NCBI RefSeq assembly: GCF_004103715.1
Contig: NZ_CP035282.1
Coordinates: 796,673-860,672, forward strand
Direction of reading: 5' to 3'
DNA from: Acidilutibacter cellobiosedens
GTDB taxonomy: Bacteria > Bacillota > Clostridia > Tissierellales > Acidilutibacteraceae
DNA: 64,000 bases
Shown here piece by piece: positions 1 through 64,000 of the stretch (positions are counted from its first letter, which is position 1; the number at the start of each line of letters is the position of its first letter). A program made the position numbers and the translations under genes. The notes below the pieces were generated by a model, which did no database searches, had not been told where the DNA came from, and saw only the letters and a list, made by a program, of their open reading frames with translations.

Positions 1-1
1 A

Positions 2-922
2 AATAAGGTACAAAGCTATATAAGAGGTATTACGGATAACAGGAAAGGTTTTTACAATATAAATAATATAGTTGAAACCAGTATATCAATGGCAAAATAT
101 AGGATTAAATCTAAAAAAATAGTGATAAAATCAAGGTTAAATTCGGACAATTTAGTATATTGTAATGAACATGAAATAAGGCAGGTTGTTTTAAATCTTC
201 TTCTCAATTCTATAGATTCCATAGAGGAAGAAGGAGTAGTTACGGTAAGCACCTATAACAGTGGAGGTAACACATGTCTAAGAGTAGAAGATACGGGAGT
301 TGGAATGGATAAATTAACTTTGGGCAGAATATTCGAACCTTATTTTACTACAAAGGGAGATAAAGGAAATGGATTGGGATTGAATATATCGAAACAAATA
401 TTAGAAGAACACGATGCTACAATTAAAGTTGAAAGTAAATTAGGGAATGGAAGTAAGTTTACTATAACCTTCACACAGAAAGCAGGCCAAATGTTAGCTG
501 AAAGCAATGCTTTCTATAAAAGGAACACAAAAGTTTTGATAATAGAGGATTCCGATATTATAGGGAGAGAATTGTTAAAATATTTATCTATACTTAATAT
601 AAATGGAAAGATTGAAATTGACAAAAATTTAATATTAAAAGAATTATTAGAAAATAAATATGAACTGGTAATATGTAATTTTAATTTATCTAATTTAAAT
701 CCTTTAAAGATTTCAGAAGAAATTAAAGAAAAATTTCCCGACATTCCATTTGTATTATTAATGGAAAATTCTGAAATAATAAATGAAAAATATTTGGGAA
801 CTGTGGATTTTATCTTGCGCAGGCCTTTTACTACGGAGGAATTAGCCGAAATCATCAGAAAATGTTTAAAAACCAACAAAAATAATGAACATAACGAACA
901 TAACATTTGTAACATTTCATAG
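2..922 (+). CDS. Hybrid sensor histidine kinase, C-terminal part (cut by window edge)
   Basis: The frame is open from base 2, so the 5' part lies outside the window and the true start is not visible. The visible part is an HATPase_c domain: N-box NLLLNSIDSI, G1 box DTGVGM, F-box IFEPYFTTK and G2 box GNGLGLNISKQ. A receiver-like domain follows (KVLIIEDSDIIGRELLKYL). In this second domain the usual phospho-acceptor Asp is replaced by VICNFNLSN, so it may not be phosphorylated (inference). The protein would bind ATP and phosphorylate a His in the missing part. It ends in Asn/His-rich residues. Its signal and partner cannot be told from here. Confidence 0.85.
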   Translation, partial: NKVQSYIRGITDNRKGFYNINNIVETSISMAKYRIKSKKIVIKSRLNSDNLVYCNEHEIRQVVLNLLLNSIDSIEEEGVVTVSTYNSGGNTCLRVEDTGVGMDKLTLGRIFEPYFTTKGDKGNGLGLNISKQILEEHDATIKVESKLGNGSKFTITFTQKAGQMLAESNAFYKRNTKVLIIEDSDIIGRELLKYLSILNINGKIEIDKNLILKELLENKYELVICNFNLSNLNPLKISEEIKEKFPDIPFVLLMENSEIINEKYLGTVDFILRRPFTTEELAEIIRKCLKTNKNNEHNEHNICNIS

Positions 923-1076
923 GATATTATGTTTGTACTACTTACATGGTATAAGATCAAGGACTGAAAATATATTAACAATCAATAATTAATATATTGC
1001 TGAATAAAGAAATATTAAATTGGAAAAATTAATAAAAGCTGGATTTTAAATAATTTAAAAAAAATATAATTTATTA

Positions 1077-1105
1077 TTGTATTTTGTAATTATATCTACT
1101 ATAAT
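1077..1105 (+). promoter_or_regulatory. Sigma-A promoter upstream of the decarboxylase
   Basis: TTGTAT (1077-1082), a 17-base spacer and a perfect TATAAT (1100-1105). It lies in the 300-base gap between the kinase and the decarboxylase. A transcript would start near 1112 and meet the hairpin at 1150-1190 before the gene. Confidence 0.6.
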
Positions 1106-1149
1106 AAAATTGTTTATTTGAATGAATAAAAAAGCTTGAATCGCTTTGC

Positions 1150-1190
1150 AAAAGCCTGAAACTAATGCAACGAAGTTTCAGGCTTTTTAT
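1150..1190 (+). terminator. Intrinsic terminator or leader attenuator
   Basis: A 13-14-bp perfect stem, AAAGCCTGAAACT (1151-1163) with AGTTTCAGGCTTT (1174-1186), is followed by a short T run. It sits downstream of the 1077-1105 promoter and about 33 bases before the decarboxylase start. It may therefore attenuate that gene or end a small RNA instead of terminating the kinase gene. Confidence 0.7.
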
Positions 1191-1222
1191 CTGAAAATAG
1201 TTGAAAGAAGGTGTTTATCAAG

Positions 1223-2686
1223 GTGTATAAATTAGATCAAACTCAAACTCCTTTATTTGATGCCCTTATGGAATATGTAAATAATAAGACAATTCCATTT
1301 CATGTACCCGGACATAAAAAAGGAATGGGAATGGATAATAAGTTTAAAAATTTTGTGGGGAACAATGTATTGTCTATTGATGTCACTGTATTTAAATTGG
1401 TTGATAGTCTTCATCACCCCGAAGGACCTATAAAAAAAGCTCAAGAGCTTGCAGCCGATGCATATGGGGCAGACAGAGCATTTTTTTCGATTAATGGTAC
1501 TTCAGGTGCAATACAGGCTATGATTTTAAGTGTAGTGTCCCATGGAGATAAGATTATAATACCAAGAAACGTCCATAAATCAGTAACGGCAGGGATAATC
1601 TTGAGTGGTGCTGTACCAGTTTACATTCAACCGGAAGTTGATAGAAAAGTCGGATTAGCTTTAGGGGTTACTCCTGAAACTGTTGAGGAAGCTTTAAAGA
1701 ATAATCCGGATGCTAAGGCAGTATTGATTATAAATCCCACCTATTATGGGGTAGCAGCTGATATTAAAAGGATAGCAGACATAGTCCATTCTTATGATAT
1801 ACCTTTAATAGTAGATGAAGCTCACGGAGCACATTTAGGCTTTAATAATAGATTGCCGATGTCTGCAATATCGGCAGGTGCAGATATGAGTGCTCAAAGT
1901 ACTCATAAGATAATAGGTTCTTTAACCCAAAGTTCTCTACTTCAAGTCATGGAAAAAAGGGTTGATGTGAATAAGGTTCAACAAGTTATGAACCTTCTGC
2001 AAACTACAAGTCCTTCATATATACTTATGGCTTCTTTGGATGTGGCAAGGATGCAAATTGCAACTAAGGGCAAAGAACTTTTGGATAGGGCTATAGATTT
2101 AGCAGAATATGCACGAAGGGAAATAAACAAAATTCCGGGACTTTATTGTTTTGGAGATGAAATACTTAAAAAGAAGGGAGTTTATGCTCTTGATCCGACA
2201 AAACTTACTATTTCTTGTAGAGAAATGGGGATAACCGGGAATAAATTGGAAAGAATATTAGCGGAAAAATACCATATTCAACTGGAGCTTTCAAATTTGT
2301 TCAACGCCTTAGCTGTAGGAAGTTTTGGGGATTCAAAGGAAGGTTTTGATGCATTGATTTCCGCTTTAAAAGAAATTAGCGATGAATACAAGGATTTACC
2401 TAAGGAGAACAGAAGAATGCTGGATATACCAGACATTCCTAAACAGATAGTTGCTCCGAGAGAAGCTTTTATGGGAGATAAGACTCCGCTGCCATTACGT
2501 GAAAGTATAGGCTGTATAAGCGGGGAATTCTTAATGGCTTATCCTCCTGGGATACCGGTACTTTGCCCAGGAGAAGTGATAACACCTGATATTATAGACT
2601 ATGTAGAGGATATGAAAGATGCCGGACTTTATGTACAGGGAACGGAAGATCCGGATGTTAATTATATAAGAATATTGAATGTTTGA
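1223..2686 (+). CDS. Orn/Lys/Arg decarboxylase family PLP enzyme
   Basis: A fold-type I PLP protein of the family that includes arginine and lysine decarboxylases (the short, about 480-residue Gram-positive form, YaaO/SpeA-like). N-terminal PFHVPGHKKG is the family signature. FFSINGTSGAIQAM forms the cofactor phosphate-binding loop, VDEAHGAH carries the Asp facing the pyridine nitrogen, and STHKIIGSLTQSS holds the Schiff-base Lys. The C-terminal domain contains the family motif CPGEVITPDII. The frame extends to GTG 1211, but GTG 1223 has AGAAGGTG 9 bases upstream and is the better start, giving about 487 residues. Substrate (Arg, Lys or Orn) cannot be decided; a polyamine role is an inference. 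Confidence 0.88.
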   Translation: MYKLDQTQTPLFDALMEYVNNKTIPFHVPGHKKGMGMDNKFKNFVGNNVLSIDVTVFKLVDSLHHPEGPIKKAQELAADAYGADRAFFSINGTSGAIQAMILSVVSHGDKIIIPRNVHKSVTAGIILSGAVPVYIQPEVDRKVGLALGVTPETVEEALKNNPDAKAVLIINPTYYGVAADIKRIADIVHSYDIPLIVDEAHGAHLGFNNRLPMSAISAGADMSAQSTHKIIGSLTQSSLLQVMEKRVDVNKVQQVMNLLQTTSPSYILMASLDVARMQIATKGKELLDRAIDLAEYARREINKIPGLYCFGDEILKKKGVYALDPTKLTISCREMGITGNKLERILAEKYHIQLELSNLFNALAVGSFGDSKEGFDALISALKEISDEYKDLPKENRRMLDIPDIPKQIVAPREAFMGDKTPLPLRESIGCISGEFLMAYPPGIPVLCPGEVITPDIIDYVEDMKDAGLYVQGTEDPDVNYIRILNV

Positions 2687-2737
2687 TATTGACACTGATT
2701 ATAATTGGATATATAATGTTTCTTGAATTGGATATTA

Positions 2738-2851
2738 GTCTTCAGGGCAAGGTGTGAGTCCTTACCGGTGGTTACAGCCCACGCGCCGAAATTTTTTGGC
2801 TGACTTGGTGAAAGTCCGAGGCCGACAGTTAGAGTCTGGATGGAAGAAGAT
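2738..2851 (+). promoter_or_regulatory. FMN riboswitch (RFN element)
   Basis: The conserved RFN blocks appear in order: TCTTCAGGGCAAGGTG, TCCTTACCGGTGGTTACAG, CCCACGCG, GGCTGACTTGGTGAAAGTCC, GAGGCCGACAGTTAGAGTC and GGATGGAAGAAGAT. FMN binding is known to favour an expression-off structure. Here a terminator at 2885-2913 lies between the aptamer and ribU, consistent with transcriptional control of riboflavin uptake. Confidence 0.96.
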
Positions 2852-2884
2852 CAATTTTATCTAATATTTTAATTAGATTTATTT

Positions 2885-2913
2885 ACCCTGAGGATTTATC
2901 TTCAGGGTTTTTT
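2885..2913 (+). terminator. Riboswitch-linked terminator
   Basis: ACCCTGAGG (2885-2893) pairs with CTTCAGGGT (2900-2908), followed by a T run. The 3' arm repeats the TTCAGGG of the aptamer 5' strand, so alternative pairing is possible. It is the likely expression platform of the FMN riboswitch. Confidence 0.8.
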
Positions 2914-2953
2914 AAATTCCTGAAGAAATATAAATCTATGGAGGAATTTAATT

Positions 2954-3556
2954 ATGGAGATTAAAAAACAAAAAATCAATACGAAGGTTTTAGTAAAAGT
3001 CGGGATACTATCGGCGATTTCTTTTTTGTTAATGATAGCGGAATTCCCCTTGTGGTTTGCGCCTGGATTTTTGAAAATGGATCTAAGTGAAATTCCTGCT
3101 TTGTTGGGAGCCTTTGCTCTGGGTCCTGTGGCAGGAATCCTGATAGAATTTATGAAGAATGTCCTATTTATTGCTATCAGAGGAAGTAACAGCATGATGG
3201 TAGGAGAAATTGCAAATTTTATGGTAGGGAGTATATTTGTTTATATATCCGGAATCGTATATGTTAAAAATAAAAGTAGAAAGAATGCAATAATAGGCAT
3301 GATTTTGGGGACAATAGCTATGACTGTTTTTATGTCCATAGCAAATTATTATGTGATGATACCTTTCTATGCTAAATTATATGGAATGAATTTAGATAGT
3401 ATTGTATCTATGGGCACCGCATTAAATAGCAACATAACCGATTTTAAATCTCTTATTGCATATTCTATAGTTCCCTTTAATTTATTCAAAGGGGCTGTAG
3501 TTACACTTATAACTGTACTCTTGTATAAACGAGTGTCGCCGATACTTCATAAATAG
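2954..3556 (+). CDS. ribU: Riboflavin ECF transporter substrate-binding subunit RibU
   Basis: A 200-residue, very hydrophobic protein with about six membrane segments, the size and layout of an ECF S component. N-terminal LSAISFLLMIAEFPLWFAPGFLKMDLSEIPALLG matches the RibU pattern (a stretch ending in D-x-S-E-I-P). It takes up riboflavin together with a shared EcfA-EcfA'-EcfT energy module, which is not encoded nearby. GGAGG is 9-10 bases before the ATG. The FMN riboswitch immediately upstream strongly supports the substrate. Confidence 0.93.
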   Translation: MEIKKQKINTKVLVKVGILSAISFLLMIAEFPLWFAPGFLKMDLSEIPALLGAFALGPVAGILIEFMKNVLFIAIRGSNSMMVGEIANFMVGSIFVYISGIVYVKNKSRKNAIIGMILGTIAMTVFMSIANYYVMIPFYAKLYGMNLDSIVSMGTALNSNITDFKSLIAYSIVPFNLFKGAVVTLITVLLYKRVSPILHK

Positions 3557-3567
3557 GTGGCTTAGAA

Positions 3568-3606
3568 AATAATGGAGATATTAAAACTATCTCTATTATT
3601 TTTTTT
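3568..3606 (+). terminator. Intrinsic terminator after ribU
   Basis: AATAATGGAGATA pairs with TATCTCTATTATT (one G-U pair) and runs into eight Ts. Confidence 0.85.
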
Positions 3607-3672
3607 ATATAGCTTAAAAAAATAGTTAATGTTATAATTATTATGGTTTATTATAGTAGAAAGGCTGGTATT

Positions 3673-4149
3673 ATGATTAAATATATATCACATGATTTGA
3701 AGGATACAGAAAAATTAGGGTTAAAATTAGGTAAGATACTTAAAAAGGGAGATTTTATAAATCTTTCCGGAGACTTGGGGACAGGAAAAACAACTTTAAC
3801 TAAAAGTATAGGTAAAGGTCTTGGAGTATCAGAGTATATTACAAGCCCTACTTTTAATTTAATTAATGAGTATAATGGAAGACTTCGATTATACCATTTT
3901 GATGTATACAGGCTTAAAAGTCCTGAAGAAATGTTTGATCTTGGATATGAAGAATATTTTTATTCCGATGGAGTCACCATAATAGAATGGGGAAATAATA
4001 TAGTAGATATGCTCCCTAAAGAAAGGCTTGATATATATATGGATGTAGGAATAAATGATAATGAAAGAAAAATATTTATTAACGGGAAAGGGAAAAGGTA
4101 TATTGAAATGGAAGAGGAGCTGAAAAGAATTGAAAATATTATCTATTGA
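3673..4149 (+). CDS. tsaE: tRNA t6A biosynthesis ATPase TsaE
   Basis: TsaE is the P-loop ATPase that, with TsaB and TsaD, makes N6-threonylcarbamoyl-adenosine at position 37 of ANN-decoding tRNAs. P-loop GDLGTGKTT, the family motif TSPTFNLINEY, the HFDVYRL segment and the acidic GYEEYFYSDGVTIIEWG are visible. The frame could begin at ATG 3643, but that lies just after a TATAAT (3633-3638). ATG 3673 has AAAGG 8 bases upstream and gives 158 residues, the usual size. It is the first gene of a tight four-gene t6A operon; its 3' end overlaps tsaB by 20 bases. Confidence 0.95.
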   Translation: MIKYISHDLKDTEKLGLKLGKILKKGDFINLSGDLGTGKTTLTKSIGKGLGVSEYITSPTFNLINEYNGRLRLYHFDVYRLKSPEEMFDLGYEEYFYSDGVTIIEWGNNIVDMLPKERLDIYMDVGINDNERKIFINGKGKRYIEMEEELKRIENIIY

Positions 4150-4828
4150 TACATCCACTGTAGTAGCTACTTGTGCTATATTAGATGAAGAAAAAGTATT
4201 GGGAGAGTTTTCTTTAAATCAGCAAGTAACCCATTCTGAAAATCTTATTCCTATGATTAAAGAAATGATGGATGGTTTGAATTTAAATATTAAGGATATA
4301 GATTTTTTTGCAGGTGCGGTAGGACCAGGTTCCTTTACCGGGATTAGAATAGGAATTGCAACTATTAAGGGCTTTGCTCATGTGACGAAAAAAAAAGTAA
4401 TAGGAGTATCCACTTTAGAAGGCTTGGCCTTTAATGTTCCCTATGCAAAGATAATTATTCCGATGATAGATGGAAGAAGAAACAGGGTATATACAGGTAT
4501 ATATGGTTGGGAAAAGGGTAAACTTTTAAGTATGGGAAATGAAACAATTATAGATATTGATGATTTTTTAAGAAATCTTGATATAGGTTTTGAAAAAATA
4601 GTTTTTAATGGAGATGGTGCTTTAAAATATAAAGAAAAAATAATGAATATACTTAAGGAGAGAGCAATTTTTTCTCCAATAAATTTGAATATGCCGAGAG
4701 CTTCCGGAATAGGAGAATTGGCAATGGTTAAAATAAATGAAGGAAAAGCGGTTGATTGTTATAGTTTAGTTCCTAAATATTTAAGAGAAGCTCAGGCTCA
4801 AATGGATCTTATTAAAAGAGGGTATTGA
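4130..4828 (+). CDS. tsaB: tRNA t6A biosynthesis scaffold protein TsaB
   Basis: An ASKHA-fold protein of 232 residues, the inactive paralogue of TsaD that forms the TsaB-TsaD heterodimer. The N-terminal MKILSIDTST and the GAVGPGSFTGIRIG motif are diagnostic. It starts at TTG 4130 with AGAGGAG about 9 bases upstream inside tsaE, so translation is probably coupled. The order tsaE-tsaB-rimI-tsaD is that of B. subtilis ydiB-ydiC-ydiD-ydiE. Confidence 0.95.
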   Translation: MKILSIDTSTVVATCAILDEEKVLGEFSLNQQVTHSENLIPMIKEMMDGLNLNIKDIDFFAGAVGPGSFTGIRIGIATIKGFAHVTKKKVIGVSTLEGLAFNVPYAKIIIPMIDGRRNRVYTGIYGWEKGKLLSMGNETIIDIDDFLRNLDIGFEKIVFNGDGALKYKEKIMNILKERAIFSPINLNMPRASGIGELAMVKINEGKAVDCYSLVPKYLREAQAQMDLIKRGY

Positions 4829-4833
4829 ATGAT

Positions 4834-5283
4834 ATGGATATAAAGGTTAGAAATATGGAAGAGAAGGATATAGACAGTGTACTGAAAATAGAAAAAGAGT
4901 CTTTTTCTGTTCCTTGGTCAAGAGATTCTTTTGTTTTGGAAGTTACAAAGAATATGCTTGCAAAGTATATAGTAGCTGAATTAGATGGAAAAACAGTAGG
5001 GTATGGAGGAATATGGCTTATAATAGATGAAGGACATGTGACAAATATAGCCGTTGCTAAGGATTACAGAGGATTGGGAATAGGGAATAAAATAGTAGAA
5101 GGTATTATAAAAATATGTGCAGACAGAAATATAAGATCAATAACTTTGGAAGTGAGAAAATCTAATAATATAGCGCAAAATTTATATAAAAAATACGGAT
5201 TTAAAGGTTATGGCATTCGTTCCAGATATTATTCAGATAATAATGAAGATGCGATAATAATGTGGAAAAGCATAGAAGATTAA
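4834..5283 (+). CDS. rimI: Ribosomal-protein-alanine N-acetyltransferase RimI
   Basis: A GNAT-fold acetyltransferase of 149 residues with the RimI signature [11 protein letters not shown], the acetyl-CoA loop [11 protein letters not shown] and the C-terminal [18 protein letters not shown] and YY segment. RimI acetylates the N-terminus of ribosomal protein S18 in E. coli. In Firmicutes it sits in t6A operons. TTG 4825 overlaps the tsaB stop, but its distance to GAGGG is only 2 bases; ATG 4834 (spacing 11) looks better. Confidence 0.9.
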
Positions 5284-5297
5284 TTAGAGGTGAAGAA

Positions 5298-6320
5298 ATG
5301 ACAAAAGATATTATTACATTATCCATAGAAACGTCATGTGACGAAACGTCATGTGCAGTTGTTAAAAATGGTAGGGAAGTTCTTTCCAATATCATATCAT
5401 CCCAGATAGAAATTCATAGACCTTTTGGGGGAGTAGTACCGGAGATTGCATCAAGAAAACATATTGAAAATATAGATATTATTGTAGAAGAAGCGTTAAA
5501 TGAAGCCAGAATCGGTTTTGAAGATGTGGATTTAGTTGGAGTGACTAAAGGTCCGGGGCTTGTAGGAGCATTGCTTGTAGGCATATCAAGTGCAAAAGCA
5601 GTAGCATATGCGTTGGACAAACCTTTCATAGGTGTTAATCATATAGAAGGGCATATATGTGCTAACTATATCGAACATAAGGATTTAGAGCCTCCTTTTA
5701 CTTGTTTGGTAGTCTCGGGAGGGCACACTTATTTGGCTCAGGCCGATTCTTATACGGAATATGAAATAGTAGGAAGAACAAGAGATGATGCTGCCGGAGA
5801 AGCGTTCGACAAAGTGGCAAGAGCATTGGGCCTTGATTATCCAGGAGGACCTTTAATAGATAAATTTGCAATGAAAGGGGATAAAGCTGCTTGTGATTTT
5901 CCGAGAGTTTATTTAGATGATAAAACTTATGATTTTAGTTTTAGCGGATTAAAAACAGCAGTACTTAATTATTTACACCATAAAGAGCAACTTGAGGAAG
6001 AAATAGTAATTGAAGATGTGGCCGCAAGTTTTCAGCAAGCTGTAATTGAAGTCCTTGTGAAAAAATCCATAAGATTAGCAAAGGAAAGAAAAAGTTCAAC
6101 TATAGTTATGGCAGGGGGAGTGGCAGCTAATGAAGGCCTCAGAAGTTTGATGGGAAAAAGATGTAAAGAAGAGGGAATAGAATTGAAATATCCTTCTAAA
6201 ATATTGTGTACAGATAATGGTGCAATGATAGGATCTGCTGCATATTTTAATTATATTGAGGGACATTTGTCTCCTTTAGATATGAACGTAGTTCCGAATT
6301 TGGAATTGGGATATAAATAA
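5298..6320 (+). CDS. tsaD: tRNA N6-adenosine threonylcarbamoyltransferase TsaD
   Basis: The catalytic subunit that moves threonylcarbamoyl from its AMP adduct to A37 of tRNA. Visible are N-terminal [15 protein letters not shown], the metal-binding HIEGH, the nucleotide-binding [21 protein letters not shown] and YPGGP, and the late [14 protein letters not shown] 5298 follows AGAGGTG and gives 340 residues, the family norm. A longer reading from 5262 would overlap rimI and has no good ribosome site. Last gene of the t6A operon. Confidence 0.97.
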
Positions 6321-6338
6321 TCAACAAAAAAATGCGTT

Positions 6339-6466
6339 TTTTCCACATAGTTTGACAAAAAAAATTTTACTTACTGTGGACAATGTGGAAATGATAAAAA
6401 TATATTTATTTTAACCAAAAATAATTGTGGATAATGTTGTGGATAATGTGAATAACTTGTGGATTA
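6339..6466. promoter_or_regulatory. Cluster of DnaA-box-like sites
   Basis: In the gap between convergent tsaD and the ABC-F gene are TTTTCCACA (6339-6347, + strand) and six reverse-oriented TGTGG-type sites. Two are perfect 9-mers TGTGGATAA (6426-6434 and 6438-6446). One is a consensus-compatible TGTGAATAA (6447-6455). Three are one-mismatch sites: TGTGGACAA (6375), TGTGGAAAT (6384) and TGTGGATTA (6458). The last four start 9-12 bases apart. The flanks are very AT-rich. It looks like a DnaA-binding cluster; no dnaA, rpmH or parAB gene is near, so a chromosomal origin is not claimed. Confidence 0.65.
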
Positions 6467-6489
6467 TTTGGGGAAAATATATTTTTATT

Positions 6490-8403
6490 TTATTCCTCTG
6501 TTAAATTTATCAATTGTTCATATAATTTTTCTGATTTTAGTTTTGCAGCTTCTCTTGCTTTAGTTAATTCTACAATTTTGTTGGGGTTTTCATATATTTC
6601 AACTTTACACATCTCTTGATCTATTAGATTGATTTTTTCTTCCTCATTGCTAATCATCTCTTCAATTTGCAGGAGCTGACACTTTTTTTCTCTTTCTCTT
6701 TCTTTTTTTCCTCTTTCTTTTTTCCTTTGGATTTTAATTTGTGTTTTGTTGATAATATTATATTTGTCCTCATCAGTGTTTTTTTCTTTTTTCTTTTGAA
6801 TATAGTAATCAAAGTTTCCTAAATATTCGGCAATGCCTTTTTCGGATAATTGCAATATTTTGTTGACGGTTTTATTTAGAAAATATCTGTCATGGGATAT
6901 AACAAACAAAGTTCCTTCATAATTTATTAATGCTTCTTCCAAAACTTCCTTTGAATCAATATCCAAATGATTTGTAGGCTCGTCCATCATCAAGAAGTTG
7001 GATTTAGATAACATAAGTTTTAATATTGCCAATCTGCTTCTTTCTCCCCCGCTTAATTCGTTGATTTCTTTAAAAATATCGTCCCCTATAAATAAGAATT
7101 GACCTAAGAGAGTTCTTATCTGCCAATGATCTAAATCCGGATGTTCATCCCATATTTCATCTATTATACTTTTTTCTGTATTTAATTTTTGTTGTTCTTG
7201 ATCAAAATAACCGATATTTACATGATGTCCAAGAATGATTTCTCCTTCGTCGTGGGGAATTTCTCCAAGGATTGTTTTAAATAAGGTGGTTTTCCCGACT
7301 CCGTTGGGACCGATAAGGCCTACCTTTTCTCCTCTGTAAACATTAAAGTTTATATTTTCAAAGATAACATTTTCGCTAAAAGATTTTTTTAAATTCTCTA
7401 CTTTTAGCACTTCTCTTCCGCTAATTATCTTCGGCACAAAAGTAATCCTTGCTTTTTTTGCATCTGTTTTGGGTTTAGGCATTTTTTTAATTTTCTCTAA
7501 TATTTTTTGTCTGCTTTGAGCCTGCCTTATATATCTTTTTCCTCCATAACTCATAAATCTCCGTATAATTTCTTCCTGCCTTTCTATTTCCTTTTTCTGA
7601 TCTTCATAATTCTTTTTAAGCAGTTCTAAATCCTTAATTCTTTTTTTCATAAATTCCGTATAATTACCCTTATAAATATCTATCTTTAAGTTTTCAAGAA
7701 GAAATATTTTATCTATCACATTATCAAGAAAATATCTATCATGAGATATGATGAGAGCAGCGCCTTTATATTCCTTTAGAAATTTTTCCAACCAATCTAT
7801 CGCTTCTATATCCAAATGATTGGTCGGTTCATCTAATAATAAAATATCAGGTTTTTCAAGGAGAAGTTTAGCAAGGGAAAGCCTTGCCTTTTGTCCTCCG
7901 CTTAATTTATTGACCTCTTTATCCATATCTTCATGGGAAAATCCCAGCCCGTCTAAAACTCTTCGGATTTCATTTTTAAAGCCATAGCCATTGTGATTTG
8001 AGAATTCTTCCAACAAAAAAGAATATTCTTCCATTAATTTATGAAGATAATTTGACTCCTTATTTTGGCTATTATTACTTATTTCTTCTTCCATCATTCT
8101 TAATTTTTTTTCTGTCTGAATTAAATCTTCAAATACACTGCTGCATTCATCAAATAATGTTTTATTGCTATTAATATTTATATTTTGTTTTAAATATCCT
8201 ATTCTTAAACCCTTCTGAATATATATATCTCCTATATCTTTGGAAGTTTCACCGGACAATATATTAAAAAGAGTAGATTTACCGGAACCATTAAGCCCGA
8301 CTATTCCTATTTTTTCTCCGTCTTCTACTGTAAATGTGATATTTTCAAGGACTTTTTTAATACCATAAGTTTTTTGTATATCTTTACAGGATAATACTAT
8401 CAT
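6490..8403 (-). CDS. ABC-F family ATPase (YdiF-like)
   Basis: A soluble twin-ATPase without membrane segments, 637 residues. Two nucleotide-binding domains carry Walker A GLNGSGKST and GPNGVGKTT, signatures LSGGQKARL and LSGGERSRL, and Walker B LLLDEPTNHLD and LMMDEPTNHLD. A charged linker lies between them, and a Lys/Glu-rich coiled coil forms the last 80 or so residues. ABC-F proteins act on the ribosome as translation factors or antibiotic-protection proteins. Position after tsaD and length match B. subtilis YdiF, so a housekeeping role is likelier than resistance (inference). AGGAGG lies 7 bases before the ATG. Confidence 0.93.
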   Translation of the reverse strand: MIVLSCKDIQKTYGIKKVLENITFTVEDGEKIGIVGLNGSGKSTLFNILSGETSKDIGDIYIQKGLRIGYLKQNININSNKTLFDECSSVFEDLIQTEKKLRMMEEEISNNSQNKESNYLHKLMEEYSFLLEEFSNHNGYGFKNEIRRVLDGLGFSHEDMDKEVNKLSGGQKARLSLAKLLLEKPDILLLDEPTNHLDIEAIDWLEKFLKEYKGAALIISHDRYFLDNVIDKIFLLENLKIDIYKGNYTEFMKKRIKDLELLKKNYEDQKKEIERQEEIIRRFMSYGGKRYIRQAQSRQKILEKIKKMPKPKTDAKKARITFVPKIISGREVLKVENLKKSFSENVIFENINFNVYRGEKVGLIGPNGVGKTTLFKTILGEIPHDEGEIILGHHVNIGYFDQEQQKLNTEKSIIDEIWDEHPDLDHWQIRTLLGQFLFIGDDIFKEINELSGGERSRLAILKLMLSKSNFLMMDEPTNHLDIDSKEVLEEALINYEGTLFVISHDRYFLNKTVNKILQLSEKGIAEYLGNFDYYIQKKKEKNTDEDKYNIINKTQIKIQRKKERGKKEREREKKCQLLQIEEMISNEEEKINLIDQEMCKVEIYENPNKIVELTKAREAAKLKSEKLYEQLINLTEE

Positions 8404-8443
8404 ATGAATTCCTCCTACCTTATTACTATATATTATTTTATCA

Positions 8444-8470
8444 AAAAAAAACAGCCCATAAACAGGGCTA
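8444..8470 (-). terminator. Intrinsic terminator of the small Cys-protein gene
   Basis: On the minus strand AGCCC, a short loop and GGGCT run into nine Ts. The stem begins within the TAG stop codon of the 70-residue gene, so it ends that gene before the ABC-F gene. Confidence 0.8.
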
Positions 8471-8680
8471 TTTGAGGTCTAATTCCATTGCCATACTGGA
8501 AAGTACTTTATCAACTAAATCAATATCGCATTTTTCATCTGAAGTAAAATGAGCACAATTTTTACAGCTTTTAATCTCTCCTCCAAAAGCATCGACAGAA
8601 GACTGAAAGGAAGGATTTTCATTTTGTCTATATTCATCACAATAGAGTGCAACTTTTTGCAATTGTTCATTATTTGCCAT
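8468..8680 (-). CDS. Small conserved-looking Cys-containing protein, unknown function
   Basis: A 70-residue soluble protein with no signal or membrane segment. The middle holds CKNCAHF and then EKCDIDLVDKVL, giving three closely spaced Cys residues (C-x2-C-x9-C), with one more Cys near residue 14 (ALYCDEY). These could bind zinc or an Fe-S cluster (inference). GAAAGGAG lies 8 bases before the ATG, and a terminator abuts the stop, so it is a real single gene. I do not recognise the family. Confidence 0.75.
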   Translation of the reverse strand: MANNEQLQKVALYCDEYRQNENPSFQSSVDAFGGEIKSCKNCAHFTSDEKCDIDLVDKVLSSMAMELDLK

Positions 8681-8747
8681 TTAAATACTCCTTTCATAAT
8701 CGTATATTTTAAAATTATTATTTCTATTATATAAACAAAATATGCAT

Positions 8748-8803
8748 AACACGCGGGGACGGTTCTTTTGTGCTGCAGCACAAAAGAACCGTCCCCGCGT
8801 GTT
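8748..8803. repeat. 56-bp perfect GC-rich palindrome
   Basis: Two 28-base arms (8748-8775 and 8776-8803) are exact reverse complements with no spacer. The arm contains CGCGGGGACGGTTCTTTTGT and the centre is GTGCTGCAGCAC. Its GC content is far above the flanks. It lies in the divergent gap between the small Cys gene and rex. There is no T run, so it is not a simple terminator. A mobile REP- or MITE-like element is the best guess. Confidence 0.9.
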
Positions 8804-8908
8804 GCAAGGATTTTTGATGGAATGAGGATTAGAAGTTTGACATATAAATAACAAGATGCTATAATATTTATAAATTGGTATAAAAAGAATTATAAGAGAG
8901 GGATCTGT

Positions 8909-9550
8909 ATGGGTAATAAAGTATCAATTACGGTAATTAGAAGACTTCCAAAATATTATAGATATTTAGGTGAATTATTAAATAAAGGAATTGCAAGAAT
9001 ATCATCTCAAGAATTAAGTACTTTAACAGGTTTTACAGCATCCCAAATTAGACAGGATTTAAATAATTTTGGCGGATTTGGGCAACAAGGCTATGGATAC
9101 AATGTTAGTGAACTTTATAGGGAACTCGGAAAAATATTAGGGTTGGATAAAGTTTATAACGCAGTAATAGCGGGAGCCGGAAATTTAGGCCAGGCAGTGG
9201 CAAACTATAGAGGATTTGAGGATGCTGGGTTTAAGGTATTATCATTATTTGATAAAAACCCTAAAATTATAGGTTTAAAAATAAGAGATATTGAAATAAG
9301 AGATGTAGATCTGATGGAGAATTTTATCAAGGAAAATAATGTGGAAATAGGTATAATAACTACTCCTAAGGAGAATGCACAGGATATTGCAAATACCTAT
9401 GCAAAGAGTGGATTGAGAGGAATCTGGAATTTTGCACCTGCAGATTTGAAAGTACCGGAAAATATTGTTGTAGAAAATGTTCATTTGAATGAAAGTTTGT
9501 TTATACTTTCATATTTTTTGAAAAGAAATTTAGGCGGAAATTCTCATTAA
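8909..9550 (+). CDS. rex: Redox-sensing transcriptional repressor Rex
   Basis: Rex senses the NADH/NAD+ ratio and represses fermentation and respiration genes when NADH is low. The 213-residue protein has an N-terminal winged helix (ISSQELSTLTGFTASQIRQDLNNFG) and a Rossmann domain (AGAGNLGQAVANY). The linker FGGFGQQGYGYNVSEL is typical, and length fits. It precedes bcd-etfBA by about 190 bases, and such genes are common Rex targets in clostridia. A clear TTGTTAA-type operator was not found upstream of bcd. Confidence 0.95.
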   Translation: MGNKVSITVIRRLPKYYRYLGELLNKGIARISSQELSTLTGFTASQIRQDLNNFGGFGQQGYGYNVSELYRELGKILGLDKVYNAVIAGAGNLGQAVANYRGFEDAGFKVLSLFDKNPKIIGLKIRDIEIRDVDLMENFIKENNVEIGIITTPKENAQDIANTYAKSGLRGIWNFAPADLKVPENIVVENVHLNESLFILSYFLKRNLGGNSH

Positions 9551-9740
9551 TTTAGGCATTTTAAATAGTAACTATATATAGTAGTTTATTATTTTTTGCA
9601 ATTTTGACATTTAAGGAGATAATAGACAGAAAAATGGTTTAAGAAGGTAAAAATAAAAGATAAAATTTTCACAAACACTATAGCAGTTAATTTATAAATA
9701 AATTATAATATGACTTGATAATATAAGGAGGGAAAATAAT

Positions 9741-10880
9741 ATGGATTTCACTTTGACTAAAGAGCAAGAAATGGTAAGAAATGTGATGAAAGAATTTGCA
9801 GAAAATGAAGTTAAACCTCTTGCGGCAGAGATTGATGAGACGGAAAGATTTCCGAGAGAAACTGTGGAAAAAATGGCTAAGTATAATATGTTAGGGATAC
9901 CTTTTCCACAACAATATGGAGGAGCCGGCGGAGATGAAATTGCTTATGCAATAGCAGTCGAAGAAATTTCAAGGGTGTGTGCGACTACAGGGGTTATACT
10001 TTCAGCCCATACATCATTAGGTTGTTGGCCAATATATAAATATGGTACAGAAGAGCAAAAACAAAAATACTTAGTTCCATTAGTAAAAGGAGAAAAGCTG
10101 GGAGCCTTTGGTCTGACCGAACCCGGAGCTGGTACTGATGCAGCAGGACAACAGACGACGGCTGTGCTGGATGGAGATAATTATATAGTCAACGGTTCTA
10201 AAATATTTATAACTAATGGCGGACAAGCGGACGTTTATATAATATTTGCAATGACTGATAAATCTCAAGGGACAAGAGGAATAAGTTCCTTTATAGTGGA
10301 AAAAGATTTTCCAGGATTTAGTATTGGTAAAATTGAAGATAAAATGGGTATCAGAGGTTCTTCTACTGCCGAACTTATTTTTCAAGATTGTATAGTACCA
10401 AAGGAAAATTTACTTGGAAAAGAAGGAAAAGGGTTTGGAATTGCTATGTCTACATTAGATGGAGGCAGAATAGGTATCGCTGCTCAGGCTCTTGGTATTG
10501 CTCAAGGAGCATTAGATGAAACGGTTAAATATGTTAAAGAAAGAGAACAATTTGGAAGACCCTTGTCTAAGTTTCAAGGACTTCAATGGATAATAGCAGA
10601 TATTGAAACGGCAATAGAAGCATCGAGGCTGTTGGTCTATAGGGCAGCTTTTAATAAAGCAAATGGACTCCCTTATAATAAGGAAGCAGCTATAGCTAAA
10701 TTATTTGCAGCAACTACAGCTATGAATGTAACAACTAAATGTGTTCAGTTACATGGCGGTTACGGATATACTAAGGATTATCCTTTAGAAAGAATGATGA
10801 GAGATGCTAAAATTACTGAAATATATGAGGGTACTTCTCAAGTACAACAAATGGTTATTGCGGCTAACTTATTAAAGTAA
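9741..10880 (+). CDS. bcd: Acyl-CoA dehydrogenase (butyryl-CoA dehydrogenase-like)
   Basis: An FAD-dependent short-chain acyl-CoA dehydrogenase of 379 residues. FGLTEPGAGTDAAG and NGSKIFITNGGQADVY form the FAD site. REQFGRPLSKFQ, the LHGGYGYTKDYP loop and EIYEGTSQVQQ (with the catalytic Glu position of butyryl-CoA dehydrogenase) follow. AAGGAGG lies before the ATG. The directly following etfB and etfA suggest a Bcd-EtfAB complex that couples crotonyl-CoA reduction to electron bifurcation with NADH and ferredoxin (known for clostridia; inference here). Unlike classic bcs operons, no crt, hbd or thl is present, so another enoyl-CoA substrate is possible. Confidence 0.9.
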   Translation: MDFTLTKEQEMVRNVMKEFAENEVKPLAAEIDETERFPRETVEKMAKYNMLGIPFPQQYGGAGGDEIAYAIAVEEISRVCATTGVILSAHTSLGCWPIYKYGTEEQKQKYLVPLVKGEKLGAFGLTEPGAGTDAAGQQTTAVLDGDNYIVNGSKIFITNGGQADVYIIFAMTDKSQGTRGISSFIVEKDFPGFSIGKIEDKMGIRGSSTAELIFQDCIVPKENLLGKEGKGFGIAMSTLDGGRIGIAAQALGIAQGALDETVKYVKEREQFGRPLSKFQGLQWIIADIETAIEASRLLVYRAAFNKANGLPYNKEAAIAKLFAATTAMNVTTKCVQLHGGYGYTKDYPLERMMRDAKITEIYEGTSQVQQMVIAANLLK

Positions 10881-10898
10881 TATAAGGAGGATGAAATC

Positions 10899-11690
10899 AT
10901 GAATATTATAGTATGTTTAAAGCAAGTGCCCGACACAAATGAAGTAAGAATTGATCCTGTAAAAGGGACTCTAATCAGAGAAGGGGTACCAAGCATTATA
11001 AATCCTGATGATAGGAATGCATTGGAGGAATCATTAAAAATAAAAGATCAATTTCCGGATACAAAGGTAACTGTATTAAGCATGGGACCACCTCAGGCAG
11101 ATGTCGCGTTAAAAGAAGCAGTAGCCATGGGAGCAGATGAAGGAATACTTTTAAGTGATAGAATATTTGCAGGTTCAGATACCTGGGCTACTTCGACGGC
11201 AGTTGCTGCGGGCATTAAAACTATAGGAGATTTTGATATTATATTCTGTGGAAGGCAGGCAATAGATGGGGATACTGCTCAAGTTGGACCTCAAATTGCC
11301 GAGCATTTAGGAATTCCTCAGATTACTTATGTGGAAAAACTTGAGATATTGGACGGAAAAGTAAGAGCAAGAAGAGCGTTAGAAAATGGATATTTTGTAG
11401 TAGAATCCGATATGCCTGTATTGCTTACGGCAATAAAGGAATTAAATGCTCCGAGGTATCCATCTATAAAGGGCATATATAAAGCTTATAAAGAAGAGAA
11501 AGTTAAAGTATGGAGCGGAAAAGATGTGGGATTGACACAAGAAGACGTAGGACTTAAAGCTTCTCCGACTCAGGTTAATAAATCCTTTACTCCAGACAAA
11601 AGAAAGTCCGTAGGAGAAATTTTAGAGGGTTCAACTAAGGATTCGGTCAGAGCCTTAATAGTTAGATTGAAAGAGAAGAATATCATTTAA
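10899..11690 (+). CDS. etfB: Electron transfer flavoprotein beta subunit
   Basis: 263 residues, the small Etf subunit. The N-terminal CLKQVPDTNEVRIDPVKGTLIREGVPSIINPDDRNALE is the pattern of bifurcating clostridial EtfB, and GRQAIDGDTAQVGPQIAEHLG is the family signature. It starts 18 bases after bcd behind AAGGAGG and is followed 17 bases later by etfA, so the three genes form one operon. It works with EtfA as electron carrier to the neighbouring acyl-CoA dehydrogenase. Confidence 0.95.
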   Translation: MNIIVCLKQVPDTNEVRIDPVKGTLIREGVPSIINPDDRNALEESLKIKDQFPDTKVTVLSMGPPQADVALKEAVAMGADEGILLSDRIFAGSDTWATSTAVAAGIKTIGDFDIIFCGRQAIDGDTAQVGPQIAEHLGIPQITYVEKLEILDGKVRARRALENGYFVVESDMPVLLTAIKELNAPRYPSIKGIYKAYKEEKVKVWSGKDVGLTQEDVGLKASPTQVNKSFTPDKRKSVGEILEGSTKDSVRALIVRLKEKNII

Positions 11691-11707
11691 TAGAAGGAGG
11701 GTTAATC

Positions 11708-12754
11708 ATGGCAGATAAAAATGCTGTTGTAAATGTAGATGAATACAGGGGAGTTTGGACCTTCGCGGAACAAAGAGATGGAAATCTTCTTAATGTTGCA
11801 ATTGAACTATTAGGCGAAGGAAGAAAAATAGCGGATGAATTAAATACTGAATTGACTGCAGTACTTCTTGGAAAGAATGTAGACGATATAGCGGAAAAAT
11901 TGATTAAATATGGTGCTGATAAGGTATTGTATGTTGAAGACGATTTGTTAAGTACTTATACAACAGATGCTTATAGTAAAGTTATTTATGAACTGGTAGA
12001 AGAAAGAAAACCGGAGATATTTTTAATAGGTGCCACTAATATAGGAAGAGATTTAGGGCCAAGATTATCTGCAAGAATTCATACGGGTCTTACTGCTGAC
12101 TGTACAAGGCTTAATGTCGATTTGGAAAATAGGAGACTTATGATGACTCGTCCGGCTTTCGGGGGAAATCTTATGGCGACAATTGTGTGCCCTAATTACA
12201 GACCTCAAATGTCAACCGTTAGACCTGGAGTTATGGAAAAAGCAAAATACAATGAAAACCATAAGGGAATTATTGAAAAGATTCATCCTTATCTAAAAGA
12301 AGAAGATATTAAAGCTAAGGTTATAGAATTTGTTAAAAGCAGCAAAGCGGAGGTACCATTGGAAGAGGCTCCTATAATAGTATCAGGAGGAAGAGGATTG
12401 GGAACTCCAGAAGGATTTAAACTTATAGAAAAGTTGGCTAAGAAACTTGGGGCCGAAGTGGGAGCAAGCCGTGCAACGGTAGATGCGGGTTGGATTGAGC
12501 AAGCTCATCAAGTAGGTCAGACAGGGAAAACCGTAAGGCCGAAACTCTATATAGCATGTGGAATTTCCGGAGCTATTCAGCATTTAGCAGGTATGCAGGA
12601 ATCAGATTGCATAGTGGCTATAAATAAAAATCCGGATGCTCCTATATTTAAAATTGCAGACTATGGTATAGTTGGAGATATTTATGAAATATTACCAGAG
12701 TTAATTGATGCATTGGATCATGTGGATGATATAATGGATGCCTTTAGAGCTTAA
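11708..12754 (+). CDS. etfA: Electron transfer flavoprotein alpha subunit
   Basis: 348 residues. The C-terminal FAD domain carries VSGGRGLGTPEGF, GASRATVDAGWIE, QVGQTGKTVRPKLYIACGISGAIQHLAGM and NKNPDAPIFKIADYGIVGD, all diagnostic. The N-terminal half has the EtfA adenine-nucleotide-like fold (IFLIGATNIGRDLGPRLSARIHTGLTADCT). There is no N-terminal ferredoxin domain. GAAGGAGGG precedes the ATG. Last gene of bcd-etfBA, closed by a strong terminator. Confidence 0.95.
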   Translation: MADKNAVVNVDEYRGVWTFAEQRDGNLLNVAIELLGEGRKIADELNTELTAVLLGKNVDDIAEKLIKYGADKVLYVEDDLLSTYTTDAYSKVIYELVEERKPEIFLIGATNIGRDLGPRLSARIHTGLTADCTRLNVDLENRRLMMTRPAFGGNLMATIVCPNYRPQMSTVRPGVMEKAKYNENHKGIIEKIHPYLKEEDIKAKVIEFVKSSKAEVPLEEAPIIVSGGRGLGTPEGFKLIEKLAKKLGAEVGASRATVDAGWIEQAHQVGQTGKTVRPKLYIACGISGAIQHLAGMQESDCIVAINKNPDAPIFKIADYGIVGDIYEILPELIDALDHVDDIMDAFRA

Positions 12755-12810
12755 ATGAAGAAACGTAAATATATTAAAAAGAACTGAATGTTTATTTAAG
12801 AATGATATGC

Positions 12811-12870
12811 CTCCCTATTATAAGCAGATTAAATGATAAAGATCTGTTTATAATAGGGAAGTATTTTTTT
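12811..12870 (+). terminator. Intrinsic terminator after etfA
   Basis: CTCCCTATTATAAGCAGAT pairs with ATCTGTTTATAATAGGGAAG, then a run of seven Ts. It closes the bcd-etfBA operon. Confidence 0.9.
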
Positions 12871-12950
12871 AAAATTACTTTTATTATTTTATTTTGGGTA
12901 TTATAATATTGTTATATTTTATTTAGACAAAATAAAGGAGAGTTTATTAT

Positions 12951-13853
12951 ATGAAATGTAATATAAAAGAATACGAAGACGGAATAATAATTGATAATTT
13001 GAAGGATTTTAATCCCGTTCATATATTTGATTGCGGTCAATGTTTCAGGTGGAACAGAGAAGAAGACGGAAGCTACACAGGAGTAGCTTTTGGTAAAGTG
13101 TTAAATGTAAAAAAAGAGGAAGGCAGAATAATATTCACTAACACCAATATGGAAGACTTCAATAATATATGGTTTGATTATTTTGATTTAGAAAGAGATT
13201 ATGGAGAAATCAAAGATGTATTATCAGAAGATCCCATACTTCGTGAAGGAATCAAATTTGGAGAAGGAATCAGAATTCTTAATCAAGATCCCTTTGAAAC
13301 ACTTATTTCATTTATCATATCTGCAAATAATGCAATACCAAGAATTAAAAAATCTATTGAACTTATTAGTCAGAGATATGGAAAATATATTGAAGAATTT
13401 CGTGGGGAAAAATATTTCGCTTTCCCTTCCCCGGAAGAATTATCCGTTGCGACTGTAGAAGAATTAAAAGAATGTAAAGTGGGATTCAGAGGGAAATATA
13501 TTCTTGATGGAACTGACAATATATTAAATGGACAAATTGATCTTGATGAAATAAAATCTCTTTCTACTGAAAATGTAAAAGAAGAACTGATGAAGATTAA
13601 AGGTATCGGAGATAAGGTTTCAAGCTGTATAGCACTTTTTTCTATGAGAAAAGGAGATGCCTTTCCCATAGATGTGTGGGTAAAAAGAGTAATGGAATAT
13701 TTTTATTTAAAAAAGGATACAAAACCTAAGGAAATTCTTTTATTCGCTGATAATAAATTTGGACGATATAAGGGTTTTGCACAACAGTATCTATTTTATT
13801 ATGCCAGAGAATTGGGGATAGGGAAAGAGAAGAAACAAAATAATAGGAAATAA
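12951..13853 (+). CDS. 8-oxoguanine DNA glycosylase/AP lyase (OGG1 family)
   Basis: A 300-residue HhH-GPD base-excision-repair enzyme related to eukaryotic OGG1. The N-terminal domain has FDCGQCFRWN, typical of the OGG N-terminal region. The helix-hairpin-helix is LMKIKGIGDKVSSCIALFS with the catalytic Lys at residue 222. FPIDVWVKR follows with the catalytic Asp at 241. There is no C-terminal Fe-S cluster, unlike MutY or Nth. It should excise 8-oxoG or related lesions. AAAGGAG precedes the ATG; the next gene starts 21 bases after the stop, so the two are probably co-transcribed. Confidence 0.9.
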   Translation: MKCNIKEYEDGIIIDNLKDFNPVHIFDCGQCFRWNREEDGSYTGVAFGKVLNVKKEEGRIIFTNTNMEDFNNIWFDYFDLERDYGEIKDVLSEDPILREGIKFGEGIRILNQDPFETLISFIISANNAIPRIKKSIELISQRYGKYIEEFRGEKYFAFPSPEELSVATVEELKECKVGFRGKYILDGTDNILNGQIDLDEIKSLSTENVKEELMKIKGIGDKVSSCIALFSMRKGDAFPIDVWVKRVMEYFYLKKDTKPKEILLFADNKFGRYKGFAQQYLFYYARELGIGKEKKQNNRK

Positions 13854-13873
13854 CAGATATTAGGAGGTAAAAA

Positions 13874-14572
13874 ATGTTAGGGACTGTAGTAAATTCCGTA
13901 TCAATTATCGTAGGAAGTGTCTTAGGGGTATTTCTTAAAGAAGGGATTAAAGGAAGATACAAGGAAACAATCATGCAAGGAATGAGTTTGGTAGTAATGC
14001 TCATAGGAATAATGGGAGCAGTGGAATCAAAGAATATTTTATTGGTTATAATAAGTCTGGCATTAGGAAGTATAATCGGAGAGAAAGTAAATATAGAAGA
14101 AAAATTGGACAAGTTGGGGTCTATATTAGAAAATAAACTTGGGAAAAACAATTCATCTTTTGCCGAAGGTTTTGTTACTTCTTCTCTGGTGTTTTGTATA
14201 GGTGCTATGGCAATAGTAGGAGCTTTAGAAAGCGGACTTCAAGGCAATTATAAGACTCTCTTTGCTAAATCAGTTATAGATGGTATCTCTTCCATAATAT
14301 TTGCATCTACTATGGGTATAGGGGTTGCCTTTTCATCTGTATGTGTATTTTTGTATCAAGGTATAATAACAGTTCTTGCTTCCGGAATCAAAGGTTATCT
14401 TACTGCCGATGTTATAAAGGAGATGTCTGCAGTGGGGGGGTTGCTTGTATTTGCCATAGGTTTAAATATGATGGAAATTAAAAAGATAAGAGTTGGAAAT
14501 ATGCTTCCTGCAATATTTGTCCCTCTTATATATCATATTTTATCAATTATATTTACGGGACTAAGGTTTTAG
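13874..14572 (+). CDS. DUF554 family membrane protein
   Basis: A 232-residue integral membrane protein starting MLGTVVNSVSIIVGSVLGVFLKEGI, with about seven hydrophobic segments. FCIGAMAIVGALESGLQGN and SVIDGISSIIFASTMGIGVAFS are typical of the DUF554 (YdfK/YqgA-like) family. Function is unknown. TAGGAGG lies before the ATG, 20 bases after the glycosylase gene, suggesting an operon with it. Confidence 0.85.
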   Translation: MLGTVVNSVSIIVGSVLGVFLKEGIKGRYKETIMQGMSLVVMLIGIMGAVESKNILLVIISLALGSIIGEKVNIEEKLDKLGSILENKLGKNNSSFAEGFVTSSLVFCIGAMAIVGALESGLQGNYKTLFAKSVIDGISSIIFASTMGIGVAFSSVCVFLYQGIITVLASGIKGYLTADVIKEMSAVGGLLVFAIGLNMMEIKKIRVGNMLPAIFVPLIYHILSIIFTGLRF

Positions 14573-14811
14573 ACGAGATTGGCATTATTAGAAAAGAAAT
14601 TATAGATATTGGCTATTTAAAGGAGTTTAAAGGATATAAGAAATTATAGGAATTATGATATATTAAGAAAAATCAAGATAAACTGCGAAATTTAATGTAA
14701 TATTTTTATATTATTGATACATATTATAGATAGCTTAAATATGGGTTTAAAATATGTTATTTTAAGCCTTGAAAACCCAAAACATATTAAGTAACATATT
14801 AATTGTAGATA

Positions 14812-14838
14812 TTAGCACTCGGTAATGATGAGTGCTAA
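14812..14838 (+). promoter_or_regulatory. CIRCE operator (HrcA site) of groESL
   Basis: A perfect TTAGCACTC-N9-GAGTGCTAA. HrcA binds it and represses until heat stress. A possible promoter just upstream is TTGAAA (14769-14774), 17 bases, TAACAT (14792-14797), which would place CIRCE near the start of the transcript. The rest of the 317-base gap from 14573 is AT-rich, with a weak inverted repeat near 14732-14768 and no gene seen. Confidence 0.97.
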
Positions 14839-14889
14839 TAAATTGAAAAAAATAATCAATATATTATTATATATAAGGAGGGCTAATAT

Positions 14890-15171
14890 ATGAGTATTAA
14901 ACCATTAGGTGACAGAGTAGTTATTAAGAAAATTGAAAATGAAGAAAAAACCAAAAGTGGGATAGTTCTTCCAAGTACAGCTAAGGAACAACCTCAAATG
15001 GCTGAAGTTGTGGCTATTGGATCTGAAATTGACAAAGATGAAAAGAAAAAAGATCAACTTAAAGTTGGAGATAAGGTTATATTCTCTAAGTATGCAGGAA
15101 CAGAAATAAAAGAAGATGGAAAAGAATATACCATTCTTAAATTTAGTGATGTTTTAGCTGTAGTTGAATAA
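14890..15171 (+). CDS. groES: Co-chaperonin GroES
   Basis: 93 residues with the N-terminal MSIKPLGDRVVIKK signature, the mobile-loop region EKTKSGIVLPSTAKEQPQ and the KVGDKVIFSKYAGTEIK segment. The heptameric lid of GroEL, acting in the cytoplasm on protein folding. It follows a CIRCE site and an AAGGAGG, and is 32 bases ahead of groEL in a heat-shock operon repressed by HrcA (hrcA is not in this window). Confidence 0.98.
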   Translation: MSIKPLGDRVVIKKIENEEKTKSGIVLPSTAKEQPQMAEVVAIGSEIDKDEKKKDQLKVGDKVIFSKYAGTEIKEDGKEYTILKFSDVLAVVE

Positions 15172-15197
15172 TTATTGAAGATTATAAAGGAGAGTGA

Positions 15198-16832
<1,635 letters not shown>

Positions 16833-16866
16833 TTCCTTTATATGTTATCCCTATGATAAGTTAATA

Positions 16867-16916
16867 AAAATTGCCAACGGTTTGCCATTATAGGTAATTT
16901 CCGTTGACAATTTTTT
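16867..16916 (+). terminator. Intrinsic terminator after groEL
   Basis: AAAATTGCCAACGG pairs with CCGTTGACAATTTT (one mismatch) and runs into seven Ts. Confidence 0.88.
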
Positions 16917-17068
16917 TATTTAAATGATTTTGTATCTCATTATTTACGGTATTATTTCTTAAAATTCTATACAAATAAAATTTTTTCTGTTATAATTTAT
17001 TTAAATTAACTTTTATAAAAGAATATGAACATAATTTCTAATACAGAATTGGTAATGGAGGTAGAAAT

Positions 17069-18016
17069 ATGAAGGGAAGATCAATTTTTTTAGCTAAGGT
17101 AGCTTCTATGTATTATATGGATGATTTATCTCAACAAGAGATTGCTGATATGTTGGATATTTCCAGGCCGACTATTTCTCGGGCATTAGCTGAAGCAAGA
17201 GATAAAGGAATTATAGAAATTACAGTTAATTCTCCTGTTTCCAGGAACTATGATTTGGAAAAGAAATTATTGAACAGGTATAATCTGGAGGAGGCAATCG
17301 TTATTCCTGTATTTTCCACTCAGGAAGAGAGTATAACCAAAAAGTTGGGAGAGGCTGGAGCAAATTATTTTTATGAGAATATTAAAGACGGAATGATCAT
17401 TGGATTATCAATTGGGAAAACGTTAAACGAAATGGCAAAAGCATTAAGTGATCAGAATTTGAATAAAAGGTTTAAATACAGTGTTGTGCCTATAGTTGGA
17501 GGAACCGGGTATATTGAACCTCAGTTTCACTCAAATGAGATATGCAGAAAAGTAGCGGAAGCTTACGGAGGGGTTTCTTATCCTATATATGCTCCGGCGA
17601 TAGCAGAAAATGAAGATAACAAGAAAGCATTTATGAAAGATCTCTTAGTAAAAAGGGTATTTGAAAAAACTTTGGAAGCGGATATCATCTTTGTAGGAAC
17701 CGGAAATGTAAATTCGTCTACCCTTGTAAGGATTGGAAATATAAAAAAAGAAGAAGCAGAAAATTTAAAGAAAAAAGGGATAGTAGGAGATATAGGAAGT
17801 TGGTTTTTTGATGAAAACGGGAAATTTCCTGATGTGGATATAAATAAAAGGATAGTTGGAGTAAGTTTTGATAAACTGAGGAGAAAATCCAAAATAGTAT
17901 TAATAGCGGGAACTGAAAAGAAGGAAAATGTGATTAAATCAGCACTTAAAGGTAATTGGGTTGATGTATTAATAACCGATGAAAACGTATGCAGATATTT
18001 GTTGGAAAATGATTAG
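17069..18016 (+). CDS. SorC-type sugar-binding transcriptional regulator
   Basis: 315 residues. The N-terminal helix-turn-helix is YYMDDLSQQEIADMLDISRPTISRALAEARDKGII. The remainder is a SorC sugar-binding (phosphosugar-effector) domain with GLSIGKTLNEMAKAL, VVPIVGGTG and FVGTGNVNSSTLVRIG. Relatives include B. subtilis DeoR and CggR. No catabolic gene adjoins it: it is flanked by terminators, so the target operon is elsewhere or is one of the PTS clusters (speculation). GGAGGT lies 7 bases before the ATG. Confidence 0.88.
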   Translation: MKGRSIFLAKVASMYYMDDLSQQEIADMLDISRPTISRALAEARDKGIIEITVNSPVSRNYDLEKKLLNRYNLEEAIVIPVFSTQEESITKKLGEAGANYFYENIKDGMIIGLSIGKTLNEMAKALSDQNLNKRFKYSVVPIVGGTGYIEPQFHSNEICRKVAEAYGGVSYPIYAPAIAENEDNKKAFMKDLLVKRVFEKTLEADIIFVGTGNVNSSTLVRIGNIKKEEAENLKKKGIVGDIGSWFFDENGKFPDVDINKRIVGVSFDKLRRKSKIVLIAGTEKKENVIKSALKGNWVDVLITDENVCRYLLEND

Positions 18017-18049
18017 GACAACCTATGCGATAATTTCATGTAATCGTCA

Positions 18050-18091
18050 AAAGCATGATATTTCAATATTAATGTTGAAATATCATGCTTT
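18050..18091 (+). terminator. Intrinsic terminator after the SorC-type gene
   Basis: A perfect 17-bp stem, AAAGCATGATATTTCAA with TTGAAATATCATGCTTT, then a short T run. It could serve both strands. Confidence 0.85.
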
Positions 18092-18113
18092 TTAATATTT
18101 AACTAAATATATT

Positions 18114-18155
18114 TTATAGCCCACCAGAGGAAAATTCTAATTTTTCTTGATTCAA
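18114..18155 (-). CDS. Possible 13-codon mini-ORF with a near-perfect ribosome site
   Basis: On the minus strand, AAGGAGGT (18161-18168) is followed 5 bases later by a TTG start and the reading MNQEKLEFSSGGL, then stop. It is the only coding-like signal in the 325-base gap between 18017 and 18341. It may be a tiny peptide, a regulatory leader or a gene remnant. There is no support beyond the ribosome site. Confidence 0.25.
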   Translation of the reverse strand: MNQEKLEFSSGGL

Positions 18156-18341
18156 AAAAGACCTCCTTGATTTATTTTGCAGTACTATTAATTTCTTGTT
18201 CGTTATTATTAGTACTTATATAAAATTAATGTAGCTTTAATAGTGCTTTAATGGTGTTCTAATTTAGATATGATATTTTAATTTTTATATGGCACTTATT
18301 GATATTTACTATTATATTAAAGATTTAACTGATGATAGGAG

Positions 18342-18989
18342 ATGAGAAAAATTAGAAAAAAAGATTGGAATAATATAAAAAGTAGCAAATTTTACAGGCA
18401 GGAAAGTTATAAAATATATATAGTTCTTACTTATAGTGGGACATTTCTTTCAAGATGTATAAAGACTTATACGGGGGAACCGTATAGTCACGTATCTGTT
18501 TCATTAAATGTTAAGTTAAATAATATGTATAGTTTTGGAAGAAAATATTATAAAAATCCTTTTATCGGGGGATTTGTTGAAGAAAGTATTAATAAAGGGG
18601 TGTATGGGAAATTTAAAAATACGACATGTGCCGTATATTCTCTTAAGATAAATGAGATACAATATAACAATTTAAGGAATTTACTTTATAAATTCGAAAT
18701 AAATAGAGAGAGATATGGCTATAATTTATTGGGGTTATTAGGAGTAATTTTAAACACTCCCATAAAGAGAAAATATAAATTTTTTTGTTCTCAATTTGTA
18801 GCTACATTATTGGATTATAGCGGAATACATATTTTTAATAAACCTGCCTCTCTTGTATCTCCTAAGGATTTTAGATACTGCTCGAAGATGACATTAATTT
18901 ATGAAGGAAGATTGAATGATTATAAAGTAAATTATGAGGAACTTTCCGATATTAGGATAGGGGAATCATTAGATAAAAAAATTTCTTAA
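18342..18989 (+). CDS. Permuted papain-fold (YiiX/NlpC-like) putative cysteine hydrolase
   Basis: A 215-residue basic protein without a clear signal peptide. The order of putative catalytic residues is His first (TGEPYSHVSVSLN) and Cys later (KYKFFCSQFVATLLDYSG). This is the pattern of circularly permuted NlpC/P60 or LRAT/YiiX-like enzymes, which act on amide or ester bonds in lipids or peptidoglycan. A central YGYNLLGLLGVIL segment could form a hydrophobic helix. The GGAG is almost touching the ATG, so the start is uncertain. Substrate is unknown, and family membership is inferred from motifs only. Confidence 0.65.
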   Translation: MRKIRKKDWNNIKSSKFYRQESYKIYIVLTYSGTFLSRCIKTYTGEPYSHVSVSLNVKLNNMYSFGRKYYKNPFIGGFVEESINKGVYGKFKNTTCAVYSLKINEIQYNNLRNLLYKFEINRERYGYNLLGLLGVILNTPIKRKYKFFCSQFVATLLDYSGIHIFNKPASLVSPKDFRYCSKMTLIYEGRLNDYKVNYEELSDIRIGESLDKKIS

Positions 18990-19069
18990 ATAATTATATT
19001 TTTATGCAGTATTTTTAACATTTATTTCGTTATAATTAATGTACGGAGGAAAGGAGGGGGGATTATGAC

Positions 19070-19627
19070 TTGAATAAAAAACTGATAAAGAAGATCTTAT
19101 CCGGAGATGATAATGCATTTTCCCAAGTTGTAGACGAGTATAAAAATTATGTATTTGCCATTATTTTAAATTTTATAAAAGATTATGATGAAGTAGAGAA
19201 TGTAGCACAGGAGGTTTTCTTACAGGTTTACATTTCTCTTCCTGATTTTAAGATTGAAAATTTTAAAGGGTGGATTGGCAGAATTGCAGTAAATAAATCA
19301 ATAGATTGGAAAAGAAAAAATGCTAAAATATATACTGAGGAAAGAATAGGAAATAGTGAAGAAATGGATAACATAAAGGAACTTAATTATTGTAAAACCC
19401 CCGAGGATATGTTGATACAAAAGGAGAGCAGAGAGATAATTTATAAATTATGCAATAGCATCCCCAGTATTTATAAAGATGTAATTATAAAATTCTATTT
19501 TGAAGAAAAAAGCTATGAAGAAATTGCCCACGAGGAAGGAACCACCGTAAAGACAATAGCTTCTCGGCTTTATAGAGGAAGAAATATATTAAAAGAGAAA
19601 TGGAGGGAGGAAAATGAAACATTATGA
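19070..19627 (+). CDS. ECF-type RNA polymerase sigma factor
   Basis: 185 residues, with sigma region 2 (AFSQVVDEYKNYVFAIILNFIKDYDEVENVAQEVFLQVY) and region 4 (SYEEIAHEEGTTVKTIASRLYRGRNILKEKW). It starts at TTG 19070 behind a strong GGAGGGGG. An in-frame-less ATG-ACT-TGA triplet run at 19065-19073 overlaps the start. A TATAAT lies at 19031-19036. The 3' end overlaps the next gene by 14 bases, and that gene has the Hx3Cx2C motif of anti-sigma factors, so the two form a sigma/anti-sigma pair. Confidence 0.92.
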   Translation: MNKKLIKKILSGDDNAFSQVVDEYKNYVFAIILNFIKDYDEVENVAQEVFLQVYISLPDFKIENFKGWIGRIAVNKSIDWKRKNAKIYTEERIGNSEEMDNIKELNYCKTPEDMLIQKESREIIYKLCNSIPSIYKDVIIKFYFEEKSYEEIAHEEGTTVKTIASRLYRGRNILKEKWREENETL

Positions 19628-20087
19628 TTATTTAGAATGGTTCTTTTATAAAGAAAAAGTTTTTTCTGAAGAAAAAAACAGAGAGATGGAAGAGCATCTT
19701 TATAAATGCGAGAAGTGTATGGACATTTTTCTTTCTCTCATAGATGAAAAAGAAGTAACGAATTCAGAGAAAATGATTTCTAAAAATTTTACTGAGAATG
19801 TGGTTAATAATGTGAGAAGTTTAAAATATGGAGTACAGAAAAAAAAGAAGAAGAAATACAGAAGCGAATTTAGAACTATGTTCGGTTATTATGTAGCTGC
19901 AGCGGCGGTAGCAATTATTTTAACCTTTGGAGGATTTTATGGAGAGCTGGTGGATATGCTACCTCAAGTTGCAAACTTTACTGTTGAAAGAAAGCAAAGT
20001 AATCTTCCAAATGTGATATTTAATCTGTCGGAAAAAATAGCGGGGAGAACATCCGATTTTATTAAAAATTTTCAGATATTAAAATAG
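19614..20087 (+). CDS. Membrane anti-sigma factor with ZAS-type zinc motif
   Basis: 157 residues. The N-terminal cytoplasmic part has HLYKCEKC (His28, Cys32, Cys35), the Hx3Cx2C zinc-anti-sigma motif. A Lys-rich stretch is followed by one membrane segment (YYVAAAAVAIILTFGGFYG). The outside tail is about 60 residues. It should hold the upstream sigma factor at the membrane until a signal arrives. It overlaps the sigma gene, so translation is coupled. Confidence 0.85.
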   Translation: MKHYDYLEWFFYKEKVFSEEKNREMEEHLYKCEKCMDIFLSLIDEKEVTNSEKMISKNFTENVVNNVRSLKYGVQKKKKKKYRSEFRTMFGYYVAAAAVAIILTFGGFYGELVDMLPQVANFTVERKQSNLPNVIFNLSEKIAGRTSDFIKNFQILK

Positions 20088-20102
20088 CGAGGAGGAGTTA
20101 GA

Positions 20103-20900
20103 ATGAAGGGCAAAAGTGGTTTTATAACATTTATATTATCCTTTATTCCCGGATTGTCCCATTTTTATTTGGGATTTAAGGAAAGAGGAACAATATTTCT
20201 TATAGTATTTTTAGGTTCGATTTTATCCATGGTTGGTTTGACTGTTGTCTTCAACAATGATGGATTTGCGGCAATATTATTTTTTATGCTATGTATAATA
20301 TGGTTAGTAGCGTTAATAGATGCTTTTTCCATAAGAAAGAAATATTTTATGGAAGAACAAGCTAATATATCGATGGATGAGAAGGAGGAGAATATTGGGG
20401 ATATGAAAGAATCAAATAAAAAAGCTATTGCATTGGCATTTTCAATCGTGCCCGGTGCAGGACATATGTATTTAGGATATCAGAAAAAGGGACTCATTAT
20501 GATGACTGCTTTTTTCTTTGTGCTGTTTTTTATAGGCTGGACGAATTTAAATATGTTTTTATTCGTACTTCCTGTATTATGGTTTTACAGTTTTTTCGAC
20601 GCTCTTCATTCCGTTGACGGAAAAAATGTTGAAGATGAAGAAATTTCTTTTGCCCTTCCTAAGATAAAACCTGAATGGATAGGATGGTGCCTTATAGTAA
20701 TGGGCGTATTGGTAGTTATTGAACGTGTATTATATCCTATTTTAAACATATCCTATCAAGTCAAAAATTATGTCCAGACGGGAATTGTATCGTTAATATT
20801 TATTGTAGTAGGAATAAAATTATTAATCGGAGAAAAGAGAATGGAAGATAAATCCGATGAAGAAATTGATGATGGCAATAAGGGGGAAGACCAGAAATGA
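20103..20900 (+). CDS. Multi-pass membrane protein with duplicated TM2-like motif
   Basis: 265 residues, with two similar halves. FIPGLSHFYLGFKERG near residue 15 and IVPGAGHMYLGYQKKG near residue 115 each precede two membrane segments, reminiscent of TM2 domains (PG-x-G-x-FYLG). Two further membrane segments follow, and the C-terminus is acidic. No enzyme motif is seen. It lies in the sigma operon: GAGGAGG precedes the ATG and the stop overlaps the next start by 4 bases. Likely role: envelope-stress output or sensing (inference). Confidence 0.7.
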   Translation: MKGKSGFITFILSFIPGLSHFYLGFKERGTIFLIVFLGSILSMVGLTVVFNNDGFAAILFFMLCIIWLVALIDAFSIRKKYFMEEQANISMDEKEENIGDMKESNKKAIALAFSIVPGAGHMYLGYQKKGLIMMTAFFFVLFFIGWTNLNMFLFVLPVLWFYSFFDALHSVDGKNVEDEEISFALPKIKPEWIGWCLIVMGVLVVIERVLYPILNISYQVKNYVQTGIVSLIFIVVGIKLLIGEKRMEDKSDEEIDDGNKGEDQK

Positions 20901-21805
20901 AAAAGAGAAAGGTTGGAGTTATTTCCTTGGCAATTGTTTTGATTGGCCTTGGAATTATAATATTCGCTGCTCAGGTGAATAAGCTTTCGGCAGTAGAATT
21001 AGCGATGAAGTTTTGGCCTGCTATACTTTTCCTTTTGGGAGGAGAAATATTGTGGTACAGCTATAAAGGCAACAAGGAAGATGGGAATGTTAAATATGAT
21101 GTTTTCAGTATACTAATGATTTTTGTTATAGTTATTGTAAATTTAGGTATTTATGGATTTATTGAATCAGGAGCTATGTCTAAGGTTAACAGGATGATTT
21201 TAAACGAAAATTATAGTTTTGATATTTCTAAGGATGGAGTCAATGTAAAGGACGAAATTAGAAAAATAGTTATAAGCGGTCCTGGGCCTTATTATAATTT
21301 AAATATACGAACGGATGAAGGGAACAAGTTGTTTTTTTCAGGTTCTTTAAATGTAAGAGCGGATAGTGAGAAAAAAGCGGAGGAAATTTCAAAAAGAGAT
21401 TATATTTTTACGAGAGAATCAAATAATGTATTATATATTTCCTTTGTAAACAACAGATATCATAATAATGAAACGCTTAGTGTTGAACCTGTGGACTTGA
21501 CTTTGATAATACCTGAAGATAGGGAGGTCGAAATCAGGGGAGGCAATTCCTATGAAATAGTTTTGGGAAACATTAAAAAAGATTGGACTATTGATAAGGG
21601 GGAGAGTGTAAAGATTCTGTTGGGAAAGGATTCAAATGTTAAAATAAATGCCTATGCTTCTGATAAAACAAATCTCAACGGAAATGCCCAATGGAATATT
21701 ACAGGAGAAAATCCAAAAGTAAAGGGAGAATTAATACGCGGACAAGGGAATAGCAATATATATATACTCAATTGTAATGATATATCAGTAGATGAACTAA
21801 AATAA
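20897..21805 (+). CDS. LiaF-like membrane protein with C-terminal beta-rich domain
   Basis: 302 residues. Three N-terminal hydrophobic segments (VISLAIVLIGLGIIIFAAQ, MKFWPAILFLLGGEILWYSY, ILMIFVIVIVNLGIYGFI) resemble the LiaI/LiaF-type membrane domain seen in envelope-stress operons. The remaining roughly 200 residues are beta-rich and exposed, like DUF4097-type adhesin folds. Co-transcribed with the sigma/anti-sigma pair. A role in cell-envelope stress is an inference from this context. Confidence 0.65.
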   Translation: MKKRKVGVISLAIVLIGLGIIIFAAQVNKLSAVELAMKFWPAILFLLGGEILWYSYKGNKEDGNVKYDVFSILMIFVIVIVNLGIYGFIESGAMSKVNRMILNENYSFDISKDGVNVKDEIRKIVISGPGPYYNLNIRTDEGNKLFFSGSLNVRADSEKKAEEISKRDYIFTRESNNVLYISFVNNRYHNNETLSVEPVDLTLIIPEDREVEIRGGNSYEIVLGNIKKDWTIDKGESVKILLGKDSNVKINAYASDKTNLNGNAQWNITGENPKVKGELIRGQGNSNIYILNCNDISVDELK

Positions 21806-22046
21806 AAGATTGTATTTTATACAATTTTTATAGTATGATTTGCCTTTTTCGCGATAATTTGATTATATGAAATGCGGGTTTTTTGAAATCTGCATTTTGT
21901 TTTTTGCAGCGACTTTTTGTTTTAACTTCTTAATGAAATTAATTATTAAATTAAAATTATTAAGGAAGCCGTTGACTTATTTGAAATTTCGAGTTAATAT
22001 TATTAATAGGAATATATTTATAGAAAATTTCAAGGAGGAAAATATT

Positions 22047-22208
22047 ATGATCCTCGGGTGCTTGATTACGACCTTAGTATTAGTTTTTGTGCTTTTTATA
22101 CTTATAATGGTAGGAATAGATATTACTTTGGCATTATCATTTAAAATATTTGCTCCTGTGATATTAATATTCACGGGAATTTATTTTTTATTGAAAAGCA
22201 GGAAATAA
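22047..22208 (+). CDS. Small membrane protein, 53 residues
   Basis: AAGGAGG (22032-22038) lies 8 bases before ATG 22047. The product is almost wholly hydrophobic, with two segments (LGCLITTLVLVFVLFILIMVG and a second ending FTGIYFLL) and the tail KSRK. A longer frame from 21867 exists, but it lacks a good ribosome site and reads through AT-rich spacer, so the short form is preferred. It resembles the LiaI-like half of the upstream protein. Function unknown; probably part of the same envelope locus. Confidence 0.6.
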   Translation: MILGCLITTLVLVFVLFILIMVGIDITLALSFKIFAPVILIFTGIYFLLKSRK

Positions 22209-22242
22209 TTTTATGATAAAATAGTTTTAAAGGAGGGATTTT

Positions 22243-23580
22243 ATGTTTATTTTTCCAAAGGATCTTTATACGGATGTAAGAATTGAAAATGTATATTCAA
22301 CTGAAATATTTTATGAAAACGGGAAGTTGAGACAAAATTTAAAAAGGGATTATAAGGGAGCATTTATAAGGGTATTTGACGGCAAAAGATGGTTTTACTG
22401 TTCGACAACGGATATAGATAATATTCAGAAGGAAATAGATAATTTGGCAAAGATGGCAGTCCTTAATAAAAAGATAGGAGAAAATCCGGTTGTAAAAATG
22501 TTTCAGATAAATAAAGGGGTGTATTATCGTTTTAATGATAATAATATTTTGGATATAAAACATGAGGATAAGGTTAAACTTCTTAAGTCTTATTTTCCCT
22601 TTTTATCTGGCAAGGAAGAATTGAAAACGTGGAAGGCGTTTTATATTGATAATCGTACTGATAAAGAATTTTATTCGAGTAAGGGTGCGGATTTAAAGTT
22701 TGATTATCAGACATGCGCTGTTGTATTCAGATATTCTTTAAATATAAATGAGAAAACTTTTAACGGAAGATATGATAAAACAAGTACAGATTTTAATGAA
22801 CTGAAAGGACTTGAAGATGAAATTGGAAGTGTCATAAAAAGGGATATAGAATATGTGAAAGAATCAAAGCCTGTAATTCCGGGTAAATATACAGTTGTAT
22901 TTTCCCCGATAGCAACGGGAGTTTTTACTCATGAAAGCTTTGGACATAAGAGTGAATCGGATTTTATGGTTGGAGATGAAACCATGATGAAGGAATGGGC
23001 CTTGGGGAAGACCGTTGGTGTTAAGAACTTATCTATTGTTGACAGAGGTGATGTTTTGGGAAGAGGATTTGTACCTTTTGATGATGAAGGAACCAAGGCA
23101 ACTAAGACATATCTTGTTAAAAACGGCATACTTTCGGGAAGACTTCACAGTAGTGTTACAGCAAGTAAATTGGAAGAACAACTTACGGGAAATGCCAGAG
23201 CCGTTAATTTTGAATTTGAACCCATTGTCAGAATGACAAATACTTATATAGAAGCAGGAGACAAATCCAAAGATGAAATTATATCTGAAGTAGATAAGGG
23301 AATCTTAATAGTGGATATCAACCATGGTTCGGGAATGTCTACTTTTACAATTGCTCCTAATATTTGTTATATGATAAGAAACGGTAAAATTGCGGAACCC
23401 GTAAATGTGGCTGTTATAAGCGGAAATGTAATGGAAACCCTTAATGAAATTGACGGAATATCAGATGAAATAGAGCTTATGGCATTTTCAACGGGAGGAT
23501 GCGGTAAGATGGAACAATTTCCTCTTCCTGTTGGCTTTGGCGGACCTTATATAAGAGTAAATAATATAAATGTTCAGTAA
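22243..23580 (+). CDS. tldD: TldD/PmbA family metalloprotease (TldD-type)
   Basis: 445 residues. The zinc motif HESFGH (His230, Glu231, His235) is intact, followed by the C-terminal conserved segments STGGCGKMEQFPLPVGFGGP and GNARAVNFEFEP. The TldD-TldE heterodimer is known to trim unfolded peptides and to mature some RiPPs such as microcin B17. AAGGAGGG precedes the ATG. The partner gene follows 15 bases downstream. No RiPP precursor was found next to it, although the small gene at 22047 is close by. Confidence 0.9.
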   Translation: MFIFPKDLYTDVRIENVYSTEIFYENGKLRQNLKRDYKGAFIRVFDGKRWFYCSTTDIDNIQKEIDNLAKMAVLNKKIGENPVVKMFQINKGVYYRFNDNNILDIKHEDKVKLLKSYFPFLSGKEELKTWKAFYIDNRTDKEFYSSKGADLKFDYQTCAVVFRYSLNINEKTFNGRYDKTSTDFNELKGLEDEIGSVIKRDIEYVKESKPVIPGKYTVVFSPIATGVFTHESFGHKSESDFMVGDETMMKEWALGKTVGVKNLSIVDRGDVLGRGFVPFDDEGTKATKTYLVKNGILSGRLHSSVTASKLEEQLTGNARAVNFEFEPIVRMTNTYIEAGDKSKDEIISEVDKGILIVDINHGSGMSTFTIAPNICYMIRNGKIAEPVNVAVISGNVMETLNEIDGISDEIELMAFSTGGCGKMEQFPLPVGFGGPYIRVNNINVQ

Positions 23581-23595
23581 AGGGGAGGATGGGAT

Positions 23596-24825
23596 ATGAT
23601 TAAAGAGAAATGTACAGATAAGATTAAAGAAATATCTATAAATGTAGTTCAAACTGAGATTGAATCCATAAGGAAAAAAGATATAACAAAGACCGGATTA
23701 AGAATATATAAAGACGGATATATAGGAATTTCAGGAGGGTTAGGGAAAATTGACGAGAAGGATATGGAGAGAAAAGCAAGGGAAAATTTAAATCTTCATA
23801 TACCTTATCCTTGTGAAGCTTCAAGGGATCATATTGAAGAAGTAGATAACGCCGCAAATTCCTTATCTGATGAGGAATTTGCCGATGAGATGGAGGAAGT
23901 ACTTATACTGTTAAAGAAAGAATATGATGACTTTATTTTTTCCAATCAGATGAGGATGGTAGAAGTAGAGAACAGGTTATTGAATGATGTTGGGCTAAAC
24001 TTGACATATAAAGATAAAATGGTAGAGATAACTCTTTTAATTAAAGAAAAAACTTCCGCCAATATTTTTGACACCGTTTTTGTATATAGGGATAGGATAT
24101 TTGATAAGGAAAGATTAATTTTGAGTTTAGATGATATGATAAGGGGATATAAAAACAGAGTCGATATTCCAAAGGAAGATAATATGCCTGTTATATTTTC
24201 AGTAACAGATGAGCTTATTCTTTCGAAATTTGCTGAAGAATTAAATGGATATAAGTTTGGAACAGGGGCATCTTTGTTTAGAAAGCTTGCGGGGCAAGAA
24301 AAATTTAGTAAAGATTTAACCATATACCAAAGTGCCGAAGTAGAAGATATGAACCTTATTCCTTTTTTTGATGCGGAAGGAGTTGTAAACAAGGATTATA
24401 GATATGCATTAATTGAAAAGGGGAAAATAATATGTCCTTATACTGATAAGAAGACTTCCAAGGAATTTAATCTTCCGTTGACGGGAAGTGCTTATGCCGA
24501 ATATGATAAGGTGCCTTCTTTATCACGACCATATATTAAAATCGAACCGGAGAATAAGACCTTAAAGGAAATTATGAATGGCAGGATGGGAATTATAGCT
24601 GTAGTAGCATCAGGAGGAGATTTTACTTCCGACGGTACTTTCGGCACTCCTATTCAGGTTCCTTTTTTGACAGACGGAGATAAGATTTTAGGAAGGCTTC
24701 CGGAATTAAACGTATCAGGGCATATTTACAAGATGTTTGGAGAAGATTATCTGGGGACTTTCAAGGATAAAGCATTATTTGGAGAACGGGGCACGGTAGT
24801 TAATTTGAATGTAAAAAAAATTTGA
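23596..24825 (+). CDS. TldD/PmbA family protein (TldE-type partner)
   Basis: 409 residues, lacking the HExxxH motif of the upstream TldD. This is as expected for TldE/PmbA, the non-catalytic half that carries peptide-binding surface. The conserved C-terminal region is IIAVVASGGDFTSDGTFGTPIQVPFLTDG. GGGGAGGATGGG precedes the ATG, 15 bases after tldD, so they are one operon. Similarity to PmbA is weak outside the C-terminal third, so the symbol is left blank. Confidence 0.78.
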   Translation: MIKEKCTDKIKEISINVVQTEIESIRKKDITKTGLRIYKDGYIGISGGLGKIDEKDMERKARENLNLHIPYPCEASRDHIEEVDNAANSLSDEEFADEMEEVLILLKKEYDDFIFSNQMRMVEVENRLLNDVGLNLTYKDKMVEITLLIKEKTSANIFDTVFVYRDRIFDKERLILSLDDMIRGYKNRVDIPKEDNMPVIFSVTDELILSKFAEELNGYKFGTGASLFRKLAGQEKFSKDLTIYQSAEVEDMNLIPFFDAEGVVNKDYRYALIEKGKIICPYTDKKTSKEFNLPLTGSAYAEYDKVPSLSRPYIKIEPENKTLKEIMNGRMGIIAVVASGGDFTSDGTFGTPIQVPFLTDGDKILGRLPELNVSGHIYKMFGEDYLGTFKDKALFGERGTVVNLNVKKI

Positions 24826-24850
24826 TGTCATATTGATTACTTTTAGTCTT

Positions 24851-24902
24851 AATCAAGAGGTATAAAATCCTATATTTATTTGGGTTTTATGCCTCTTGAT
24901 TA
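24851..24902. terminator. Bidirectional terminator between convergent genes
   Basis: AATCAAGAGGTATAAAATCC pairs with GGGTTTTATGCCTCTTGATT (a few mismatches). It lies between the tldE-type gene and the convergent Gate-domain gene. Confidence 0.75.
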
Positions 24903-24904
24903 TT

Positions 24905-24970
24905 AGGAAAATCAAAATTTCCTTAATATAAATTCTCCGTAAAATGGGTTTCAAAAAAAGCCTTTTTTAT
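24905..24970 (-). repeat. Dispersed two-hairpin intergenic repeat, copy 1
   Basis: Read on the minus strand directly after the stop of the Gate-domain gene: AAAAAAGGCTTTTTTTGAAA, then CCCATTTTACGGAGAATTTA, then a segment ending GATTTTCC. It shares the TGAAACyyATTTACGG core and the flanking hairpins with the repeats at 47997-48203 and 61949-62010. In this copy the first hairpin has lost its long loop. Confidence 0.7.
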
Positions 24971-26146
24971 TTAAAATATAGAAGCATATATTATATAAAT
25001 AAGATGGGCAAATATACCAGATGAAAATCCTCCGAGAGTTTGATATGCTAAAGCCTTTGGTGCTAAATGTCTCATGTGTAATGCATCCATCATGGGTATT
25101 TGGCTGCTCAGATATCCGCTCCAGCAGATTCCCACTGCCGTAAATACTGCTATTTCATTTTTACCGATAATGTTTTTGCTTAAAAATTTAGGAACAAGTC
25201 CCAAAGCTGCACCTACAGAACCCATCGATGTAACCGGAAATGCTATTAGTTCGGGGTTATTAAATCCAAACACCGGGTTTAATATAAATTTAAGTTTTTC
25301 TCCTATCCACGGCATGACTTTAATACCTTCATAGGCAGCCCCGGTATATATTCCATTAAGGGAAGGCCCGTTAGTAAGCATCATTACGAAGGTACATATA
25401 ATTACAACTCCGGGAATAATGGATAATCCTAAACTGACTCCGGCTTTTCCTCCGTCCAACATAGCTTCAAGGAGCCTTTGCAATGCACTTCCCGATCTTA
25501 TCTCCCTAAAATTAGTTATGTCGTAAGAGGAATCGGATTCAGAAATTAAATATTTTTCTGTTCCATAAATTTTTTTTGTATAATTTGTCATTGCCCGTAC
25601 ACTTATTATACTTCCTATAATTGCACCTATATTTCCGATAATAACCGGTCCCAAAAAACTCTGGCCGTTTTTTGCCTGAGCTATCATAAAGGTTGATACA
25701 ACAAGTCCCATACCGAAGGATACGCCTAAATTTGTAATAGCGGAGAATTGGTATTGCTTAAAATATTTTTGAAAATTTTTCTCGCTTGCTAAAGAAACAA
25801 TTGCCGGATTATCGGAAAGATAAGCTGACATAATACCAAGACTTGCAACTCCGGGAAGGCCGTATAGCGGTTTAATAATTGGGCTCAAAATTTTATTGAT
25901 TATGGAAATAACTCCAAATTCAGATAGTACGGCTGAAAAAGCACTTGCAAGGACAGCAACTCCCATAATAAAAAACGATGTGTTGATAATAAGATCGTGG
26001 GCTGTGGCCATCATTGTTTTAAACATATTTGCAGCTCCCATAATGTGGGTAAATAAAACAAAAAAAATTATAATAATGGCTAACCAAATAAATGATTCTT
26101 TACTTATTGCTTTTACTATTGTCTTATTTTCTGCCTTACTTTTCAA
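24971..26146 (-). CDS. Gate-domain (nucleoside recognition) membrane protein
   Basis: 391 residues with about eight to ten membrane segments. Two gate-like repeats can be seen: FFIMGVAVLASAFSAVLSEFGVISIINKILSPIIKPLYGLPGVASLGIMSAYLSDNPA and later GFNNPELIAFPVTSMGSVGAALG. The C-terminal VGICWSGYLSSQIPMMDALHMR segment is typical of this transporter-like family, also related to SpmA/SpmB proteins. Substrate is unknown. An AGGTAATA-type ribosome site precedes the ATG. Convergent with the tld operon and divergent from guaB. Confidence 0.75.
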   Translation of the reverse strand: MKSKAENKTIVKAISKESFIWLAIIIIFFVLFTHIMGAANMFKTMMATAHDLIINTSFFIMGVAVLASAFSAVLSEFGVISIINKILSPIIKPLYGLPGVASLGIMSAYLSDNPAIVSLASEKNFQKYFKQYQFSAITNLGVSFGMGLVVSTFMIAQAKNGQSFLGPVIIGNIGAIIGSIISVRAMTNYTKKIYGTEKYLISESDSSYDITNFREIRSGSALQRLLEAMLDGGKAGVSLGLSIIPGVVIICTFVMMLTNGPSLNGIYTGAAYEGIKVMPWIGEKLKFILNPVFGFNNPELIAFPVTSMGSVGAALGLVPKFLSKNIIGKNEIAVFTAVGICWSGYLSSQIPMMDALHMRHLAPKALAYQTLGGFSSGIFAHLIYIIYASIF

Positions 26147-26319
26147 GATATATTACCTCCAAAATTTACAACTTTGATTTGTATACTAAATATATTGTAT
26201 AAGATATTTTGTTTTGTGTCATTTTAAATATTGTAAAAAGTATTAATTGTTTTTCATAATTTAAATTAAATTATTGATACAAAATAAATTACATAAATTT
26301 AAAAATAATAAATTAATGC

Positions 26320-26348
26320 TTGACAATAATACAAATCTCTGTTATTTT
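26320..26348 (+). promoter_or_regulatory. Sigma-A promoter of guaBA
   Basis: TTGACA (26320-26325), 17 bases, TATTTT (26343-26348). The leader to the guaB start is about 65 bases and shows no purine-riboswitch sequence. Confidence 0.65.
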
Positions 26349-26406
26349 TAAAGGAAATATTTTTATTGTAATATTTAATTATATTATTTATGAATAAGAC
26401 CTATAA

Positions 26407-27870
<1,464 letters not shown>

Positions 27871-27887
27871 TTAAAGGAGGGTATATT

Positions 27888-29408
27888 TTGATAATTATTC
27901 TTGATTTTGGGGGGCAATACAGTCAGCTTATAGCCAGAAGAGTAAGAGAAGCAAAAGTATATTGTGAGATAGTACCATATAATCATCCTATCGAAAAAAT
28001 AAAAGAGAAATCTCCTGACGGAATAATTTTGTCGGGAGGTCCTGCAAGTATTTATGCAGCAAATTCACCGAAATGCAGTGGGAAAATATTTGAGATGGGA
28101 GTTCCCGTATTAGGTATATGTTATGGCAATCACCTCATAGCTCAGCATTTTGGCGGAAATGTGAAGAGATCTCCGTCAAGAGAATATGGAATAACCGAAG
28201 TGAAGATAAATAAAAGCAGTTTATTGTTTGAAGGATTAGAAAATAAGATGAATTGCTTAATGAGTCATACGGACTATATTGAAAAAGCTCCCGAAGGTTT
28301 TAATATTATAGGCAGTACGGAAAAATGTCCTGTAGCAGCTATGGAAAATCCAAAATATAAAATTTATGGAGTGCAATTTCATCCGGAAGTTGTCCATACT
28401 GAAAAAGGAAAAGAGATATTATCCAATTTTTTATTTAAAATATGTAAATGTATTGGCAACTGGAACATGGATGATTTTATTGAATTTTCCATAAATGCTA
28501 TAAGAAACCAAATCGGAAAGGGAAAAGCTATATGTGCCCTGTCTGGAGGAGTAGATTCTTCTGTGGCAGCAGTTCTTGTCCATAAAGCCATAGGAGACAA
28601 TCTTACATGTGTCTTTGTAGACCACGGATTGCTGAGAAAAGATGAAGCCAAACAGGTAATAACTGTATTCAAAGAAAAATTTCATATGAATCTTATTGCT
28701 GTAGATGCGAAAGAAAGGTTTTTAGAGAAACTTAAAGGAATAACAGAGCCTGAAAAGAAACGAAAAATTATTGGAGAAGAATTTATAAGAGTATTTGAGA
28801 AAGAACAGAAGAAACTTTCAGGGATTGAATATTTGGTTCAGGGGACCATATATCCCGATGTAATAGAGAGCGGAACAGGAAGGGCAGCTACTATTAAAAG
28901 CCATCATAATGTAGGAGGACTTCCGAAAGACGTAAATTTTCAATTGGTCGAACCTTTAAGACAGCTTTTTAAGGACGAGGTAAGGAAAGTAGGGAAAAAT
29001 CTGGAGCTTCCTGAAGAAATAGTACAAAGGCAGCCTTTCCCGGGGCCGGGTCTTGCTATTAGAGTATTGGGCGAGGTAACGGAAGAAAAACTGAAAATTG
29101 TTCGTGAATCGGATTTTATATTTAGAGATGAAATAAAAAAAGCTAATTTGGAAAAAGAAATTTGGCAGTACTTTGCGCTTCTCCCCGGAGTGAGAAGTGT
29201 AGGAGTAATGGGAGATGAAAGGACTTATTCTTACACTGTGGCCTTAAGGGCAGTTACCAGCACAGATGGAATGACCGCAGATTTTGCAAAGATACCTTTA
29301 GATATATTAGAAAAGATTTCAAACAGAATAGTTAATAATGTAGAAAATGTTAACAGAGTTGTTTATGATATTACGAGTAAACCACCAAGTACGATCGAGT
29401 GGGAATAG
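27888..29408 (+). CDS. guaA: GMP synthase (glutamine-hydrolysing)
   Basis: 506 residues. The N-terminal class I glutamine amidotransferase domain has LSGGPAS, the nucleophile in LGICYGNHL and the catalytic FHPEVVHT. The ATP pyrophosphatase domain has [12 protein letters not shown]. The C-terminal dimerisation domain ends [13 protein letters not shown], the invariant family terminus. It converts XMP to GMP. TTG start at 27888 behind AAAGGAGGG. Closed by a strong terminator. Confidence 0.98.
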
Positions 29409-29409
29409 G

Positions 29410-29466
29410 AAACAAATACCAGAAATTCATATAAACAACATTGAATTTCTGGTATTTGTTTTTTTA
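29410..29466 (+). terminator. Intrinsic terminator after guaA
   Basis: A 19-20-bp stem, AACAAATACCAGAAATTCA with TGAATTTCTGGTATTTGTT, and a T run. It overlaps the end of the Fic remnant on the other strand. Confidence 0.92.
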
Positions 29467-29745
29467 AGACATTTTAGGAGATGGAATGTGCAGCAGTCTC
29501 ATAATATCTTTTTCAGATTCCAATACTCGTTCTGCAATAAAGTCTATGAATGGTTTGTCATTCTTGTGAGCTTGCTCCAGTAGACTTATATATTCCAGTC
29601 TTAAGTTTAGTGGAATTATGGCTAACACATATCCATCCTGAATGAGTGACGTATTCATTAACAGCCGGGCAAGCCTTCCGTTTCCGTCAATGAAGGGGTA
29701 AATGAATACAAAACGTTTATGGAGCTATGCCGCAAATTCCACTGA
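29464..29745 (-). pseudogene. Decayed Fic-domain gene (C-terminal remnant)
   Basis: The minus-strand reading gives HSVEFAA-stop-LHKRFVFIYPF, then IDGNGRLARLLMNTSLIQDG and YVLAIIPLNLR. This is the Fic core (normally LHxRFVxIHPFxxGNGRxxR), but the catalytic His is Tyr, an internal TAG interrupts it and everything upstream is missing. The distal 64 codons from 29658 to 29464 remain open. Fic enzymes transfer AMP or similar groups to proteins; this copy cannot work. It marks the left edge of an accessory patch ending with dpnI. Confidence 0.85.
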
Positions 29746-29979
29746 ATGATATTTCTTTCTTTCTGATTTAGAATATAATATCAATATTATTATAATATAT
29801 ATTGTTACTAACTAATGACTGAAACCATGAGCGTACATAGCTATTTCAATTAAAGGAGAAAACTTCTAATGTCAAAGAATTCCATAGAGAAATTTTTTAT
29901 GTATTTGCAATTATTTTAGGTTTAATTTATCCTAAAATAATTATATACTATAAAGTAGAAGGGAAGAAGGAGAAATAAT

Positions 29980-30180
29980 ATGAAATATTATGTTACAATT
30001 GAAGAGTTGGTCAGCAAGGCATTTGAGGTTGAAGCTGATGATGCTTGCAAGGCGGCACAAATTACAGAGAGAAAGTACAAATGTGGCGAATTTATTTTAG
30101 ATCCCGGTAGTTTGGTATGTAAACAGATGATGGTTGAAGATGAAAATAACATATCCGCAACGGAATGGATGGAGTTTTGA
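29980..30180 (+). CDS. DpnD/PcfM-like small protein
   Basis: A 66-residue acidic protein, MKYYVTIEELVSKAFEVEADDACKAAQITERKY and on, resembling the DpnD/PcfM family by N-terminal pattern. AAGGAG precedes the ATG. It ends 4 bases before the dpnI start, so the two are translationally linked. In the pneumococcal DpnI cassette a dpnD gene also accompanies the endonuclease gene, and its function is not known. Here it lies upstream of the nuclease gene. Confidence 0.7.
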   Translation: MKYYVTIEELVSKAFEVEADDACKAAQITERKYKCGEFILDPGSLVCKQMMVEDENNISATEWMEF

Positions 30181-30184
30181 TATT

Positions 30185-30946
30185 ATGAATTTAGTTTTCG
30201 ATAAGCAGTTAGCGATTTCTTATAAGAGTAATTCCCAGAAAATTCGAGTAATGAGTGAAACTTGGATAGAAAGAAATGTTTTTTGCCCATATTGTGGAAA
30301 TAGTAGAATATCGAAGCTGGCAAACAATATCCCTGTTGCTGATTTTAAATGCAAATGTTGTGGCGAAATATTCGAACTGAAAAGCAAGAAGGGAAGATTT
30401 GGAAAGGAAGTAGCGGATGGTGCTTATGATACAATGATAGAGCGTATCACAAGCTATTCAAATCCTGATTTATTCTTGCTTCAATATGATGAATTTAATG
30501 TCACGGATTTAATTGTTGTGCCAAAATTCTTCTTTGTCCCTGATATTATCAAGAAAAGGAGGCCTTTATCCCCGACTGCAAAACGTGCAGGGTGGACAGG
30601 TTGCAATATAATTTACGATAAAATACCATTCCAAGGGAAAATTGAGATAATCAAAGATCGGACAGAAATTGATAAGAAAGTTGTTATTAATAACTATCAT
30701 AAAGCAATTAATTTGAAAATAGATAATATATCAAATCGAGGATGGTTATTTGATGTCCTTAATTGTGTTAATAAAATTACCAGTTATTATTTTTCATTAA
30801 ATGATGTTTATGAATTTGCAGACGATTTACATAAAAATCATATTAACAATAATAATATTGAAGCTAAAATAAGACAACAATTACAGATTTTAAGAGATAA
30901 AGGTTATATTGAATTTTTGGGTAGAGGAAAATATAAAAAACTTTAG
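30185..30946 (+). CDS. dpnI: DpnI-like methyl-directed restriction endonuclease
   Basis: A 253-residue homologue of DpnI, which cuts 5'-GATC-3' only when the adenine is methylated. The PD-(D/E)xK site is intact: Asp53 in PVADFKC, then Glu64 and Lys66 in FELKSKKG, the same residue numbers as in the pneumococcal enzyme. Zinc-binding CPYC (Cys34, Cys37) and CKCC flank it. The C-terminal winged helix that also reads methyl-A ends IRQQLQILRDKGYIEFLGRG, nearly identical to DpnI. ATG 30185 has GGATGGAG 10 bases upstream; a longer reading from 30134 lies inside dpnD. No GATC methylase adjoins it, as expected for a methyl-dependent enzyme. Confidence 0.95.
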   Translation: MNLVFDKQLAISYKSNSQKIRVMSETWIERNVFCPYCGNSRISKLANNIPVADFKCKCCGEIFELKSKKGRFGKEVADGAYDTMIERITSYSNPDLFLLQYDEFNVTDLIVVPKFFFVPDIIKKRRPLSPTAKRAGWTGCNIIYDKIPFQGKIEIIKDRTEIDKKVVINNYHKAINLKIDNISNRGWLFDVLNCVNKITSYYFSLNDVYEFADDLHKNHINNNNIEAKIRQQLQILRDKGYIEFLGRGKYKKL

Positions 30947-30949
30947 CTC

Positions 30950-30978
30950 TTGATAATTGTTCTACGATATGTTAAAAT
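30950..30978 (+). promoter_or_regulatory. Sigma-A promoter of the nucleoside phosphorylase leader
   Basis: TTGATA (30950-30955), 17 bases, TAAAAT (30973-30978). It starts right after the dpnI stop codon and would give a leader of about 212 bases. Confidence 0.65.
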
Positions 30979-30984
30979 ATTACC

Positions 30985-31163
30985 CAATTAAGCAATATTA
31001 CACAATTTTTAGTGAAATTGCATACACATAAAGTGAGTGTATCTAAGGTAGACTTGAATTTGGGTTATACCTAAGCGATACAGGGATAGTTTTGAATTTC
31101 CTACACGCAGATTAAATTAAACCTGCGGAGTCACTATCTAAAAAGTGATTCTGCGGGTTTTTA
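30985..31163 (+). promoter_or_regulatory. Structured leader with terminator and competing antiterminator (unidentified)
   Basis: A closing stem TGTATC (about 31042-31047) / GATACA (about 31078-31083) encloses AGGTA / TACCT. A strong terminator follows: ACCTGCGGAGTCACT (31121-31135) with AGTGATTCTGCGGGT (31144-31158) and Ts. The segment CGCAG at 31106-31110 can instead pair with CTGCG at 31123-31127, which would break the terminator. This on/off layout is typical of riboswitches and attenuators. The sequence does not match FMN, purine, TPP, SAM, lysine, glycine, preQ1-I or T-box patterns that I know. Confidence 0.5.
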
Positions 31164-31196
31164 TATTATTTTTTATTATTATAAGGGGGGCTTGAT

Positions 31197-31964
31197 ATGC
31201 TGAGAAAAGAATTTCCAATATTAGAATTTGACGATACAAAAGAGGCCGTTATTGAACCGCACAAAACAATAGAGAAATTAAATGTACCGGAATATGGGGT
31301 AATGTGCTTTTTTAATGATATTTTACAGAAGTTTAAAAATCAAGGTAAATTAAGGACTGTAGCCTCTTTTAAATCTGAGATGGGGGAAAATCCCATGTAT
31401 GAATTGGAATACGAAGGAAATAAAGTTGCCGTTTTTAACCCTGGCGTAGGCGCTCCATTGGCTGCTTCAGTATTGGAAGAAGCAATAGCTATGGGTATAA
31501 ATAAATTTATTGCCTGTGGCAGTGCCGGGGTTTTAAATAAGGAAATCGCAGTTGGTCACATTATAATACCAGATTCAGCGGTAAGAGACGAAGGAATGTC
31601 ATACCATTACCTTCCACCAAGTAGAGAAGTAGAAGCTAACAGAGAGGCAGTAGAAGCAATAAAAGAGGTTTTGAAAAACTATAAATATAAATATTTGATA
31701 TCAAAGACATGGACAACAGATGCTTTTTATAGAGAAACGCCGCAAAAAGTGAAGTTGAGAAGAGAAGAAGGATGTTCAACTGTTGAAATGGAAGCTGCTG
31801 CTTTCTTTGCAGTAGCAAAATTCAGAAATATAAAATTTGGGCAGATATTATATGGTGGGGACGATGTAAGCTGTGAAGAATGGGATTCAAGAAGTTATAA
31901 TACAAGAGATCACATAAGAGAGAATTTATTTTGGCTTGCTGTTGAAGCCTGTTTGAAACTATAA
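31197..31964 (+). CDS. Nucleoside phosphorylase (uridine/purine family)
   Basis: 255 residues of the PNP/UDP family I. FNPGVGAPLAASVLEEAIAMG and ACGSAGVLNKEIAVGHIIIPD are the phosphate- and base-site segments. TDAFYRE and STVEMEAAAFFAVAKF hold the ribose-binding Glu region. It should cleave a nucleoside with phosphate to base and ribose-1-phosphate; whether uridine or purine cannot be told. GGGGGG precedes the ATG. It sits behind a structured leader that may respond to a nucleobase or related ligand (inference). Confidence 0.85.
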   Translation: MLRKEFPILEFDDTKEAVIEPHKTIEKLNVPEYGVMCFFNDILQKFKNQGKLRTVASFKSEMGENPMYELEYEGNKVAVFNPGVGAPLAASVLEEAIAMGINKFIACGSAGVLNKEIAVGHIIIPDSAVRDEGMSYHYLPPSREVEANREAVEAIKEVLKNYKYKYLISKTWTTDAFYRETPQKVKLRREEGCSTVEMEAAAFFAVAKFRNIKFGQILYGGDDVSCEEWDSRSYNTRDHIRENLFWLAVEACLKL

Positions 31965-31980
31965 AAAAGGAGAAATGAAT

Positions 31981-32553
31981 ATGTATTTTAAAAAAATTGT
32001 AGGACAAAAATGTTATTTGTCTCCGATAAATGAGGAGGACTACGAAAAATATACCGAATGGGTTAATGACATGGAAGTAGCTGCAGGACTTATATTTGCA
32101 TCTAAGCTCATAGGACCGGAAGCCGAAAAATTAACTTTAGAAAGGCTTTCTATTGACGGATATAATTTTGCCATTATAAACATAAAGAAAGATGAACTCA
32201 TTGGGAACTGTGGATTTCCAAAGTTAGACCAGTTAAACAAAGCAGGAGAAGTGGGAATATTTATTGGCAATAAGGACTATTGGGGCAAAGGTTACGGACA
32301 GGAAGTACTAAAACTTTTGTTGGACTTTGGCTTTAATATATTGAATTTGCACAATATCTCTCTAAAAGTATATTCATTTAATCAACAAGCAATAAAATGT
32401 TATAAAAAAGTTGGTTTTAAAGAGGCGGGGAGAATTCGTGAATCAAAATTTATAGCGGGAAAAGCTTATGATGAGATTTTTATGGATATCTTGGATAAAG
32501 AGTATGAGTCGGTTTATATAAATGATATAGTGGGGAAAAAACTGCAGAAATAA
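31981..32553 (+). CDS. GNAT acetyltransferase (RimJ/RimL type)
   Basis: 190 residues of the Acetyltransf_3 group. The acetyl-CoA site is GNKDYWGKGYGQEVLKLLLDFGFN and the later motif NQQAIKCYKKVGFKEAGRIRE. ATG 31981 is 8 bases after AAAAAGGAG; the in-frame ATG at 31975 is too close to it. It begins 16 bases after the phosphorylase gene, so it is likely co-transcribed. The acceptor could be a ribosomal protein, an amino acid or an aminoglycoside-like compound; nothing in the sequence decides. Confidence 0.8.
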   Translation: MYFKKIVGQKCYLSPINEEDYEKYTEWVNDMEVAAGLIFASKLIGPEAEKLTLERLSIDGYNFAIINIKKDELIGNCGFPKLDQLNKAGEVGIFIGNKDYWGKGYGQEVLKLLLDFGFNILNLHNISLKVYSFNQQAIKCYKKVGFKEAGRIRESKFIAGKAYDEIFMDILDKEYESVYINDIVGKKLQK

Positions 32554-32675
32554 AAAAATGGGGCAGAGTGAGTTTAAAGAGTATATCATATTATAAATAC
32601 ATGTTATAATCTAAATATAAATAAAAATGATATATATAGAATTGTCTTTATTGTTTCAGGAAAGTAGGGGATAAT

Positions 32676-33338
32676 ATGATTCCGCTCAGGGATAGCGAAC
32701 CAAGTAGAAAAGTTCCCTTGGCTACGCTGTTTATTATATTTTTAAATGTTATGGTATTTATAAAACAATTCACCTTGCCTTATGACGAAGCTTTAAATAT
32801 GGTATATAAATATGCTTTTATACCGGCACGCTTTGCCAACGGATTGACCGACATTAGATCTTATATTCCCTTGTTCACAAGTATGTTTATGCATGGGGAT
32901 ATAATTCATATCGTCAGCAATATGTGGTCATTATGGCTATTTGGCGATAATGTGGAAGAACGTATGGGATTTTTTAAATTTATTGTTTTTTATATATTAA
33001 CCGGCTTGATAGCAGGATTTGCCAATTTTATCTTTGACCCGATATCAAATATACCGACGCTGGGAGCCTCAGGAGCTATTGCGGGGGTGATGGGAGCCTA
33101 TTTCATAATGTTTCCTCATTCCAGAATATTAACTTTAATCCCTATTATTCCGTTTTTCATACGGATACCTGCCGGGGTTTTTCTGTTTTTATGGTTTATT
33201 AGCCAACTTCGTTCGGGTATTTATGGAATTGCAGGGGGAATAGCCTGGTGGGCCCACATATTTGGTTTTTTGTCAGGAGTATTTTTATATAGGAAATTCC
33301 TCAAAAGAAGGAAAAGTTACAACTATTATTCCAAGTAA
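32676..33338 (+). CDS. Rhomboid family intramembrane serine protease
   Basis: 220 residues with about six membrane segments. The catalytic dyad is Ser132 in GASGAIAGVMGAY and His194 in WWAHIFGFLSG. The HGDIIHIVSNMWSLWLFG segment supplies the conserved His/Asn of the oxyanion region (Asn82), and EERMG lies in the L1 loop. Rhomboids cut membrane proteins within the bilayer. No partner is nearby, and the gene has its own promoter region and terminator. Confidence 0.92.
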   Translation: MIPLRDSEPSRKVPLATLFIIFLNVMVFIKQFTLPYDEALNMVYKYAFIPARFANGLTDIRSYIPLFTSMFMHGDIIHIVSNMWSLWLFGDNVEERMGFFKFIVFYILTGLIAGFANFIFDPISNIPTLGASGAIAGVMGAYFIMFPHSRILTLIPIIPFFIRIPAGVFLFLWFISQLRSGIYGIAGGIAWWAHIFGFLSGVFLYRKFLKRRKSYNYYSK

Positions 33339-33390
33339 TCTTACAATGCTATGAATAGGTATTTTTTTGAATATTGATGAATCAAATTGT

Positions 33391-33430
33391 AAAAGATAAG
33401 TTTAAGCGCTTGAACTTATCTTTTTTTTAT
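33391..33430 (+). terminator. Intrinsic terminator after the rhomboid gene
   Basis: AAAAGATAAGTTTAAGCGCT mirrors the following half up to CTTATCTTTT, with a T run of eight. The stem is almost fully palindromic. Confidence 0.88.
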
Positions 33431-33509
33431 AATATACGACATTAATTTCGCATTAACTGCGCAAAAAAACAAAAATATAAAAAAATATTCCTAAAAATTA
33501 AAATATATA

Positions 33510-33566
33510 TTGAAATTATATACCGTTTTGAATATAATATAAGTAACAGCGATGAAAGCGCTTTTA
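33510..33566 (+). promoter_or_regulatory. Promoter and cre site of PTS cluster 1
   Basis: TTGAAA (33510-33515), 17 bases and TATAAT (33533-33538) make a near-consensus promoter. TGAAAGCGCTTTTA (33553-33566) matches the CcpA cre pattern with one mismatch and lies just past the expected transcription start. CcpA bound there would block transcription when preferred sugars are present (known mechanism, inferred here). Confidence 0.8.
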
Positions 33567-33590
33567 TAAAAATATAAGGAGAGGATTAAC

Positions 33591-34082
33591 ATGGCAGACA
33601 TTCGTCTAATAAGAGTAGACTTCAGATTGATGCATGGACAGGTTATTGCAAACTGGTTGAATCAAGTAGATGGAAATGCAATTATGATTGTCAACAAACA
33701 ATTATCGAAAGATCCGTTTATGAATAATGTATACAAAATGGCGGCACCAAAGGGAGTAAAAGTAAGTATTTTTGATCTTGATACAGCACTGGAAAAGATT
33801 AAAAGTGAAAAATATACTTCTAATAGAAAATTGATTGTATTGTTTAAATCAGTTACAGATGCCAAAGAAGCGTATGAGAAGGGTTTCCCTATCAGCGAAC
33901 TTCAAGTTGGAGGCCTTGGTTCAGGGCCAGATCGGGTACAGATTACAAATCAAATTTATCTAAACAAGGAAGATACAGATAAATTACTTGATATGAATGG
34001 AAAGGGGGTAAAGGTTTATTTACAGGCTGTACCAAAGGAATCTGAACTTTCAATTGATAAAGCAGCAGAAAAAGTCAAATAA
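33591..34082 (+). CDS. PTS mannose/fructose/sorbose-class EIIB
   Basis: 163 residues. The phosphorylated His is His15 in RVDFRLMHGQV, the signature of this class. The cytoplasmic subunit takes phosphate from EIIA and passes it to the sugar in the EIIC/EIID channel. AAGGAGAGG precedes the ATG. First gene of the cre-controlled operon with EIIC and EIID downstream; its EIIA is separated, at 40670. Confidence 0.95.
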   Translation: MADIRLIRVDFRLMHGQVIANWLNQVDGNAIMIVNKQLSKDPFMNNVYKMAAPKGVKVSIFDLDTALEKIKSEKYTSNRKLIVLFKSVTDAKEAYEKGFPISELQVGGLGSGPDRVQITNQIYLNKEDTDKLLDMNGKGVKVYLQAVPKESELSIDKAAEKVK

Positions 34083-34116
34083 TTGAAAGAAAAAAAGTTA
34101 TAAGGAGGAAAGAAGG

Positions 34117-34881
34117 ATGAATAATTTCATTCAAGCACTATTAATTGGCTTGGTGTACTGGCTGGGAACCAATCGTTTATGGTATGGAACAACGACAGTT
34201 ATCAGACAACCATTAGTAATGGCAGTACCCTTAGGACTAATTATGGGAGATATTCAAACAGCAATGATAATCGGCGGGACATTACAGCTGATATATTTGG
34301 GAGCCATTGCACCCGGAGGAAATATTCCGGCAGATGAGGCATTTGCAGCATGTGTAGCTATTCCCATTGCAATTAAAACAGGGATTAGCGCAGAAGTAGC
34401 AGTATCATTGGCAGTGCCGGTAGGACTGTTAGGTGTACTTCTTGATACATTACGTAGGACATATGCATCTGCATTCGTAAGACTGGCAGATAAAGCAGCA
34501 GAAAAGGGAGACGGAAAAGCATTAAGAAGAGCATGCTTTTGGTATCCTTTCTTTGCAGCAATTCCGTTACGTGTGATTCCGGCATTCTTAGCAGCATATT
34601 TTGGAGCTGACGCGGTACAGGCATTTATGAACTGGATACCGGCTTGGGTAACAAACGGATTGCAAGTAGCAGGAGGAGTACTTCCGGCATTAGGATTTGC
34701 GGTAACAATGATTGTAATAGGAAAGAAATCATTATTACCATACTTTTTAGTAGGATTTATAATAATGGCATATTCGGGAATTAGTACTATTGGAATCGCA
34801 ATATTAGGTTTATGTATTGCATTGCTACAGGGAAACTTTGCCCCAGCAACAGCAAACGGAGGTGAATCAGATGACGACTAA
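34117..34881 (+). CDS. PTS mannose/fructose/sorbose-class EIIC
   Basis: 254 residues, hydrophobic, with the class signatures GDIQTAMIIGGTLQLIYLGAIAPGGNIPADEAFA and KAAEKGDGKALRRACFWYPF. It forms the membrane channel with EIID. AAGGAGG lies 8 bases before the ATG. Its end overlaps the EIID start by 11 bases. Confidence 0.95.
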   Translation: MNNFIQALLIGLVYWLGTNRLWYGTTTVIRQPLVMAVPLGLIMGDIQTAMIIGGTLQLIYLGAIAPGGNIPADEAFAACVAIPIAIKTGISAEVAVSLAVPVGLLGVLLDTLRRTYASAFVRLADKAAEKGDGKALRRACFWYPFFAAIPLRVIPAFLAAYFGADAVQAFMNWIPAWVTNGLQVAGGVLPALGFAVTMIVIGKKSLLPYFLVGFIIMAYSGISTIGIAILGLCIALLQGNFAPATANGGESDDD

Positions 34882-35731
34882 TGTAGCGGAAAGAAAGCTT
34901 ACAAGGAAAGACGTGATAAAGGCATGGTTGAGATATTATACAGTAACTGAAGTAGGAAACAGTTATGAACGACTGACAGCTTTGGCATTCGGATTTGGAA
35001 TGGCACCGGTACTGGAAAAGTTATATGGAGATAATCCGGAACAGCTTAAAGAAGCATATAAACGTCATGTTTCGTTTTATAATTCAGAAGGAACATGGGG
35101 TTCACTGATAGTGGGAATAGCCATGGCGCTGGAAGAAGAAAACGCAAATAAGGTGTCCAAGCCGGAATATGATTCGGCAACAGATGAAGAAAATGCAACA
35201 GAGATGATAACGAATATTAAGATAGGTTTGATGGGACCTTTGGCAGGAATCGGAGACTCCATCGATATGGGAACTATACGACCAATTTTCCTATCTTTGT
35301 TTATACCGTTAGCAGCAAAAGGGAACATTCTTGGAGGAATCGGACCGTTAGTACTATTTGGAGTGTACATGTCATTCTTGGCATACTTCTTGGTGAGACA
35401 AGGATATACATTAGGACGAGACTCGGTAGCAAGTGTATTACAGTCGGGAAGAATCAGTAAATTAATAGACTCGGCAGGAGTATTGGGTCTGTTCATGATG
35501 GGAGCATTGAGTGCATCCTATGTAAAACTAACGACAAAGGTAGTTATCAATACAAGTGGAGGAGCATTTAAGATCCAAGATACATTGGATGGAATGTTAC
35601 CGAAGTTATTACCTTTAGCAGTAGTATTTCTAATTTATTATTATATTAAAAAGAGAGGTCCGAAATACCTGAGAATTGTAGGTGCGATTATAGGATTTTC
35701 ATTGTTGTTGTCATTATTAGGTATCGTTTAA
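34871..35731 (+). CDS. PTS mannose/fructose/sorbose-class EIID
   Basis: 286 residues. KDVIKAWLRYYTVTEVGNSYERLTALAFGFGMAPVLEKLYG and FYNSEGTWGSLIVGIAMALEEE are typical, as is MGPLAGIGDSIDMGTIRPIFLSL. EIID exists only in this PTS class and completes the membrane part. ATG 34871 is 6 bases after GGAGGTG; a longer reading from 34817 lies inside EIIC. Followed by a hairpin at 35757. Confidence 0.94.
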   Translation: MTTNVAERKLTRKDVIKAWLRYYTVTEVGNSYERLTALAFGFGMAPVLEKLYGDNPEQLKEAYKRHVSFYNSEGTWGSLIVGIAMALEEENANKVSKPEYDSATDEENATEMITNIKIGLMGPLAGIGDSIDMGTIRPIFLSLFIPLAAKGNILGGIGPLVLFGVYMSFLAYFLVRQGYTLGRDSVASVLQSGRISKLIDSAGVLGLFMMGALSASYVKLTTKVVINTSGGAFKIQDTLDGMLPKLLPLAVVFLIYYYIKKRGPKYLRIVGAIIGFSLLLSLLGIV

Positions 35732-35756
35732 TTTTTAAAGTATACATGAACAATTA

Positions 35757-35785
35757 AATAGGTACATGTTAAACATGTACCTATT
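35757..35785 (+). terminator. Hairpin after EIID, weak terminator or processing site
   Basis: AATAGGTACATGTT and AACATGTACCTATT form a 14-bp palindrome with a minimal loop and only a weak T-rich tail (ATTATTAATTTT). It may partly separate PTS from enzyme expression or stabilise the upstream mRNA. Confidence 0.6.
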
Positions 35786-35806
35786 ATTAATTTTGGGAGG
35801 AATATA

Positions 35807-36787
35807 ATGAAAAAGGTTGCAATTGTAAATGCTAACAGTTTTGGACGCTATTTTCCGGAATTTATTGATATTTTGAAAGAGAATGTAGGAGAAGTCACAA
35901 GATTTAAATTTCCGTCCGATATTTCTGCAGAGGAACTTTCAAAAAAACTACAGGGATATTCATATCTGATTGTTGGAACAACTCCTAAATTTTCAAAGAA
36001 ATTCTTTGAAAAGACCCCGTCAGTAGAATATATTGCCCGTTTCGGCATTGGTTACGATAATGTAAATGTGTTGGGAGCAAAAGAATTTGGCGTAGTTGCA
36101 TCTAATATTCCCGGATATTTAGAAAAAGAAGATGTGGCAGAACAGGCAGTTGCTTTGGTGTTGGCTTTGTGTAAACATATAGTTAATGCTAATGCGGCGG
36201 TTCGTAAAGATGAGTGGAATGTCGATCGTGGAAGATTTTTAGGACGTAGAATCAATGGAAAGACAGTAGGAATCTTAGGATTTGGTAATATCGGTTCAAC
36301 TTTTGCAAGAATATTATCTAAAGGATTTCAGTGTAAGATTTTAGCATATGATCCCTATTTATCAGCAGAGGAAATTGAAAGACGTGGAGGAGAAAAGCGA
36401 GAATTAAATGATTTGTTAAAAGAAAGTGATATTGTTTCATTGCATATTAACTTGACTAAGGAAAGCTATCATTTGATTTCGAAGGAAAAGCTGTCCCTTA
36501 TGAAAAAAGATGCAATTCTTATAAATACTGCACGGGGTGAATTGGTAGATGAAGAAGCTGTTGCCCAGGCATTAGAAAACCGAGAACTCGCTGGTTATGG
36601 TGCAGATGTAATTGAAAATGAACCCCCTAAAATGGATCATCCCCTTTTACCTCTTGAATATGCAATTATTACGCCTCATGTGGGGACATACAATGCTGAA
36701 TGTAACCGCCAAATGTGTCAGAGCGTTGTTGATGATGTGATCCGTGTTTATCATAATGAAAAACCCAGTATCGTACTTGAAAAATAA
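35807..36787 (+). CDS. D-isomer-specific 2-hydroxyacid dehydrogenase (1 of 3 in cluster)
   Basis: 326 residues, NAD-dependent. Rossmann motif GILGFGNIGSTFARIL, catalytic Arg in NTARGELVDEEAV, Glu in ENEPP and His in ITPHVGTYN. EYIARFGIGYDNVNV is the typical N-terminal segment. It oxidises or reduces a 2-hydroxy/2-oxo acid pair; which one is unknown. GGGAGG precedes the ATG. The two other paralogues (41769 and 43523) are clearly divergent, so they probably act on different intermediates or stereoisomers. Confidence 0.9.
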   Translation: MKKVAIVNANSFGRYFPEFIDILKENVGEVTRFKFPSDISAEELSKKLQGYSYLIVGTTPKFSKKFFEKTPSVEYIARFGIGYDNVNVLGAKEFGVVASNIPGYLEKEDVAEQAVALVLALCKHIVNANAAVRKDEWNVDRGRFLGRRINGKTVGILGFGNIGSTFARILSKGFQCKILAYDPYLSAEEIERRGGEKRELNDLLKESDIVSLHINLTKESYHLISKEKLSLMKKDAILINTARGELVDEEAVAQALENRELAGYGADVIENEPPKMDHPLLPLEYAIITPHVGTYNAECNRQMCQSVVDDVIRVYHNEKPSIVLEK

Positions 36788-36804
36788 AGGAGGGAAAATA
36801 AAAC

Positions 36805-37512
36805 ATGGAACAAAATAACAAATTAGAAGAACTTAAGCAATTTGACACTCCAAGTATTACAAATGTGGTAGCTACTTATCCTGATAAAGACTATTGTCTT
36901 GGATTATATCATCCATGGAAAGGAAAGTGGTATACAGATCAAACATTGAAATGCATGTATCCTGAATTGGGCAGAACGGTAGGATATGCGGTAACCTGCA
37001 CTTATGGCCTTCCCGACCCGAACTTTACAAATTTGAAATTTGCCGATGTGTTGAGGGCAGTTGCAAAAATGTCAAAACCGGTTGTTTTAATTGTAAAACA
37101 GAACATGCCGGAAGAAATTAAAAATATCAATGGCATGCTGGGGGGCAATATGATGACTGCATTAAAATCTGCTGGTGTAGTCGGCGTTATTTCTGATGGC
37201 CCTTCCAGGGATATTGATGAAATTCGGCCTTTAAAAATGCAGTACATGTTAACAGGTATTACGGCCGGACATGGCAAATTTGCTGTACATTCTGTTAACA
37301 CTCCCGTTGAAGTATGCGGCATGCAGGTTGCCCCCGGAGATATCGTTCATATGGACGAAAATGGCGCAGTAAAATTTCCGGAAGAATGTTTAGATGATGT
37401 AATTAAATATGCAGAAAGGCTAAGAGAAATTGAATCGAAACGTCAGGGAATGATGAGAAATACTAATGATGTAGAAGAATTAATTAAGATTATGAGTGGA
37501 TTATACGACTAA
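36805..37512 (+). CDS. RraA/HMG-aldolase-like protein
   Basis: 235 residues of the RraA-like fold. The core GGNMMTALKSAGVVGVISDGPSRDIDEI contains the usual metal/substrate motif G-x2-x-D-G-x-x-R-D. The later VNTPVEVCGMQVAPGDIVHMDENGAVKFP is the conserved second half. Bacterial members include 4-hydroxy-4-methyl-2-oxoglutarate aldolase/oxaloacetate decarboxylase and metal-dependent hydratase-like enzymes; true RraA inhibits RNase E. In a catabolic cluster an aldolase or decarboxylase role is likelier (inference). AAAGGAGGG precedes the ATG. Confidence 0.8.
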   Translation: MEQNNKLEELKQFDTPSITNVVATYPDKDYCLGLYHPWKGKWYTDQTLKCMYPELGRTVGYAVTCTYGLPDPNFTNLKFADVLRAVAKMSKPVVLIVKQNMPEEIKNINGMLGGNMMTALKSAGVVGVISDGPSRDIDEIRPLKMQYMLTGITAGHGKFAVHSVNTPVEVCGMQVAPGDIVHMDENGAVKFPEECLDDVIKYAERLREIESKRQGMMRNTNDVEELIKIMSGLYD

Positions 37513-37535
37513 TCAAGTTAAAGGAGAATAATATA

Positions 37536-38603
37536 ATGGAAATTCCAAAAGAAACTAAATACGGTTGTTTGACATCAAAATTTCATGCGGAAGTTCGTAT
37601 GATTTCTCTTCCTGACGAATTAAAATCAGGAGAAATTTTGATTCGCCAGGAAGCATGTAACATCTGTACTGCAGATTATACACAATGGCTTGGACAACGG
37701 GAACATCGAGGTTATCCCATGGCCGGTGGACATGAAGGCGTGGGAACTGTAATTGCAAAGGCCGATGATGTATATGAATTTAATTTGGGAGATCGAATCG
37801 CTTTTATTTTTCCATATTGTGGGCATTGTAAAAACTGTAAAATGGGAAGACAGGATGAATGTACATGCCGAGAAAAAGTAAAGCTTCCGTTAAAGGGGAC
37901 CCAACAATATTTTGGATTTTCACAATACATGGTTCGTCATTCAAGATACTGTGTAAAAATTTCAAGAAAATTGCCATTGCCGGAAGCATGTTTTGTAGAA
38001 CCTGTTGCCACAGTATTAAATGCTCAGAACAATTTAACCCATCGCCTTGGAGATACGGTTCTTGTTATCGGAGGAGGAACTATGGGTTTATTGAATGCTG
38101 AAGTTGAGAGATTACGCGGATCAAAGGTAATTGTCTCAGAGGTGATGGAGGAAAAATTAAAAAAAGCTGAAGAGATGGGATTTGAAACTATAAATCCGCA
38201 GGAGACAGATATAAAAACTGTGATTGATGAATTTACCGATCATAAAGGTCTGGATATAGTCATTCTTGCAGTTGGAAATCAGGTTGCTTTGAATCAAGCC
38301 TTAGATCTTATTAAGAAGAAAAACGGGCAGATATTGTTCTTCTCAGCCTCATATCCGTCAGCTGAATTGAATATACCGGCAAATAGGATCCACTATGACA
38401 AGTTAAGACTTCTTGGGGCATTTAATTCAACATTGATTGATTTCTATCAAGCATCGAGATTATTGGGGAACAAATTAGTCAATGTGAGCAAGCTGGTTGA
38501 TTCAATATATGATTTAAACGATATACAAGAAGCTTTCAAACGAGCCAGCGAACCGAACACTTATCGTGTCTGCGTTAAATTGAACGAATGGGAGGATGAA
38601 TAG
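37536..38603 (+). CDS. Zinc-dependent medium-chain alcohol/polyol dehydrogenase
   Basis: 355 residues. The N-terminal catalytic domain has CNICTADYTQWLG and GGHEGVGTV. The structural zinc loop is CGHCKNCKMGRQDEC, four Cys. The Rossmann motif is LVIGGGTMGLLNAEV. It belongs to the sorbitol/threonine dehydrogenase branch. It would oxidise a secondary alcohol, perhaps on the PTS product or a dephosphorylated intermediate. AAAGGAG precedes the ATG. Confidence 0.9.
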   Translation: MEIPKETKYGCLTSKFHAEVRMISLPDELKSGEILIRQEACNICTADYTQWLGQREHRGYPMAGGHEGVGTVIAKADDVYEFNLGDRIAFIFPYCGHCKNCKMGRQDECTCREKVKLPLKGTQQYFGFSQYMVRHSRYCVKISRKLPLPEACFVEPVATVLNAQNNLTHRLGDTVLVIGGGTMGLLNAEVERLRGSKVIVSEVMEEKLKKAEEMGFETINPQETDIKTVIDEFTDHKGLDIVILAVGNQVALNQALDLIKKKNGQILFFSASYPSAELNIPANRIHYDKLRLLGAFNSTLIDFYQASRLLGNKLVNVSKLVDSIYDLNDIQEAFKRASEPNTYRVCVKLNEWEDE

Positions 38604-38606
38604 TAC

Positions 38607-39458
38607 ATGATAGTGTCTTTTAAGGATATGTTGCAGAATGCAACGGATGGGAAATATGCAGTAGGAGCCTTTAATATCGGGAATAAAGATATTTTAGATG
38701 CGACTATTGCTGCAGCAGAAGAAAAAAAGATTCCTGCAATTGTTGCCGTATCTGTGCCGGAAATGAATTTTTTAGGGGATGAATTTTTTTCTTATGTAAA
38801 AGTACGCCTGAAAAAATCGGAAGCCCAATTTTGTTTACACCTGGACCATGGTTCAAATTTGGAAGATATAAAACGAGCTATCAATAATGGCTGTACTTCG
38901 GTAATGATTGATGCATCAAATAAAAGCTTTGAGGAAAATGTAAATATTACTAAAGAAGTAGTTGATTATGCACATTCATTAAATGTTTATGTTGAAGGAG
39001 AATTAGGAACAATTGGAAATACAGGTAATAGTTCCTGCGGAGAAGGGCTTGATACTTCAATCATCTATACAGATCCGGATAAGGCAAAAGAATTCTGTGA
39101 ATTGACAGGAGTAGATGCTTTAGCAGTTGCCATCGGAACTTCCCACGGAATGTATCCGAAAGGGAAAACGCCAAAACTAAGAATTGATATTCTTCAAAAA
39201 ATTCGTGAAAGAACATCAGCTTTTCTTGTATTACATGGAGGTTCAGGTAACGCTGATGAAGAAGTGATTGAATCCATAAGGCATGGGATTTCTAAAATAA
39301 ATATTTCCAGTGAAGTGAAAAAAGCATATTTTGAAGAACTTTATAAGTATTTGGGAGAATACCCTGATTCGGTAAAAACTCAGGTGGTGTTTCAGTCTCC
39401 TATAAAAGCGGCAAAAGATAAAATTGTGGAGAAAATGAAGATGTTTATGAAGAACTGA
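38607..39458 (+). CDS. Class II ketose-bisphosphate aldolase (FBA/tagatose-bisphosphate type)
   Basis: 283 residues, zinc-dependent. Metal and phosphate motifs are CLHLDHGSNLE, VEGELGTIGN, GTSHGMYPKG and LHGGSGN, the last three near the DHAP site. It splits a ketose phosphate to DHAP (or a related ketone) and an aldehyde. A paralogue of identical length lies at 52470 in cluster 2. GGGAGG is about 10 bases before the ATG, which comes 3 bases after the dehydrogenase stop. A terminator follows. Confidence 0.9.
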   Translation: MIVSFKDMLQNATDGKYAVGAFNIGNKDILDATIAAAEEKKIPAIVAVSVPEMNFLGDEFFSYVKVRLKKSEAQFCLHLDHGSNLEDIKRAINNGCTSVMIDASNKSFEENVNITKEVVDYAHSLNVYVEGELGTIGNTGNSSCGEGLDTSIIYTDPDKAKEFCELTGVDALAVAIGTSHGMYPKGKTPKLRIDILQKIRERTSAFLVLHGGSGNADEEVIESIRHGISKINISSEVKKAYFEELYKYLGEYPDSVKTQVVFQSPIKAAKDKIVEKMKMFMKN

Positions 39459-39468
39459 GATAGTTGGG

Positions 39469-39508
39469 AATGCCCTAAAAACATTTTTTAACGTTTTTAG
39501 GGCATTTT
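39469..39508 (+). terminator. Intrinsic terminator after the aldolase
   Basis: AATGCCCTAAAAAC pairs perfectly with GTTTTTAGGGCATT, then Ts. It ends the first half of cluster 1 before the convergent gene. Confidence 0.88.
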
Positions 39509-39548
39509 TGTTATACAGGATTGCGGAGATGAAAATTGGGAAACTTAA

Positions 39549-40478
39549 TTATAATAACTTTAAAACATTAGAAACAACAAATTTGATTTTATCAGGATCA
39601 ATATCAATATCCCTTCTCGTTCCGATATTTTCACAGACAAATTTATTGCCTGCCTGGTTACCTCCGGCGAAAATTATACAGTGATCATATATATTAGCAC
39701 TGCTGTAATTTGTCTGGTTTTTTTCAAATCGGAGAATTGATGAGTCAAGTTTTTTAAGTTCATCTTTAAAAGTATTACTGTAATTAACCGCTATATTTTT
39801 TCCTGACCCGATACAGTCAAGCAGGATAAATCGCTTTCTATGCGCAGAATCTCCTAAAAATTCTTTTATCATTTGGTCTCCCATATTGTTGATACATCCA
39901 AAGTCAGTAAGAACAAAGGCAACATTTTTTTGTTGCTTAGGTGTTAAAGTGGAAGCGATTGCAAGGCAACCAATAACTCCCGAAGTATTTCTGTTTAAAT
40001 TATGAGAATTGGGGATTCCTTTTGAATAATGAACAATTAGATAAATACCAATGATATAGACCGAAAGCGTCATAAAATCTTTCCAACTGAAAAATCCTTC
40101 TAACCATTTTATCCTTAAAAAGTGAGCTGAAAATATAAAACAAAGGACAGTAATGAAAAGTAATGGGATAAATGCAGTCAGGCTATATAAAAGTTTTCTG
40201 TTTCTTATATCAAAAGGATAATATTTGTAGAATCCAAAATTTTTTGACGGTGTATCATAATTTGCCATAATTATGGTATCTGCCTTCTTGACATCTCCGA
40301 TAATTAAGTCAATCGCTTTTCCTTTTGAACCTTGCGGTGAAAGTATTGAAGTTTTATATCCCATACATTTAAATTCGGGTTCAATATTATTAATAAATCT
40401 GATTTTTTCTTTTTTTCGAAACCTTTTTTTAGCTATTACTCCATATTTTAATATGGAATCTTTCATATCAAAATTCAT
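39549..40478 (-). CDS. Membrane protein with degenerate M28-peptidase-like domain
   Basis: 309 residues with two central membrane segments (SLTAFIPLLFITVLCFIFSA and the region LSVYIIGIYLIVHYS). Around them are pieces that resemble M28 zinc aminopeptidases: IMANYDTPSKN where the family has a His-Asp, LNRNTSGVIGCLAIA where it has a D-N-x-S-G-V, VLTDFGCINNMG and LLDCIGSG. The usual metal His is Asn, so activity is doubtful. It is on the opposite strand and splits PTS cluster 1 between EIIBCD and EIIA. AGGAGG lies before the ATG. Confidence 0.55.
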   Translation of the reverse strand: MNFDMKDSILKYGVIAKKRFRKKEKIRFINNIEPEFKCMGYKTSILSPQGSKGKAIDLIIGDVKKADTIIMANYDTPSKNFGFYKYYPFDIRNRKLLYSLTAFIPLLFITVLCFIFSAHFLRIKWLEGFFSWKDFMTLSVYIIGIYLIVHYSKGIPNSHNLNRNTSGVIGCLAIASTLTPKQQKNVAFVLTDFGCINNMGDQMIKEFLGDSAHRKRFILLDCIGSGKNIAVNYSNTFKDELKKLDSSILRFEKNQTNYSSANIYDHCIIFAGGNQAGNKFVCENIGTRRDIDIDPDKIKFVVSNVLKLL

Positions 40479-40563
40479 AAGGCAAGCCTCCTTTTTTCTA
40501 CACTAAAATTATATCATACTTAAATCCAAAATGAAATAAAATTCTAAATATAATATTTTTAAC

Positions 40564-40616
40564 TTGAAAAATTATTCTATTCATGATAGTATAGAAATGA
40601 ATTGAGAGCGCTTACT
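40564..40616 (+). promoter_or_regulatory. Promoter and second cre site of PTS cluster 1
   Basis: TTGAAA (40564-40569), 17 bases, TAGTAT (40587-40592). TGAGAGCGCTTACT (40603-40616) fits the cre pattern and again sits just past the expected start. The second half of the cluster therefore seems to have its own CcpA-controlled promoter. Confidence 0.75.
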
Positions 40617-40669
40617 TATGAAAATAGAAAGTTTTAGAAAGGAGGAAGTGACTTAAGTCATGAAGTAAA

Positions 40670-41110
40670 ATGATTGGAATTTTAATAGTAACCCATGGAA
40701 AAATGGCAGAAGGTATTGCTGACAGTGCGAGGATGATTATGGGCAATAATGAACAATTTGATTCAATTGGATTATTTCCTGATAAGGATTTAGATCAGTT
40801 TAAAGCTGATATCAAAAAGAAATTTTTAGAGTTGGATACTGGTGATGGTGTAATCATATTCGTTGATTTATTTGGAGCTTCACCATATAACATTACAGCC
40901 TTAAATATACACGAATTATTAAGTGAGAAGAAAAAAGTTAGAGTGATTACAGGTGTAAATCTTCCAATGGTGATTGAAGTATTGAATATGAGAAACATCG
41001 AAGAGAATATTGATTCTTTATATAAATCTTGTTTGACTACAGGAAAAGACGGCATCAAAGAATTATTAGAAGAAATGGCTTCAAATGAATGTGAAGATGA
41101 TGAGGAGTAG
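40670..41110 (+). CDS. PTS mannose/fructose-class EIIA
   Basis: 146 residues, with the phosphoryl-accepting His9 in LIVTHGKMAEG and the conserved FVDLFGASPYN and VITGVNLPMVIEV. It takes phosphate from HPr and hands it to EIIB at 33591. The ribosome site is odd: AAAGGAGG lies 25 bases upstream. Between them are a palindrome TGACTTAAGTCA and a two-codon ORF (ATG AAG TAA) that ends 1 base before the real ATG, suggesting reinitiation. Confidence 0.92.
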   Translation: MIGILIVTHGKMAEGIADSARMIMGNNEQFDSIGLFPDKDLDQFKADIKKKFLELDTGDGVIIFVDLFGASPYNITALNIHELLSEKKKVRVITGVNLPMVIEVLNMRNIEENIDSLYKSCLTTGKDGIKELLEEMASNECEDDEE

Positions 41111-41126
41111 AAAGGAGTAAAAAATA

Positions 41127-41732
41127 ATGGATATCAGTAAGCATGTTCAAGCTGTTGAAACTTTCAAAGAGATTACTGAAATGGAATTAAGTGAATTTGT
41201 AAAGAATCTAAGTACAGAGGAATTAAATCCGGCTTACAATTTGATTGTTAAGGCTAAAAAGAATGGAAATCGTGTTCATGTTACCGGAATTGGGAAACCT
41301 TCCTATGTAGCTGGTTACATTGCTTCTTTATTTTCGTCTACCGGTACTCCTGCCTATGTTCTTCATGGGACCGAGGCGATTCATGGATCCAGCGGGCAAG
41401 TAAAAGAAGGGGATATAGTAATTGCAATTTCTAACAGTGGTGAAACAGAAGAACTTATAAAAACAGTCACTACAGTTAAAAATAACGGAGCAAAAGTTAT
41501 ATCGGTTTCAGGAAACAGAGAATCATGGTTGGCTAAACAGGGAGATGCTTTCTTATTTGCAGGCGTAGATAAAGAAGGAGGACCTTTAAACAAAGCACCT
41601 CGTATTTCATACTTGGCCGAAATTGTTGTTTTGCAAGCTTTATCTATTGCACTTCAAAATGAAGAGAATATTGATTTACAGGATTATAAAAAATGGCATC
41701 CAGGCGGAGCCTTGGGAAAATCAATTAAATAG
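41127..41732 (+). CDS. SIS-domain sugar-phosphate isomerase
   Basis: 201 residues with a single SIS domain and no CBS domains. GIGKPSYVAGYIASLFSSTGTPAYVLHGTEAIHG and IAISNSGETEELI are the phosphosugar-binding motifs of the KdsD/KpsF and 6-phospho-3-hexuloisomerase groups; KWHPGGALGKSI ends it as in KdsD. It would interconvert an aldose and ketose phosphate, for example arabinose-5-phosphate and ribulose-5-phosphate. A metabolic role within the PTS route is likelier than LPS synthesis here (inference). Confidence 0.85.
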   Translation: MDISKHVQAVETFKEITEMELSEFVKNLSTEELNPAYNLIVKAKKNGNRVHVTGIGKPSYVAGYIASLFSSTGTPAYVLHGTEAIHGSSGQVKEGDIVIAISNSGETEELIKTVTTVKNNGAKVISVSGNRESWLAKQGDAFLFAGVDKEGGPLNKAPRISYLAEIVVLQALSIALQNEENIDLQDYKKWHPGGALGKSIK

Positions 41733-41768
41733 GACAATTTATAATAAGAAGAAAAGAGGCGTTAGACA

Positions 41769-42704
41769 GTGAAAGGAAAAATTTTAATAACACCAAGGGC
41801 ATTTGCTAAGAATGGAATGAAGGAAATTGAAAAATTAAAACAACAAGGATGGGAAATTCATCTGAATGATACAGGCAAATCATATAGCCATGAAGAATTT
41901 GTAAAATATGCGAAAGATGTTGATGGTATCATTATTGGCGTTGATATTGCAGATCGTGAGATGCTTAAGGGCTGTAAAAATTTGAAAGCTATTGCCAAGT
42001 ATGGTGTTGGTGTTGATAATATTGATTTAGATACTGCAAAAGAATTAGGAATCAAAATTTCAAGGACTGTCGGTTCTAACTCGGTGTCAGTTGCAGAGCA
42101 TACAATAGCATTAATGTTTGCATGTGCTAAACGTATTGTTGACGGAGCAATTAACGTTAAAAATGGAAAATGGAACAAGAACTACGAAATAGAACTTATG
42201 GGTAAAAAAATCGGTATTATTGGCTTTGGCAATATTGGAAGACATGTAGGCAGGCTTGCTCAGGGTATCGGCATGAATGTATGTGCGTATGATGTATTTC
42301 CTATTAATGAGAAATATGCAAAGGAACATAATATCCAAATATGTTTGCTGGATGAACTGGTTAGAACCAGTGACGTTATTACTATTCATACGCCCCTGAC
42401 ATCTGAAACAAAGGATATGATCAATGCCGAGCGTTTAAAAGAAATGAAAACGACAGCAATTGTGATCAATGCAGCCCGAGGCGGAATTATAAATGAAGCT
42501 GATCTGTATGAAGCATTAGTGAACAAAGAAATTTTTGCTTCCGGATTTGATGTTTTCTCAACGGAGCCACCAAAAACTGATGAGAAACTGTTACGTCTGG
42601 ACAACTTTATTTTAACTCCTCATGCTGCTTCAAAAACTTTAGAAGCTGATATGAATACGATAAAGATGTCAATTACAAACCTTATTACAGATATCGAAGG
42701 ATAA
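41769..42704 (+). CDS. D-isomer-specific 2-hydroxyacid dehydrogenase (2 of 3)
   Basis: 311 residues, closest in pattern to phosphoglycerate dehydrogenases without the ACT domain. KAIAKYGVGVDNIDLD, GIIGFGNIGRHVGRLAQG, catalytic Arg in NAARGGIINEADL, Glu in FSTEPP and His in LTPHAASKT. GTG start 41769 with GAGG about 10 bases upstream. Together with the paralogues at 35807 and 43523 it points to several 2-oxo acid steps in one pathway. Confidence 0.9.
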   Translation: MKGKILITPRAFAKNGMKEIEKLKQQGWEIHLNDTGKSYSHEEFVKYAKDVDGIIIGVDIADREMLKGCKNLKAIAKYGVGVDNIDLDTAKELGIKISRTVGSNSVSVAEHTIALMFACAKRIVDGAINVKNGKWNKNYEIELMGKKIGIIGFGNIGRHVGRLAQGIGMNVCAYDVFPINEKYAKEHNIQICLLDELVRTSDVITIHTPLTSETKDMINAERLKEMKTTAIVINAARGGIINEADLYEALVNKEIFASGFDVFSTEPPKTDEKLLRLDNFILTPHAASKTLEADMNTIKMSITNLITDIEG

Positions 42705-42722
42705 GTGAGGAAGGAAATAAAA

Positions 42723-43526
42723 ATGAAAAACAGATTAAGAGAATGTTTAGAAGGTAAAAAAAATATTATAGCTACACGTATTAACAGTACATGGCCAATG
42801 ATAGCGGAAGTTGTAGGAGCCACAGGCTTATATGATTATATTGAGTTTTTGGGCGAATATGCTCCGTATAACCAATATGATTTAGAAAATATTGCAAGGG
42901 CATGTGAACTTCATAATATGTCATGCATAATTAAAATAGATTATGCCAACCGCGACTATGTAGCTCAAAAGGCATTGGCTTCAGGATTTCAAGGTATTCT
43001 GTTTACTGATCACAAAACAGCAGAAGAGGTAGAAAATACATTAAAAATGGTAACACCGTCGATTCCCCATGAGGGTGGAAGACTTGGATATGTCAGCCGT
43101 CGTTTCTATAAGAACGAAGGTTTTAAAAATCAGTTGACCTATGCAGCCGAAGTAAAAAAATGTGTTATGGGATTTATGATTGAAAAAGTGGAAGCAGTAA
43201 AAAATATTGAGGAGATATGTCAAGTTCCCGGGGTTGACTTTGTTCAGTTTGGACCTGCTGACTTTTCTATGAATAGTGGATTCAACGCAAAAGAAGAAGT
43301 TGAGAAAGTAAGAGAAGCGGAAGAAAAGGTAATTAAAACTGCATTGAAATATGGAGTTAGTCCGAGGGCTGAAATTAACTCTGCCGAAGAAGCAGAACGC
43401 TATATCAAATTGGGGGTAAGACATTTTGCCTTAGGTTCAGAATTGAAAATTGAGAAGATGTTCTGGACAGACAATGGTGAATGTTTAATGGGAAAACTCA
43501 ACGATTTGAGAGGAGAAAAAATATGA
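42723..43526 (+). CDS. HpcH/HpaI family aldolase
   Basis: 267 residues of the class II pyruvate-type aldolase family (2-keto-3-deoxy-glucarate/4-hydroxy-2-oxo-heptanedioate aldolase). IEFLGEYAPYNQYDLENI, the Arg/Glu region MIEKVEAVKNIEEI and VDFVQFGPADFSMNSG (metal Asp) are visible. It would cleave a 2-keto-3-deoxy acid to pyruvate and an aldehyde, or a related ketol acid. ATG 42723 follows GAGGAAGG; the longer frame from 42705 begins before that site. Its stop overlaps the next start as ATGA. Confidence 0.85.
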   Translation: MKNRLRECLEGKKNIIATRINSTWPMIAEVVGATGLYDYIEFLGEYAPYNQYDLENIARACELHNMSCIIKIDYANRDYVAQKALASGFQGILFTDHKTAEEVENTLKMVTPSIPHEGGRLGYVSRRFYKNEGFKNQLTYAAEVKKCVMGFMIEKVEAVKNIEEICQVPGVDFVQFGPADFSMNSGFNAKEEVEKVREAEEKVIKTALKYGVSPRAEINSAEEAERYIKLGVRHFALGSELKIEKMFWTDNGECLMGKLNDLRGEKI

Positions 43527-44473
43527 AAATTGTAGTATTGGATGGATATACTTTGAATCCGGGAGATTTAAACTGGAATCAAATCAAAACTTTGGGAGAT
43601 ATTATTATTTATGATAGAACAGATTCAGCTGACATAATCTCGCGTATCGGAGATGCAGAAGTTGTATTGACAAATAAAACTCCTATTCGAAAAGAAACGA
43701 TGAAAGCATGTCCTAATATAAAACTGATTAGTGTTTTAGCTACGGGATATGATGTAATTGATATTGAAGCAGCAAAACAACTGGGAATTGCAGTTTGTAA
43801 TGTTCCGGCTTACGGCACATATTCTGTTGCTCAATTTGCAATTTCATTGTTGTTAGAAATTTGTTACCATGTAGGATATCATGACAATGCGGTTAAAGAA
43901 GGAAGATGGGAAAACAGTGCTGACTGGTGTTTCTGGGATAAGCCGTTATTGGAATTGTATGGCAAGACTATGGGTATTATTGGTTATGGTCGAATCGGCC
44001 AGACGACAGGAAGAATTGCAAGGGCCCTTGGCATGAAAATCATTGCTAATGATAAGCATGAAAATCCTACTCTAAAAGATGTTGAATATGTTTCTTTTGA
44101 TGATTTGTGTTCCCGTGCAGACGTAATTGTACTTCATTGTTCCCTAACAAAAGAAAATCAGCAGTTCATTGACAAGAAAGCAATTGCCAAGATGAAAAAG
44201 AATGCAATTATTATAAACAATGCTCGAGGCCAACTGATTAATGAAAAAGATTTGGCGGATGCATTAAATGAGGGCAGAATATATGCTGCAGGAATTGATG
44301 TTGTTTCAAAGGAACCAATTGAAAAAGACAATCCGCTACTGAAAGCAAAAAACTGTTATATTACACCTCATATGTCTTGGGGATCGGTGGAAGCTCGAAA
44401 GCGTATTATGGATATGACTTACGAAAATATTCAAGGATATCTGAATGACAAAACTGTAAATAGAATAGTGTAA
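43523..44473 (+). CDS. 2-hydroxyacid dehydrogenase, glycerate-dehydrogenase-like (3 of 3)
   Basis: 316 residues. ISVLATGYDVIDIEAAKQLGI, GIIGYGRIGQTTGRIARALG, catalytic Arg in NNARGQLINEKDL, Glu in SKEPI and His in ITPHMSWGS. The H-M-S-W form is the HprA/glycerate (hydroxypyruvate reductase) subtype. ATG 43523 overlaps the HpcH stop and follows AGGAG. It would interconvert hydroxypyruvate or glyoxylate with glycerate or glycolate, useful downstream of the aldolase steps (inference). Confidence 0.9.
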   Translation: MKIVVLDGYTLNPGDLNWNQIKTLGDIIIYDRTDSADIISRIGDAEVVLTNKTPIRKETMKACPNIKLISVLATGYDVIDIEAAKQLGIAVCNVPAYGTYSVAQFAISLLLEICYHVGYHDNAVKEGRWENSADWCFWDKPLLELYGKTMGIIGYGRIGQTTGRIARALGMKIIANDKHENPTLKDVEYVSFDDLCSRADVIVLHCSLTKENQQFIDKKAIAKMKKNAIIINNARGQLINEKDLADALNEGRIYAAGIDVVSKEPIEKDNPLLKAKNCYITPHMSWGSVEARKRIMDMTYENIQGYLNDKTVNRIV

Positions 44474-44527
44474 GAGATGAAATACAAAAGGAAATTTAGA
44501 CAATGTCGCTTAAAGGAGGATTATTAA

Positions 44528-45418
44528 ATGATAAATATTGAGGGAATTATTACACCTATTGTTACACCATTCAATAGAGATAAAGATCAGACGATTAACT
44601 ATGATGCATTAAAACAACTAATTGATCGTTTAATTGAAAAAGGTGTAAAAGGGATTTTTATTTTAGGAAGTTATGGTGAATTCCACGTTGTCGATGATGA
44701 TGAAAAATTGGAATTTGCAAAGAAGACGGTTGAAATTGTGAACCATCGTGTACCTGTTTATGTTGGTACCGGCGGAAACAGCACACGTAATGTGATCCGC
44801 TTATCAGAAAAAATCGAAAAAGTTGGTGCAGATGCGGTATCTATTATCACCCCATATTTTGTTTCACCTAATGATAAAGAAATTATAAACCACTACAAAA
44901 CAATAGCGGCAAGTATAGATCTTCCAATTATTTTATACAATATTCCAAAGAACACAAAAATTAACTTGTCAAAAGAAATTGTTGCTGAATTGGCTAAAGT
45001 TGAGAATATTAAGGCAATCAAAGACAGCTCGGGTGACATGGAAAACTTGAAAGGTTATGTGGAAGCTGCTAAGGGAACGGATATGAAAGTTCTAATAGGT
45101 TCTGATTCTAAAATAGCTCCCGCAATTCGTTTAGGGGCAGCCGGCGCAATTGCCGGTACAAGTAATCTTATTACCGAAGTAGATGTTAATTTATATAATG
45201 CATTAAAATCAGGTAATGATGAAGAGGCAGATCGTTTACAGCAGGAAATTGAAGTATTGCGCAGTGCATTAAAGTTAGGTACGATACCTTCAGTTATGAA
45301 GCGTTCCCTTGAATTTACCGGTATTCCTGTTGGACCTGCACGTCTTCCGGTTATGGAAACTACGCCGGAAGTTGATGAAAAAATTAAAGAAATGCTTAAG
45401 CACTATAATTTGATTTAA
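44528..45418 (+). CDS. Dihydrodipicolinate synthase family aldolase/lyase
   Basis: 296 residues. The Schiff-base Lys165 is in IKAIKDSSGD and Tyr137 in ILYNIPKN. The usual GTTGE motif is GSYGEF, so this is not a plain DapA; sugar-acid lyases such as KDG or 2-keto-3-deoxy-galactonate aldolases and N-acetylneuraminate lyase vary here. It probably cleaves to or condenses pyruvate. AAAGGAGG precedes the ATG. Last enzyme gene of cluster 1, with a terminator after it. Confidence 0.85.
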   Translation: MINIEGIITPIVTPFNRDKDQTINYDALKQLIDRLIEKGVKGIFILGSYGEFHVVDDDEKLEFAKKTVEIVNHRVPVYVGTGGNSTRNVIRLSEKIEKVGADAVSIITPYFVSPNDKEIINHYKTIAASIDLPIILYNIPKNTKINLSKEIVAELAKVENIKAIKDSSGDMENLKGYVEAAKGTDMKVLIGSDSKIAPAIRLGAAGAIAGTSNLITEVDVNLYNALKSGNDEEADRLQQEIEVLRSALKLGTIPSVMKRSLEFTGIPVGPARLPVMETTPEVDEKIKEMLKHYNLI

Positions 45419-45421
45419 AGA

Positions 45422-45476
45422 AATACTCTTTTCTGGTTTTAATCTTATTCAGATTTCTACCAGAAAAGAGTATTTT
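45422..45476 (+). terminator. Intrinsic terminator ending the cluster 1 enzyme operon
   Basis: AATACTCTTTTCTGGT pairs with ACCAGAAAAGAGTATT (16 bp), then Ts. Confidence 0.9.
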
Positions 45477-45485
45477 TATGTATAT

Positions 45486-45514
45486 TTGATTTTCTTGTTC
45501 ATTTCAATTATACT
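45486..45514 (+). promoter_or_regulatory. Sigma-A promoter of the rpiR-type gene
   Basis: TTGATT (45486-45491), 17 bases, TATACT (45509-45514). The regulator therefore appears to be transcribed separately from the enzymes. Confidence 0.55.
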
Positions 45515-45665
45515 GATATTGATTTAATTTTCAGTTTAATATAAGTAGACGGTGAAATAATATTCCAATCTAATAAATGATGAAATTATTTATTCCGGAA
45601 TTAATTAATTTATTCAATTGTGATTTATTTTACATTTAAAATTAATGAGAAAGGAAGTGGTGTCT

Positions 45666-46520
45666 TTGAGTTGTTTAATACAAATTAAAGAAGGATATTC
45701 GTTGCTCAGCAAAAATGAAAAAAAAGTAGCCGATTATATTTTGTCTCATCCTTTGGAAGTATATGATTATTCTGTTCAGCAGCTTGCAGAATCTTCGGGA
45801 ACCAGCCCGTCTTGTATTATACGTTTTGTTAAAAAAATCGGCTTTGAAAGTTACACTCAGTTTCGGCTGATATTAGCAAAGGAATCGGAACGTCAGCTGA
45901 TGTCCTCAGATGAGTTAATAGAAGAGGTGACTAAAAGTGATAGTATTCCGGAAATGCTGCAGAAATTTAAAAATTTTAATATAAACACAATTAATAAAAC
46001 CTTTGAGAATTTAGACGAGGTAAAAATAAAAAAAGCTGTTGATATTTTAAGAAAAGCAAAAAAAATCTTTGTTGTCGGAGAAGGGACTTCGTCTCTTGTG
46101 GCTCAAGACCTTTCACATAAATTTATTTTGGTCGGAATCGATTCTTGCTGTCATTCGGATGCACATACACAGTTGACTCAGGTAAATGATTTAACTCCGG
46201 AAGATGCAATCGTTATCTTTTCATATTCCGGTTCGACACAATTAGCAAATTTTGCATTAAAACGTGCAAATGAATTAAATGTTCCGTCTGTTTCCGTTAC
46301 ACAAATTTCCAAATCATATTTGGCACGAAAAGCTACGGTACCAATATATGTTCCGGCTCTGGAAACCGAACGTAAGATCGGGTCAGTTGCTTCCAGGATT
46401 TCTACATCAATAGTATCGGATATTCTTTATTTAGGGACTGTTCAAAAGAATATTGACCAGATAAAGGAAAAAGTAACCGAGACGAGGAAGCTGTTAAGCC
46501 AATTAAAAGTGGATATATGA
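45666..46520 (+). CDS. RpiR-family transcriptional regulator (HTH + SIS)
   Basis: 284 residues. The N-terminal HTH_6 is LSKNEKKVADYILSHPLEVYDYSVQQLAESSGTSPSCIIRFVKKIGF. The SIS domain has FVVGEGTSSLVAQDLSHKF and IVIFSYSGSTQLANFALK, which bind a sugar phosphate. TTG 45666 has AAGGAAG 8 bases upstream and gives the usual family N-terminus; the frame extends to ATG 45645. Adjacent to cluster 1 and so its likely regulator, with the phosphorylated substrate or an intermediate as inducer. Confidence 0.9.
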   Translation: MSCLIQIKEGYSLLSKNEKKVADYILSHPLEVYDYSVQQLAESSGTSPSCIIRFVKKIGFESYTQFRLILAKESERQLMSSDELIEEVTKSDSIPEMLQKFKNFNINTINKTFENLDEVKIKKAVDILRKAKKIFVVGEGTSSLVAQDLSHKFILVGIDSCCHSDAHTQLTQVNDLTPEDAIVIFSYSGSTQLANFALKRANELNVPSVSVTQISKSYLARKATVPIYVPALETERKIGSVASRISTSIVSDILYLGTVQKNIDQIKEKVTETRKLLSQLKVDI

Positions 46521-46544
46521 TAAGATACTTCACTATGGGCTATA

Positions 46545-46588
46545 AAAAACCTCTGTTAAAATTTATTTAATCTTAGCAGAGGTTTTTG
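46545..46588. terminator. Terminator between convergent genes
   Basis: AAAAACCTCTG (46545-46555) and CAGAGGTTTTT (46577-46587) with a T run on the plus strand and an A run on the left, so it can serve both strands. Confidence 0.8.
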
Positions 46589-46614
46589 AATTCCAATATA
46601 ATATTTTATATTGT

Positions 46615-47952
46615 CTATTCCTTTACAGCATCATCCTTGTCCGAATATTTTTTCTTACAATAATAATATACGGGCAGACCAATTAATGTCAAAGCAAGTC
46701 CTAACATGGAACCCTTAAATGAGTCTCTGATTGTTACGAATATTAGATATAGACCTCCAATACCTCCTATTATTGGTATTATGGGATAAAGAGGTACTTT
46801 ATACAGTTTTTCATCTCTGGGATATTTCTTTCTCAGTATAAATATGCTGAATACTCCGAGAGTAAAGAATATCCATATAACAAATATACACAAATCGGTA
46901 ATTGTATTAAAATTGCCTAACAGAATAAATATTATCGAAATCACTGTCTGAAATATTATCGAATTAACCGGTGTACCTAATTTTGGATTTACACGATTCA
47001 AAATTTTATATTTGGGAAGTTGCTTTTTTTGCCCCATTGCAAAGGCTACTCTTATCCCACTGGCTAATTGGGCATTTAGAGCAGCAAAGGAAGACAACAA
47101 CATTCCTATTGTTATCAAAGTGGTTCCTCCGCGGCCAAAGAGTTTTTTGGAAACATCTACTCCTATACTTTCGGAAGCGGCTACTTGGGGTGCAGACATT
47201 ACATTAAATATTGCCGTATTAAATAGAGCATAAACTATTATTACAAAGGCAAGACCTATTATTATAGCTTTAGGCAAATTTTTTTCCGGGTGAATCATCT
47301 CGTCGCCAAGAGTACAAGTATTCATCCAACCATCATAAGACCATAATACACCGAGAAGGGCAACTCCCGTTCCGGCACCCTTTATAATTCCACTGGTTGC
47401 AAAGCTGATATCATGGGCGGTACCGTTAATTAACCCAAAGATAATTATGGCAGCCATCGGAACTAATTTTCCTATGGTTGCAATGCCTTGCATCTGAAGG
47501 CTGAGCTTTGTGGATATTATCTGCAATATTACTATTAATAAGGTAATAAATATTGCAAATAATTTTAATTCCCATTTACCCATCGGTATAAAATAGGTTG
47601 CAAATGTAGCACAAGCTATTGCCAAAGCTGCTGAACCACCCGGACTTGAAATAATCACTTCTATCCATCCATACAAAAAACCGACGACATCATTGTATAA
47701 TTCCACTAAATAAGTATAAAGCCCTCCTACTTTAGGAATATATGCAGCAATTTCTGATATGGTCAATGCACTGCACATTGAAATTAATCCTCCGACAATC
47801 CAAATGATCAACGCGGATGCTGATGAACCCATATTAACTAATACTACCGCAGGCTTTAAAAATATTCCTGTGCCGATTACAAATCCTATTACATATGCAA
47901 TACCTTCCCGTAACCCGAGATTTCTTTTTAACTTTCCTTCTTCCTGATGCAC
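46615..47952 (-). CDS. APC-family amino acid permease (LAT/SteT-like)
   Basis: 445 residues, about 12 membrane segments. The N-terminal GLREGIAYVIGFVIGTGIFLKPAVVL carries the GxGIF substrate-backbone motif of APC transporters. GWIEVIISSPGGSAALAIACATF and YDGWMNTCTLGDEM are as in LAT/SteT-type exchangers. GTG start at 47952 follows GGAGGGG with 8 bases between; the longer reading to 48015 has no ribosome site. Substrate unknown; it may feed the AlaDH-type enzyme upstream on the same strand (inference). Confidence 0.88.
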   Translation of the reverse strand: MHQEEGKLKRNLGLREGIAYVIGFVIGTGIFLKPAVVLVNMGSSASALIIWIVGGLISMCSALTISEIAAYIPKVGGLYTYLVELYNDVVGFLYGWIEVIISSPGGSAALAIACATFATYFIPMGKWELKLFAIFITLLIVILQIISTKLSLQMQGIATIGKLVPMAAIIIFGLINGTAHDISFATSGIIKGAGTGVALLGVLWSYDGWMNTCTLGDEMIHPEKNLPKAIIIGLAFVIIVYALFNTAIFNVMSAPQVAASESIGVDVSKKLFGRGGTTLITIGMLLSSFAALNAQLASGIRVAFAMGQKKQLPKYKILNRVNPKLGTPVNSIIFQTVISIIFILLGNFNTITDLCIFVIWIFFTLGVFSIFILRKKYPRDEKLYKVPLYPIIPIIGGIGGLYLIFVTIRDSFKGSMLGLALTLIGLPVYYYCKKKYSDKDDAVKE

Positions 47953-47996
47953 TAATAATTCCCCTCCTTTTATATTATCAATTTTAATTAAGATAC

Positions 47997-48092
47997 TTAT
48001 AAGAAAAGCTTCCATTGAAGAATTATAATGTAGCTTTTCTTGAAACCCAATTAACGGGAAATTTATATTAATGAAATTTTGATTTCCCTATG
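47997..48092 (+). repeat. Dispersed two-hairpin intergenic repeat, copy 2
   Basis: Hairpin A pairs AAGAAAAGCT (48001-48010) with AGCTTTTCTT (48032-48041). The core TGAAACCCAATTAACGG follows. Hairpin B pairs GGGAAAT (48056-48062) with ATTTCCC (48082-48088). A second copy follows directly in tandem. Confidence 0.8.
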
Positions 48093-48203
48093 GGTTATAA
48101 GAAAAGCTTCTATCAAAGTATAAAGTATAATGTAGTTTTTCCTGAAACTCATTTACGGAAAGTCCTCTTAGTCAATGTTTATAAGTGAGGACTTTCCTAT
48201 TTG
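48093..48203 (+). repeat. Dispersed two-hairpin intergenic repeat, copy 3 (tandem)
   Basis: The same order: GGTTATAAGAAAAGCTTCTA, TATAATGTAGTTTTTCCTGA, core TGAAACTCATTTACGG, then hairpin B as GGAAAGTCCTC (48157-48167) with GAGGACTTTCC (48187-48197). The arm sequence of hairpin B differs from copy 2, but pairing is kept. TTATAAGAAAA recurs at 48204, the start of a third, truncated unit. Confidence 0.8.
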
Positions 48204-48220
48204 TTATAAGAAAATATTTG

Positions 48221-49342
48221 TTACTCGATTCCTAATACTTTTTCAGGAGAAGTATATGGTCTGTTTTGTTTTTTCCCTGTTTCTTCAAGAGTCAATTTTC
48301 CATCATAGGATGTAAGCCCTCTCCTTAAATATTTGTTATCAGTTAATGCTTTTTTAACGCCTTTATTAGCTATTTCCAAAGCATAAGGCAAGGTCGCATT
48401 ACATAAAGAATAGGTCGAAGTTTGAGGGAATGCTGCCGGAATATTGTCTACACAGTAGTGCATAATCCCTTCTTCGATATATACAGGATCGTCATGGCTT
48501 GTGGATCTGCAAGTTTCTATAGCACCCGCTTCGTCACAGGCTACGTCTACAATTAGCGATTCCCGTTTCATTAACTTCAGCATGTCTCTTGAAACCAAAT
48601 GATCTTTTCTCCATTTTGGCCATAATATACAATTCATTAAGACGTCTGTTCTTTTCAGGCATTTTATTAGATTTTGCTCATTTGAATATAATAACTCCAC
48701 ATTAGGAGGGAGTATCTCTTTGGCTCTTTCTAATTTATTTATGTCTATATCTAATATTGTAACTTTGTTTCCAAATGCTGATGACAATTCCGCTGCACCT
48801 ATTCCTGAATTTCCCGCTCCGATAATAGTGACTTCCGGAGTTCTGATTCCATGAACTCTTGCAAGGAGAATTCCTTTGCCGCCGTGAATTTTCTGAGAAA
48901 AGTTGAGGGCTGCAATGAATCCTCCTTTACCTGCTATTTCACTCATTGGTTTAAGAAGAGGAAATTCACCGTTTTTATCGGTAACGTCTTCGTATGCGAT
49001 GGCAGTTACTTTTTTTTCAAGAAGAGCATCGGTCTGATCTCTATGAGCATTGGAATGAATATAAGTAAAGACAATCAGCCCTTCCCTTAAGTATTTGTAT
49101 TCCTCAGGAAATATTTCCTTTACTTTATAGATCATTTCAGAATTTCGATATAATTCTTCCGGAGTTTTCAATATCTTTGCTCCTTGAGATTCATATTCCT
49201 TATCGGGAAATCCGCTTCCATCGCCTGCTCCTTTTTCTACAAAAACAGTATGTCCTCTTTTTACAAATTCTTTTACTCCTTCCGGGGTACACGAAACTCT
49301 GTTCTCATTAGCTTTTATTTCTTTTGTTATTCCTATAATCAT
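48221..49342 (-). CDS. Alanine dehydrogenase/PNT family enzyme
   Basis: 373 residues. N-terminal MIIGITKEIKANENRVSCTPEGVKEFVKRGH is the AlaDH/PntA signature with substrate-binding Arg near residue 15. The Lys in MIYKVKEIF is present. VTIIGAGNSGIGAAELSSAFG is the NAD-binding motif. The usual LHLA segment after FTY is IHSNAH, so the substrate may not be alanine. Family members deaminate L-alanine to pyruvate or make N-(carboxyethyl) amino acids. AAGGAGG precedes the ATG. Upstream of the permease on the same strand, with a repeat-filled 268-base gap. Confidence 0.8.
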   Translation of the reverse strand: MIIGITKEIKANENRVSCTPEGVKEFVKRGHTVFVEKGAGDGSGFPDKEYESQGAKILKTPEELYRNSEMIYKVKEIFPEEYKYLREGLIVFTYIHSNAHRDQTDALLEKKVTAIAYEDVTDKNGEFPLLKPMSEIAGKGGFIAALNFSQKIHGGKGILLARVHGIRTPEVTIIGAGNSGIGAAELSSAFGNKVTILDIDINKLERAKEILPPNVELLYSNEQNLIKCLKRTDVLMNCILWPKWRKDHLVSRDMLKLMKRESLIVDVACDEAGAIETCRSTSHDDPVYIEEGIMHYCVDNIPAAFPQTSTYSLCNATLPYALEIANKGVKKALTDNKYLRRGLTSYDGKLTLEETGKKQNRPYTSPEKVLGIE

Positions 49343-49511
49343 TAAATTTCCTCCTTTATGTTAATATTTTTAAACTGATAATAGATATTGCAAATGGAAT
49401 GCCAAGATTAAACATCTTATTTTGCAGGTTATTTCAAAGCCTCAATAAAAACATAAAGGAATCGTTTTCAGATAAAGACAAAAAGTTGTCTTTATTTTCT
49501 TTTTTAATAAC

Positions 49512-49622
49512 TCTTATTATAACGAATATTAGCTATAAATAACGAAAGACAGATTATTGACAATTCTGACAATAACCTGTCTTTTATATAAACATAAACA
49601 TTAAATTATCTTTAAAGATATG
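49512..49622. repeat. Hairpin repeat left of PTS cluster 2
   Basis: The segment runs TTATTATAACGAATATTAGC, a stem AAAGACAGATTATTG (49545-49559) / CAATAACCTGTCTTT (49570-49584), then ATATAAACATAAACATTAAA and TTATCTTTAAAGATATG. Most of it recurs at 57511-57624. The hairpin core is inverted between the two copies. The wider 554-base gap 49343-49896 holds no gene. Confidence 0.85.
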
Positions 49623-49634
49623 TTTAGTAAGTAA

Positions 49635-49677
49635 GGGCATTGTGCCCATAAAAGAGAATTGCCAACTTAACTGGCGG
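49635..49677 (+). other. Two small hairpins in the leader region
   Basis: GGGCA-TTG-TGCCC (49635-49647) and TTGCCA-N7-TGGCGG (49659-49677). They lie upstream of the promoter of the PRD regulator, so their role is unclear. No antiterminator consensus was recognised. Confidence 0.35.
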
Positions 49678-49837
49678 ATGTTTATTATGTTTAATAAATT
49701 GGTACAATTTTGTTCTAAATATAGGAATGCTTTTAAACTTTTGTTTTATAGCGAAAGATGTTAAAGTAACAATGTAAGATATAGTAATTAGATGGCCATA
49801 TAATAAAAATATATCTTAATTATGGGTTTTATAGCAA

Positions 49838-49865
49838 TTGCCATCCTGAAAGCTTTTATTATAAT
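49838..49865 (+). promoter_or_regulatory. Sigma-A promoter of PTS cluster 2
   Basis: TTGCCA (49838-49843), 16 bases, TATAAT (49860-49865). Only about 25 bases separate it from the first gene. No TGGCAC-N5-TTGC sigma-54 site was seen here. Confidence 0.5.
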
Positions 49866-49896
49866 TTAAGATTTATTAAAAAGGAAGGTGTTGCAT

Positions 49897-51969
49897 TTGT
49901 ATAGAAGGGCTTGTAAAATAATAAAAATTATTTATGACAAACAAAATGAGCTGGATATAAAAGATCTTGCACAAATATTAAACGTGAGTACAAAAACAAT
50001 ACAAGCAGATATACAGGAAGTTAATGAATTTTTGAAAAGTACGGGAATTGCATCCTTAAAAGAAAAAGAAAATAAGTTTTATATTACAAAAGTACAAAAA
50101 TCGATTGATGAAATTCTTTCAACATTGAGCTTTTATGATTATAAGCTGTCGAAGGATGAAAGGCTGATAATTGAAGCGCTTTTGCTAATATTTACAAAGA
50201 ATCATGTTACTCTTTTTAATGTGGCGGAGTTCATGTATGTTTCCAGATCCACAGTTATCGGGGATATTAAATATTTAAACAGGTTTCTTGGTAATTATCA
50301 TCTTTCTATTGATTCTCAGACTAATACTGGCATAAAAATTAGGGGTTCTGAGGAAAGTATAAGAAATCTATTTGTAAATATATTATTTAAGCATAGAGAT
50401 TTATATAATTTATTTTCTCATCAGGAAAAGATTAAAAATATGAAATTTGGAGAATTAAAGGCAATAGACGTGGAAAGAAACATAATACTTCAAAATCTTA
50501 TATCGGAAGCTGAAAAATATTCAGAAATGCAGTTAACGGAACATTCTTTTAATATATTGTGGAATTACTTATGTATGGTTATTGTCAGAATAAGGTCGGG
50601 AAAATATCTTAAAAATTATAAGTCTGAAAGTGGCGAAGTGAGCAATAAATTGATAGAAAGATTATACACTTTAGTATTTCAGCATTTTGATTTAAAAGAA
50701 AATGAAAATGAACTTTATTACTTAAATAATTTTTCCAAAAGTTTAACTTATCTTAAAAAAAATAACACAACTGACGGAAGCAAGGAAATAGTAAAAATAC
50801 AAACTATTACAAGATTGTTTATTATGAAAGTATCAAAAGCATTGAATATTCCGCTATATAAAGATTATGAACTTTTCAAAAGCCTTTCAAATCATTTGGA
50901 GAGAATCTTTCTGGACGGATTTACAAGTTTAGTGGATAATTATGAAATAAATTTTATCATAGGAAAATATTCATATGTAAAAAGTAAGGTTGAAGAAAAT
51001 ATAGGAGTATTAGAGCAATATGCTAAGAGACCTATAGGAGATGAAGAAATAGCTTATATAGTCATATATATATGTGCTTCGATTGAAAAAATAAAAATTC
51101 ATAAGAATCGATGTAATGTAATTCTCGTTTGTAACAGTGGAATAGGAACGAGTCAATTTTTAAAATCAAAGCTTTTGGATAGATTTAATTTAAATATAGT
51201 AAATGTATTACCTAAGCATAGACTTAAAGATTCAATAAGAAATGATATAGACTTTATAATTTCCACAGTCGATTTAGATGAGACATGTTTGCCGTATATA
51301 AGGGTATCTCCTCAGCTAACAGACAGCGATTTCCTGAGAATGAGAAAAATGATTGAAGACTATGGTTCTGTAAATTTTGACGAAATACATGATAATAATT
51401 GCTCGGAAATAATGAAAAAAATAGAACTAATAATAAAGGATGATGAAATATTAGATGTAATCAGAAAAAGTTTAAACGAATATTTTGATAAAAAAAATAA
51501 AGTGAATTTAAGTCTCGCTGATCTTTTGACAGAGGATTTTATACAATTGGATGTTAAGGTGGAGGGCTGGAAGGATGCTATAAAAAAAGCCTCTCAAAAT
51601 TTATTGGATAAAGGATTTATAACTAATGAATATATAGAATCCATAATAAAAAATACTATTGAAAATGGACCTTATTATGTGATTTCTAAAGGATTTGCTA
51701 TTCCTCATTCTGAAATTGGGGATGGAGGAAAAATTATGGGATTTAATTTAATAAGGTTAAGAGAGCCTGTTATGTTTAATGCTGGTATCTATGATCCAAT
51801 AAAATATATATGCATAATAAATGCGGTTGATAAAGAAAGACATCTGAATGCTTTGTTTAATTTAATAAATTTACTGCAGATATCGGAATTTAAAAAAGCA
51901 TTAGATAAATCAAAAAGCAGTAAAGAAATGGCAAGAACTATTGAATTATATGAGAGAAGAATACAATAA
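49897..51969 (+). CDS. PRD-containing transcriptional activator with PTS EIIB and EIIA domains
   Basis: 690 residues, of the MtlR/BglG-type activator group. N-terminal HTH (DIKDLAQILNVSTKTIQADIQEVNEFL), a second HTH (VAEFMYVSRSTVIGDIKYLNRFL), two PRDs (near residues 190-400), an EIIB-Gat-like domain (VILVCNSGIGTSQFLKSKL with Cys) and an EIIA-2 domain (KGFAIPHSEIGDGG with His). Phosphorylation of these domains reports PTS flux. TTG 49897 is 9 bases after AAAAGGAAGG; the frame also opens at GTG 49888. It most likely activates the galactitol-class operon directly downstream. Confidence 0.9.
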   Translation: MYRRACKIIKIIYDKQNELDIKDLAQILNVSTKTIQADIQEVNEFLKSTGIASLKEKENKFYITKVQKSIDEILSTLSFYDYKLSKDERLIIEALLLIFTKNHVTLFNVAEFMYVSRSTVIGDIKYLNRFLGNYHLSIDSQTNTGIKIRGSEESIRNLFVNILFKHRDLYNLFSHQEKIKNMKFGELKAIDVERNIILQNLISEAEKYSEMQLTEHSFNILWNYLCMVIVRIRSGKYLKNYKSESGEVSNKLIERLYTLVFQHFDLKENENELYYLNNFSKSLTYLKKNNTTDGSKEIVKIQTITRLFIMKVSKALNIPLYKDYELFKSLSNHLERIFLDGFTSLVDNYEINFIIGKYSYVKSKVEENIGVLEQYAKRPIGDEEIAYIVIYICASIEKIKIHKNRCNVILVCNSGIGTSQFLKSKLLDRFNLNIVNVLPKHRLKDSIRNDIDFIISTVDLDETCLPYIRVSPQLTDSDFLRMRKMIEDYGSVNFDEIHDNNCSEIMKKIELIIKDDEILDVIRKSLNEYFDKKNKVNLSLADLLTEDFIQLDVKVEGWKDAIKKASQNLLDKGFITNEYIESIIKNTIENGPYYVISKGFAIPHSEIGDGGKIMGFNLIRLREPVMFNAGIYDPIKYICIINAVDKERHLNALFNLINLLQISEFKKALDKSKSSKEMARTIELYERRIQ

Positions 51970-51985
51970 ATGCGGAGGTATTAAT

Positions 51986-52441
51986 ATGTATTTAGACAAA
52001 GAGATTACATTTTTTAATGAAAAAGTTAAAACTGGAGAGGAAGCTATAAGAAAGCTTGCCAGGAAGTTTATGGAAAATAATTTAGTTAAAGATACTTTTT
52101 GTGAGGCTGTTATTAATAGGGAAGTCGCATATCCCACAGGTCTTAGTGTAAACGGTAAAGGCATAGCTATTCCGCATACTGACAGTATTCATATAATAAA
52201 ACCACAAATAGGCTTCATGTCTTTAAAGGAACCGGTAATATTCAAGAACATGGTAGATAAAAATGATGAAATAAAGGTTAATGTAATATTTATGCTTGGC
52301 TTAAAAAAGTCAGAAGAACAGGTGCAGATGTTGCAAAAGTTGGTAGACATGTTTCAGAATGAGGAATTATTAAATGAAATCATATCATGTACGAATATTA
52401 GTGAATTTAAAGCAATAATGAAAAAAGCTAATATTTCATAA
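51986..52441 (+). CDS. PTS galactitol/fructose-class EIIA
   Basis: 151 residues, PTS_EIIA_2 fold. The phosphorylated His is in GIAIPHTDSIHIIKP. GCGGAGG is 8 bases before ATG 51986; a longer reading from 51941 overlaps the regulator. It works with EIIB (54575) and EIIC (54881) of the same operon to import and phosphorylate a polyol or sugar. Confidence 0.92.
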   Translation: MYLDKEITFFNEKVKTGEEAIRKLARKFMENNLVKDTFCEAVINREVAYPTGLSVNGKGIAIPHTDSIHIIKPQIGFMSLKEPVIFKNMVDKNDEIKVNVIFMLGLKKSEEQVQMLQKLVDMFQNEELLNEIISCTNISEFKAIMKKANIS

Positions 52442-52469
52442 AATAATTTCTGGATTTTAAGGAGGCGGT

Positions 52470-53321
52470 ATGATGTTAGTTAGTTCTAAAGAATTATATA
52501 AGGTTTCAAGAAAATACAATTTTGCTTTCCCTGCTCCTAATTTTGTGGACCAGAATTCGGCAAAGGCATGTATAGAAGTGGCGGAAGAATTAAATTTACC
52601 GTTGATATTAGCATATGCTCAAGCTCATAAGGAATTTTTATCATTTGATGAAGCTGTAGAATTAGGAAAATATTATGGGGAAAAGGCCAAAGTTCCCGTA
52701 GTACTTCATTTTGATCACGGAACAGATAAGGATTTAATTATGAAGGCCGTAGACATAGGGTTTAAGTCAGTTATGATAGACGCATCATCGGACCCCTTTG
52801 AAGAAAATGTGAGGAAAACAAGGGAAATAGTGAAATATGCACATTTAAAAGGAGTAGTAGTGGAAGCGGAAATTGGACATGTAGGAGGAGGAGAAACATA
52901 TAAGAGCAAGGATGACAGTGACAGCAGATATACAATTGTTGAAGAGGCAGAAAAATTTTTTGAGCTTACAGAGGTAGATTCTCTTGCTATATCTATAGGA
53001 ACAGCACACGGGGCATATAAAGGAAAGCCTGTAATAGATTTTGAAAGATTGAAGGAAATAAGATCAAAGGTTGATGTACCTCTTGTTCTTCATGGAGGCT
53101 CTTCGTCAGGAGATGATAATTTAAAGAGATGTGCCCTTAACGGAATAAGTAAAATAAATATATACACAGATTTAGTAACGGCAGCCTATAAGAAGGCGGC
53201 GAAGATGGAGTGGAAGGATTATTATGAATTAAGGAGTGCACAGATTGAAGGAATAAGGGAATGTTTAAAGCATTATTACGTTGTATTTGAAACTGAAAAA
53301 TACAGGAAGGCAGATGAATAA
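52470..53321 (+). CDS. Class II ketose-bisphosphate aldolase
   Basis: 283 residues. Zinc and phosphate motifs: VVLHFDHGTDKD, EAEIGHVGGGE, SIGTAHGAYKG, LHGGSSSGD. KSVMIDASSDPFEENVRKTREIV is the family pattern shared with GatY/KbaY and FbaA. It would cleave tagatose- or fructose-1,6-bisphosphate, or a shorter ketose bisphosphate. Its length equals that of the cluster 1 paralogue, but the sequences differ clearly. GGAGG precedes paired ATGs at 52470 and 52473. Confidence 0.9.
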   Translation: MMLVSSKELYKVSRKYNFAFPAPNFVDQNSAKACIEVAEELNLPLILAYAQAHKEFLSFDEAVELGKYYGEKAKVPVVLHFDHGTDKDLIMKAVDIGFKSVMIDASSDPFEENVRKTREIVKYAHLKGVVVEAEIGHVGGGETYKSKDDSDSRYTIVEEAEKFFELTEVDSLAISIGTAHGAYKGKPVIDFERLKEIRSKVDVPLVLHGGSSSGDDNLKRCALNGISKINIYTDLVTAAYKKAAKMEWKDYYELRSAQIEGIRECLKHYYVVFETEKYRKADE

Positions 53322-53324
53322 AAA

Positions 53325-54011
53325 ATGAAGGTAAGAACGCCATTTTTAGTTGTTAATCCAAAATCATATCTTTATGGAGAAAAATCTTTGGATTTAGCCT
53401 TGGCGGCTGATAAAGTGGCAAAGGAAACAGGAATTGAAATGTTTTTTACATGTCCATTTACAGACATACGGTATATTAGCGAGAGGACAAACCATCTTAT
53501 AGTAACTGCTCAACATATGGACCCTTTAAAGCCGGGCAGGGGAATGGGACATATACTGCCGGAATCTTTAAAGGAAGCAGGAGCAGAAGCAGTTTTCCTA
53601 AATCATGCCGAAAATCCTATGACAGTAGAAAAATTATCAAAGACCATTGAAAGAGCACATGAGCTGGATATGATAACCATAGTATGTGCGGATTCAGTAT
53701 TTGAAGCTGCTGCGGTATGCAAATTGAACCCTGACATAGTTTTAGCTGAGCCTACAGATTTAATAGGGACAGGCAAAACAGCAGGCAAAGGCTACGTAGT
53801 TGAAACCATATCAAAGATAAGAGAGATAAATCCGGATATACTTGTTATGATAGCCTCAGGAGTTACCACAGCGGATGATGTTTATAAGGTTATAAAACTT
53901 GGAGCTGACGGAACAGGAGGAACAAGCGGTATATTGAAAGCTCCTGACCATAAAAAGAGGATAGTTGAATGGGCGGAAGCCGTGAAAAAGGCTGTTAAGG
54001 ATAGAAAATAA
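53325..54011 (+). CDS. Triosephosphate isomerase homologue (archaeal-length)
   Basis: 228 residues, shorter than bacterial TpiA (about 250) and in the size range of archaeal TIM. The catalytic residues are present: Lys in NPKSY, His in VFLNHAENP and Glu in VLAEPTDLIGTGK. The phosphate loops are ASGVTTADDV and GTGGTSGIL. It may convert DHAP to GAP, or isomerise a tetrulose phosphate as EryH-type TIM homologues do (established for those relatives, unproven here). It starts 3 bases after the aldolase stop. Confidence 0.85.
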   Translation: MKVRTPFLVVNPKSYLYGEKSLDLALAADKVAKETGIEMFFTCPFTDIRYISERTNHLIVTAQHMDPLKPGRGMGHILPESLKEAGAEAVFLNHAENPMTVEKLSKTIERAHELDMITIVCADSVFEAAAVCKLNPDIVLAEPTDLIGTGKTAGKGYVVETISKIREINPDILVMIASGVTTADDVYKVIKLGADGTGGTSGILKAPDHKKRIVEWAEAVKKAVKDRK

Positions 54012-54026
54012 TTGGAGGTAAGAAAA

Positions 54027-54548
54027 GTGAATATTTACAAGGAACAAATAGATTTAACATCTCATGGAGGAAGACCAAGCTTTTTTGATATAACACCACA
54101 GGTAAAAGAGGCCATAGAGAAAAGCAAGGTAAAAAATGGGATATGTGTAGTCATCTCACCTCATACCACTTGTTCTGTATTTTTTGAAGAATTTGTTCAT
54201 GATTATAATGAAGAAGGGGATGAGTTTCTTCAGGAGGACTTAAATAATATTTTAAAGAAAATAATTCCTGATAACGTGGAGGAAGGGCAGTATAATTATC
54301 CCGGGGAAAAGCATTATAAAGCAGTTGCCTTATGGCCAAATGCTGAGGCATATTTGCCAAATGGGGACAGGAGAGCTCTTTTAAACTGTGATGCACATCT
54401 TAAGGCAACCCTTATAGGATCAAGCCAGACATTTGAAGTGGATGAGGGAAAACTTGGCGTAGGGACAACAGGGTATATATACTTTGTTGATTTTGACAGG
54501 ACAAGATCACGTATACGTAAATGTAAAATAATTGTTTTAGGTGAATAA
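54027..54548 (+). CDS. YjbQ (UPF0047) family protein, enlarged
   Basis: 173 residues; typical members are about 135-140. The core motifs are kept: ISPHTTCSVFFEEF, DDLNN-like EDLNNILKKI, CDAHLKATLIGSSQ and DFDRTRSRIRKCKI. The extra length is an insert around residues 75-110 with YNYPGEKHYKAVALWPNAEAYLPNG. E. coli YjbQ has weak thiamin-phosphate-synthase activity; its real role is unknown. GTG start 54027 behind GGAGGT. Placement in a sugar operon between TIM and PTS genes suggests a metabolic, perhaps ring-opening or repair, role (speculation). Confidence 0.8.
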   Translation: MNIYKEQIDLTSHGGRPSFFDITPQVKEAIEKSKVKNGICVVISPHTTCSVFFEEFVHDYNEEGDEFLQEDLNNILKKIIPDNVEEGQYNYPGEKHYKAVALWPNAEAYLPNGDRRALLNCDAHLKATLIGSSQTFEVDEGKLGVGTTGYIYFVDFDRTRSRIRKCKIIVLGE

Positions 54549-54574
54549 TATAAAAAAGAAAGTGGAGTGTTAAC

Positions 54575-54859
54575 ATGAAAAGAATATTATTGGCTTGTGG
54601 CTCAGGAGTATGCACATCTACAGCTGCCAGAGTAAAAGTTGAAAAAATATTGGATGCAAATGGATACAAGGGACAATACAAAATGGAACAATGTAAAATA
54701 GCAGAAGTGCCAGCAAAATCAACTAATTTTGATTTTGTAATATCAACAACAATGCAACCCGATGGAGTAAAATGTCCTTTTGTAAGTGGTTTGTGTTTTT
54801 TAACAGGTGTAGGCATTGAAAAAACAACTAAAGAGATATTAGATCTCATGAAAAAATAA
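54575..54859 (+). CDS. PTS galactitol-class EIIB
   Basis: 94 residues. The phosphorylated Cys is Cys8 in ILLACGSGVCTSTA, the GatB pattern. It passes phosphate from EIIA (51986) to the sugar bound by EIIC. A GAAAGTGGAG ribosome site precedes the ATG. EIIC follows 21 bases downstream. Confidence 0.92.
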   Translation: MKRILLACGSGVCTSTAARVKVEKILDANGYKGQYKMEQCKIAEVPAKSTNFDFVISTTMQPDGVKCPFVSGLCFLTGVGIEKTTKEILDLMKK

Positions 54860-54880
54860 AAATAAGGCGGTGAGTTATTT

Positions 54881-56242
54881 ATGTCATATATTTTAGGATT
54901 TTTCAATTTTATTCAGGGATTAGGCGCCAACGTGATGATGCCCATAATAATTTTCATATTTGGAATTATTTTAGGAACTGAGAAAGGTAAAGCATTAAGA
55001 GCAGGATTAACAGTCGGTGTTGGATTTATTGGATTAAATTTGGTAATAAATGCATTAGGGGCTAATTTAGGTCCGGCTGTTGAACAGATGATTAAACGTT
55101 TTGGCCTTTCACTTTCGGTGATTGATGTTGGCTGGCCTGCCGCAGCGGCTATAGCATTTGCTTCAACTGTAGGAATGATAATAATTCCTGTTGGTTTAAT
55201 TGTGAATATCGTGATGATTTTAACTAATACAACTCAAACAGTGGATGTTGATATTTGGGATTATTGGCATTTTGCTTTTACGGGAGCATTGGTAGCAATA
55301 TCTACGGGTAGTCAGATGATGGGAGTAATTGCAGCGGTATTGAATATGATAATAATTATGGTGATAGGAGATTATACAGCACCGGGAGTTGAAAAAACGC
55401 TGGGATTACCGGGAGTTTCTCTGCCCCATGGATTTACAGGAGCATATGCACCCATTGCAATCGTAATAAATAAAATTATAGATTTAATTCCGGGAGTAAG
55501 GGATATAGATATAAGTATGGAAAAAGTTCAAAAAAGATTTGGAGTGTTTGGAGAACCTATTTTAATAGGGACAAGCCTTGGTATAATAATAGGTATTATT
55601 GCAGGCTATGGAATTAAAGATGTTCTTACTTTAGGTATCACTATGGGTGCAGTGCTTGTTTTAATTCCTAAAATGGCATCATTGCTTATGGAAGGATTAT
55701 TACCTATTTCTGATGCAGCCTCAGAGTTCATAAATAAAAGATTTTCAAAAAAGGGGAAAATGTACATTGGACTTGATTCGGCAGTAGGAGTAGGGCATCC
55801 CGTAACATTGTCGGTTTCACTTATATTAGTACCTTTAACAGTTTTTATGGCAGTTCTCATACCCGGTAATAAGGTCTTGCCTTTTGCTGATTTAGCAGTG
55901 ATACCATGGATGTTTGTATTAATCACACCGGTTGTTAACGGAAATGGGTTCAGGGCTTTAATAAATGGTATAATTGTTTTGGCAGTAGGTTTATTGATTT
56001 CAACTAATTTGGCACCTCTTATAACCATAGCAGCCCAAAATGCAAATTATACTATGCCTTCAGGTGCAACTCAGATTTCAAGTATATGCGATGGTGCAAA
56101 TCCATTGACTTGGCTGATTGTGAGAATAAATGATTTTGGGTGGATTGGCATGGCAGTTATAGCAGTAGTTGCAATATCCTTGGCGATAATTAACAGAAAG
56201 AGAATCTTAAAAGAAGCACATGAAATGGAACAAAAAGCATAA
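54881..56242 (+). CDS. PTS galactitol-class EIIC
   Basis: 453 residues, about 10-12 membrane segments, GatC family. FIFGIILGTEKGKALRAGLTVGVGFIGLNLV, VDVGWPAAAAIAFAS and LDSAVGVGHPVTLSVSLIL are typical. It carries the substrate, which would be a polyol or related sugar such as galactitol, arabitol or a tetritol. AAGGCGGTG precedes the ATG. Confidence 0.93.
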   Translation: MSYILGFFNFIQGLGANVMMPIIIFIFGIILGTEKGKALRAGLTVGVGFIGLNLVINALGANLGPAVEQMIKRFGLSLSVIDVGWPAAAAIAFASTVGMIIIPVGLIVNIVMILTNTTQTVDVDIWDYWHFAFTGALVAISTGSQMMGVIAAVLNMIIIMVIGDYTAPGVEKTLGLPGVSLPHGFTGAYAPIAIVINKIIDLIPGVRDIDISMEKVQKRFGVFGEPILIGTSLGIIIGIIAGYGIKDVLTLGITMGAVLVLIPKMASLLMEGLLPISDAASEFINKRFSKKGKMYIGLDSAVGVGHPVTLSVSLILVPLTVFMAVLIPGNKVLPFADLAVIPWMFVLITPVVNGNGFRALINGIIVLAVGLLISTNLAPLITIAAQNANYTMPSGATQISSICDGANPLTWLIVRINDFGWIGMAVIAVVAISLAIINRKRILKEAHEMEQKA

Positions 56243-56263
56243 TTTAGATTGGTATGGTGAAAG

Positions 56264-56794
56264 ATGGAAAGAGAATATAAATTTGATAAAAAGCTATTTT
56301 TAGTCAGGATTGTTTATGCAAGTGTTTTAACAATTATAGTATTATTTATAGGTATTTATAAATTATTTACGGGTACGAATATAAAATATTTGTGGATGTT
56401 TATATGCTTTCTATGCATATATACAATTATAACTAATTTTGTATCAATCAGCTATCCTGGTGAAATAATTATAGGAGGAGATAAAATAATATTTAAAGCC
56501 TTTAAAAGATCTCATGTATACAGTATGGGCGAAATTACCAGTTTTAAAATTAAAGAACAAAGGCTTGCCGGAAAGCTATATATAAGAATTAATTCTCCTT
56601 CATTATTTAGAGGAAGATATTGGATAGATTTGAGAGCTTATGACGATTATAAGGATTTAGAAACTGAGCTTTTAAAAATTGAAGAGATGAAGCATCCCGA
56701 TTCTCTGAAGCAGAAAATAAAAGTTAATAATTCTCTTTACTCTTTACGTAGAAAGGAAGATAAAAAATGTATAAAAAAGAGAAAGATGAAATAA
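56264..56794 (+). CDS. Membrane protein with PH-like domain, unknown function
   Basis: 176 residues. Two N-terminal membrane segments (IVYASVLTIIVLFIGIYKLF and the region YLWMFICFLCIYTIITNFV) precede a soluble part, GEIIIGGDKIIFKAFKRSHVYSMGEITSFKIKE, that looks like a bacterial PH domain. The tail is strongly basic. Such a protein is unexpected inside a sugar catabolic operon. It overlaps the next gene by 28 bases, so it belongs to the transcript. I do not recognise the family. Confidence 0.6.
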   Translation: MEREYKFDKKLFLVRIVYASVLTIIVLFIGIYKLFTGTNIKYLWMFICFLCIYTIITNFVSISYPGEIIIGGDKIIFKAFKRSHVYSMGEITSFKIKEQRLAGKLYIRINSPSLFRGRYWIDLRAYDDYKDLETELLKIEEMKHPDSLKQKIKVNNSLYSLRRKEDKKCIKKRKMK

Positions 56795-57441
56795 TAAAAG
56801 CAGGAATTAAATTAGACAGGTATGGTTTAATAGTACTTTCAGGGGGAAATGTAAGTTTAAGAGTTGAAAAGGATAAGATATTAGTTACTCCTTCAGGAAT
56901 GATTTATGAAGAAATGGTGACAGATGATATTATTTTGATGGATTTGACAGGCAATATAATAGAAGGAAAGAGAAAGGCTTCCGTTGATACTAAAGCATTA
57001 TTATATATATATAATAATATGACAGATGTTAAGGCTATAATTCATACCCATCAGCCTTATGCGACGGCATTGGGATTAATTCAGGATGAATTTAAGTGTA
57101 ATCTTACAACATTAGCTAATGCCACAAAGGGTTCCGTTAAGGTATGTTCGTTTTCATCTGCGGCCAGTGAGCAAATGGGTATAGAAGCAGTGGAAAATTT
57201 AAATGGTAAATTAGCAGTAATATTAAAAAATCATGGAGTAATAGCAGTGGGGAATTCTTTAAAACAAGCTCTTTATTCGTGTGTATATTTGGAGGAAGCA
57301 GCAAAAACATACTGTATAGCTAAATCTATGAGTGATAATATTGCCATGATGACTGATAAACAAATTGAACAAGCAGTAAGAATATTTGATTATTATGGAC
57401 AAGGGAAAGAGGAAGTTCCTGAATTCTTAGTCAATCAGTAA
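56767..57441 (+). CDS. Class II aldolase/adducin family (fuculose-phosphate aldolase-like)
   Basis: 224 residues. Zinc ligands are in IIHTHQPYATALG and LKNHGVIAVG, and the phosphate loop is LSGGNVSLR with TPSGMIYEEM. The family includes L-fuculose-1-phosphate aldolase, L-ribulose-5-phosphate 4-epimerase and newer tetrose or apulose phosphate aldolases. Cleavage would give DHAP plus an aldehyde, fitting the TIM homologue upstream. GAAAGGAAG precedes the ATG. Last gene of cluster 2. Confidence 0.88.
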   Translation: MYKKEKDEIIKAGIKLDRYGLIVLSGGNVSLRVEKDKILVTPSGMIYEEMVTDDIILMDLTGNIIEGKRKASVDTKALLYIYNNMTDVKAIIHTHQPYATALGLIQDEFKCNLTTLANATKGSVKVCSFSSAASEQMGIEAVENLNGKLAVILKNHGVIAVGNSLKQALYSCVYLEEAAKTYCIAKSMSDNIAMMTDKQIEQAVRIFDYYGQGKEEVPEFLVNQ

Positions 57442-57466
57442 AAATTTTTAAATAAATTATATGATA

Positions 57467-57500
57467 ATATGACCGGTTTTGTGACCGGTCATATTGTTTT
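57467..57500 (+). terminator. Intrinsic terminator of PTS cluster 2
   Basis: ATATGACCGGT pairs perfectly with ACCGGTCATAT around a 6-base loop, then TGTTTT. Confidence 0.88.
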
Positions 57501-57510
57501 CCTAATAAAT

Positions 57511-57624
57511 TTTATTATAACAAATATTAGCTATTATTAGCTATAAGTAATAAAAGACGAATTATTGTCAGAATTGTCAATAGTTCGTCTTTTATATAAA
57601 CATTAAATTATCTTTAAAGGTATG
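57511..57624. repeat. Hairpin repeat right of PTS cluster 2
   Basis: The direct partner of 49512-49622: TTATTATAACAAATATTAGC, stem AAAGACGAATTATTG (57553-57567) / CAATAGTTCGTCTTT (57578-57592), then ATATAAACATTAAATTATCT and TTAAAGGTATG. Stem changes are compensated relative to the left copy, and the core is inverted. Confidence 0.85.
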
Positions 57625-57644
57625 AGTTTTATATTTTTATAACC

Positions 57645-59048
57645 TTATTTATATTTGCTTATTTGGATGGAATATTTGTTTATTTTGTAATGAAGAGTTT
57701 GTCTGGGAATTCCAAGCATATTTGCTGCAGAAGTAATATTTCCGTTAGCTTTTTTTAAGGCATTTATTATTAGTTGTTTTTCCAAGGATTCGATTTCTTG
57801 ATTTAACGGTTTAATTTCCCTTATATCTTCATTTATAGAATTATTATTTATGTTTTCGATTAAATATATGGGCAGATGTTTTAATTGTATATCTCCGCTG
57901 TTTAATATATTAACGGAAGATTCTATTATATGTTGCAACTCTCTTACGTTTCCCGGCCAGTTATATTCATAAAATATCTTTTTTACCTCTTTAGATATTC
58001 CTGATACATTTTTATTGAGTTCTTTATTATATTTATCTATAAAATATGGAATATATAGTGAAATATCTTCCTTTCGTTCCCTTAAAGGTAATAATTTTAT
58101 ACTTACTACATTTAACCTATAGAAAAGGTCCTCTCTTAAATTTCCCCTTTTAACGGATTTAATGGGATCTTGATTCATGGCGGTTATTATTCTTACATTA
58201 ATTCTTCTGTCTTTTGAATCCCCTATCCTTCTAACCATTCCGTCTTGAAGTACTCTTAAAAGTTTTGCCTGTAATCCGTTAGGCATTGAATTTATCTCAT
58301 CTAAGAACAGCGTCCCGCCATCAGCAAGTTCAAAGAGTCCCGGTCTATCTACAGAACCGGTAAAAGCACCTTTTACTGAGCCAAATAATATTGATTCAAA
58401 TAGATTTTCCGGGAGAGCGGCACAATTTTGAGCGATAAACGGTTTATCATGTCTGTTGCTATAGTTATGGATCGATTGAACGAATAATTCCTTTCCAGTT
58501 CCGGTTTCTCCATAGACTAAAACAGGAGATGAACTATTTGCAATCATCTTTGCTTTTTTTATATTGTATTTCATTTCTTTGTTTTGAGTAATTATACTAT
58601 CAAAATTGTACTCTGCCGTATTTTTTCCCATATTAAATTTTTTATTTCCAATAATTTGGAACGTTTTCCTTGTTTTTAACCTTTCTGTTATTTCTTTAAC
58701 TTTAGTTATATCTTTGGATATTTCTATTGCTCCTAATATCTTTCCTCTCCTGATTATAGGAAGTGTAAGATTTTGGGTATTATAGACTCTTCCTTTATTA
58801 TCGTGGAAAATTTGATTCTCAAAATATTGCGGAGTACCATATTTTAAGCAATTAATTATTGTACTTTCTTCGATATCTAAAGCGGGATATATTTCAAGAA
58901 AATTTTTGTTTATAATTTCTTTAAAATCGTTTAATTTTGAATTATTGTCGAATCTGGGATTATATCTCACGGAATATACGATATTTCCGTTATGATCCAC
59001 TATCATTATGGCATCCACATATTCCATATTTATATCATTAAATAACAT
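57645..59048 (-). CDS. Sigma-54-dependent activator (PAS-AAA+-Fis HTH)
   Basis: 467 residues. An N-terminal PAS domain (VDAIMIVDHNGNIVYSVRYNPRF...) and the AAA+ core follow in order: Walker A VYGETGTGKELF, the sigma-54-contact loop ESILFGSVKGAFTGS (canonical GAFTGA), Walker B GGTLFLDEI and NVRELQHIIES. A Fis-type HTH (NITSAANMLGIPRQTLHYKINKY) ends it. The GAFTGA loop reads GAFTGS, a small change. ATG 59048 is 7 bases after GAGGGG; the longer frame to 59105 lacks a ribosome site. There is no receiver domain, so PAS is the sensor. The target is not obvious. Confidence 0.92.
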   Translation of the reverse strand: MLFNDINMEYVDAIMIVDHNGNIVYSVRYNPRFDNNSKLNDFKEIINKNFLEIYPALDIEESTIINCLKYGTPQYFENQIFHDNKGRVYNTQNLTLPIIRRGKILGAIEISKDITKVKEITERLKTRKTFQIIGNKKFNMGKNTAEYNFDSIITQNKEMKYNIKKAKMIANSSSPVLVYGETGTGKELFVQSIHNYSNRHDKPFIAQNCAALPENLFESILFGSVKGAFTGSVDRPGLFELADGGTLFLDEINSMPNGLQAKLLRVLQDGMVRRIGDSKDRRINVRIITAMNQDPIKSVKRGNLREDLFYRLNVVSIKLLPLRERKEDISLYIPYFIDKYNKELNKNVSGISKEVKKIFYEYNWPGNVRELQHIIESSVNILNSGDIQLKHLPIYLIENINNNSINEDIREIKPLNQEIESLEKQLIINALKKANGNITSAANMLGIPRQTLHYKINKYSIQISKYK

Positions 59049-59169
59049 AATCGTACCCCTCTCTATTGTATTTATTGAAAAGGAAAAGTTAATCCTATTG
59101 AGCATAAGAATTTTTAAAATAAATATTCTAAAATCATAAAAATAATTAAGATATCAATTAAATAATACC

Positions 59170-59197
59170 TTAATAAAAATATAATGGCAATAATCAT
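59170..59197. repeat. 28-bp exact direct repeat, left copy
   Basis: This 28-base sequence containing ATATAATGGCAATAATCAT recurs identically at 60478-60505. The two copies are 1308 bases apart and enclose the unrecognised 307-residue gene and its terminator. Confidence 0.85.
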
Positions 59198-59252
59198 TAC
59201 TTGTAAACAGATATCCCGCATCAAATTTCCAATAAAGATTTTTTGTATCATA

Positions 59253-59300
59253 AAAAAACCCTACATGTTAAATTATTTTACATTAACATGTAGGGTTTTT
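59253..59300 (-). terminator. Strong terminator of the 307-residue gene
   Basis: AAAAACCCTACATGTTAA pairs with TTAACATGTAGGGTTTTT (18 bp). The A run at 59252-59258 gives a U tail on the minus strand, just past the stop at 59308. Confidence 0.9.
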
Positions 59301-59307
59301 ATTCAAA

Positions 59308-60231
59308 CTATTTCACATTTTCCGATTGCTTCACCATATCCGGATTTTTTAAATGAATTTCTTTACCCTCAGAATTGACTAATTTAAATTCTCCACTTGT
59401 GAGTCCGCTATTTAGGTATGGAAGATTAAAATATCCGTCTTCATTCATTTTATATTCAATGCCGCCGATAATCCATTTTGCATCCCTGGGTACTCCATAT
59501 TCTAAATGATTTATACTATTTAAACAATAAATTTGATTATTAAATGCTTTATCATTGATGATTCTTCCGCTATCTAAATAGAAATACCTATTAGTTTTTC
59601 CTGTACTCATGCCTACTTCGAAATATCCGGGTTTAAATCCGAGCTCATTTGTTAAAAAATTTATAGACTTTTTTGAAGAAATGATCATATAAGAACTGTC
59701 TCTTAATAGTTCATTTATTATATCTACCGTATCAAATAATGTTTGATCATATGATGTTTTACTTTCATCATATATACTGTCTACAAAATCAATTGTTTTA
59801 AAGCCATTATTTGTAGCACCATATAATCTTTCAATACCATCTGCATGTTTAAATTTATAGTAAGTATTTGGTGATAACGTCAGCCTGTTATTTATTACTT
59901 CTAAAGTTTTAACATTATCTTCATTTATAATTGGTGATACTTCACTAATCGGTATTTCAATTGACATTCCATCTTTTTCGATATAAAAATTATTAGCACC
60001 ATATTCAAAGGAAACAATTCCGCTGTTAAAATCTATCATCTCTCTGTTTATTATCATTTTCTGAGTTATTTTATTTAAATTGATAAATTTAGATGGAATA
60101 TAGCTGCTGAAATTAGATTTATATATTGAATTTTCGTTTTTAATAGTAAAATTATTACTTAAAATATTTCTTGAAAAGATGCTATTATTGATTGTATAAA
60201 ATCTTTCTATAATATTATTATTGATTCTCAT
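59308..60231 (-). CDS. Unrecognised 307-residue protein
   Basis: Asn/Ile/Ser-rich and soluble, with no signal peptide, membrane segment or Cys-rich motif. It starts MRINNNIIERFYTINNSIFSRN at ATG 60231, with AGGTGA 5 bases upstream; a longer reading to 60291 has no ribosome site. The middle is beta-rich (NFYIEKDGMSIEIPISEVSPII), and the end repeats short turn-like units (YKMNEDGYFNLPYLNSG). The start recalls the first residues of flagellin-like proteins, but nothing else fits. A family search is required to say more. It sits between two exact 28-bp repeats. Confidence 0.7.
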   Translation of the reverse strand: MRINNNIIERFYTINNSIFSRNILSNNFTIKNENSIYKSNFSSYIPSKFINLNKITQKMIINREMIDFNSGIVSFEYGANNFYIEKDGMSIEIPISEVSPIINEDNVKTLEVINNRLTLSPNTYYKFKHADGIERLYGATNNGFKTIDFVDSIYDESKTSYDQTLFDTVDIINELLRDSSYMIISSKKSINFLTNELGFKPGYFEVGMSTGKTNRYFYLDSGRIINDKAFNNQIYCLNSINHLEYGVPRDAKWIIGGIEYKMNEDGYFNLPYLNSGLTSGEFKLVNSEGKEIHLKNPDMVKQSENVK

Positions 60232-60602
60232 AAATTCACCTATTTTCTTTATTTTATTATGGAAATCCTTGTGCAAAATCAAAGTGGCCAACTTTTTATA
60301 TATGTAGATAGTACTTCATATTCGTAACAAAAAGATTTTACCAATCTCCCCTTTCTAAAATTGATGATAGATTTAATAATAATTTATATATCAAAATATC
60401 TATCGTCACTATATAATTTAGCTTTAATAATAGAAAATTATCCATAACTTGGATTGTCCCGTTTACTGATTTTTATATTAATAAAAATATAATGGCAATA
60501 ATCATATAGTTATATAGATTGCCTTTAATATGATAAAATATATTTGTCCGATTCAGATATAATTTATTTGAGGTTTTTAAAATTCAACGAGGGAGTGATC
60601 TG
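60232..60602. other. Gene-free AT-rich gap before mtnA
   Basis: 371 bases with the ribosome site and presumed promoter of the 307-residue gene on the left, the right 28-bp repeat at 60478-60505, and the GAGGGAG ribosome site of mtnA at the end. No SAM-box or other riboswitch sequence was seen. Confidence 0.5.
60478..60505. repeat. 28-bp exact direct repeat, right copy
   Basis: Identical to 59170-59197 in the same orientation; the identity ends sharply on both sides. Confidence 0.85.
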
Positions 60603-61640
60603 ATGCTTCAAACTATTAAATATGACGGGGGAAAGTTGTACATAATCGATCAGACAAAATTACCTGTAGTTAATGAAACTATCGAAATAAAAAATGCGGA
60701 AGAGTGTTTTGATGCCATAAAGAGACTCAAAATAAGAGGTGCTCCGGCTATAGGGATAGCTGCTGCTTATGGAATATTTCTGGGAGTTAAAGATGTCGAA
60801 GAAGATGATTTCGATAAATTTTATAAAAAGTTTACAAAAATCAAGGAATATTTGAGTTCTTCAAGACCTACGGCAGTCAATCTTTTTTGGGCTCTGAACA
60901 GGATGGATAAGAAAGTTTTGAGTTTAAAAGACAGACCTTTGCATGAAATAAAAGAAGCCTTGGAGGAAGAAGCTGTACTGATTCAGAAAGAAGATGAAGA
61001 TGTCTGCAGAAAAATAGGAGAGAATGGCCTGAAAATTTTAAAGGATAATATGTCTGTTCTCACTCATTGTAATGCAGGAGTATTGGCTGCTTCCAAATAT
61101 GGTACCGCATTGGCTCCTATTTATATGGCTAAAGAAAAGGGTTTAAACATAAAAGTATTCGCCGATGAAACAAGACCGCTTCTTCAAGGCGCAAGGCTGA
61201 CATCATTTGAATTAAGTCAGGCGGGTATAGATGTGACTTTAATTACAGATAGTATGGCAGCAGTAGTGATGAAAAAAGGTTGGGTGGATATGGTAATCAC
61301 GGGCTGTGATAGGGTAGCTGCCAATGGGGACGCAGCAAACAAAATAGGGACTTACGGAGTAGCCCTTTTGGCTAAAGCACATAATATTCCGTTTTATATA
61401 GCCGCACCTTTTTCAACTATAGATTTAAACACGTCTACAGGAGATGATATTGTTATAGAAGAAAGAGATAAAGAGGAAATAATCAGGGGATTTGGAGTCC
61501 AGACAGCACCACTGAATATTAAGGTATTTAATCCTGCTTTTGATGTTACTCCTCATGAATTGATTAACGGAATAATCACAGAAAAGGGGATTGTTCGGGC
61601 CCCTTATGATATCAATTTAAAAAAATATTTCGGTTTATGA
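60603..61640 (+). CDS. mtnA: S-methyl-5-thioribose-1-phosphate isomerase
   Basis: 345 residues, eIF2B-like fold. RGAPAIGIAAAYG, THCNAGVLA (catalytic Cys), DETRPLLQGARLTSFEL and TGCDRVAANGDAANKIGTY (catalytic Asp) are diagnostic. It turns 5-methylthioribose-1-phosphate to methylthioribulose-1-phosphate in methionine salvage; relatives also act on 5-deoxyribose-1-phosphate. No mtnK, mtnB or other salvage gene adjoins it, so the route may be a DHAP-shunt type using one of the class II aldolases in this window (inference). GAGGGAG precedes the ATG. Confidence 0.95.
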   Translation: MLQTIKYDGGKLYIIDQTKLPVVNETIEIKNAEECFDAIKRLKIRGAPAIGIAAAYGIFLGVKDVEEDDFDKFYKKFTKIKEYLSSSRPTAVNLFWALNRMDKKVLSLKDRPLHEIKEALEEEAVLIQKEDEDVCRKIGENGLKILKDNMSVLTHCNAGVLAASKYGTALAPIYMAKEKGLNIKVFADETRPLLQGARLTSFELSQAGIDVTLITDSMAAVVMKKGWVDMVITGCDRVAANGDAANKIGTYGVALLAKAHNIPFYIAAPFSTIDLNTSTGDDIVIEERDKEEIIRGFGVQTAPLNIKVFNPAFDVTPHELINGIITEKGIVRAPYDINLKKYFGL

Positions 61641-61657
61641 TTATGAATAAAAAAGTA

Positions 61658-61719
61658 AGGTCCGTAATGGATCCAGATATATAATATATCTATTATTTAT
61701 ATGGATCCATTACGGACCA
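61658..61719. repeat. Long inverted repeat after mtnA
   Basis: GGTCCGTAATGGATCCA (61659-61675) and TGGATCCATTACGGACC (61702-61718) are exact reverse complements separated by 26 AT-rich bases. It has no T run, so it is a weak candidate terminator; its GC-rich arms stand out in this gap. Confidence 0.75.
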
Positions 61720-61948
61720 TATAAAATATTGGAGATATATTATTCTCATCAAAGCAGTATCAAATCAATTAGATTAAATACTACCATTGACTGTCTTTAT
61801 AGGGTACTCATTAAAGAGCTGCCTAAAAGATTTACCGGATGCTTTTTACGAACCTTACATAGCTTATAATCTCCAAAATAAAAAATTATATTCATAAAAT
61901 TTTTTATAATAAACGAGAAAATTTTTCCATGTGAATATTGATTAAAAA

Positions 61949-62010
61949 GAGCTCTCCGTAAATAAGTTTCAAGAACAGCTGTCTTATAATCTTTCGATAG
62001 AGGCTTTTTT
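61949..62010 (-). repeat. Dispersed two-hairpin intergenic repeat, copy 4
   Basis: Read on the minus strand from the MBL-gene stop: AAAAAAGCCTCTATCGAAAG, ATTATAAGACAGCTGTTCTT, then GAAACTTATTTACGGAGAGC. It aligns with the first half and core of copy 3 (48093). As at 24905, it directly follows the stop codon of a minus-strand gene. The rest of the 368-base gap 61641-62008 shows only the long inverted repeat. Confidence 0.7.
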
Positions 62011-62644
62011 ATTTATAATTTAAGCTTATGACTTTTTCAGTCTCTAAAAAGGCCGAGTCTACATCAATGTTATTTGATGAAATTTTTCTCCCATTTAATT
62101 CCTTTAAAAAATTTTTTTCATCAGTTATTGGGAAATCAATTTCGGGAGTTTTAAAATGCATGGGGATTGTCAGTTTTGGATTTAATTGCTTTACCACTTT
62201 TACAGCTTCTTCATTATTAATAGTATAATATCCTCCTACAGGAATGAATAAGACATCTACTTTGCCTATTTCTTCTAATTGCTTGTCTGTAAGAGTATGG
62301 CCTAAATCGCCCAGATGGCATAATTTAATACCATCCATATTTATCAGAAATACAATATTTTTCCCCCTTTTAGTCCCATAAACGTTATCATGGAAAGTCC
62401 TGACACCCTTTATTATAATATCCTTTACATTATATTCCTTAGGTTTATCTATTATTTTAAAGTCACCTTTTATAGCTTTGAAATAGTTGTGATCATAATG
62501 GGAGTGAGAAGAAGTTACAATATCAGCTTCTATGTCTAAAGGAGAATACCCTACAGTTGGATCAAAGGGGTCTGTGACAACAACAATACCTTTATTAGAT
62601 GTTATTTTAAAACATGAATGACCAAACCATTTTATGTTTATCAA
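62009..62644 (-). CDS. MBL-fold metal-dependent hydrolase (UlaG/YtkL type)
   Basis: 211 residues. N-terminal INIKWFGHSCFKI and the metal motif TSSHSHYDHNY (HxHxDH), then TFHD, CHLGDLGH, FIPVGGYYTI and IPMHFKTP. This is the UPF0173/UlaG-like branch of metallo-beta-lactamase-fold hydrolases. Substrate unknown; many are phosphodiesterases or lactonases. TTG start at 62644 is 6 bases after GGAGGTG; the ATG at 62659 would overlap that site. Confidence 0.88.
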   Translation of the reverse strand: MINIKWFGHSCFKITSNKGIVVVTDPFDPTVGYSPLDIEADIVTSSHSHYDHNYFKAIKGDFKIIDKPKEYNVKDIIIKGVRTFHDNVYGTKRGKNIVFLINMDGIKLCHLGDLGHTLTDKQLEEIGKVDVLFIPVGGYYTINNEEAVKVVKQLNPKLTIPMHFKTPEIDFPITDEKNFLKELNGRKISSNNIDVDSAFLETEKVISLNYK

Positions 62645-62896
62645 ACTTAACACCTCCAACTAATGTATTTTTAATTGATTTTAATTATATCATTGAACTT
62701 GACTTTCTTCAATAGAAATAGGCAGAGCTTGCAATAAATTGAACTTTATTATATAGTGATTATAAGTATTTAAAAAAAAGAAATGACTTTATTACAATAA
62801 CATAGTAATTTATAAAAAATATTCATAAATAGAAAATGAAAAGGTTTTTCGACAAAAATGTAGAATATTATTATAATAAACAAGGGGGAATTTATT

Positions 62897-63208
62897 ATGA
62901 CTTATGATTCCAAAATTAAAAGCAAGCAAGCGGATTTGTTTTTTGATGCAATTCTGAAACTTGAAAATTTGGAAGAATGTTATCGTTTTTTTGAAGACAT
63001 TTGCACGGTAAAAGAAGTTCAGTCCATTTCCCAAAGATTTAAAGTAGCAAAATTACTGCGTATGAATAAGACCTATAATGAAATTGAAAAGGAAACGGGG
63101 GCCAGTACAGCAACTATTAGCAGAATAAATAGATCGTTAAATTATGGTTGCGATGGATATGACATTGTATTTGAACGTATGGGAGTTCCTTCGAAAGAGA
63201 AAAGGTGA
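62897..63208 (+). CDS. YerC/YecD family TrpR-like protein
   Basis: 103 residues. The TrpR-like HTH is FFEDICTVKEVQSISQRFKVAKLLRMNKTYNEIEKETGASTATISRINRSLNYGCDGY, the hallmark of YerC/YecD. In this family the TrpR tryptophan-contact residues are not kept, and function is not settled. CAAGGGGG precedes the ATG. It may regulate the downstream hutH or act alone, as a terminator separates them. Confidence 0.9.
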   Translation: MTYDSKIKSKQADLFFDAILKLENLEECYRFFEDICTVKEVQSISQRFKVAKLLRMNKTYNEIEKETGASTATISRINRSLNYGCDGYDIVFERMGVPSKEKR

Positions 63209-63213
63209 CATGA

Positions 63214-63267
63214 TCCCACCTGTATACTCGCTAAGTGAGTAAAGAAGTTGCAGGTGGGAGTATTTTT
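63214..63267 (+). terminator. Terminator after the yerC-type gene
   Basis: TCCCACCTG (63214-63222) pairs with CAGGTGGGA (63251-63259). An inner ACTC/GAGT stem lies between them, and a run of six Ts follows. Confidence 0.85.
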
Positions 63268-63458
63268 TATATATAGCAGTTGACTGTTATTTGACGAAGC
63301 TGTGATATAATAAATATAATCTATAGATCATATTTAGATGGTGGAGATAAGGGATAACGGTTTCAATTTATTATTTTAAAATAAGATATATTTATATTAT
63401 GAGGGAAATTTTTTGAGACCAATTTTAAATATTGTGATAATTTAAGGAGGGAATGTGA

Positions 63459-64000
63459 ATGAAAGAAATTGTTTTAACCGGCAATGATTTAACATTAGAA
63501 CAGTTGGTATTGGCAGCAAGGGAAGGGTGGAAGGTATCCTTAAGTAAAGAAGCCGAAAAAAATGTTTTATCATCAAGAAAAATAATAGACGATATAGTGG
63601 AAAATGAGAAAGTGGTATACGGAGTAACTACCGGATTTGGGGAATTTTGCAATGTTAATATATCCAAGGGAGATTGTAAGACATTACAAGAGAATCTTAT
63701 TCGTTCTCATGCCTGCGGTTACGGTCCTTATTTTTCCACAGATATTGTGCGGGCTATAATGGTTACAAGAGCTAATGCTTTAGCAAAAGGGTATTCCGGG
63801 ATTAGGATAGAAACTCTGAATACTCTTATAAAAATGTTGAATGAGGGGGTTCATCCGTTAATTCCTGAAAAAGGTTCTTTAGGTGCATCCGGTGATTTAG
63901 CACCTTTAGCTCATATGGTTTTACCAATGCTTGGACTTGGAGAAGCAGAATATAAAGGAAAGCATATGACGGGTAAGGAGGCTATGGAAAAAGGCGGGAT
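63459..64000 (+). CDS. hutH: Histidine ammonia-lyase, N-terminal part (cut by window edge)
   Basis: The frame is open from ATG 63459 to the end, about 180 codons of some 505. AAGGAGG is 8 bases before the start. The MIO prosthetic-group triad Ala143-Ser144-Gly145 lies in GSLGASGDLAPLAHM. VVYGVTTGFGEF and ENLIRSHACGYGP are also typical. It deaminates histidine to urocanate, the first step of histidine fermentation. Confidence 0.96.
   Translation, partial: MKEIVLTGNDLTLEQLVLAAREGWKVSLSKEAEKNVLSSRKIIDDIVENEKVVYGVTTGFGEFCNVNISKGDCKTLQENLIRSHACGYGPYFSTDIVRAIMVTRANALAKGYSGIRIETLNTLIKMLNEGVHPLIPEKGSLGASGDLAPLAHMVLPMLGLGEAEYKGKHMTGKEAMEKGG

Follow-up and report, generated by a model that had tools for sequence, protein, structure and literature searches.

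Which compound is imported and degraded by the products of a 13-kb gene cluster of Acidilutibacter cellobiosedens (33591-46520 of the window, the 64-kb stretch of NZ_CP035282.1 analysed here), and do these genes form a single system? Pfam and NCBIfam searches identified a complete mannose-class PTS (IIB, IIC, IID and IIA; the PTSIIB_sorb, EII-Sor, EIID-AGA and EIIA-man domains, 4/4, are above the Pfam cut-offs), one of several in a genome with 12 EIIC genes of this class. Three 2-hydroxyacid dehydrogenases (HDH1-3), RraA-like, zinc alcohol dehydrogenase (Zn-ADH), FBA-type, SIS, HpcH-like and DapA-family proteins and an RpiR regulator complete the cluster (Table 1). All the genes named by an earlier, sequence-only reading are in place with the families it assigned, and the three dehydrogenases are as divergent as it held (pairwise identity 30.5-34.8 %). 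Sugar-acid dehydratase, hydroxypyruvate isomerase and glycerate kinase genes are missing in the cluster. A literature search, carried out at the level of search results, retrieved no account of such a pathway, and the cluster looks like an undescribed system for the import and breakdown of a sugar acid.

Table 1. Features of the cluster, in window positions
Feature	Position	Strand	Match or remark
Promoter-like TTGAAA-17-TATAAT, upstream of EIIB	33510..33538	+	
Palindromic site ATGAAAGCGCTTTTA	33552..33566		follows the promoter-like sequence
PTS EIIB, mannose/sorbose class	33591..34082	+	PF03830 4.8e-46
PTS EIIC	34117..34881	+	PF03609 2.6e-77
PTS EIID	34871..35731	+	PF03613 9.2e-86
HDH1, 2-hydroxyacid dehydrogenase	35807..36787	+	PF02826 7e-61
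RraA-like protein	36805..37512	+	PF03737 1.8e-21; DGPSRD motif retained
Zn-ADH	37536..38603	+	PF08240 2.7e-19, PF00107 4e-18
Class II FBA-type aldolase	38607..39458	+	PF01116 1.3e-85
Antisense gene, membrane pseudo-M28 protein	39549..40478	-	zinc ligands lost
Promoter-like TTGAAA-17-TAGTAT, upstream of EIIA	40564..40592	+	
Site TTGAGAGCGCTTACT	40602..40616		follows the promoter-like sequence
PTS EIIA, mannose class	40670..41110	+	PF03610 5.6e-30
SIS-domain isomerase, KpsF/GutQ type, without CBS domains	41127..41732	+	PF01380 1.2e-17
HDH2	41769..42704	+	PF02826 3.4e-59
HpcH-like protein, divergent subfamily	42720..43526	+	PF03328 5e-18; 42720 is a chosen start
HDH3, glycerate-dehydrogenase-like	43526..44473	+	NF005069 2e-95; 43526 is a chosen start
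DapA-family lyase	44528..45418	+	PF00701 9.7e-76; GSYGEF motif; DHDPS Arg replaced by Asn
RpiR-family regulator	45645..46520	+	PF01418 5.3e-19, PF01380 6.2e-18

Hairpins followed by T-runs, read from the sequence, are found 3' of the FBA, DapA and RpiR genes, and therefore delimit a unit from IIB to FBA and a second from IIA to DapA, with RpiR on its own and the antisense gene transcribed divergently. IIBCD are encoded by the first unit, IIA by the second. An AGCGCT site is common to the promoter regions of both units, and is absent in those of the other clusters tested, including L061 (see below). Consensus scans and cre matching were dropped as uninformative, since totals were close to those of shuffled sequences (59 promoter-like sites versus 55.6, 8 terminator-like sites versus 7.3) or to expectation (34 cre matches across the window when one mismatch is allowed, against 29.2); the three hairpins are not among the terminator-like sites of the scan.

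That the clustering exceeds chance is supported by a second genome, an Erysipelotrichaceae MAG, in which IID, HDH1, RraA, FBA, Zn-ADH, the antisense gene, HDH2 and HpcH are kept as a block (L061). FBA and Zn-ADH are swapped relative to the focal order, and, unlike in the focal cluster, IIA and SIS do not lie between the antisense gene and HDH2. Identities are 80 % for IID, 77 % for RraA, 75 % for HpcH (over 173 residues, at a contig end), 60 % for both HDH1 and HDH2, 58 % for FBA and 41 % for the antisense gene, against 56 % for GuaA, the housekeeping yardstick. Zn-ADH is only 33 % identical, and therefore may not be the same enzyme. In the same MAG HDH1, RraA, HDH2, HpcH and HDH3 are contiguous at L026, and a 3.8-kb contig (L093) carries a glycerate kinase among DapA (69 %), RpiR (49 %) and a SIS frame with an internal stop. 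Contigs of a MAG could be misbinned; GC ranges from 0.41 to 0.48 across the 12 stretches compared. The PTS subunits split over both units, the common AGCGCT site and the linkage in the MAG suggest that both halves belong to one system, as had been surmised, and very likely to a single functional unit.

The dehydrogenases fall into three clades. That of HDH1 (six rows, 100/100) includes proteins from L061, L026, L038 and, twice, L098. At L038 the dehydrogenase is found together with RpiR, 6-phosphogluconate dehydrogenase (Gnd) and a mannose-class PTS, at L098 with an FBA-type aldolase, two Zn-ADH and KDPG aldolase. These neighbours fit the phosphorylated sugar acid proposed at the outset as the likely substrate class, and a sugar acid is probably what the cluster serves. 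The HDH2 clade (99/96) gathers L061, L026, L062 and L091, then L037; L091 is a compact cluster of HDH2, SIS, DapA and PTS genes. HDH3, whose best NCBIfam match, NF005069, scores 319.5 bits (cut-off 448), belongs to a clade (99/98) residing beside glycerate kinase, and with HpcH or RraA, at L021 and L049; at L020 a regulator of the sugar-diacid type lies close by. Of the products first envisaged, the C3 hydroxypyruvate or glycerate type is supported by the glycerate kinase neighbours of HDH3; nothing points specifically to glyoxylate. Relatives suggest that three modules have been fused: HDH1; HDH2 with SIS and DapA; HDH3 with RraA and HpcH, elsewhere accompanied by glycerate kinase.

From the genes present, their linkage and clades, and the motifs of the active sites we infer the substrate and every reaction of a route leading from a PTS-phosphorylated sugar acid to triose phosphate or pyruvate plus D-glycerate. 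EIIABCD would import an aldonate or 2-keto-aldonate as the 6-phosphate, and HDH1 would interconvert 2-keto and 2-hydroxy forms. Zn-ADH, which has no match in the PDB in a search at 1e-25, would oxidise C5; starting from a 2-keto acid, this step and that of HDH1 would together be redox-neutral. From the 5-keto-aldonate 6-phosphate, the FBA-type aldolase (nearest subfamily PRK08185; NF006042 351.5 bits, under the cut-off of 405) would release dihydroxyacetone phosphate, leaving tartronate semialdehyde as the C3 acid. This acid would be converted into hydroxypyruvate, reduced by HDH3 to D-glycerate and phosphorylated by a glycerate kinase encoded elsewhere. Far from the cluster (494217-495332), the genome encodes one glycerate kinase of the L093-type family, which shares only 38 % identity with the L093 enzyme itself; L041, in the same genome, holds a hydroxypyruvate isomerase-like gene and tartronate semialdehyde reductase. 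In a side branch including HDH2, the DapA-type lyase would yield pyruvate and an aldose phosphate, isomerised by SIS. The roles of RraA and HpcH are guesses, perhaps steps at the level of the C3 acid or of a 2-keto acid. One PTS-fed sugar-acid system built from three modules is our tentative reading, with a chance a little short of even; the particular 5-keto/dihydroxyacetone phosphate route is somewhat unlikely.

RraA-type aldolases cleave tertiary alcohols, and only for this reason is a branched acid kept among the substrates. The HpcH-like protein scores 65.6 bits against PF03328 (cut-off 25), and its subfamily retains the metal ligands of GarL (Glu153 in 10/10, Asp179 in 9/9 readable members). 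In all 10 aligned members His50 is changed to Tyr and Arg75 to Lys, and Asp89 is lost; all three are catalytic residues in GarL. With the catalytic His and Arg gone, a plain reading of the protein as an aldolase was rejected, and three working pyruvate aldolases cannot be assumed. The subfamily is rare, occurring in 3/391 genomes of the class and 1/398 of the phylum, the own genome being included in both counts.

The side branch could be read as the core of a different route, in which the PTS makes the 8-phosphate of a 3-deoxy-2-ulosonic acid such as KDO, DapA releases pyruvate and D-arabinose 5-phosphate, SIS turns the latter into ribulose 5-phosphate, and reduction of pyruvate or a 2-keto acid by HDH2 balances NADH. 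The SIS protein retains the GxGK and HPGG motifs (TIGR00393 8.4e-39, 133.8 bits, under the cut-off of 203.7), and its nearest PDB entry is a single-domain phosphosugar isomerase, 5uqi (3.1e-29), presumably the arabinose 5-phosphate isomerase of CFT073. The DapA protein passes TIGR00674 (dapA; 218.4 bits, cut-off 206.15). Yet a lysine-pathway DHDPS was rejected, since the Arg of the YNVPxRT motif is replaced by Asn (YNIPKNT, versus YNVPGRT in the L096 DapA; the L091 row was left out of the alignment); the Arg is present in the MAG DapA adjoining dapB-like and aspartokinase-like genes. SIS and DapA are adjacent without HDH at L092, and occur together with a PTS at L091. This scheme covers SIS, DapA and perhaps HDH2, but leaves RraA, Zn-ADH, FBA, HDH1 and HDH3 unexplained; the CFT073 operon has SIS and HDH genes without DapA, and search results on KDO aldolase or catabolism revealed no such route. 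We regard it as unlikely.

The existence of three dehydrogenase clades with differing neighbours is also compatible with two or three short pathways for different sugar acids sharing one PTS and one regulator, with no single linear route. Modules do occur apart, as HDH2, SIS and DapA at L091, HDH1, Zn-ADH and FBA at L098, and HDH3 with HpcH or RraA at L049 and L021. However, HDH1, RraA, HDH2 and HpcH are together in two genomes, and the PTS subunits are divided between both units, which makes such an arrangement rather unlikely. The use of amino sugars often involves mannose-class PTSs and RpiR/SIS proteins, and several SIS proteins are encoded in many loci carrying the pseudo-M28 gene; a glucosaminate-type route is nonetheless very improbable, profile searches having found no deaminase, deacetylase or ammonia-lyase gene within 33591-46520.

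The preferred reading, a PTS-fed sugar-acid system, has partial counterparts. Gluconate and 2-ketogluconate systems using mannose-class PTSs, as L038 and L099 appear to be, share the PTS, RpiR and (L038) the HDH1-clade dehydrogenase, but the focal cluster lacks 6-phosphogluconate dehydrogenase and KDPG aldolase, and adds RraA, FBA, Zn-ADH, HpcH, SIS and DapA. The glucarate/galactarate route of E. coli (garPLRK, garD; L067) similarly yields a C3 acid converted to glycerate and phosphorylated, and includes an HpcH-family protein; here, the PTS replaces the symporter, the HpcH active site is changed, and sugar-diacid dehydratase, GarR and GarK are missing in 33591-46520. In the PTS-MalY-SIS-HDH operon of CFT073 (L068) the SIS and HDH genes also adjoin, ordered as here (SIS 37 %, HDH about 30 % identity), but its PTS is of another class, MalY/PatB is present and aldolase genes are absent. 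The D-glucosaminate (dga) route of Salmonella also imports a sugar acid by a mannose-class PTS; neither its glucosaminate-6-phosphate ammonia-lyase nor a KDPG-type aldolase is found in 33591-46520. If correct, the reading would link the mannose-class PTS to a further sugar-acid route, and place three orphan dehydrogenase clades in a testable context, along with an HpcH subfamily whose active site is changed.

The antisense gene between FBA and IIA had been overlooked by the sequence-only reading. A chance ORF was rejected, as place and orientation are conserved in L061. The protein matches no Pfam family above cut-off, M28 included, and a single-sequence structure model (mean pLDDT 36.7) was not used. 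It is homologous along its length, including a two-helix membrane insert, to membrane M28 peptidases of Clostridia (L083-L090), but in contrast to these it lacks the zinc site, as do 31 relatives (32/32 in all; L108, which is the L061 gene again, was not counted). The ligand and base positions (HxD, D, E-E, D, H) read NDRGCDG, versus HDDEEDH in zinc-intact relatives, and the bridging Asp is changed to Arg or Lys in 29/32 zinc-less members. Many of these sit beside mannose-class PTS genes, found in 15/20 widened Erysipelotrichales pseudo-M28 loci, mostly the best-scoring and not a random sample, versus 0/3 widened zinc-intact loci. On sequence grounds the protein descends from a peptidase, its zinc site gone, and is met repeatedly next to mannose-class PTSs; a literature search, again at the level of search results, retrieved no PTS-linked M28 protein. 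It is possible, though doubtful, that these pseudopeptidases are an undescribed family whose members sense or bind a phosphorylated or acidic sugar by a basic pocket and control or assemble the permease, next to a new sugar-acid pathway with a non-aldolase HpcH. Such a family could be a general accessory of mannose-class permeases. The basic pocket would be the former two-zinc site of the M28 fold.

The cluster at 33591-46520 consists of 14 plus-strand genes and one minus-strand gene. A sequence-only reading had gathered here a mannose-class PTS, an RpiR regulator and a set of dehydrogenases and aldolases, an RraA-like enzyme and an SIS isomerase; this gene list is borne out by Pfam and NCBIfam profile matches, and the parts of the cluster are known families. 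The antisense gene was absent from the list. Intergenic gaps inside either run range from -11 to 75 bases, and the longest, between IID and HDH1 (the first of three 2-hydroxyacid dehydrogenases, HDHs), hosts a perfect 13-bp inverted repeat that has a loop of 3 bases and lacks a T-run, possibly an operator or an mRNA-processing element. The A. cellobiosedens genome (the focal genome) totals 12 EIIC-Sor and 14 2-hydroxyacid dehydrogenase genes.

Features of the cluster and its surroundings in the window
Feature	Position	Strand	Description
AGCGCT site	33556		35 bases upstream of IIB
First run		+	IIB, IIC, IID, HDH1, RraA-like, zinc alcohol dehydrogenase (Zn-ADH), FBA-type aldolase
Inverted repeat	35757-35785		IID-HDH1 gap
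Antisense gene	39549-40478	-	between the two runs
AGCGCT site	40606		64 bases upstream of IIA
Second run		+	IIA, SIS, HDH2, HpcH-like, HDH3, DapA-family
RpiR		+	last gene of cluster, after second run
Permease and dehydrogenase	46615-49342	-	amino-acid permease, alanine dehydrogenase; separate the two PTS clusters
Second, separate PTS cluster, adjoining the first	49888-57441		PRD/EIIA regulator, EIIA; by eye: FBA-type aldolase, triose-phosphate-isomerase-like, YjbQ-like, gat/sga-like EIIC, class II aldolase-like

In a tree of 39 HDHs the three enzymes fall into three separate supported clades. The HDH1 clade (100/100) includes members from L061 and L026, two contigs of the metagenome-assembled genome G391, from L098 (two genes) and from L038. 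The latter, a focal-genome locus, carries RpiR, the HDH, a 6-phosphogluconate dehydrogenase and IIC-IID-IIA-IIB, and L098 two Zn-ADH genes, FBA-type and KDPG aldolase genes, and a PTS. The HDH2 clade (99/96) includes L061, L026, L062 (also G391) and L091, the last of these arranged as IIB-IIC-IID-HDH2-SIS-IIA-regulator-IIB-DapA. L037 branches off next; in this cluster of the focal genome (IIA-IIB-IIC-IID-HDH-DapA-ZnADH), IIB, IIC and IID are 47-52% identical to those studied here. E. coli CFT073 c3405 joins the HDH2 side of the tree at 85/91, and its gene adjoins an SIS gene in a PTS operon. The CFT073 operon at 14591-19820 of L068 (PTS, MalY/PatB, SIS, 2-hydroxyacid dehydrogenase; beside argA/amiC) resembles the window in that SIS and HDH are adjacent in both.

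The HDH3 clade (99/98) includes L026, L049, L020 and L021. L021 carries glycerate kinase, 2-keto-3-deoxygluconate permease-like, RraA, HDH3 and tartronate semialdehyde reductase-like genes; L049 a DUF4147/MOFRL kinase, of the glycerate 2-kinase family, HDH3 and HpcH; L020 HpcH, HDH3 and a sugar-diacid-type regulator. An HDH is present in the fetched stretch of 9 of 16 RraA loci. In L041, another focal-genome cluster, a hydroxypyruvate isomerase-like gene accompanies tartronate semialdehyde reductase (remaining genes of L039, L041, L042 and L045 were named by eye and BLAST only). The same enzymes occur in a non-PTS setting in Oscillibacter sp. PC13 (L066, 5926-15419: two LarA-like, RraA, two HpcH-subfamily, DapA and Tct-like transporter genes).

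Three observations favour the view that both runs form one system. The sole IIA gene of the cluster, which the PTS needs, sits in the second run; since further EIIA-man genes lie elsewhere in the focal genome, its location is only suggestive. Ahead of each run stands a promoter-like stretch together with an AGCGCT palindrome. RAGCGCTY occurs at 4 places in the window (8 strand hits vs 3.2 expected), and one of the remaining two (33404) lies inside a hairpin upstream of IIB. The site was not found upstream of the other clusters tested, and is thus no conserved operator.

Genes of both runs are also linked in G391, titled uncultured Erysipelotrichaceae and reached via L026. L061, a single 7.2-kb contig, carries IID (80% identical to the focal protein), HDH1 (60%), RraA (77%), FBA (58%), ZnADH (33%), HDH2 (60%), HpcH (75%) and, in opposite orientation, the antisense gene (41%). 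L026 carries an uninterrupted HDH1-RraA-HDH2-HpcH-HDH3 array, and L093 (3.8 kb) DapA (69%), RpiR (49%), glycerate kinase, SIS (stop in frame) and IIA. IID, RraA and HpcH exceed the 56% identity of GuaA, taken as yardstick between the two genomes, an excess which may reflect transfer or constraint. L062 and L095, both from G391, host KDPG aldolase, HDH and paired genes of the mannitol-dehydrogenase family; L062 adds ribulose-phosphate 3-epimerase and HpcH.

Families and neighbours point to a sugar-acid route that would end in DHAP/pyruvate and D-glycerate. The first run would most simply work through HDH1, Zn-ADH and a DHAP-forming aldolase; the C3 acid would be handled by HDH3 and a glycerate kinase, and one kinase of the same family as that of L093 resides in the focal genome, 302 kb before the window. 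The best reading makes DapA a putative pyruvate lyase and SIS an aldose-phosphate isomerase acting after it; GxGK and HPGG motifs are kept in the aligned focal SIS protein. Literature searches covering the routes, the enzymes and this pair of genes, largely outside subscription journals, turned up no matching gene set. In 10 aligned HpcH-subfamily members, compared with the E. coli pyruvate aldolase GarL, His50 is replaced by Tyr and Arg75 by Lys in all, and Asp89 is invariably lost; the metal ligands are conserved (Glu in 10/10, Asp in the 9/9 reaching that position). The reaction has likely changed, as judged from these residues. The subfamily was found in 3/391 genomes of the class and 1/398 of the phylum, focal genome included in each, and at >40% identity in 4/9 genomes of a further search, with three copies in G391.

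The antisense gene product matched no Pfam family. Of its eight homologues from Clostridia (L083-L090), seven retain the complete set HxD, Asp, Glu-Glu, Asp and His, and the eighth retains it up to the final residue, ahead of which its sequence is cut; the two tested match Peptidase_M28 at 2e-17 and 5e-18. The zinc site is missing from 32 members: the window gene, L061, L082/L099 and 29 loci of the order to which G391 belongs. All 32 have lost the second Glu and the final His, and 29 the first Glu; the bridging Asp is always replaced, by Arg (24), Lys (5) or Leu (3), and the first His is kept in 9. Homologues at 1e-15 or better occur in 61 of 315 genomes of that order.

Mannose-class PTS genes were found at 15 of 20 widely fetched, mostly best-scoring, loci of this pseudo-M28 family, and at none of the other 5; among 9 loci left unwidened, they are visible within about 1.5 kb at 4. 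Against a background of seven IIC loci per 1.9 Mb in G391 and 15-kb views, the binomial tail is 1.6e-15, a rough figure since loci were not randomly drawn. The class search returned just two zinc-less members (window and L099), both inside PTS clusters. Zinc-intact relatives had no PTS genes at the 3/3 loci viewed wide, nor in the short flanks of 8/8. Many pseudo-M28 PTS clusters also encode SIS proteins plus two small proteins of the membrane, and the link is therefore with mannose-class PTS generally, not with the pathway studied here. The small membrane-protein-like ORFs (about 160-180 residues; three tested gave no Pfam match over the cut-off) recurrently adjoin, as a pair, the pseudo-M28 gene in many PTS clusters (L138-L155).
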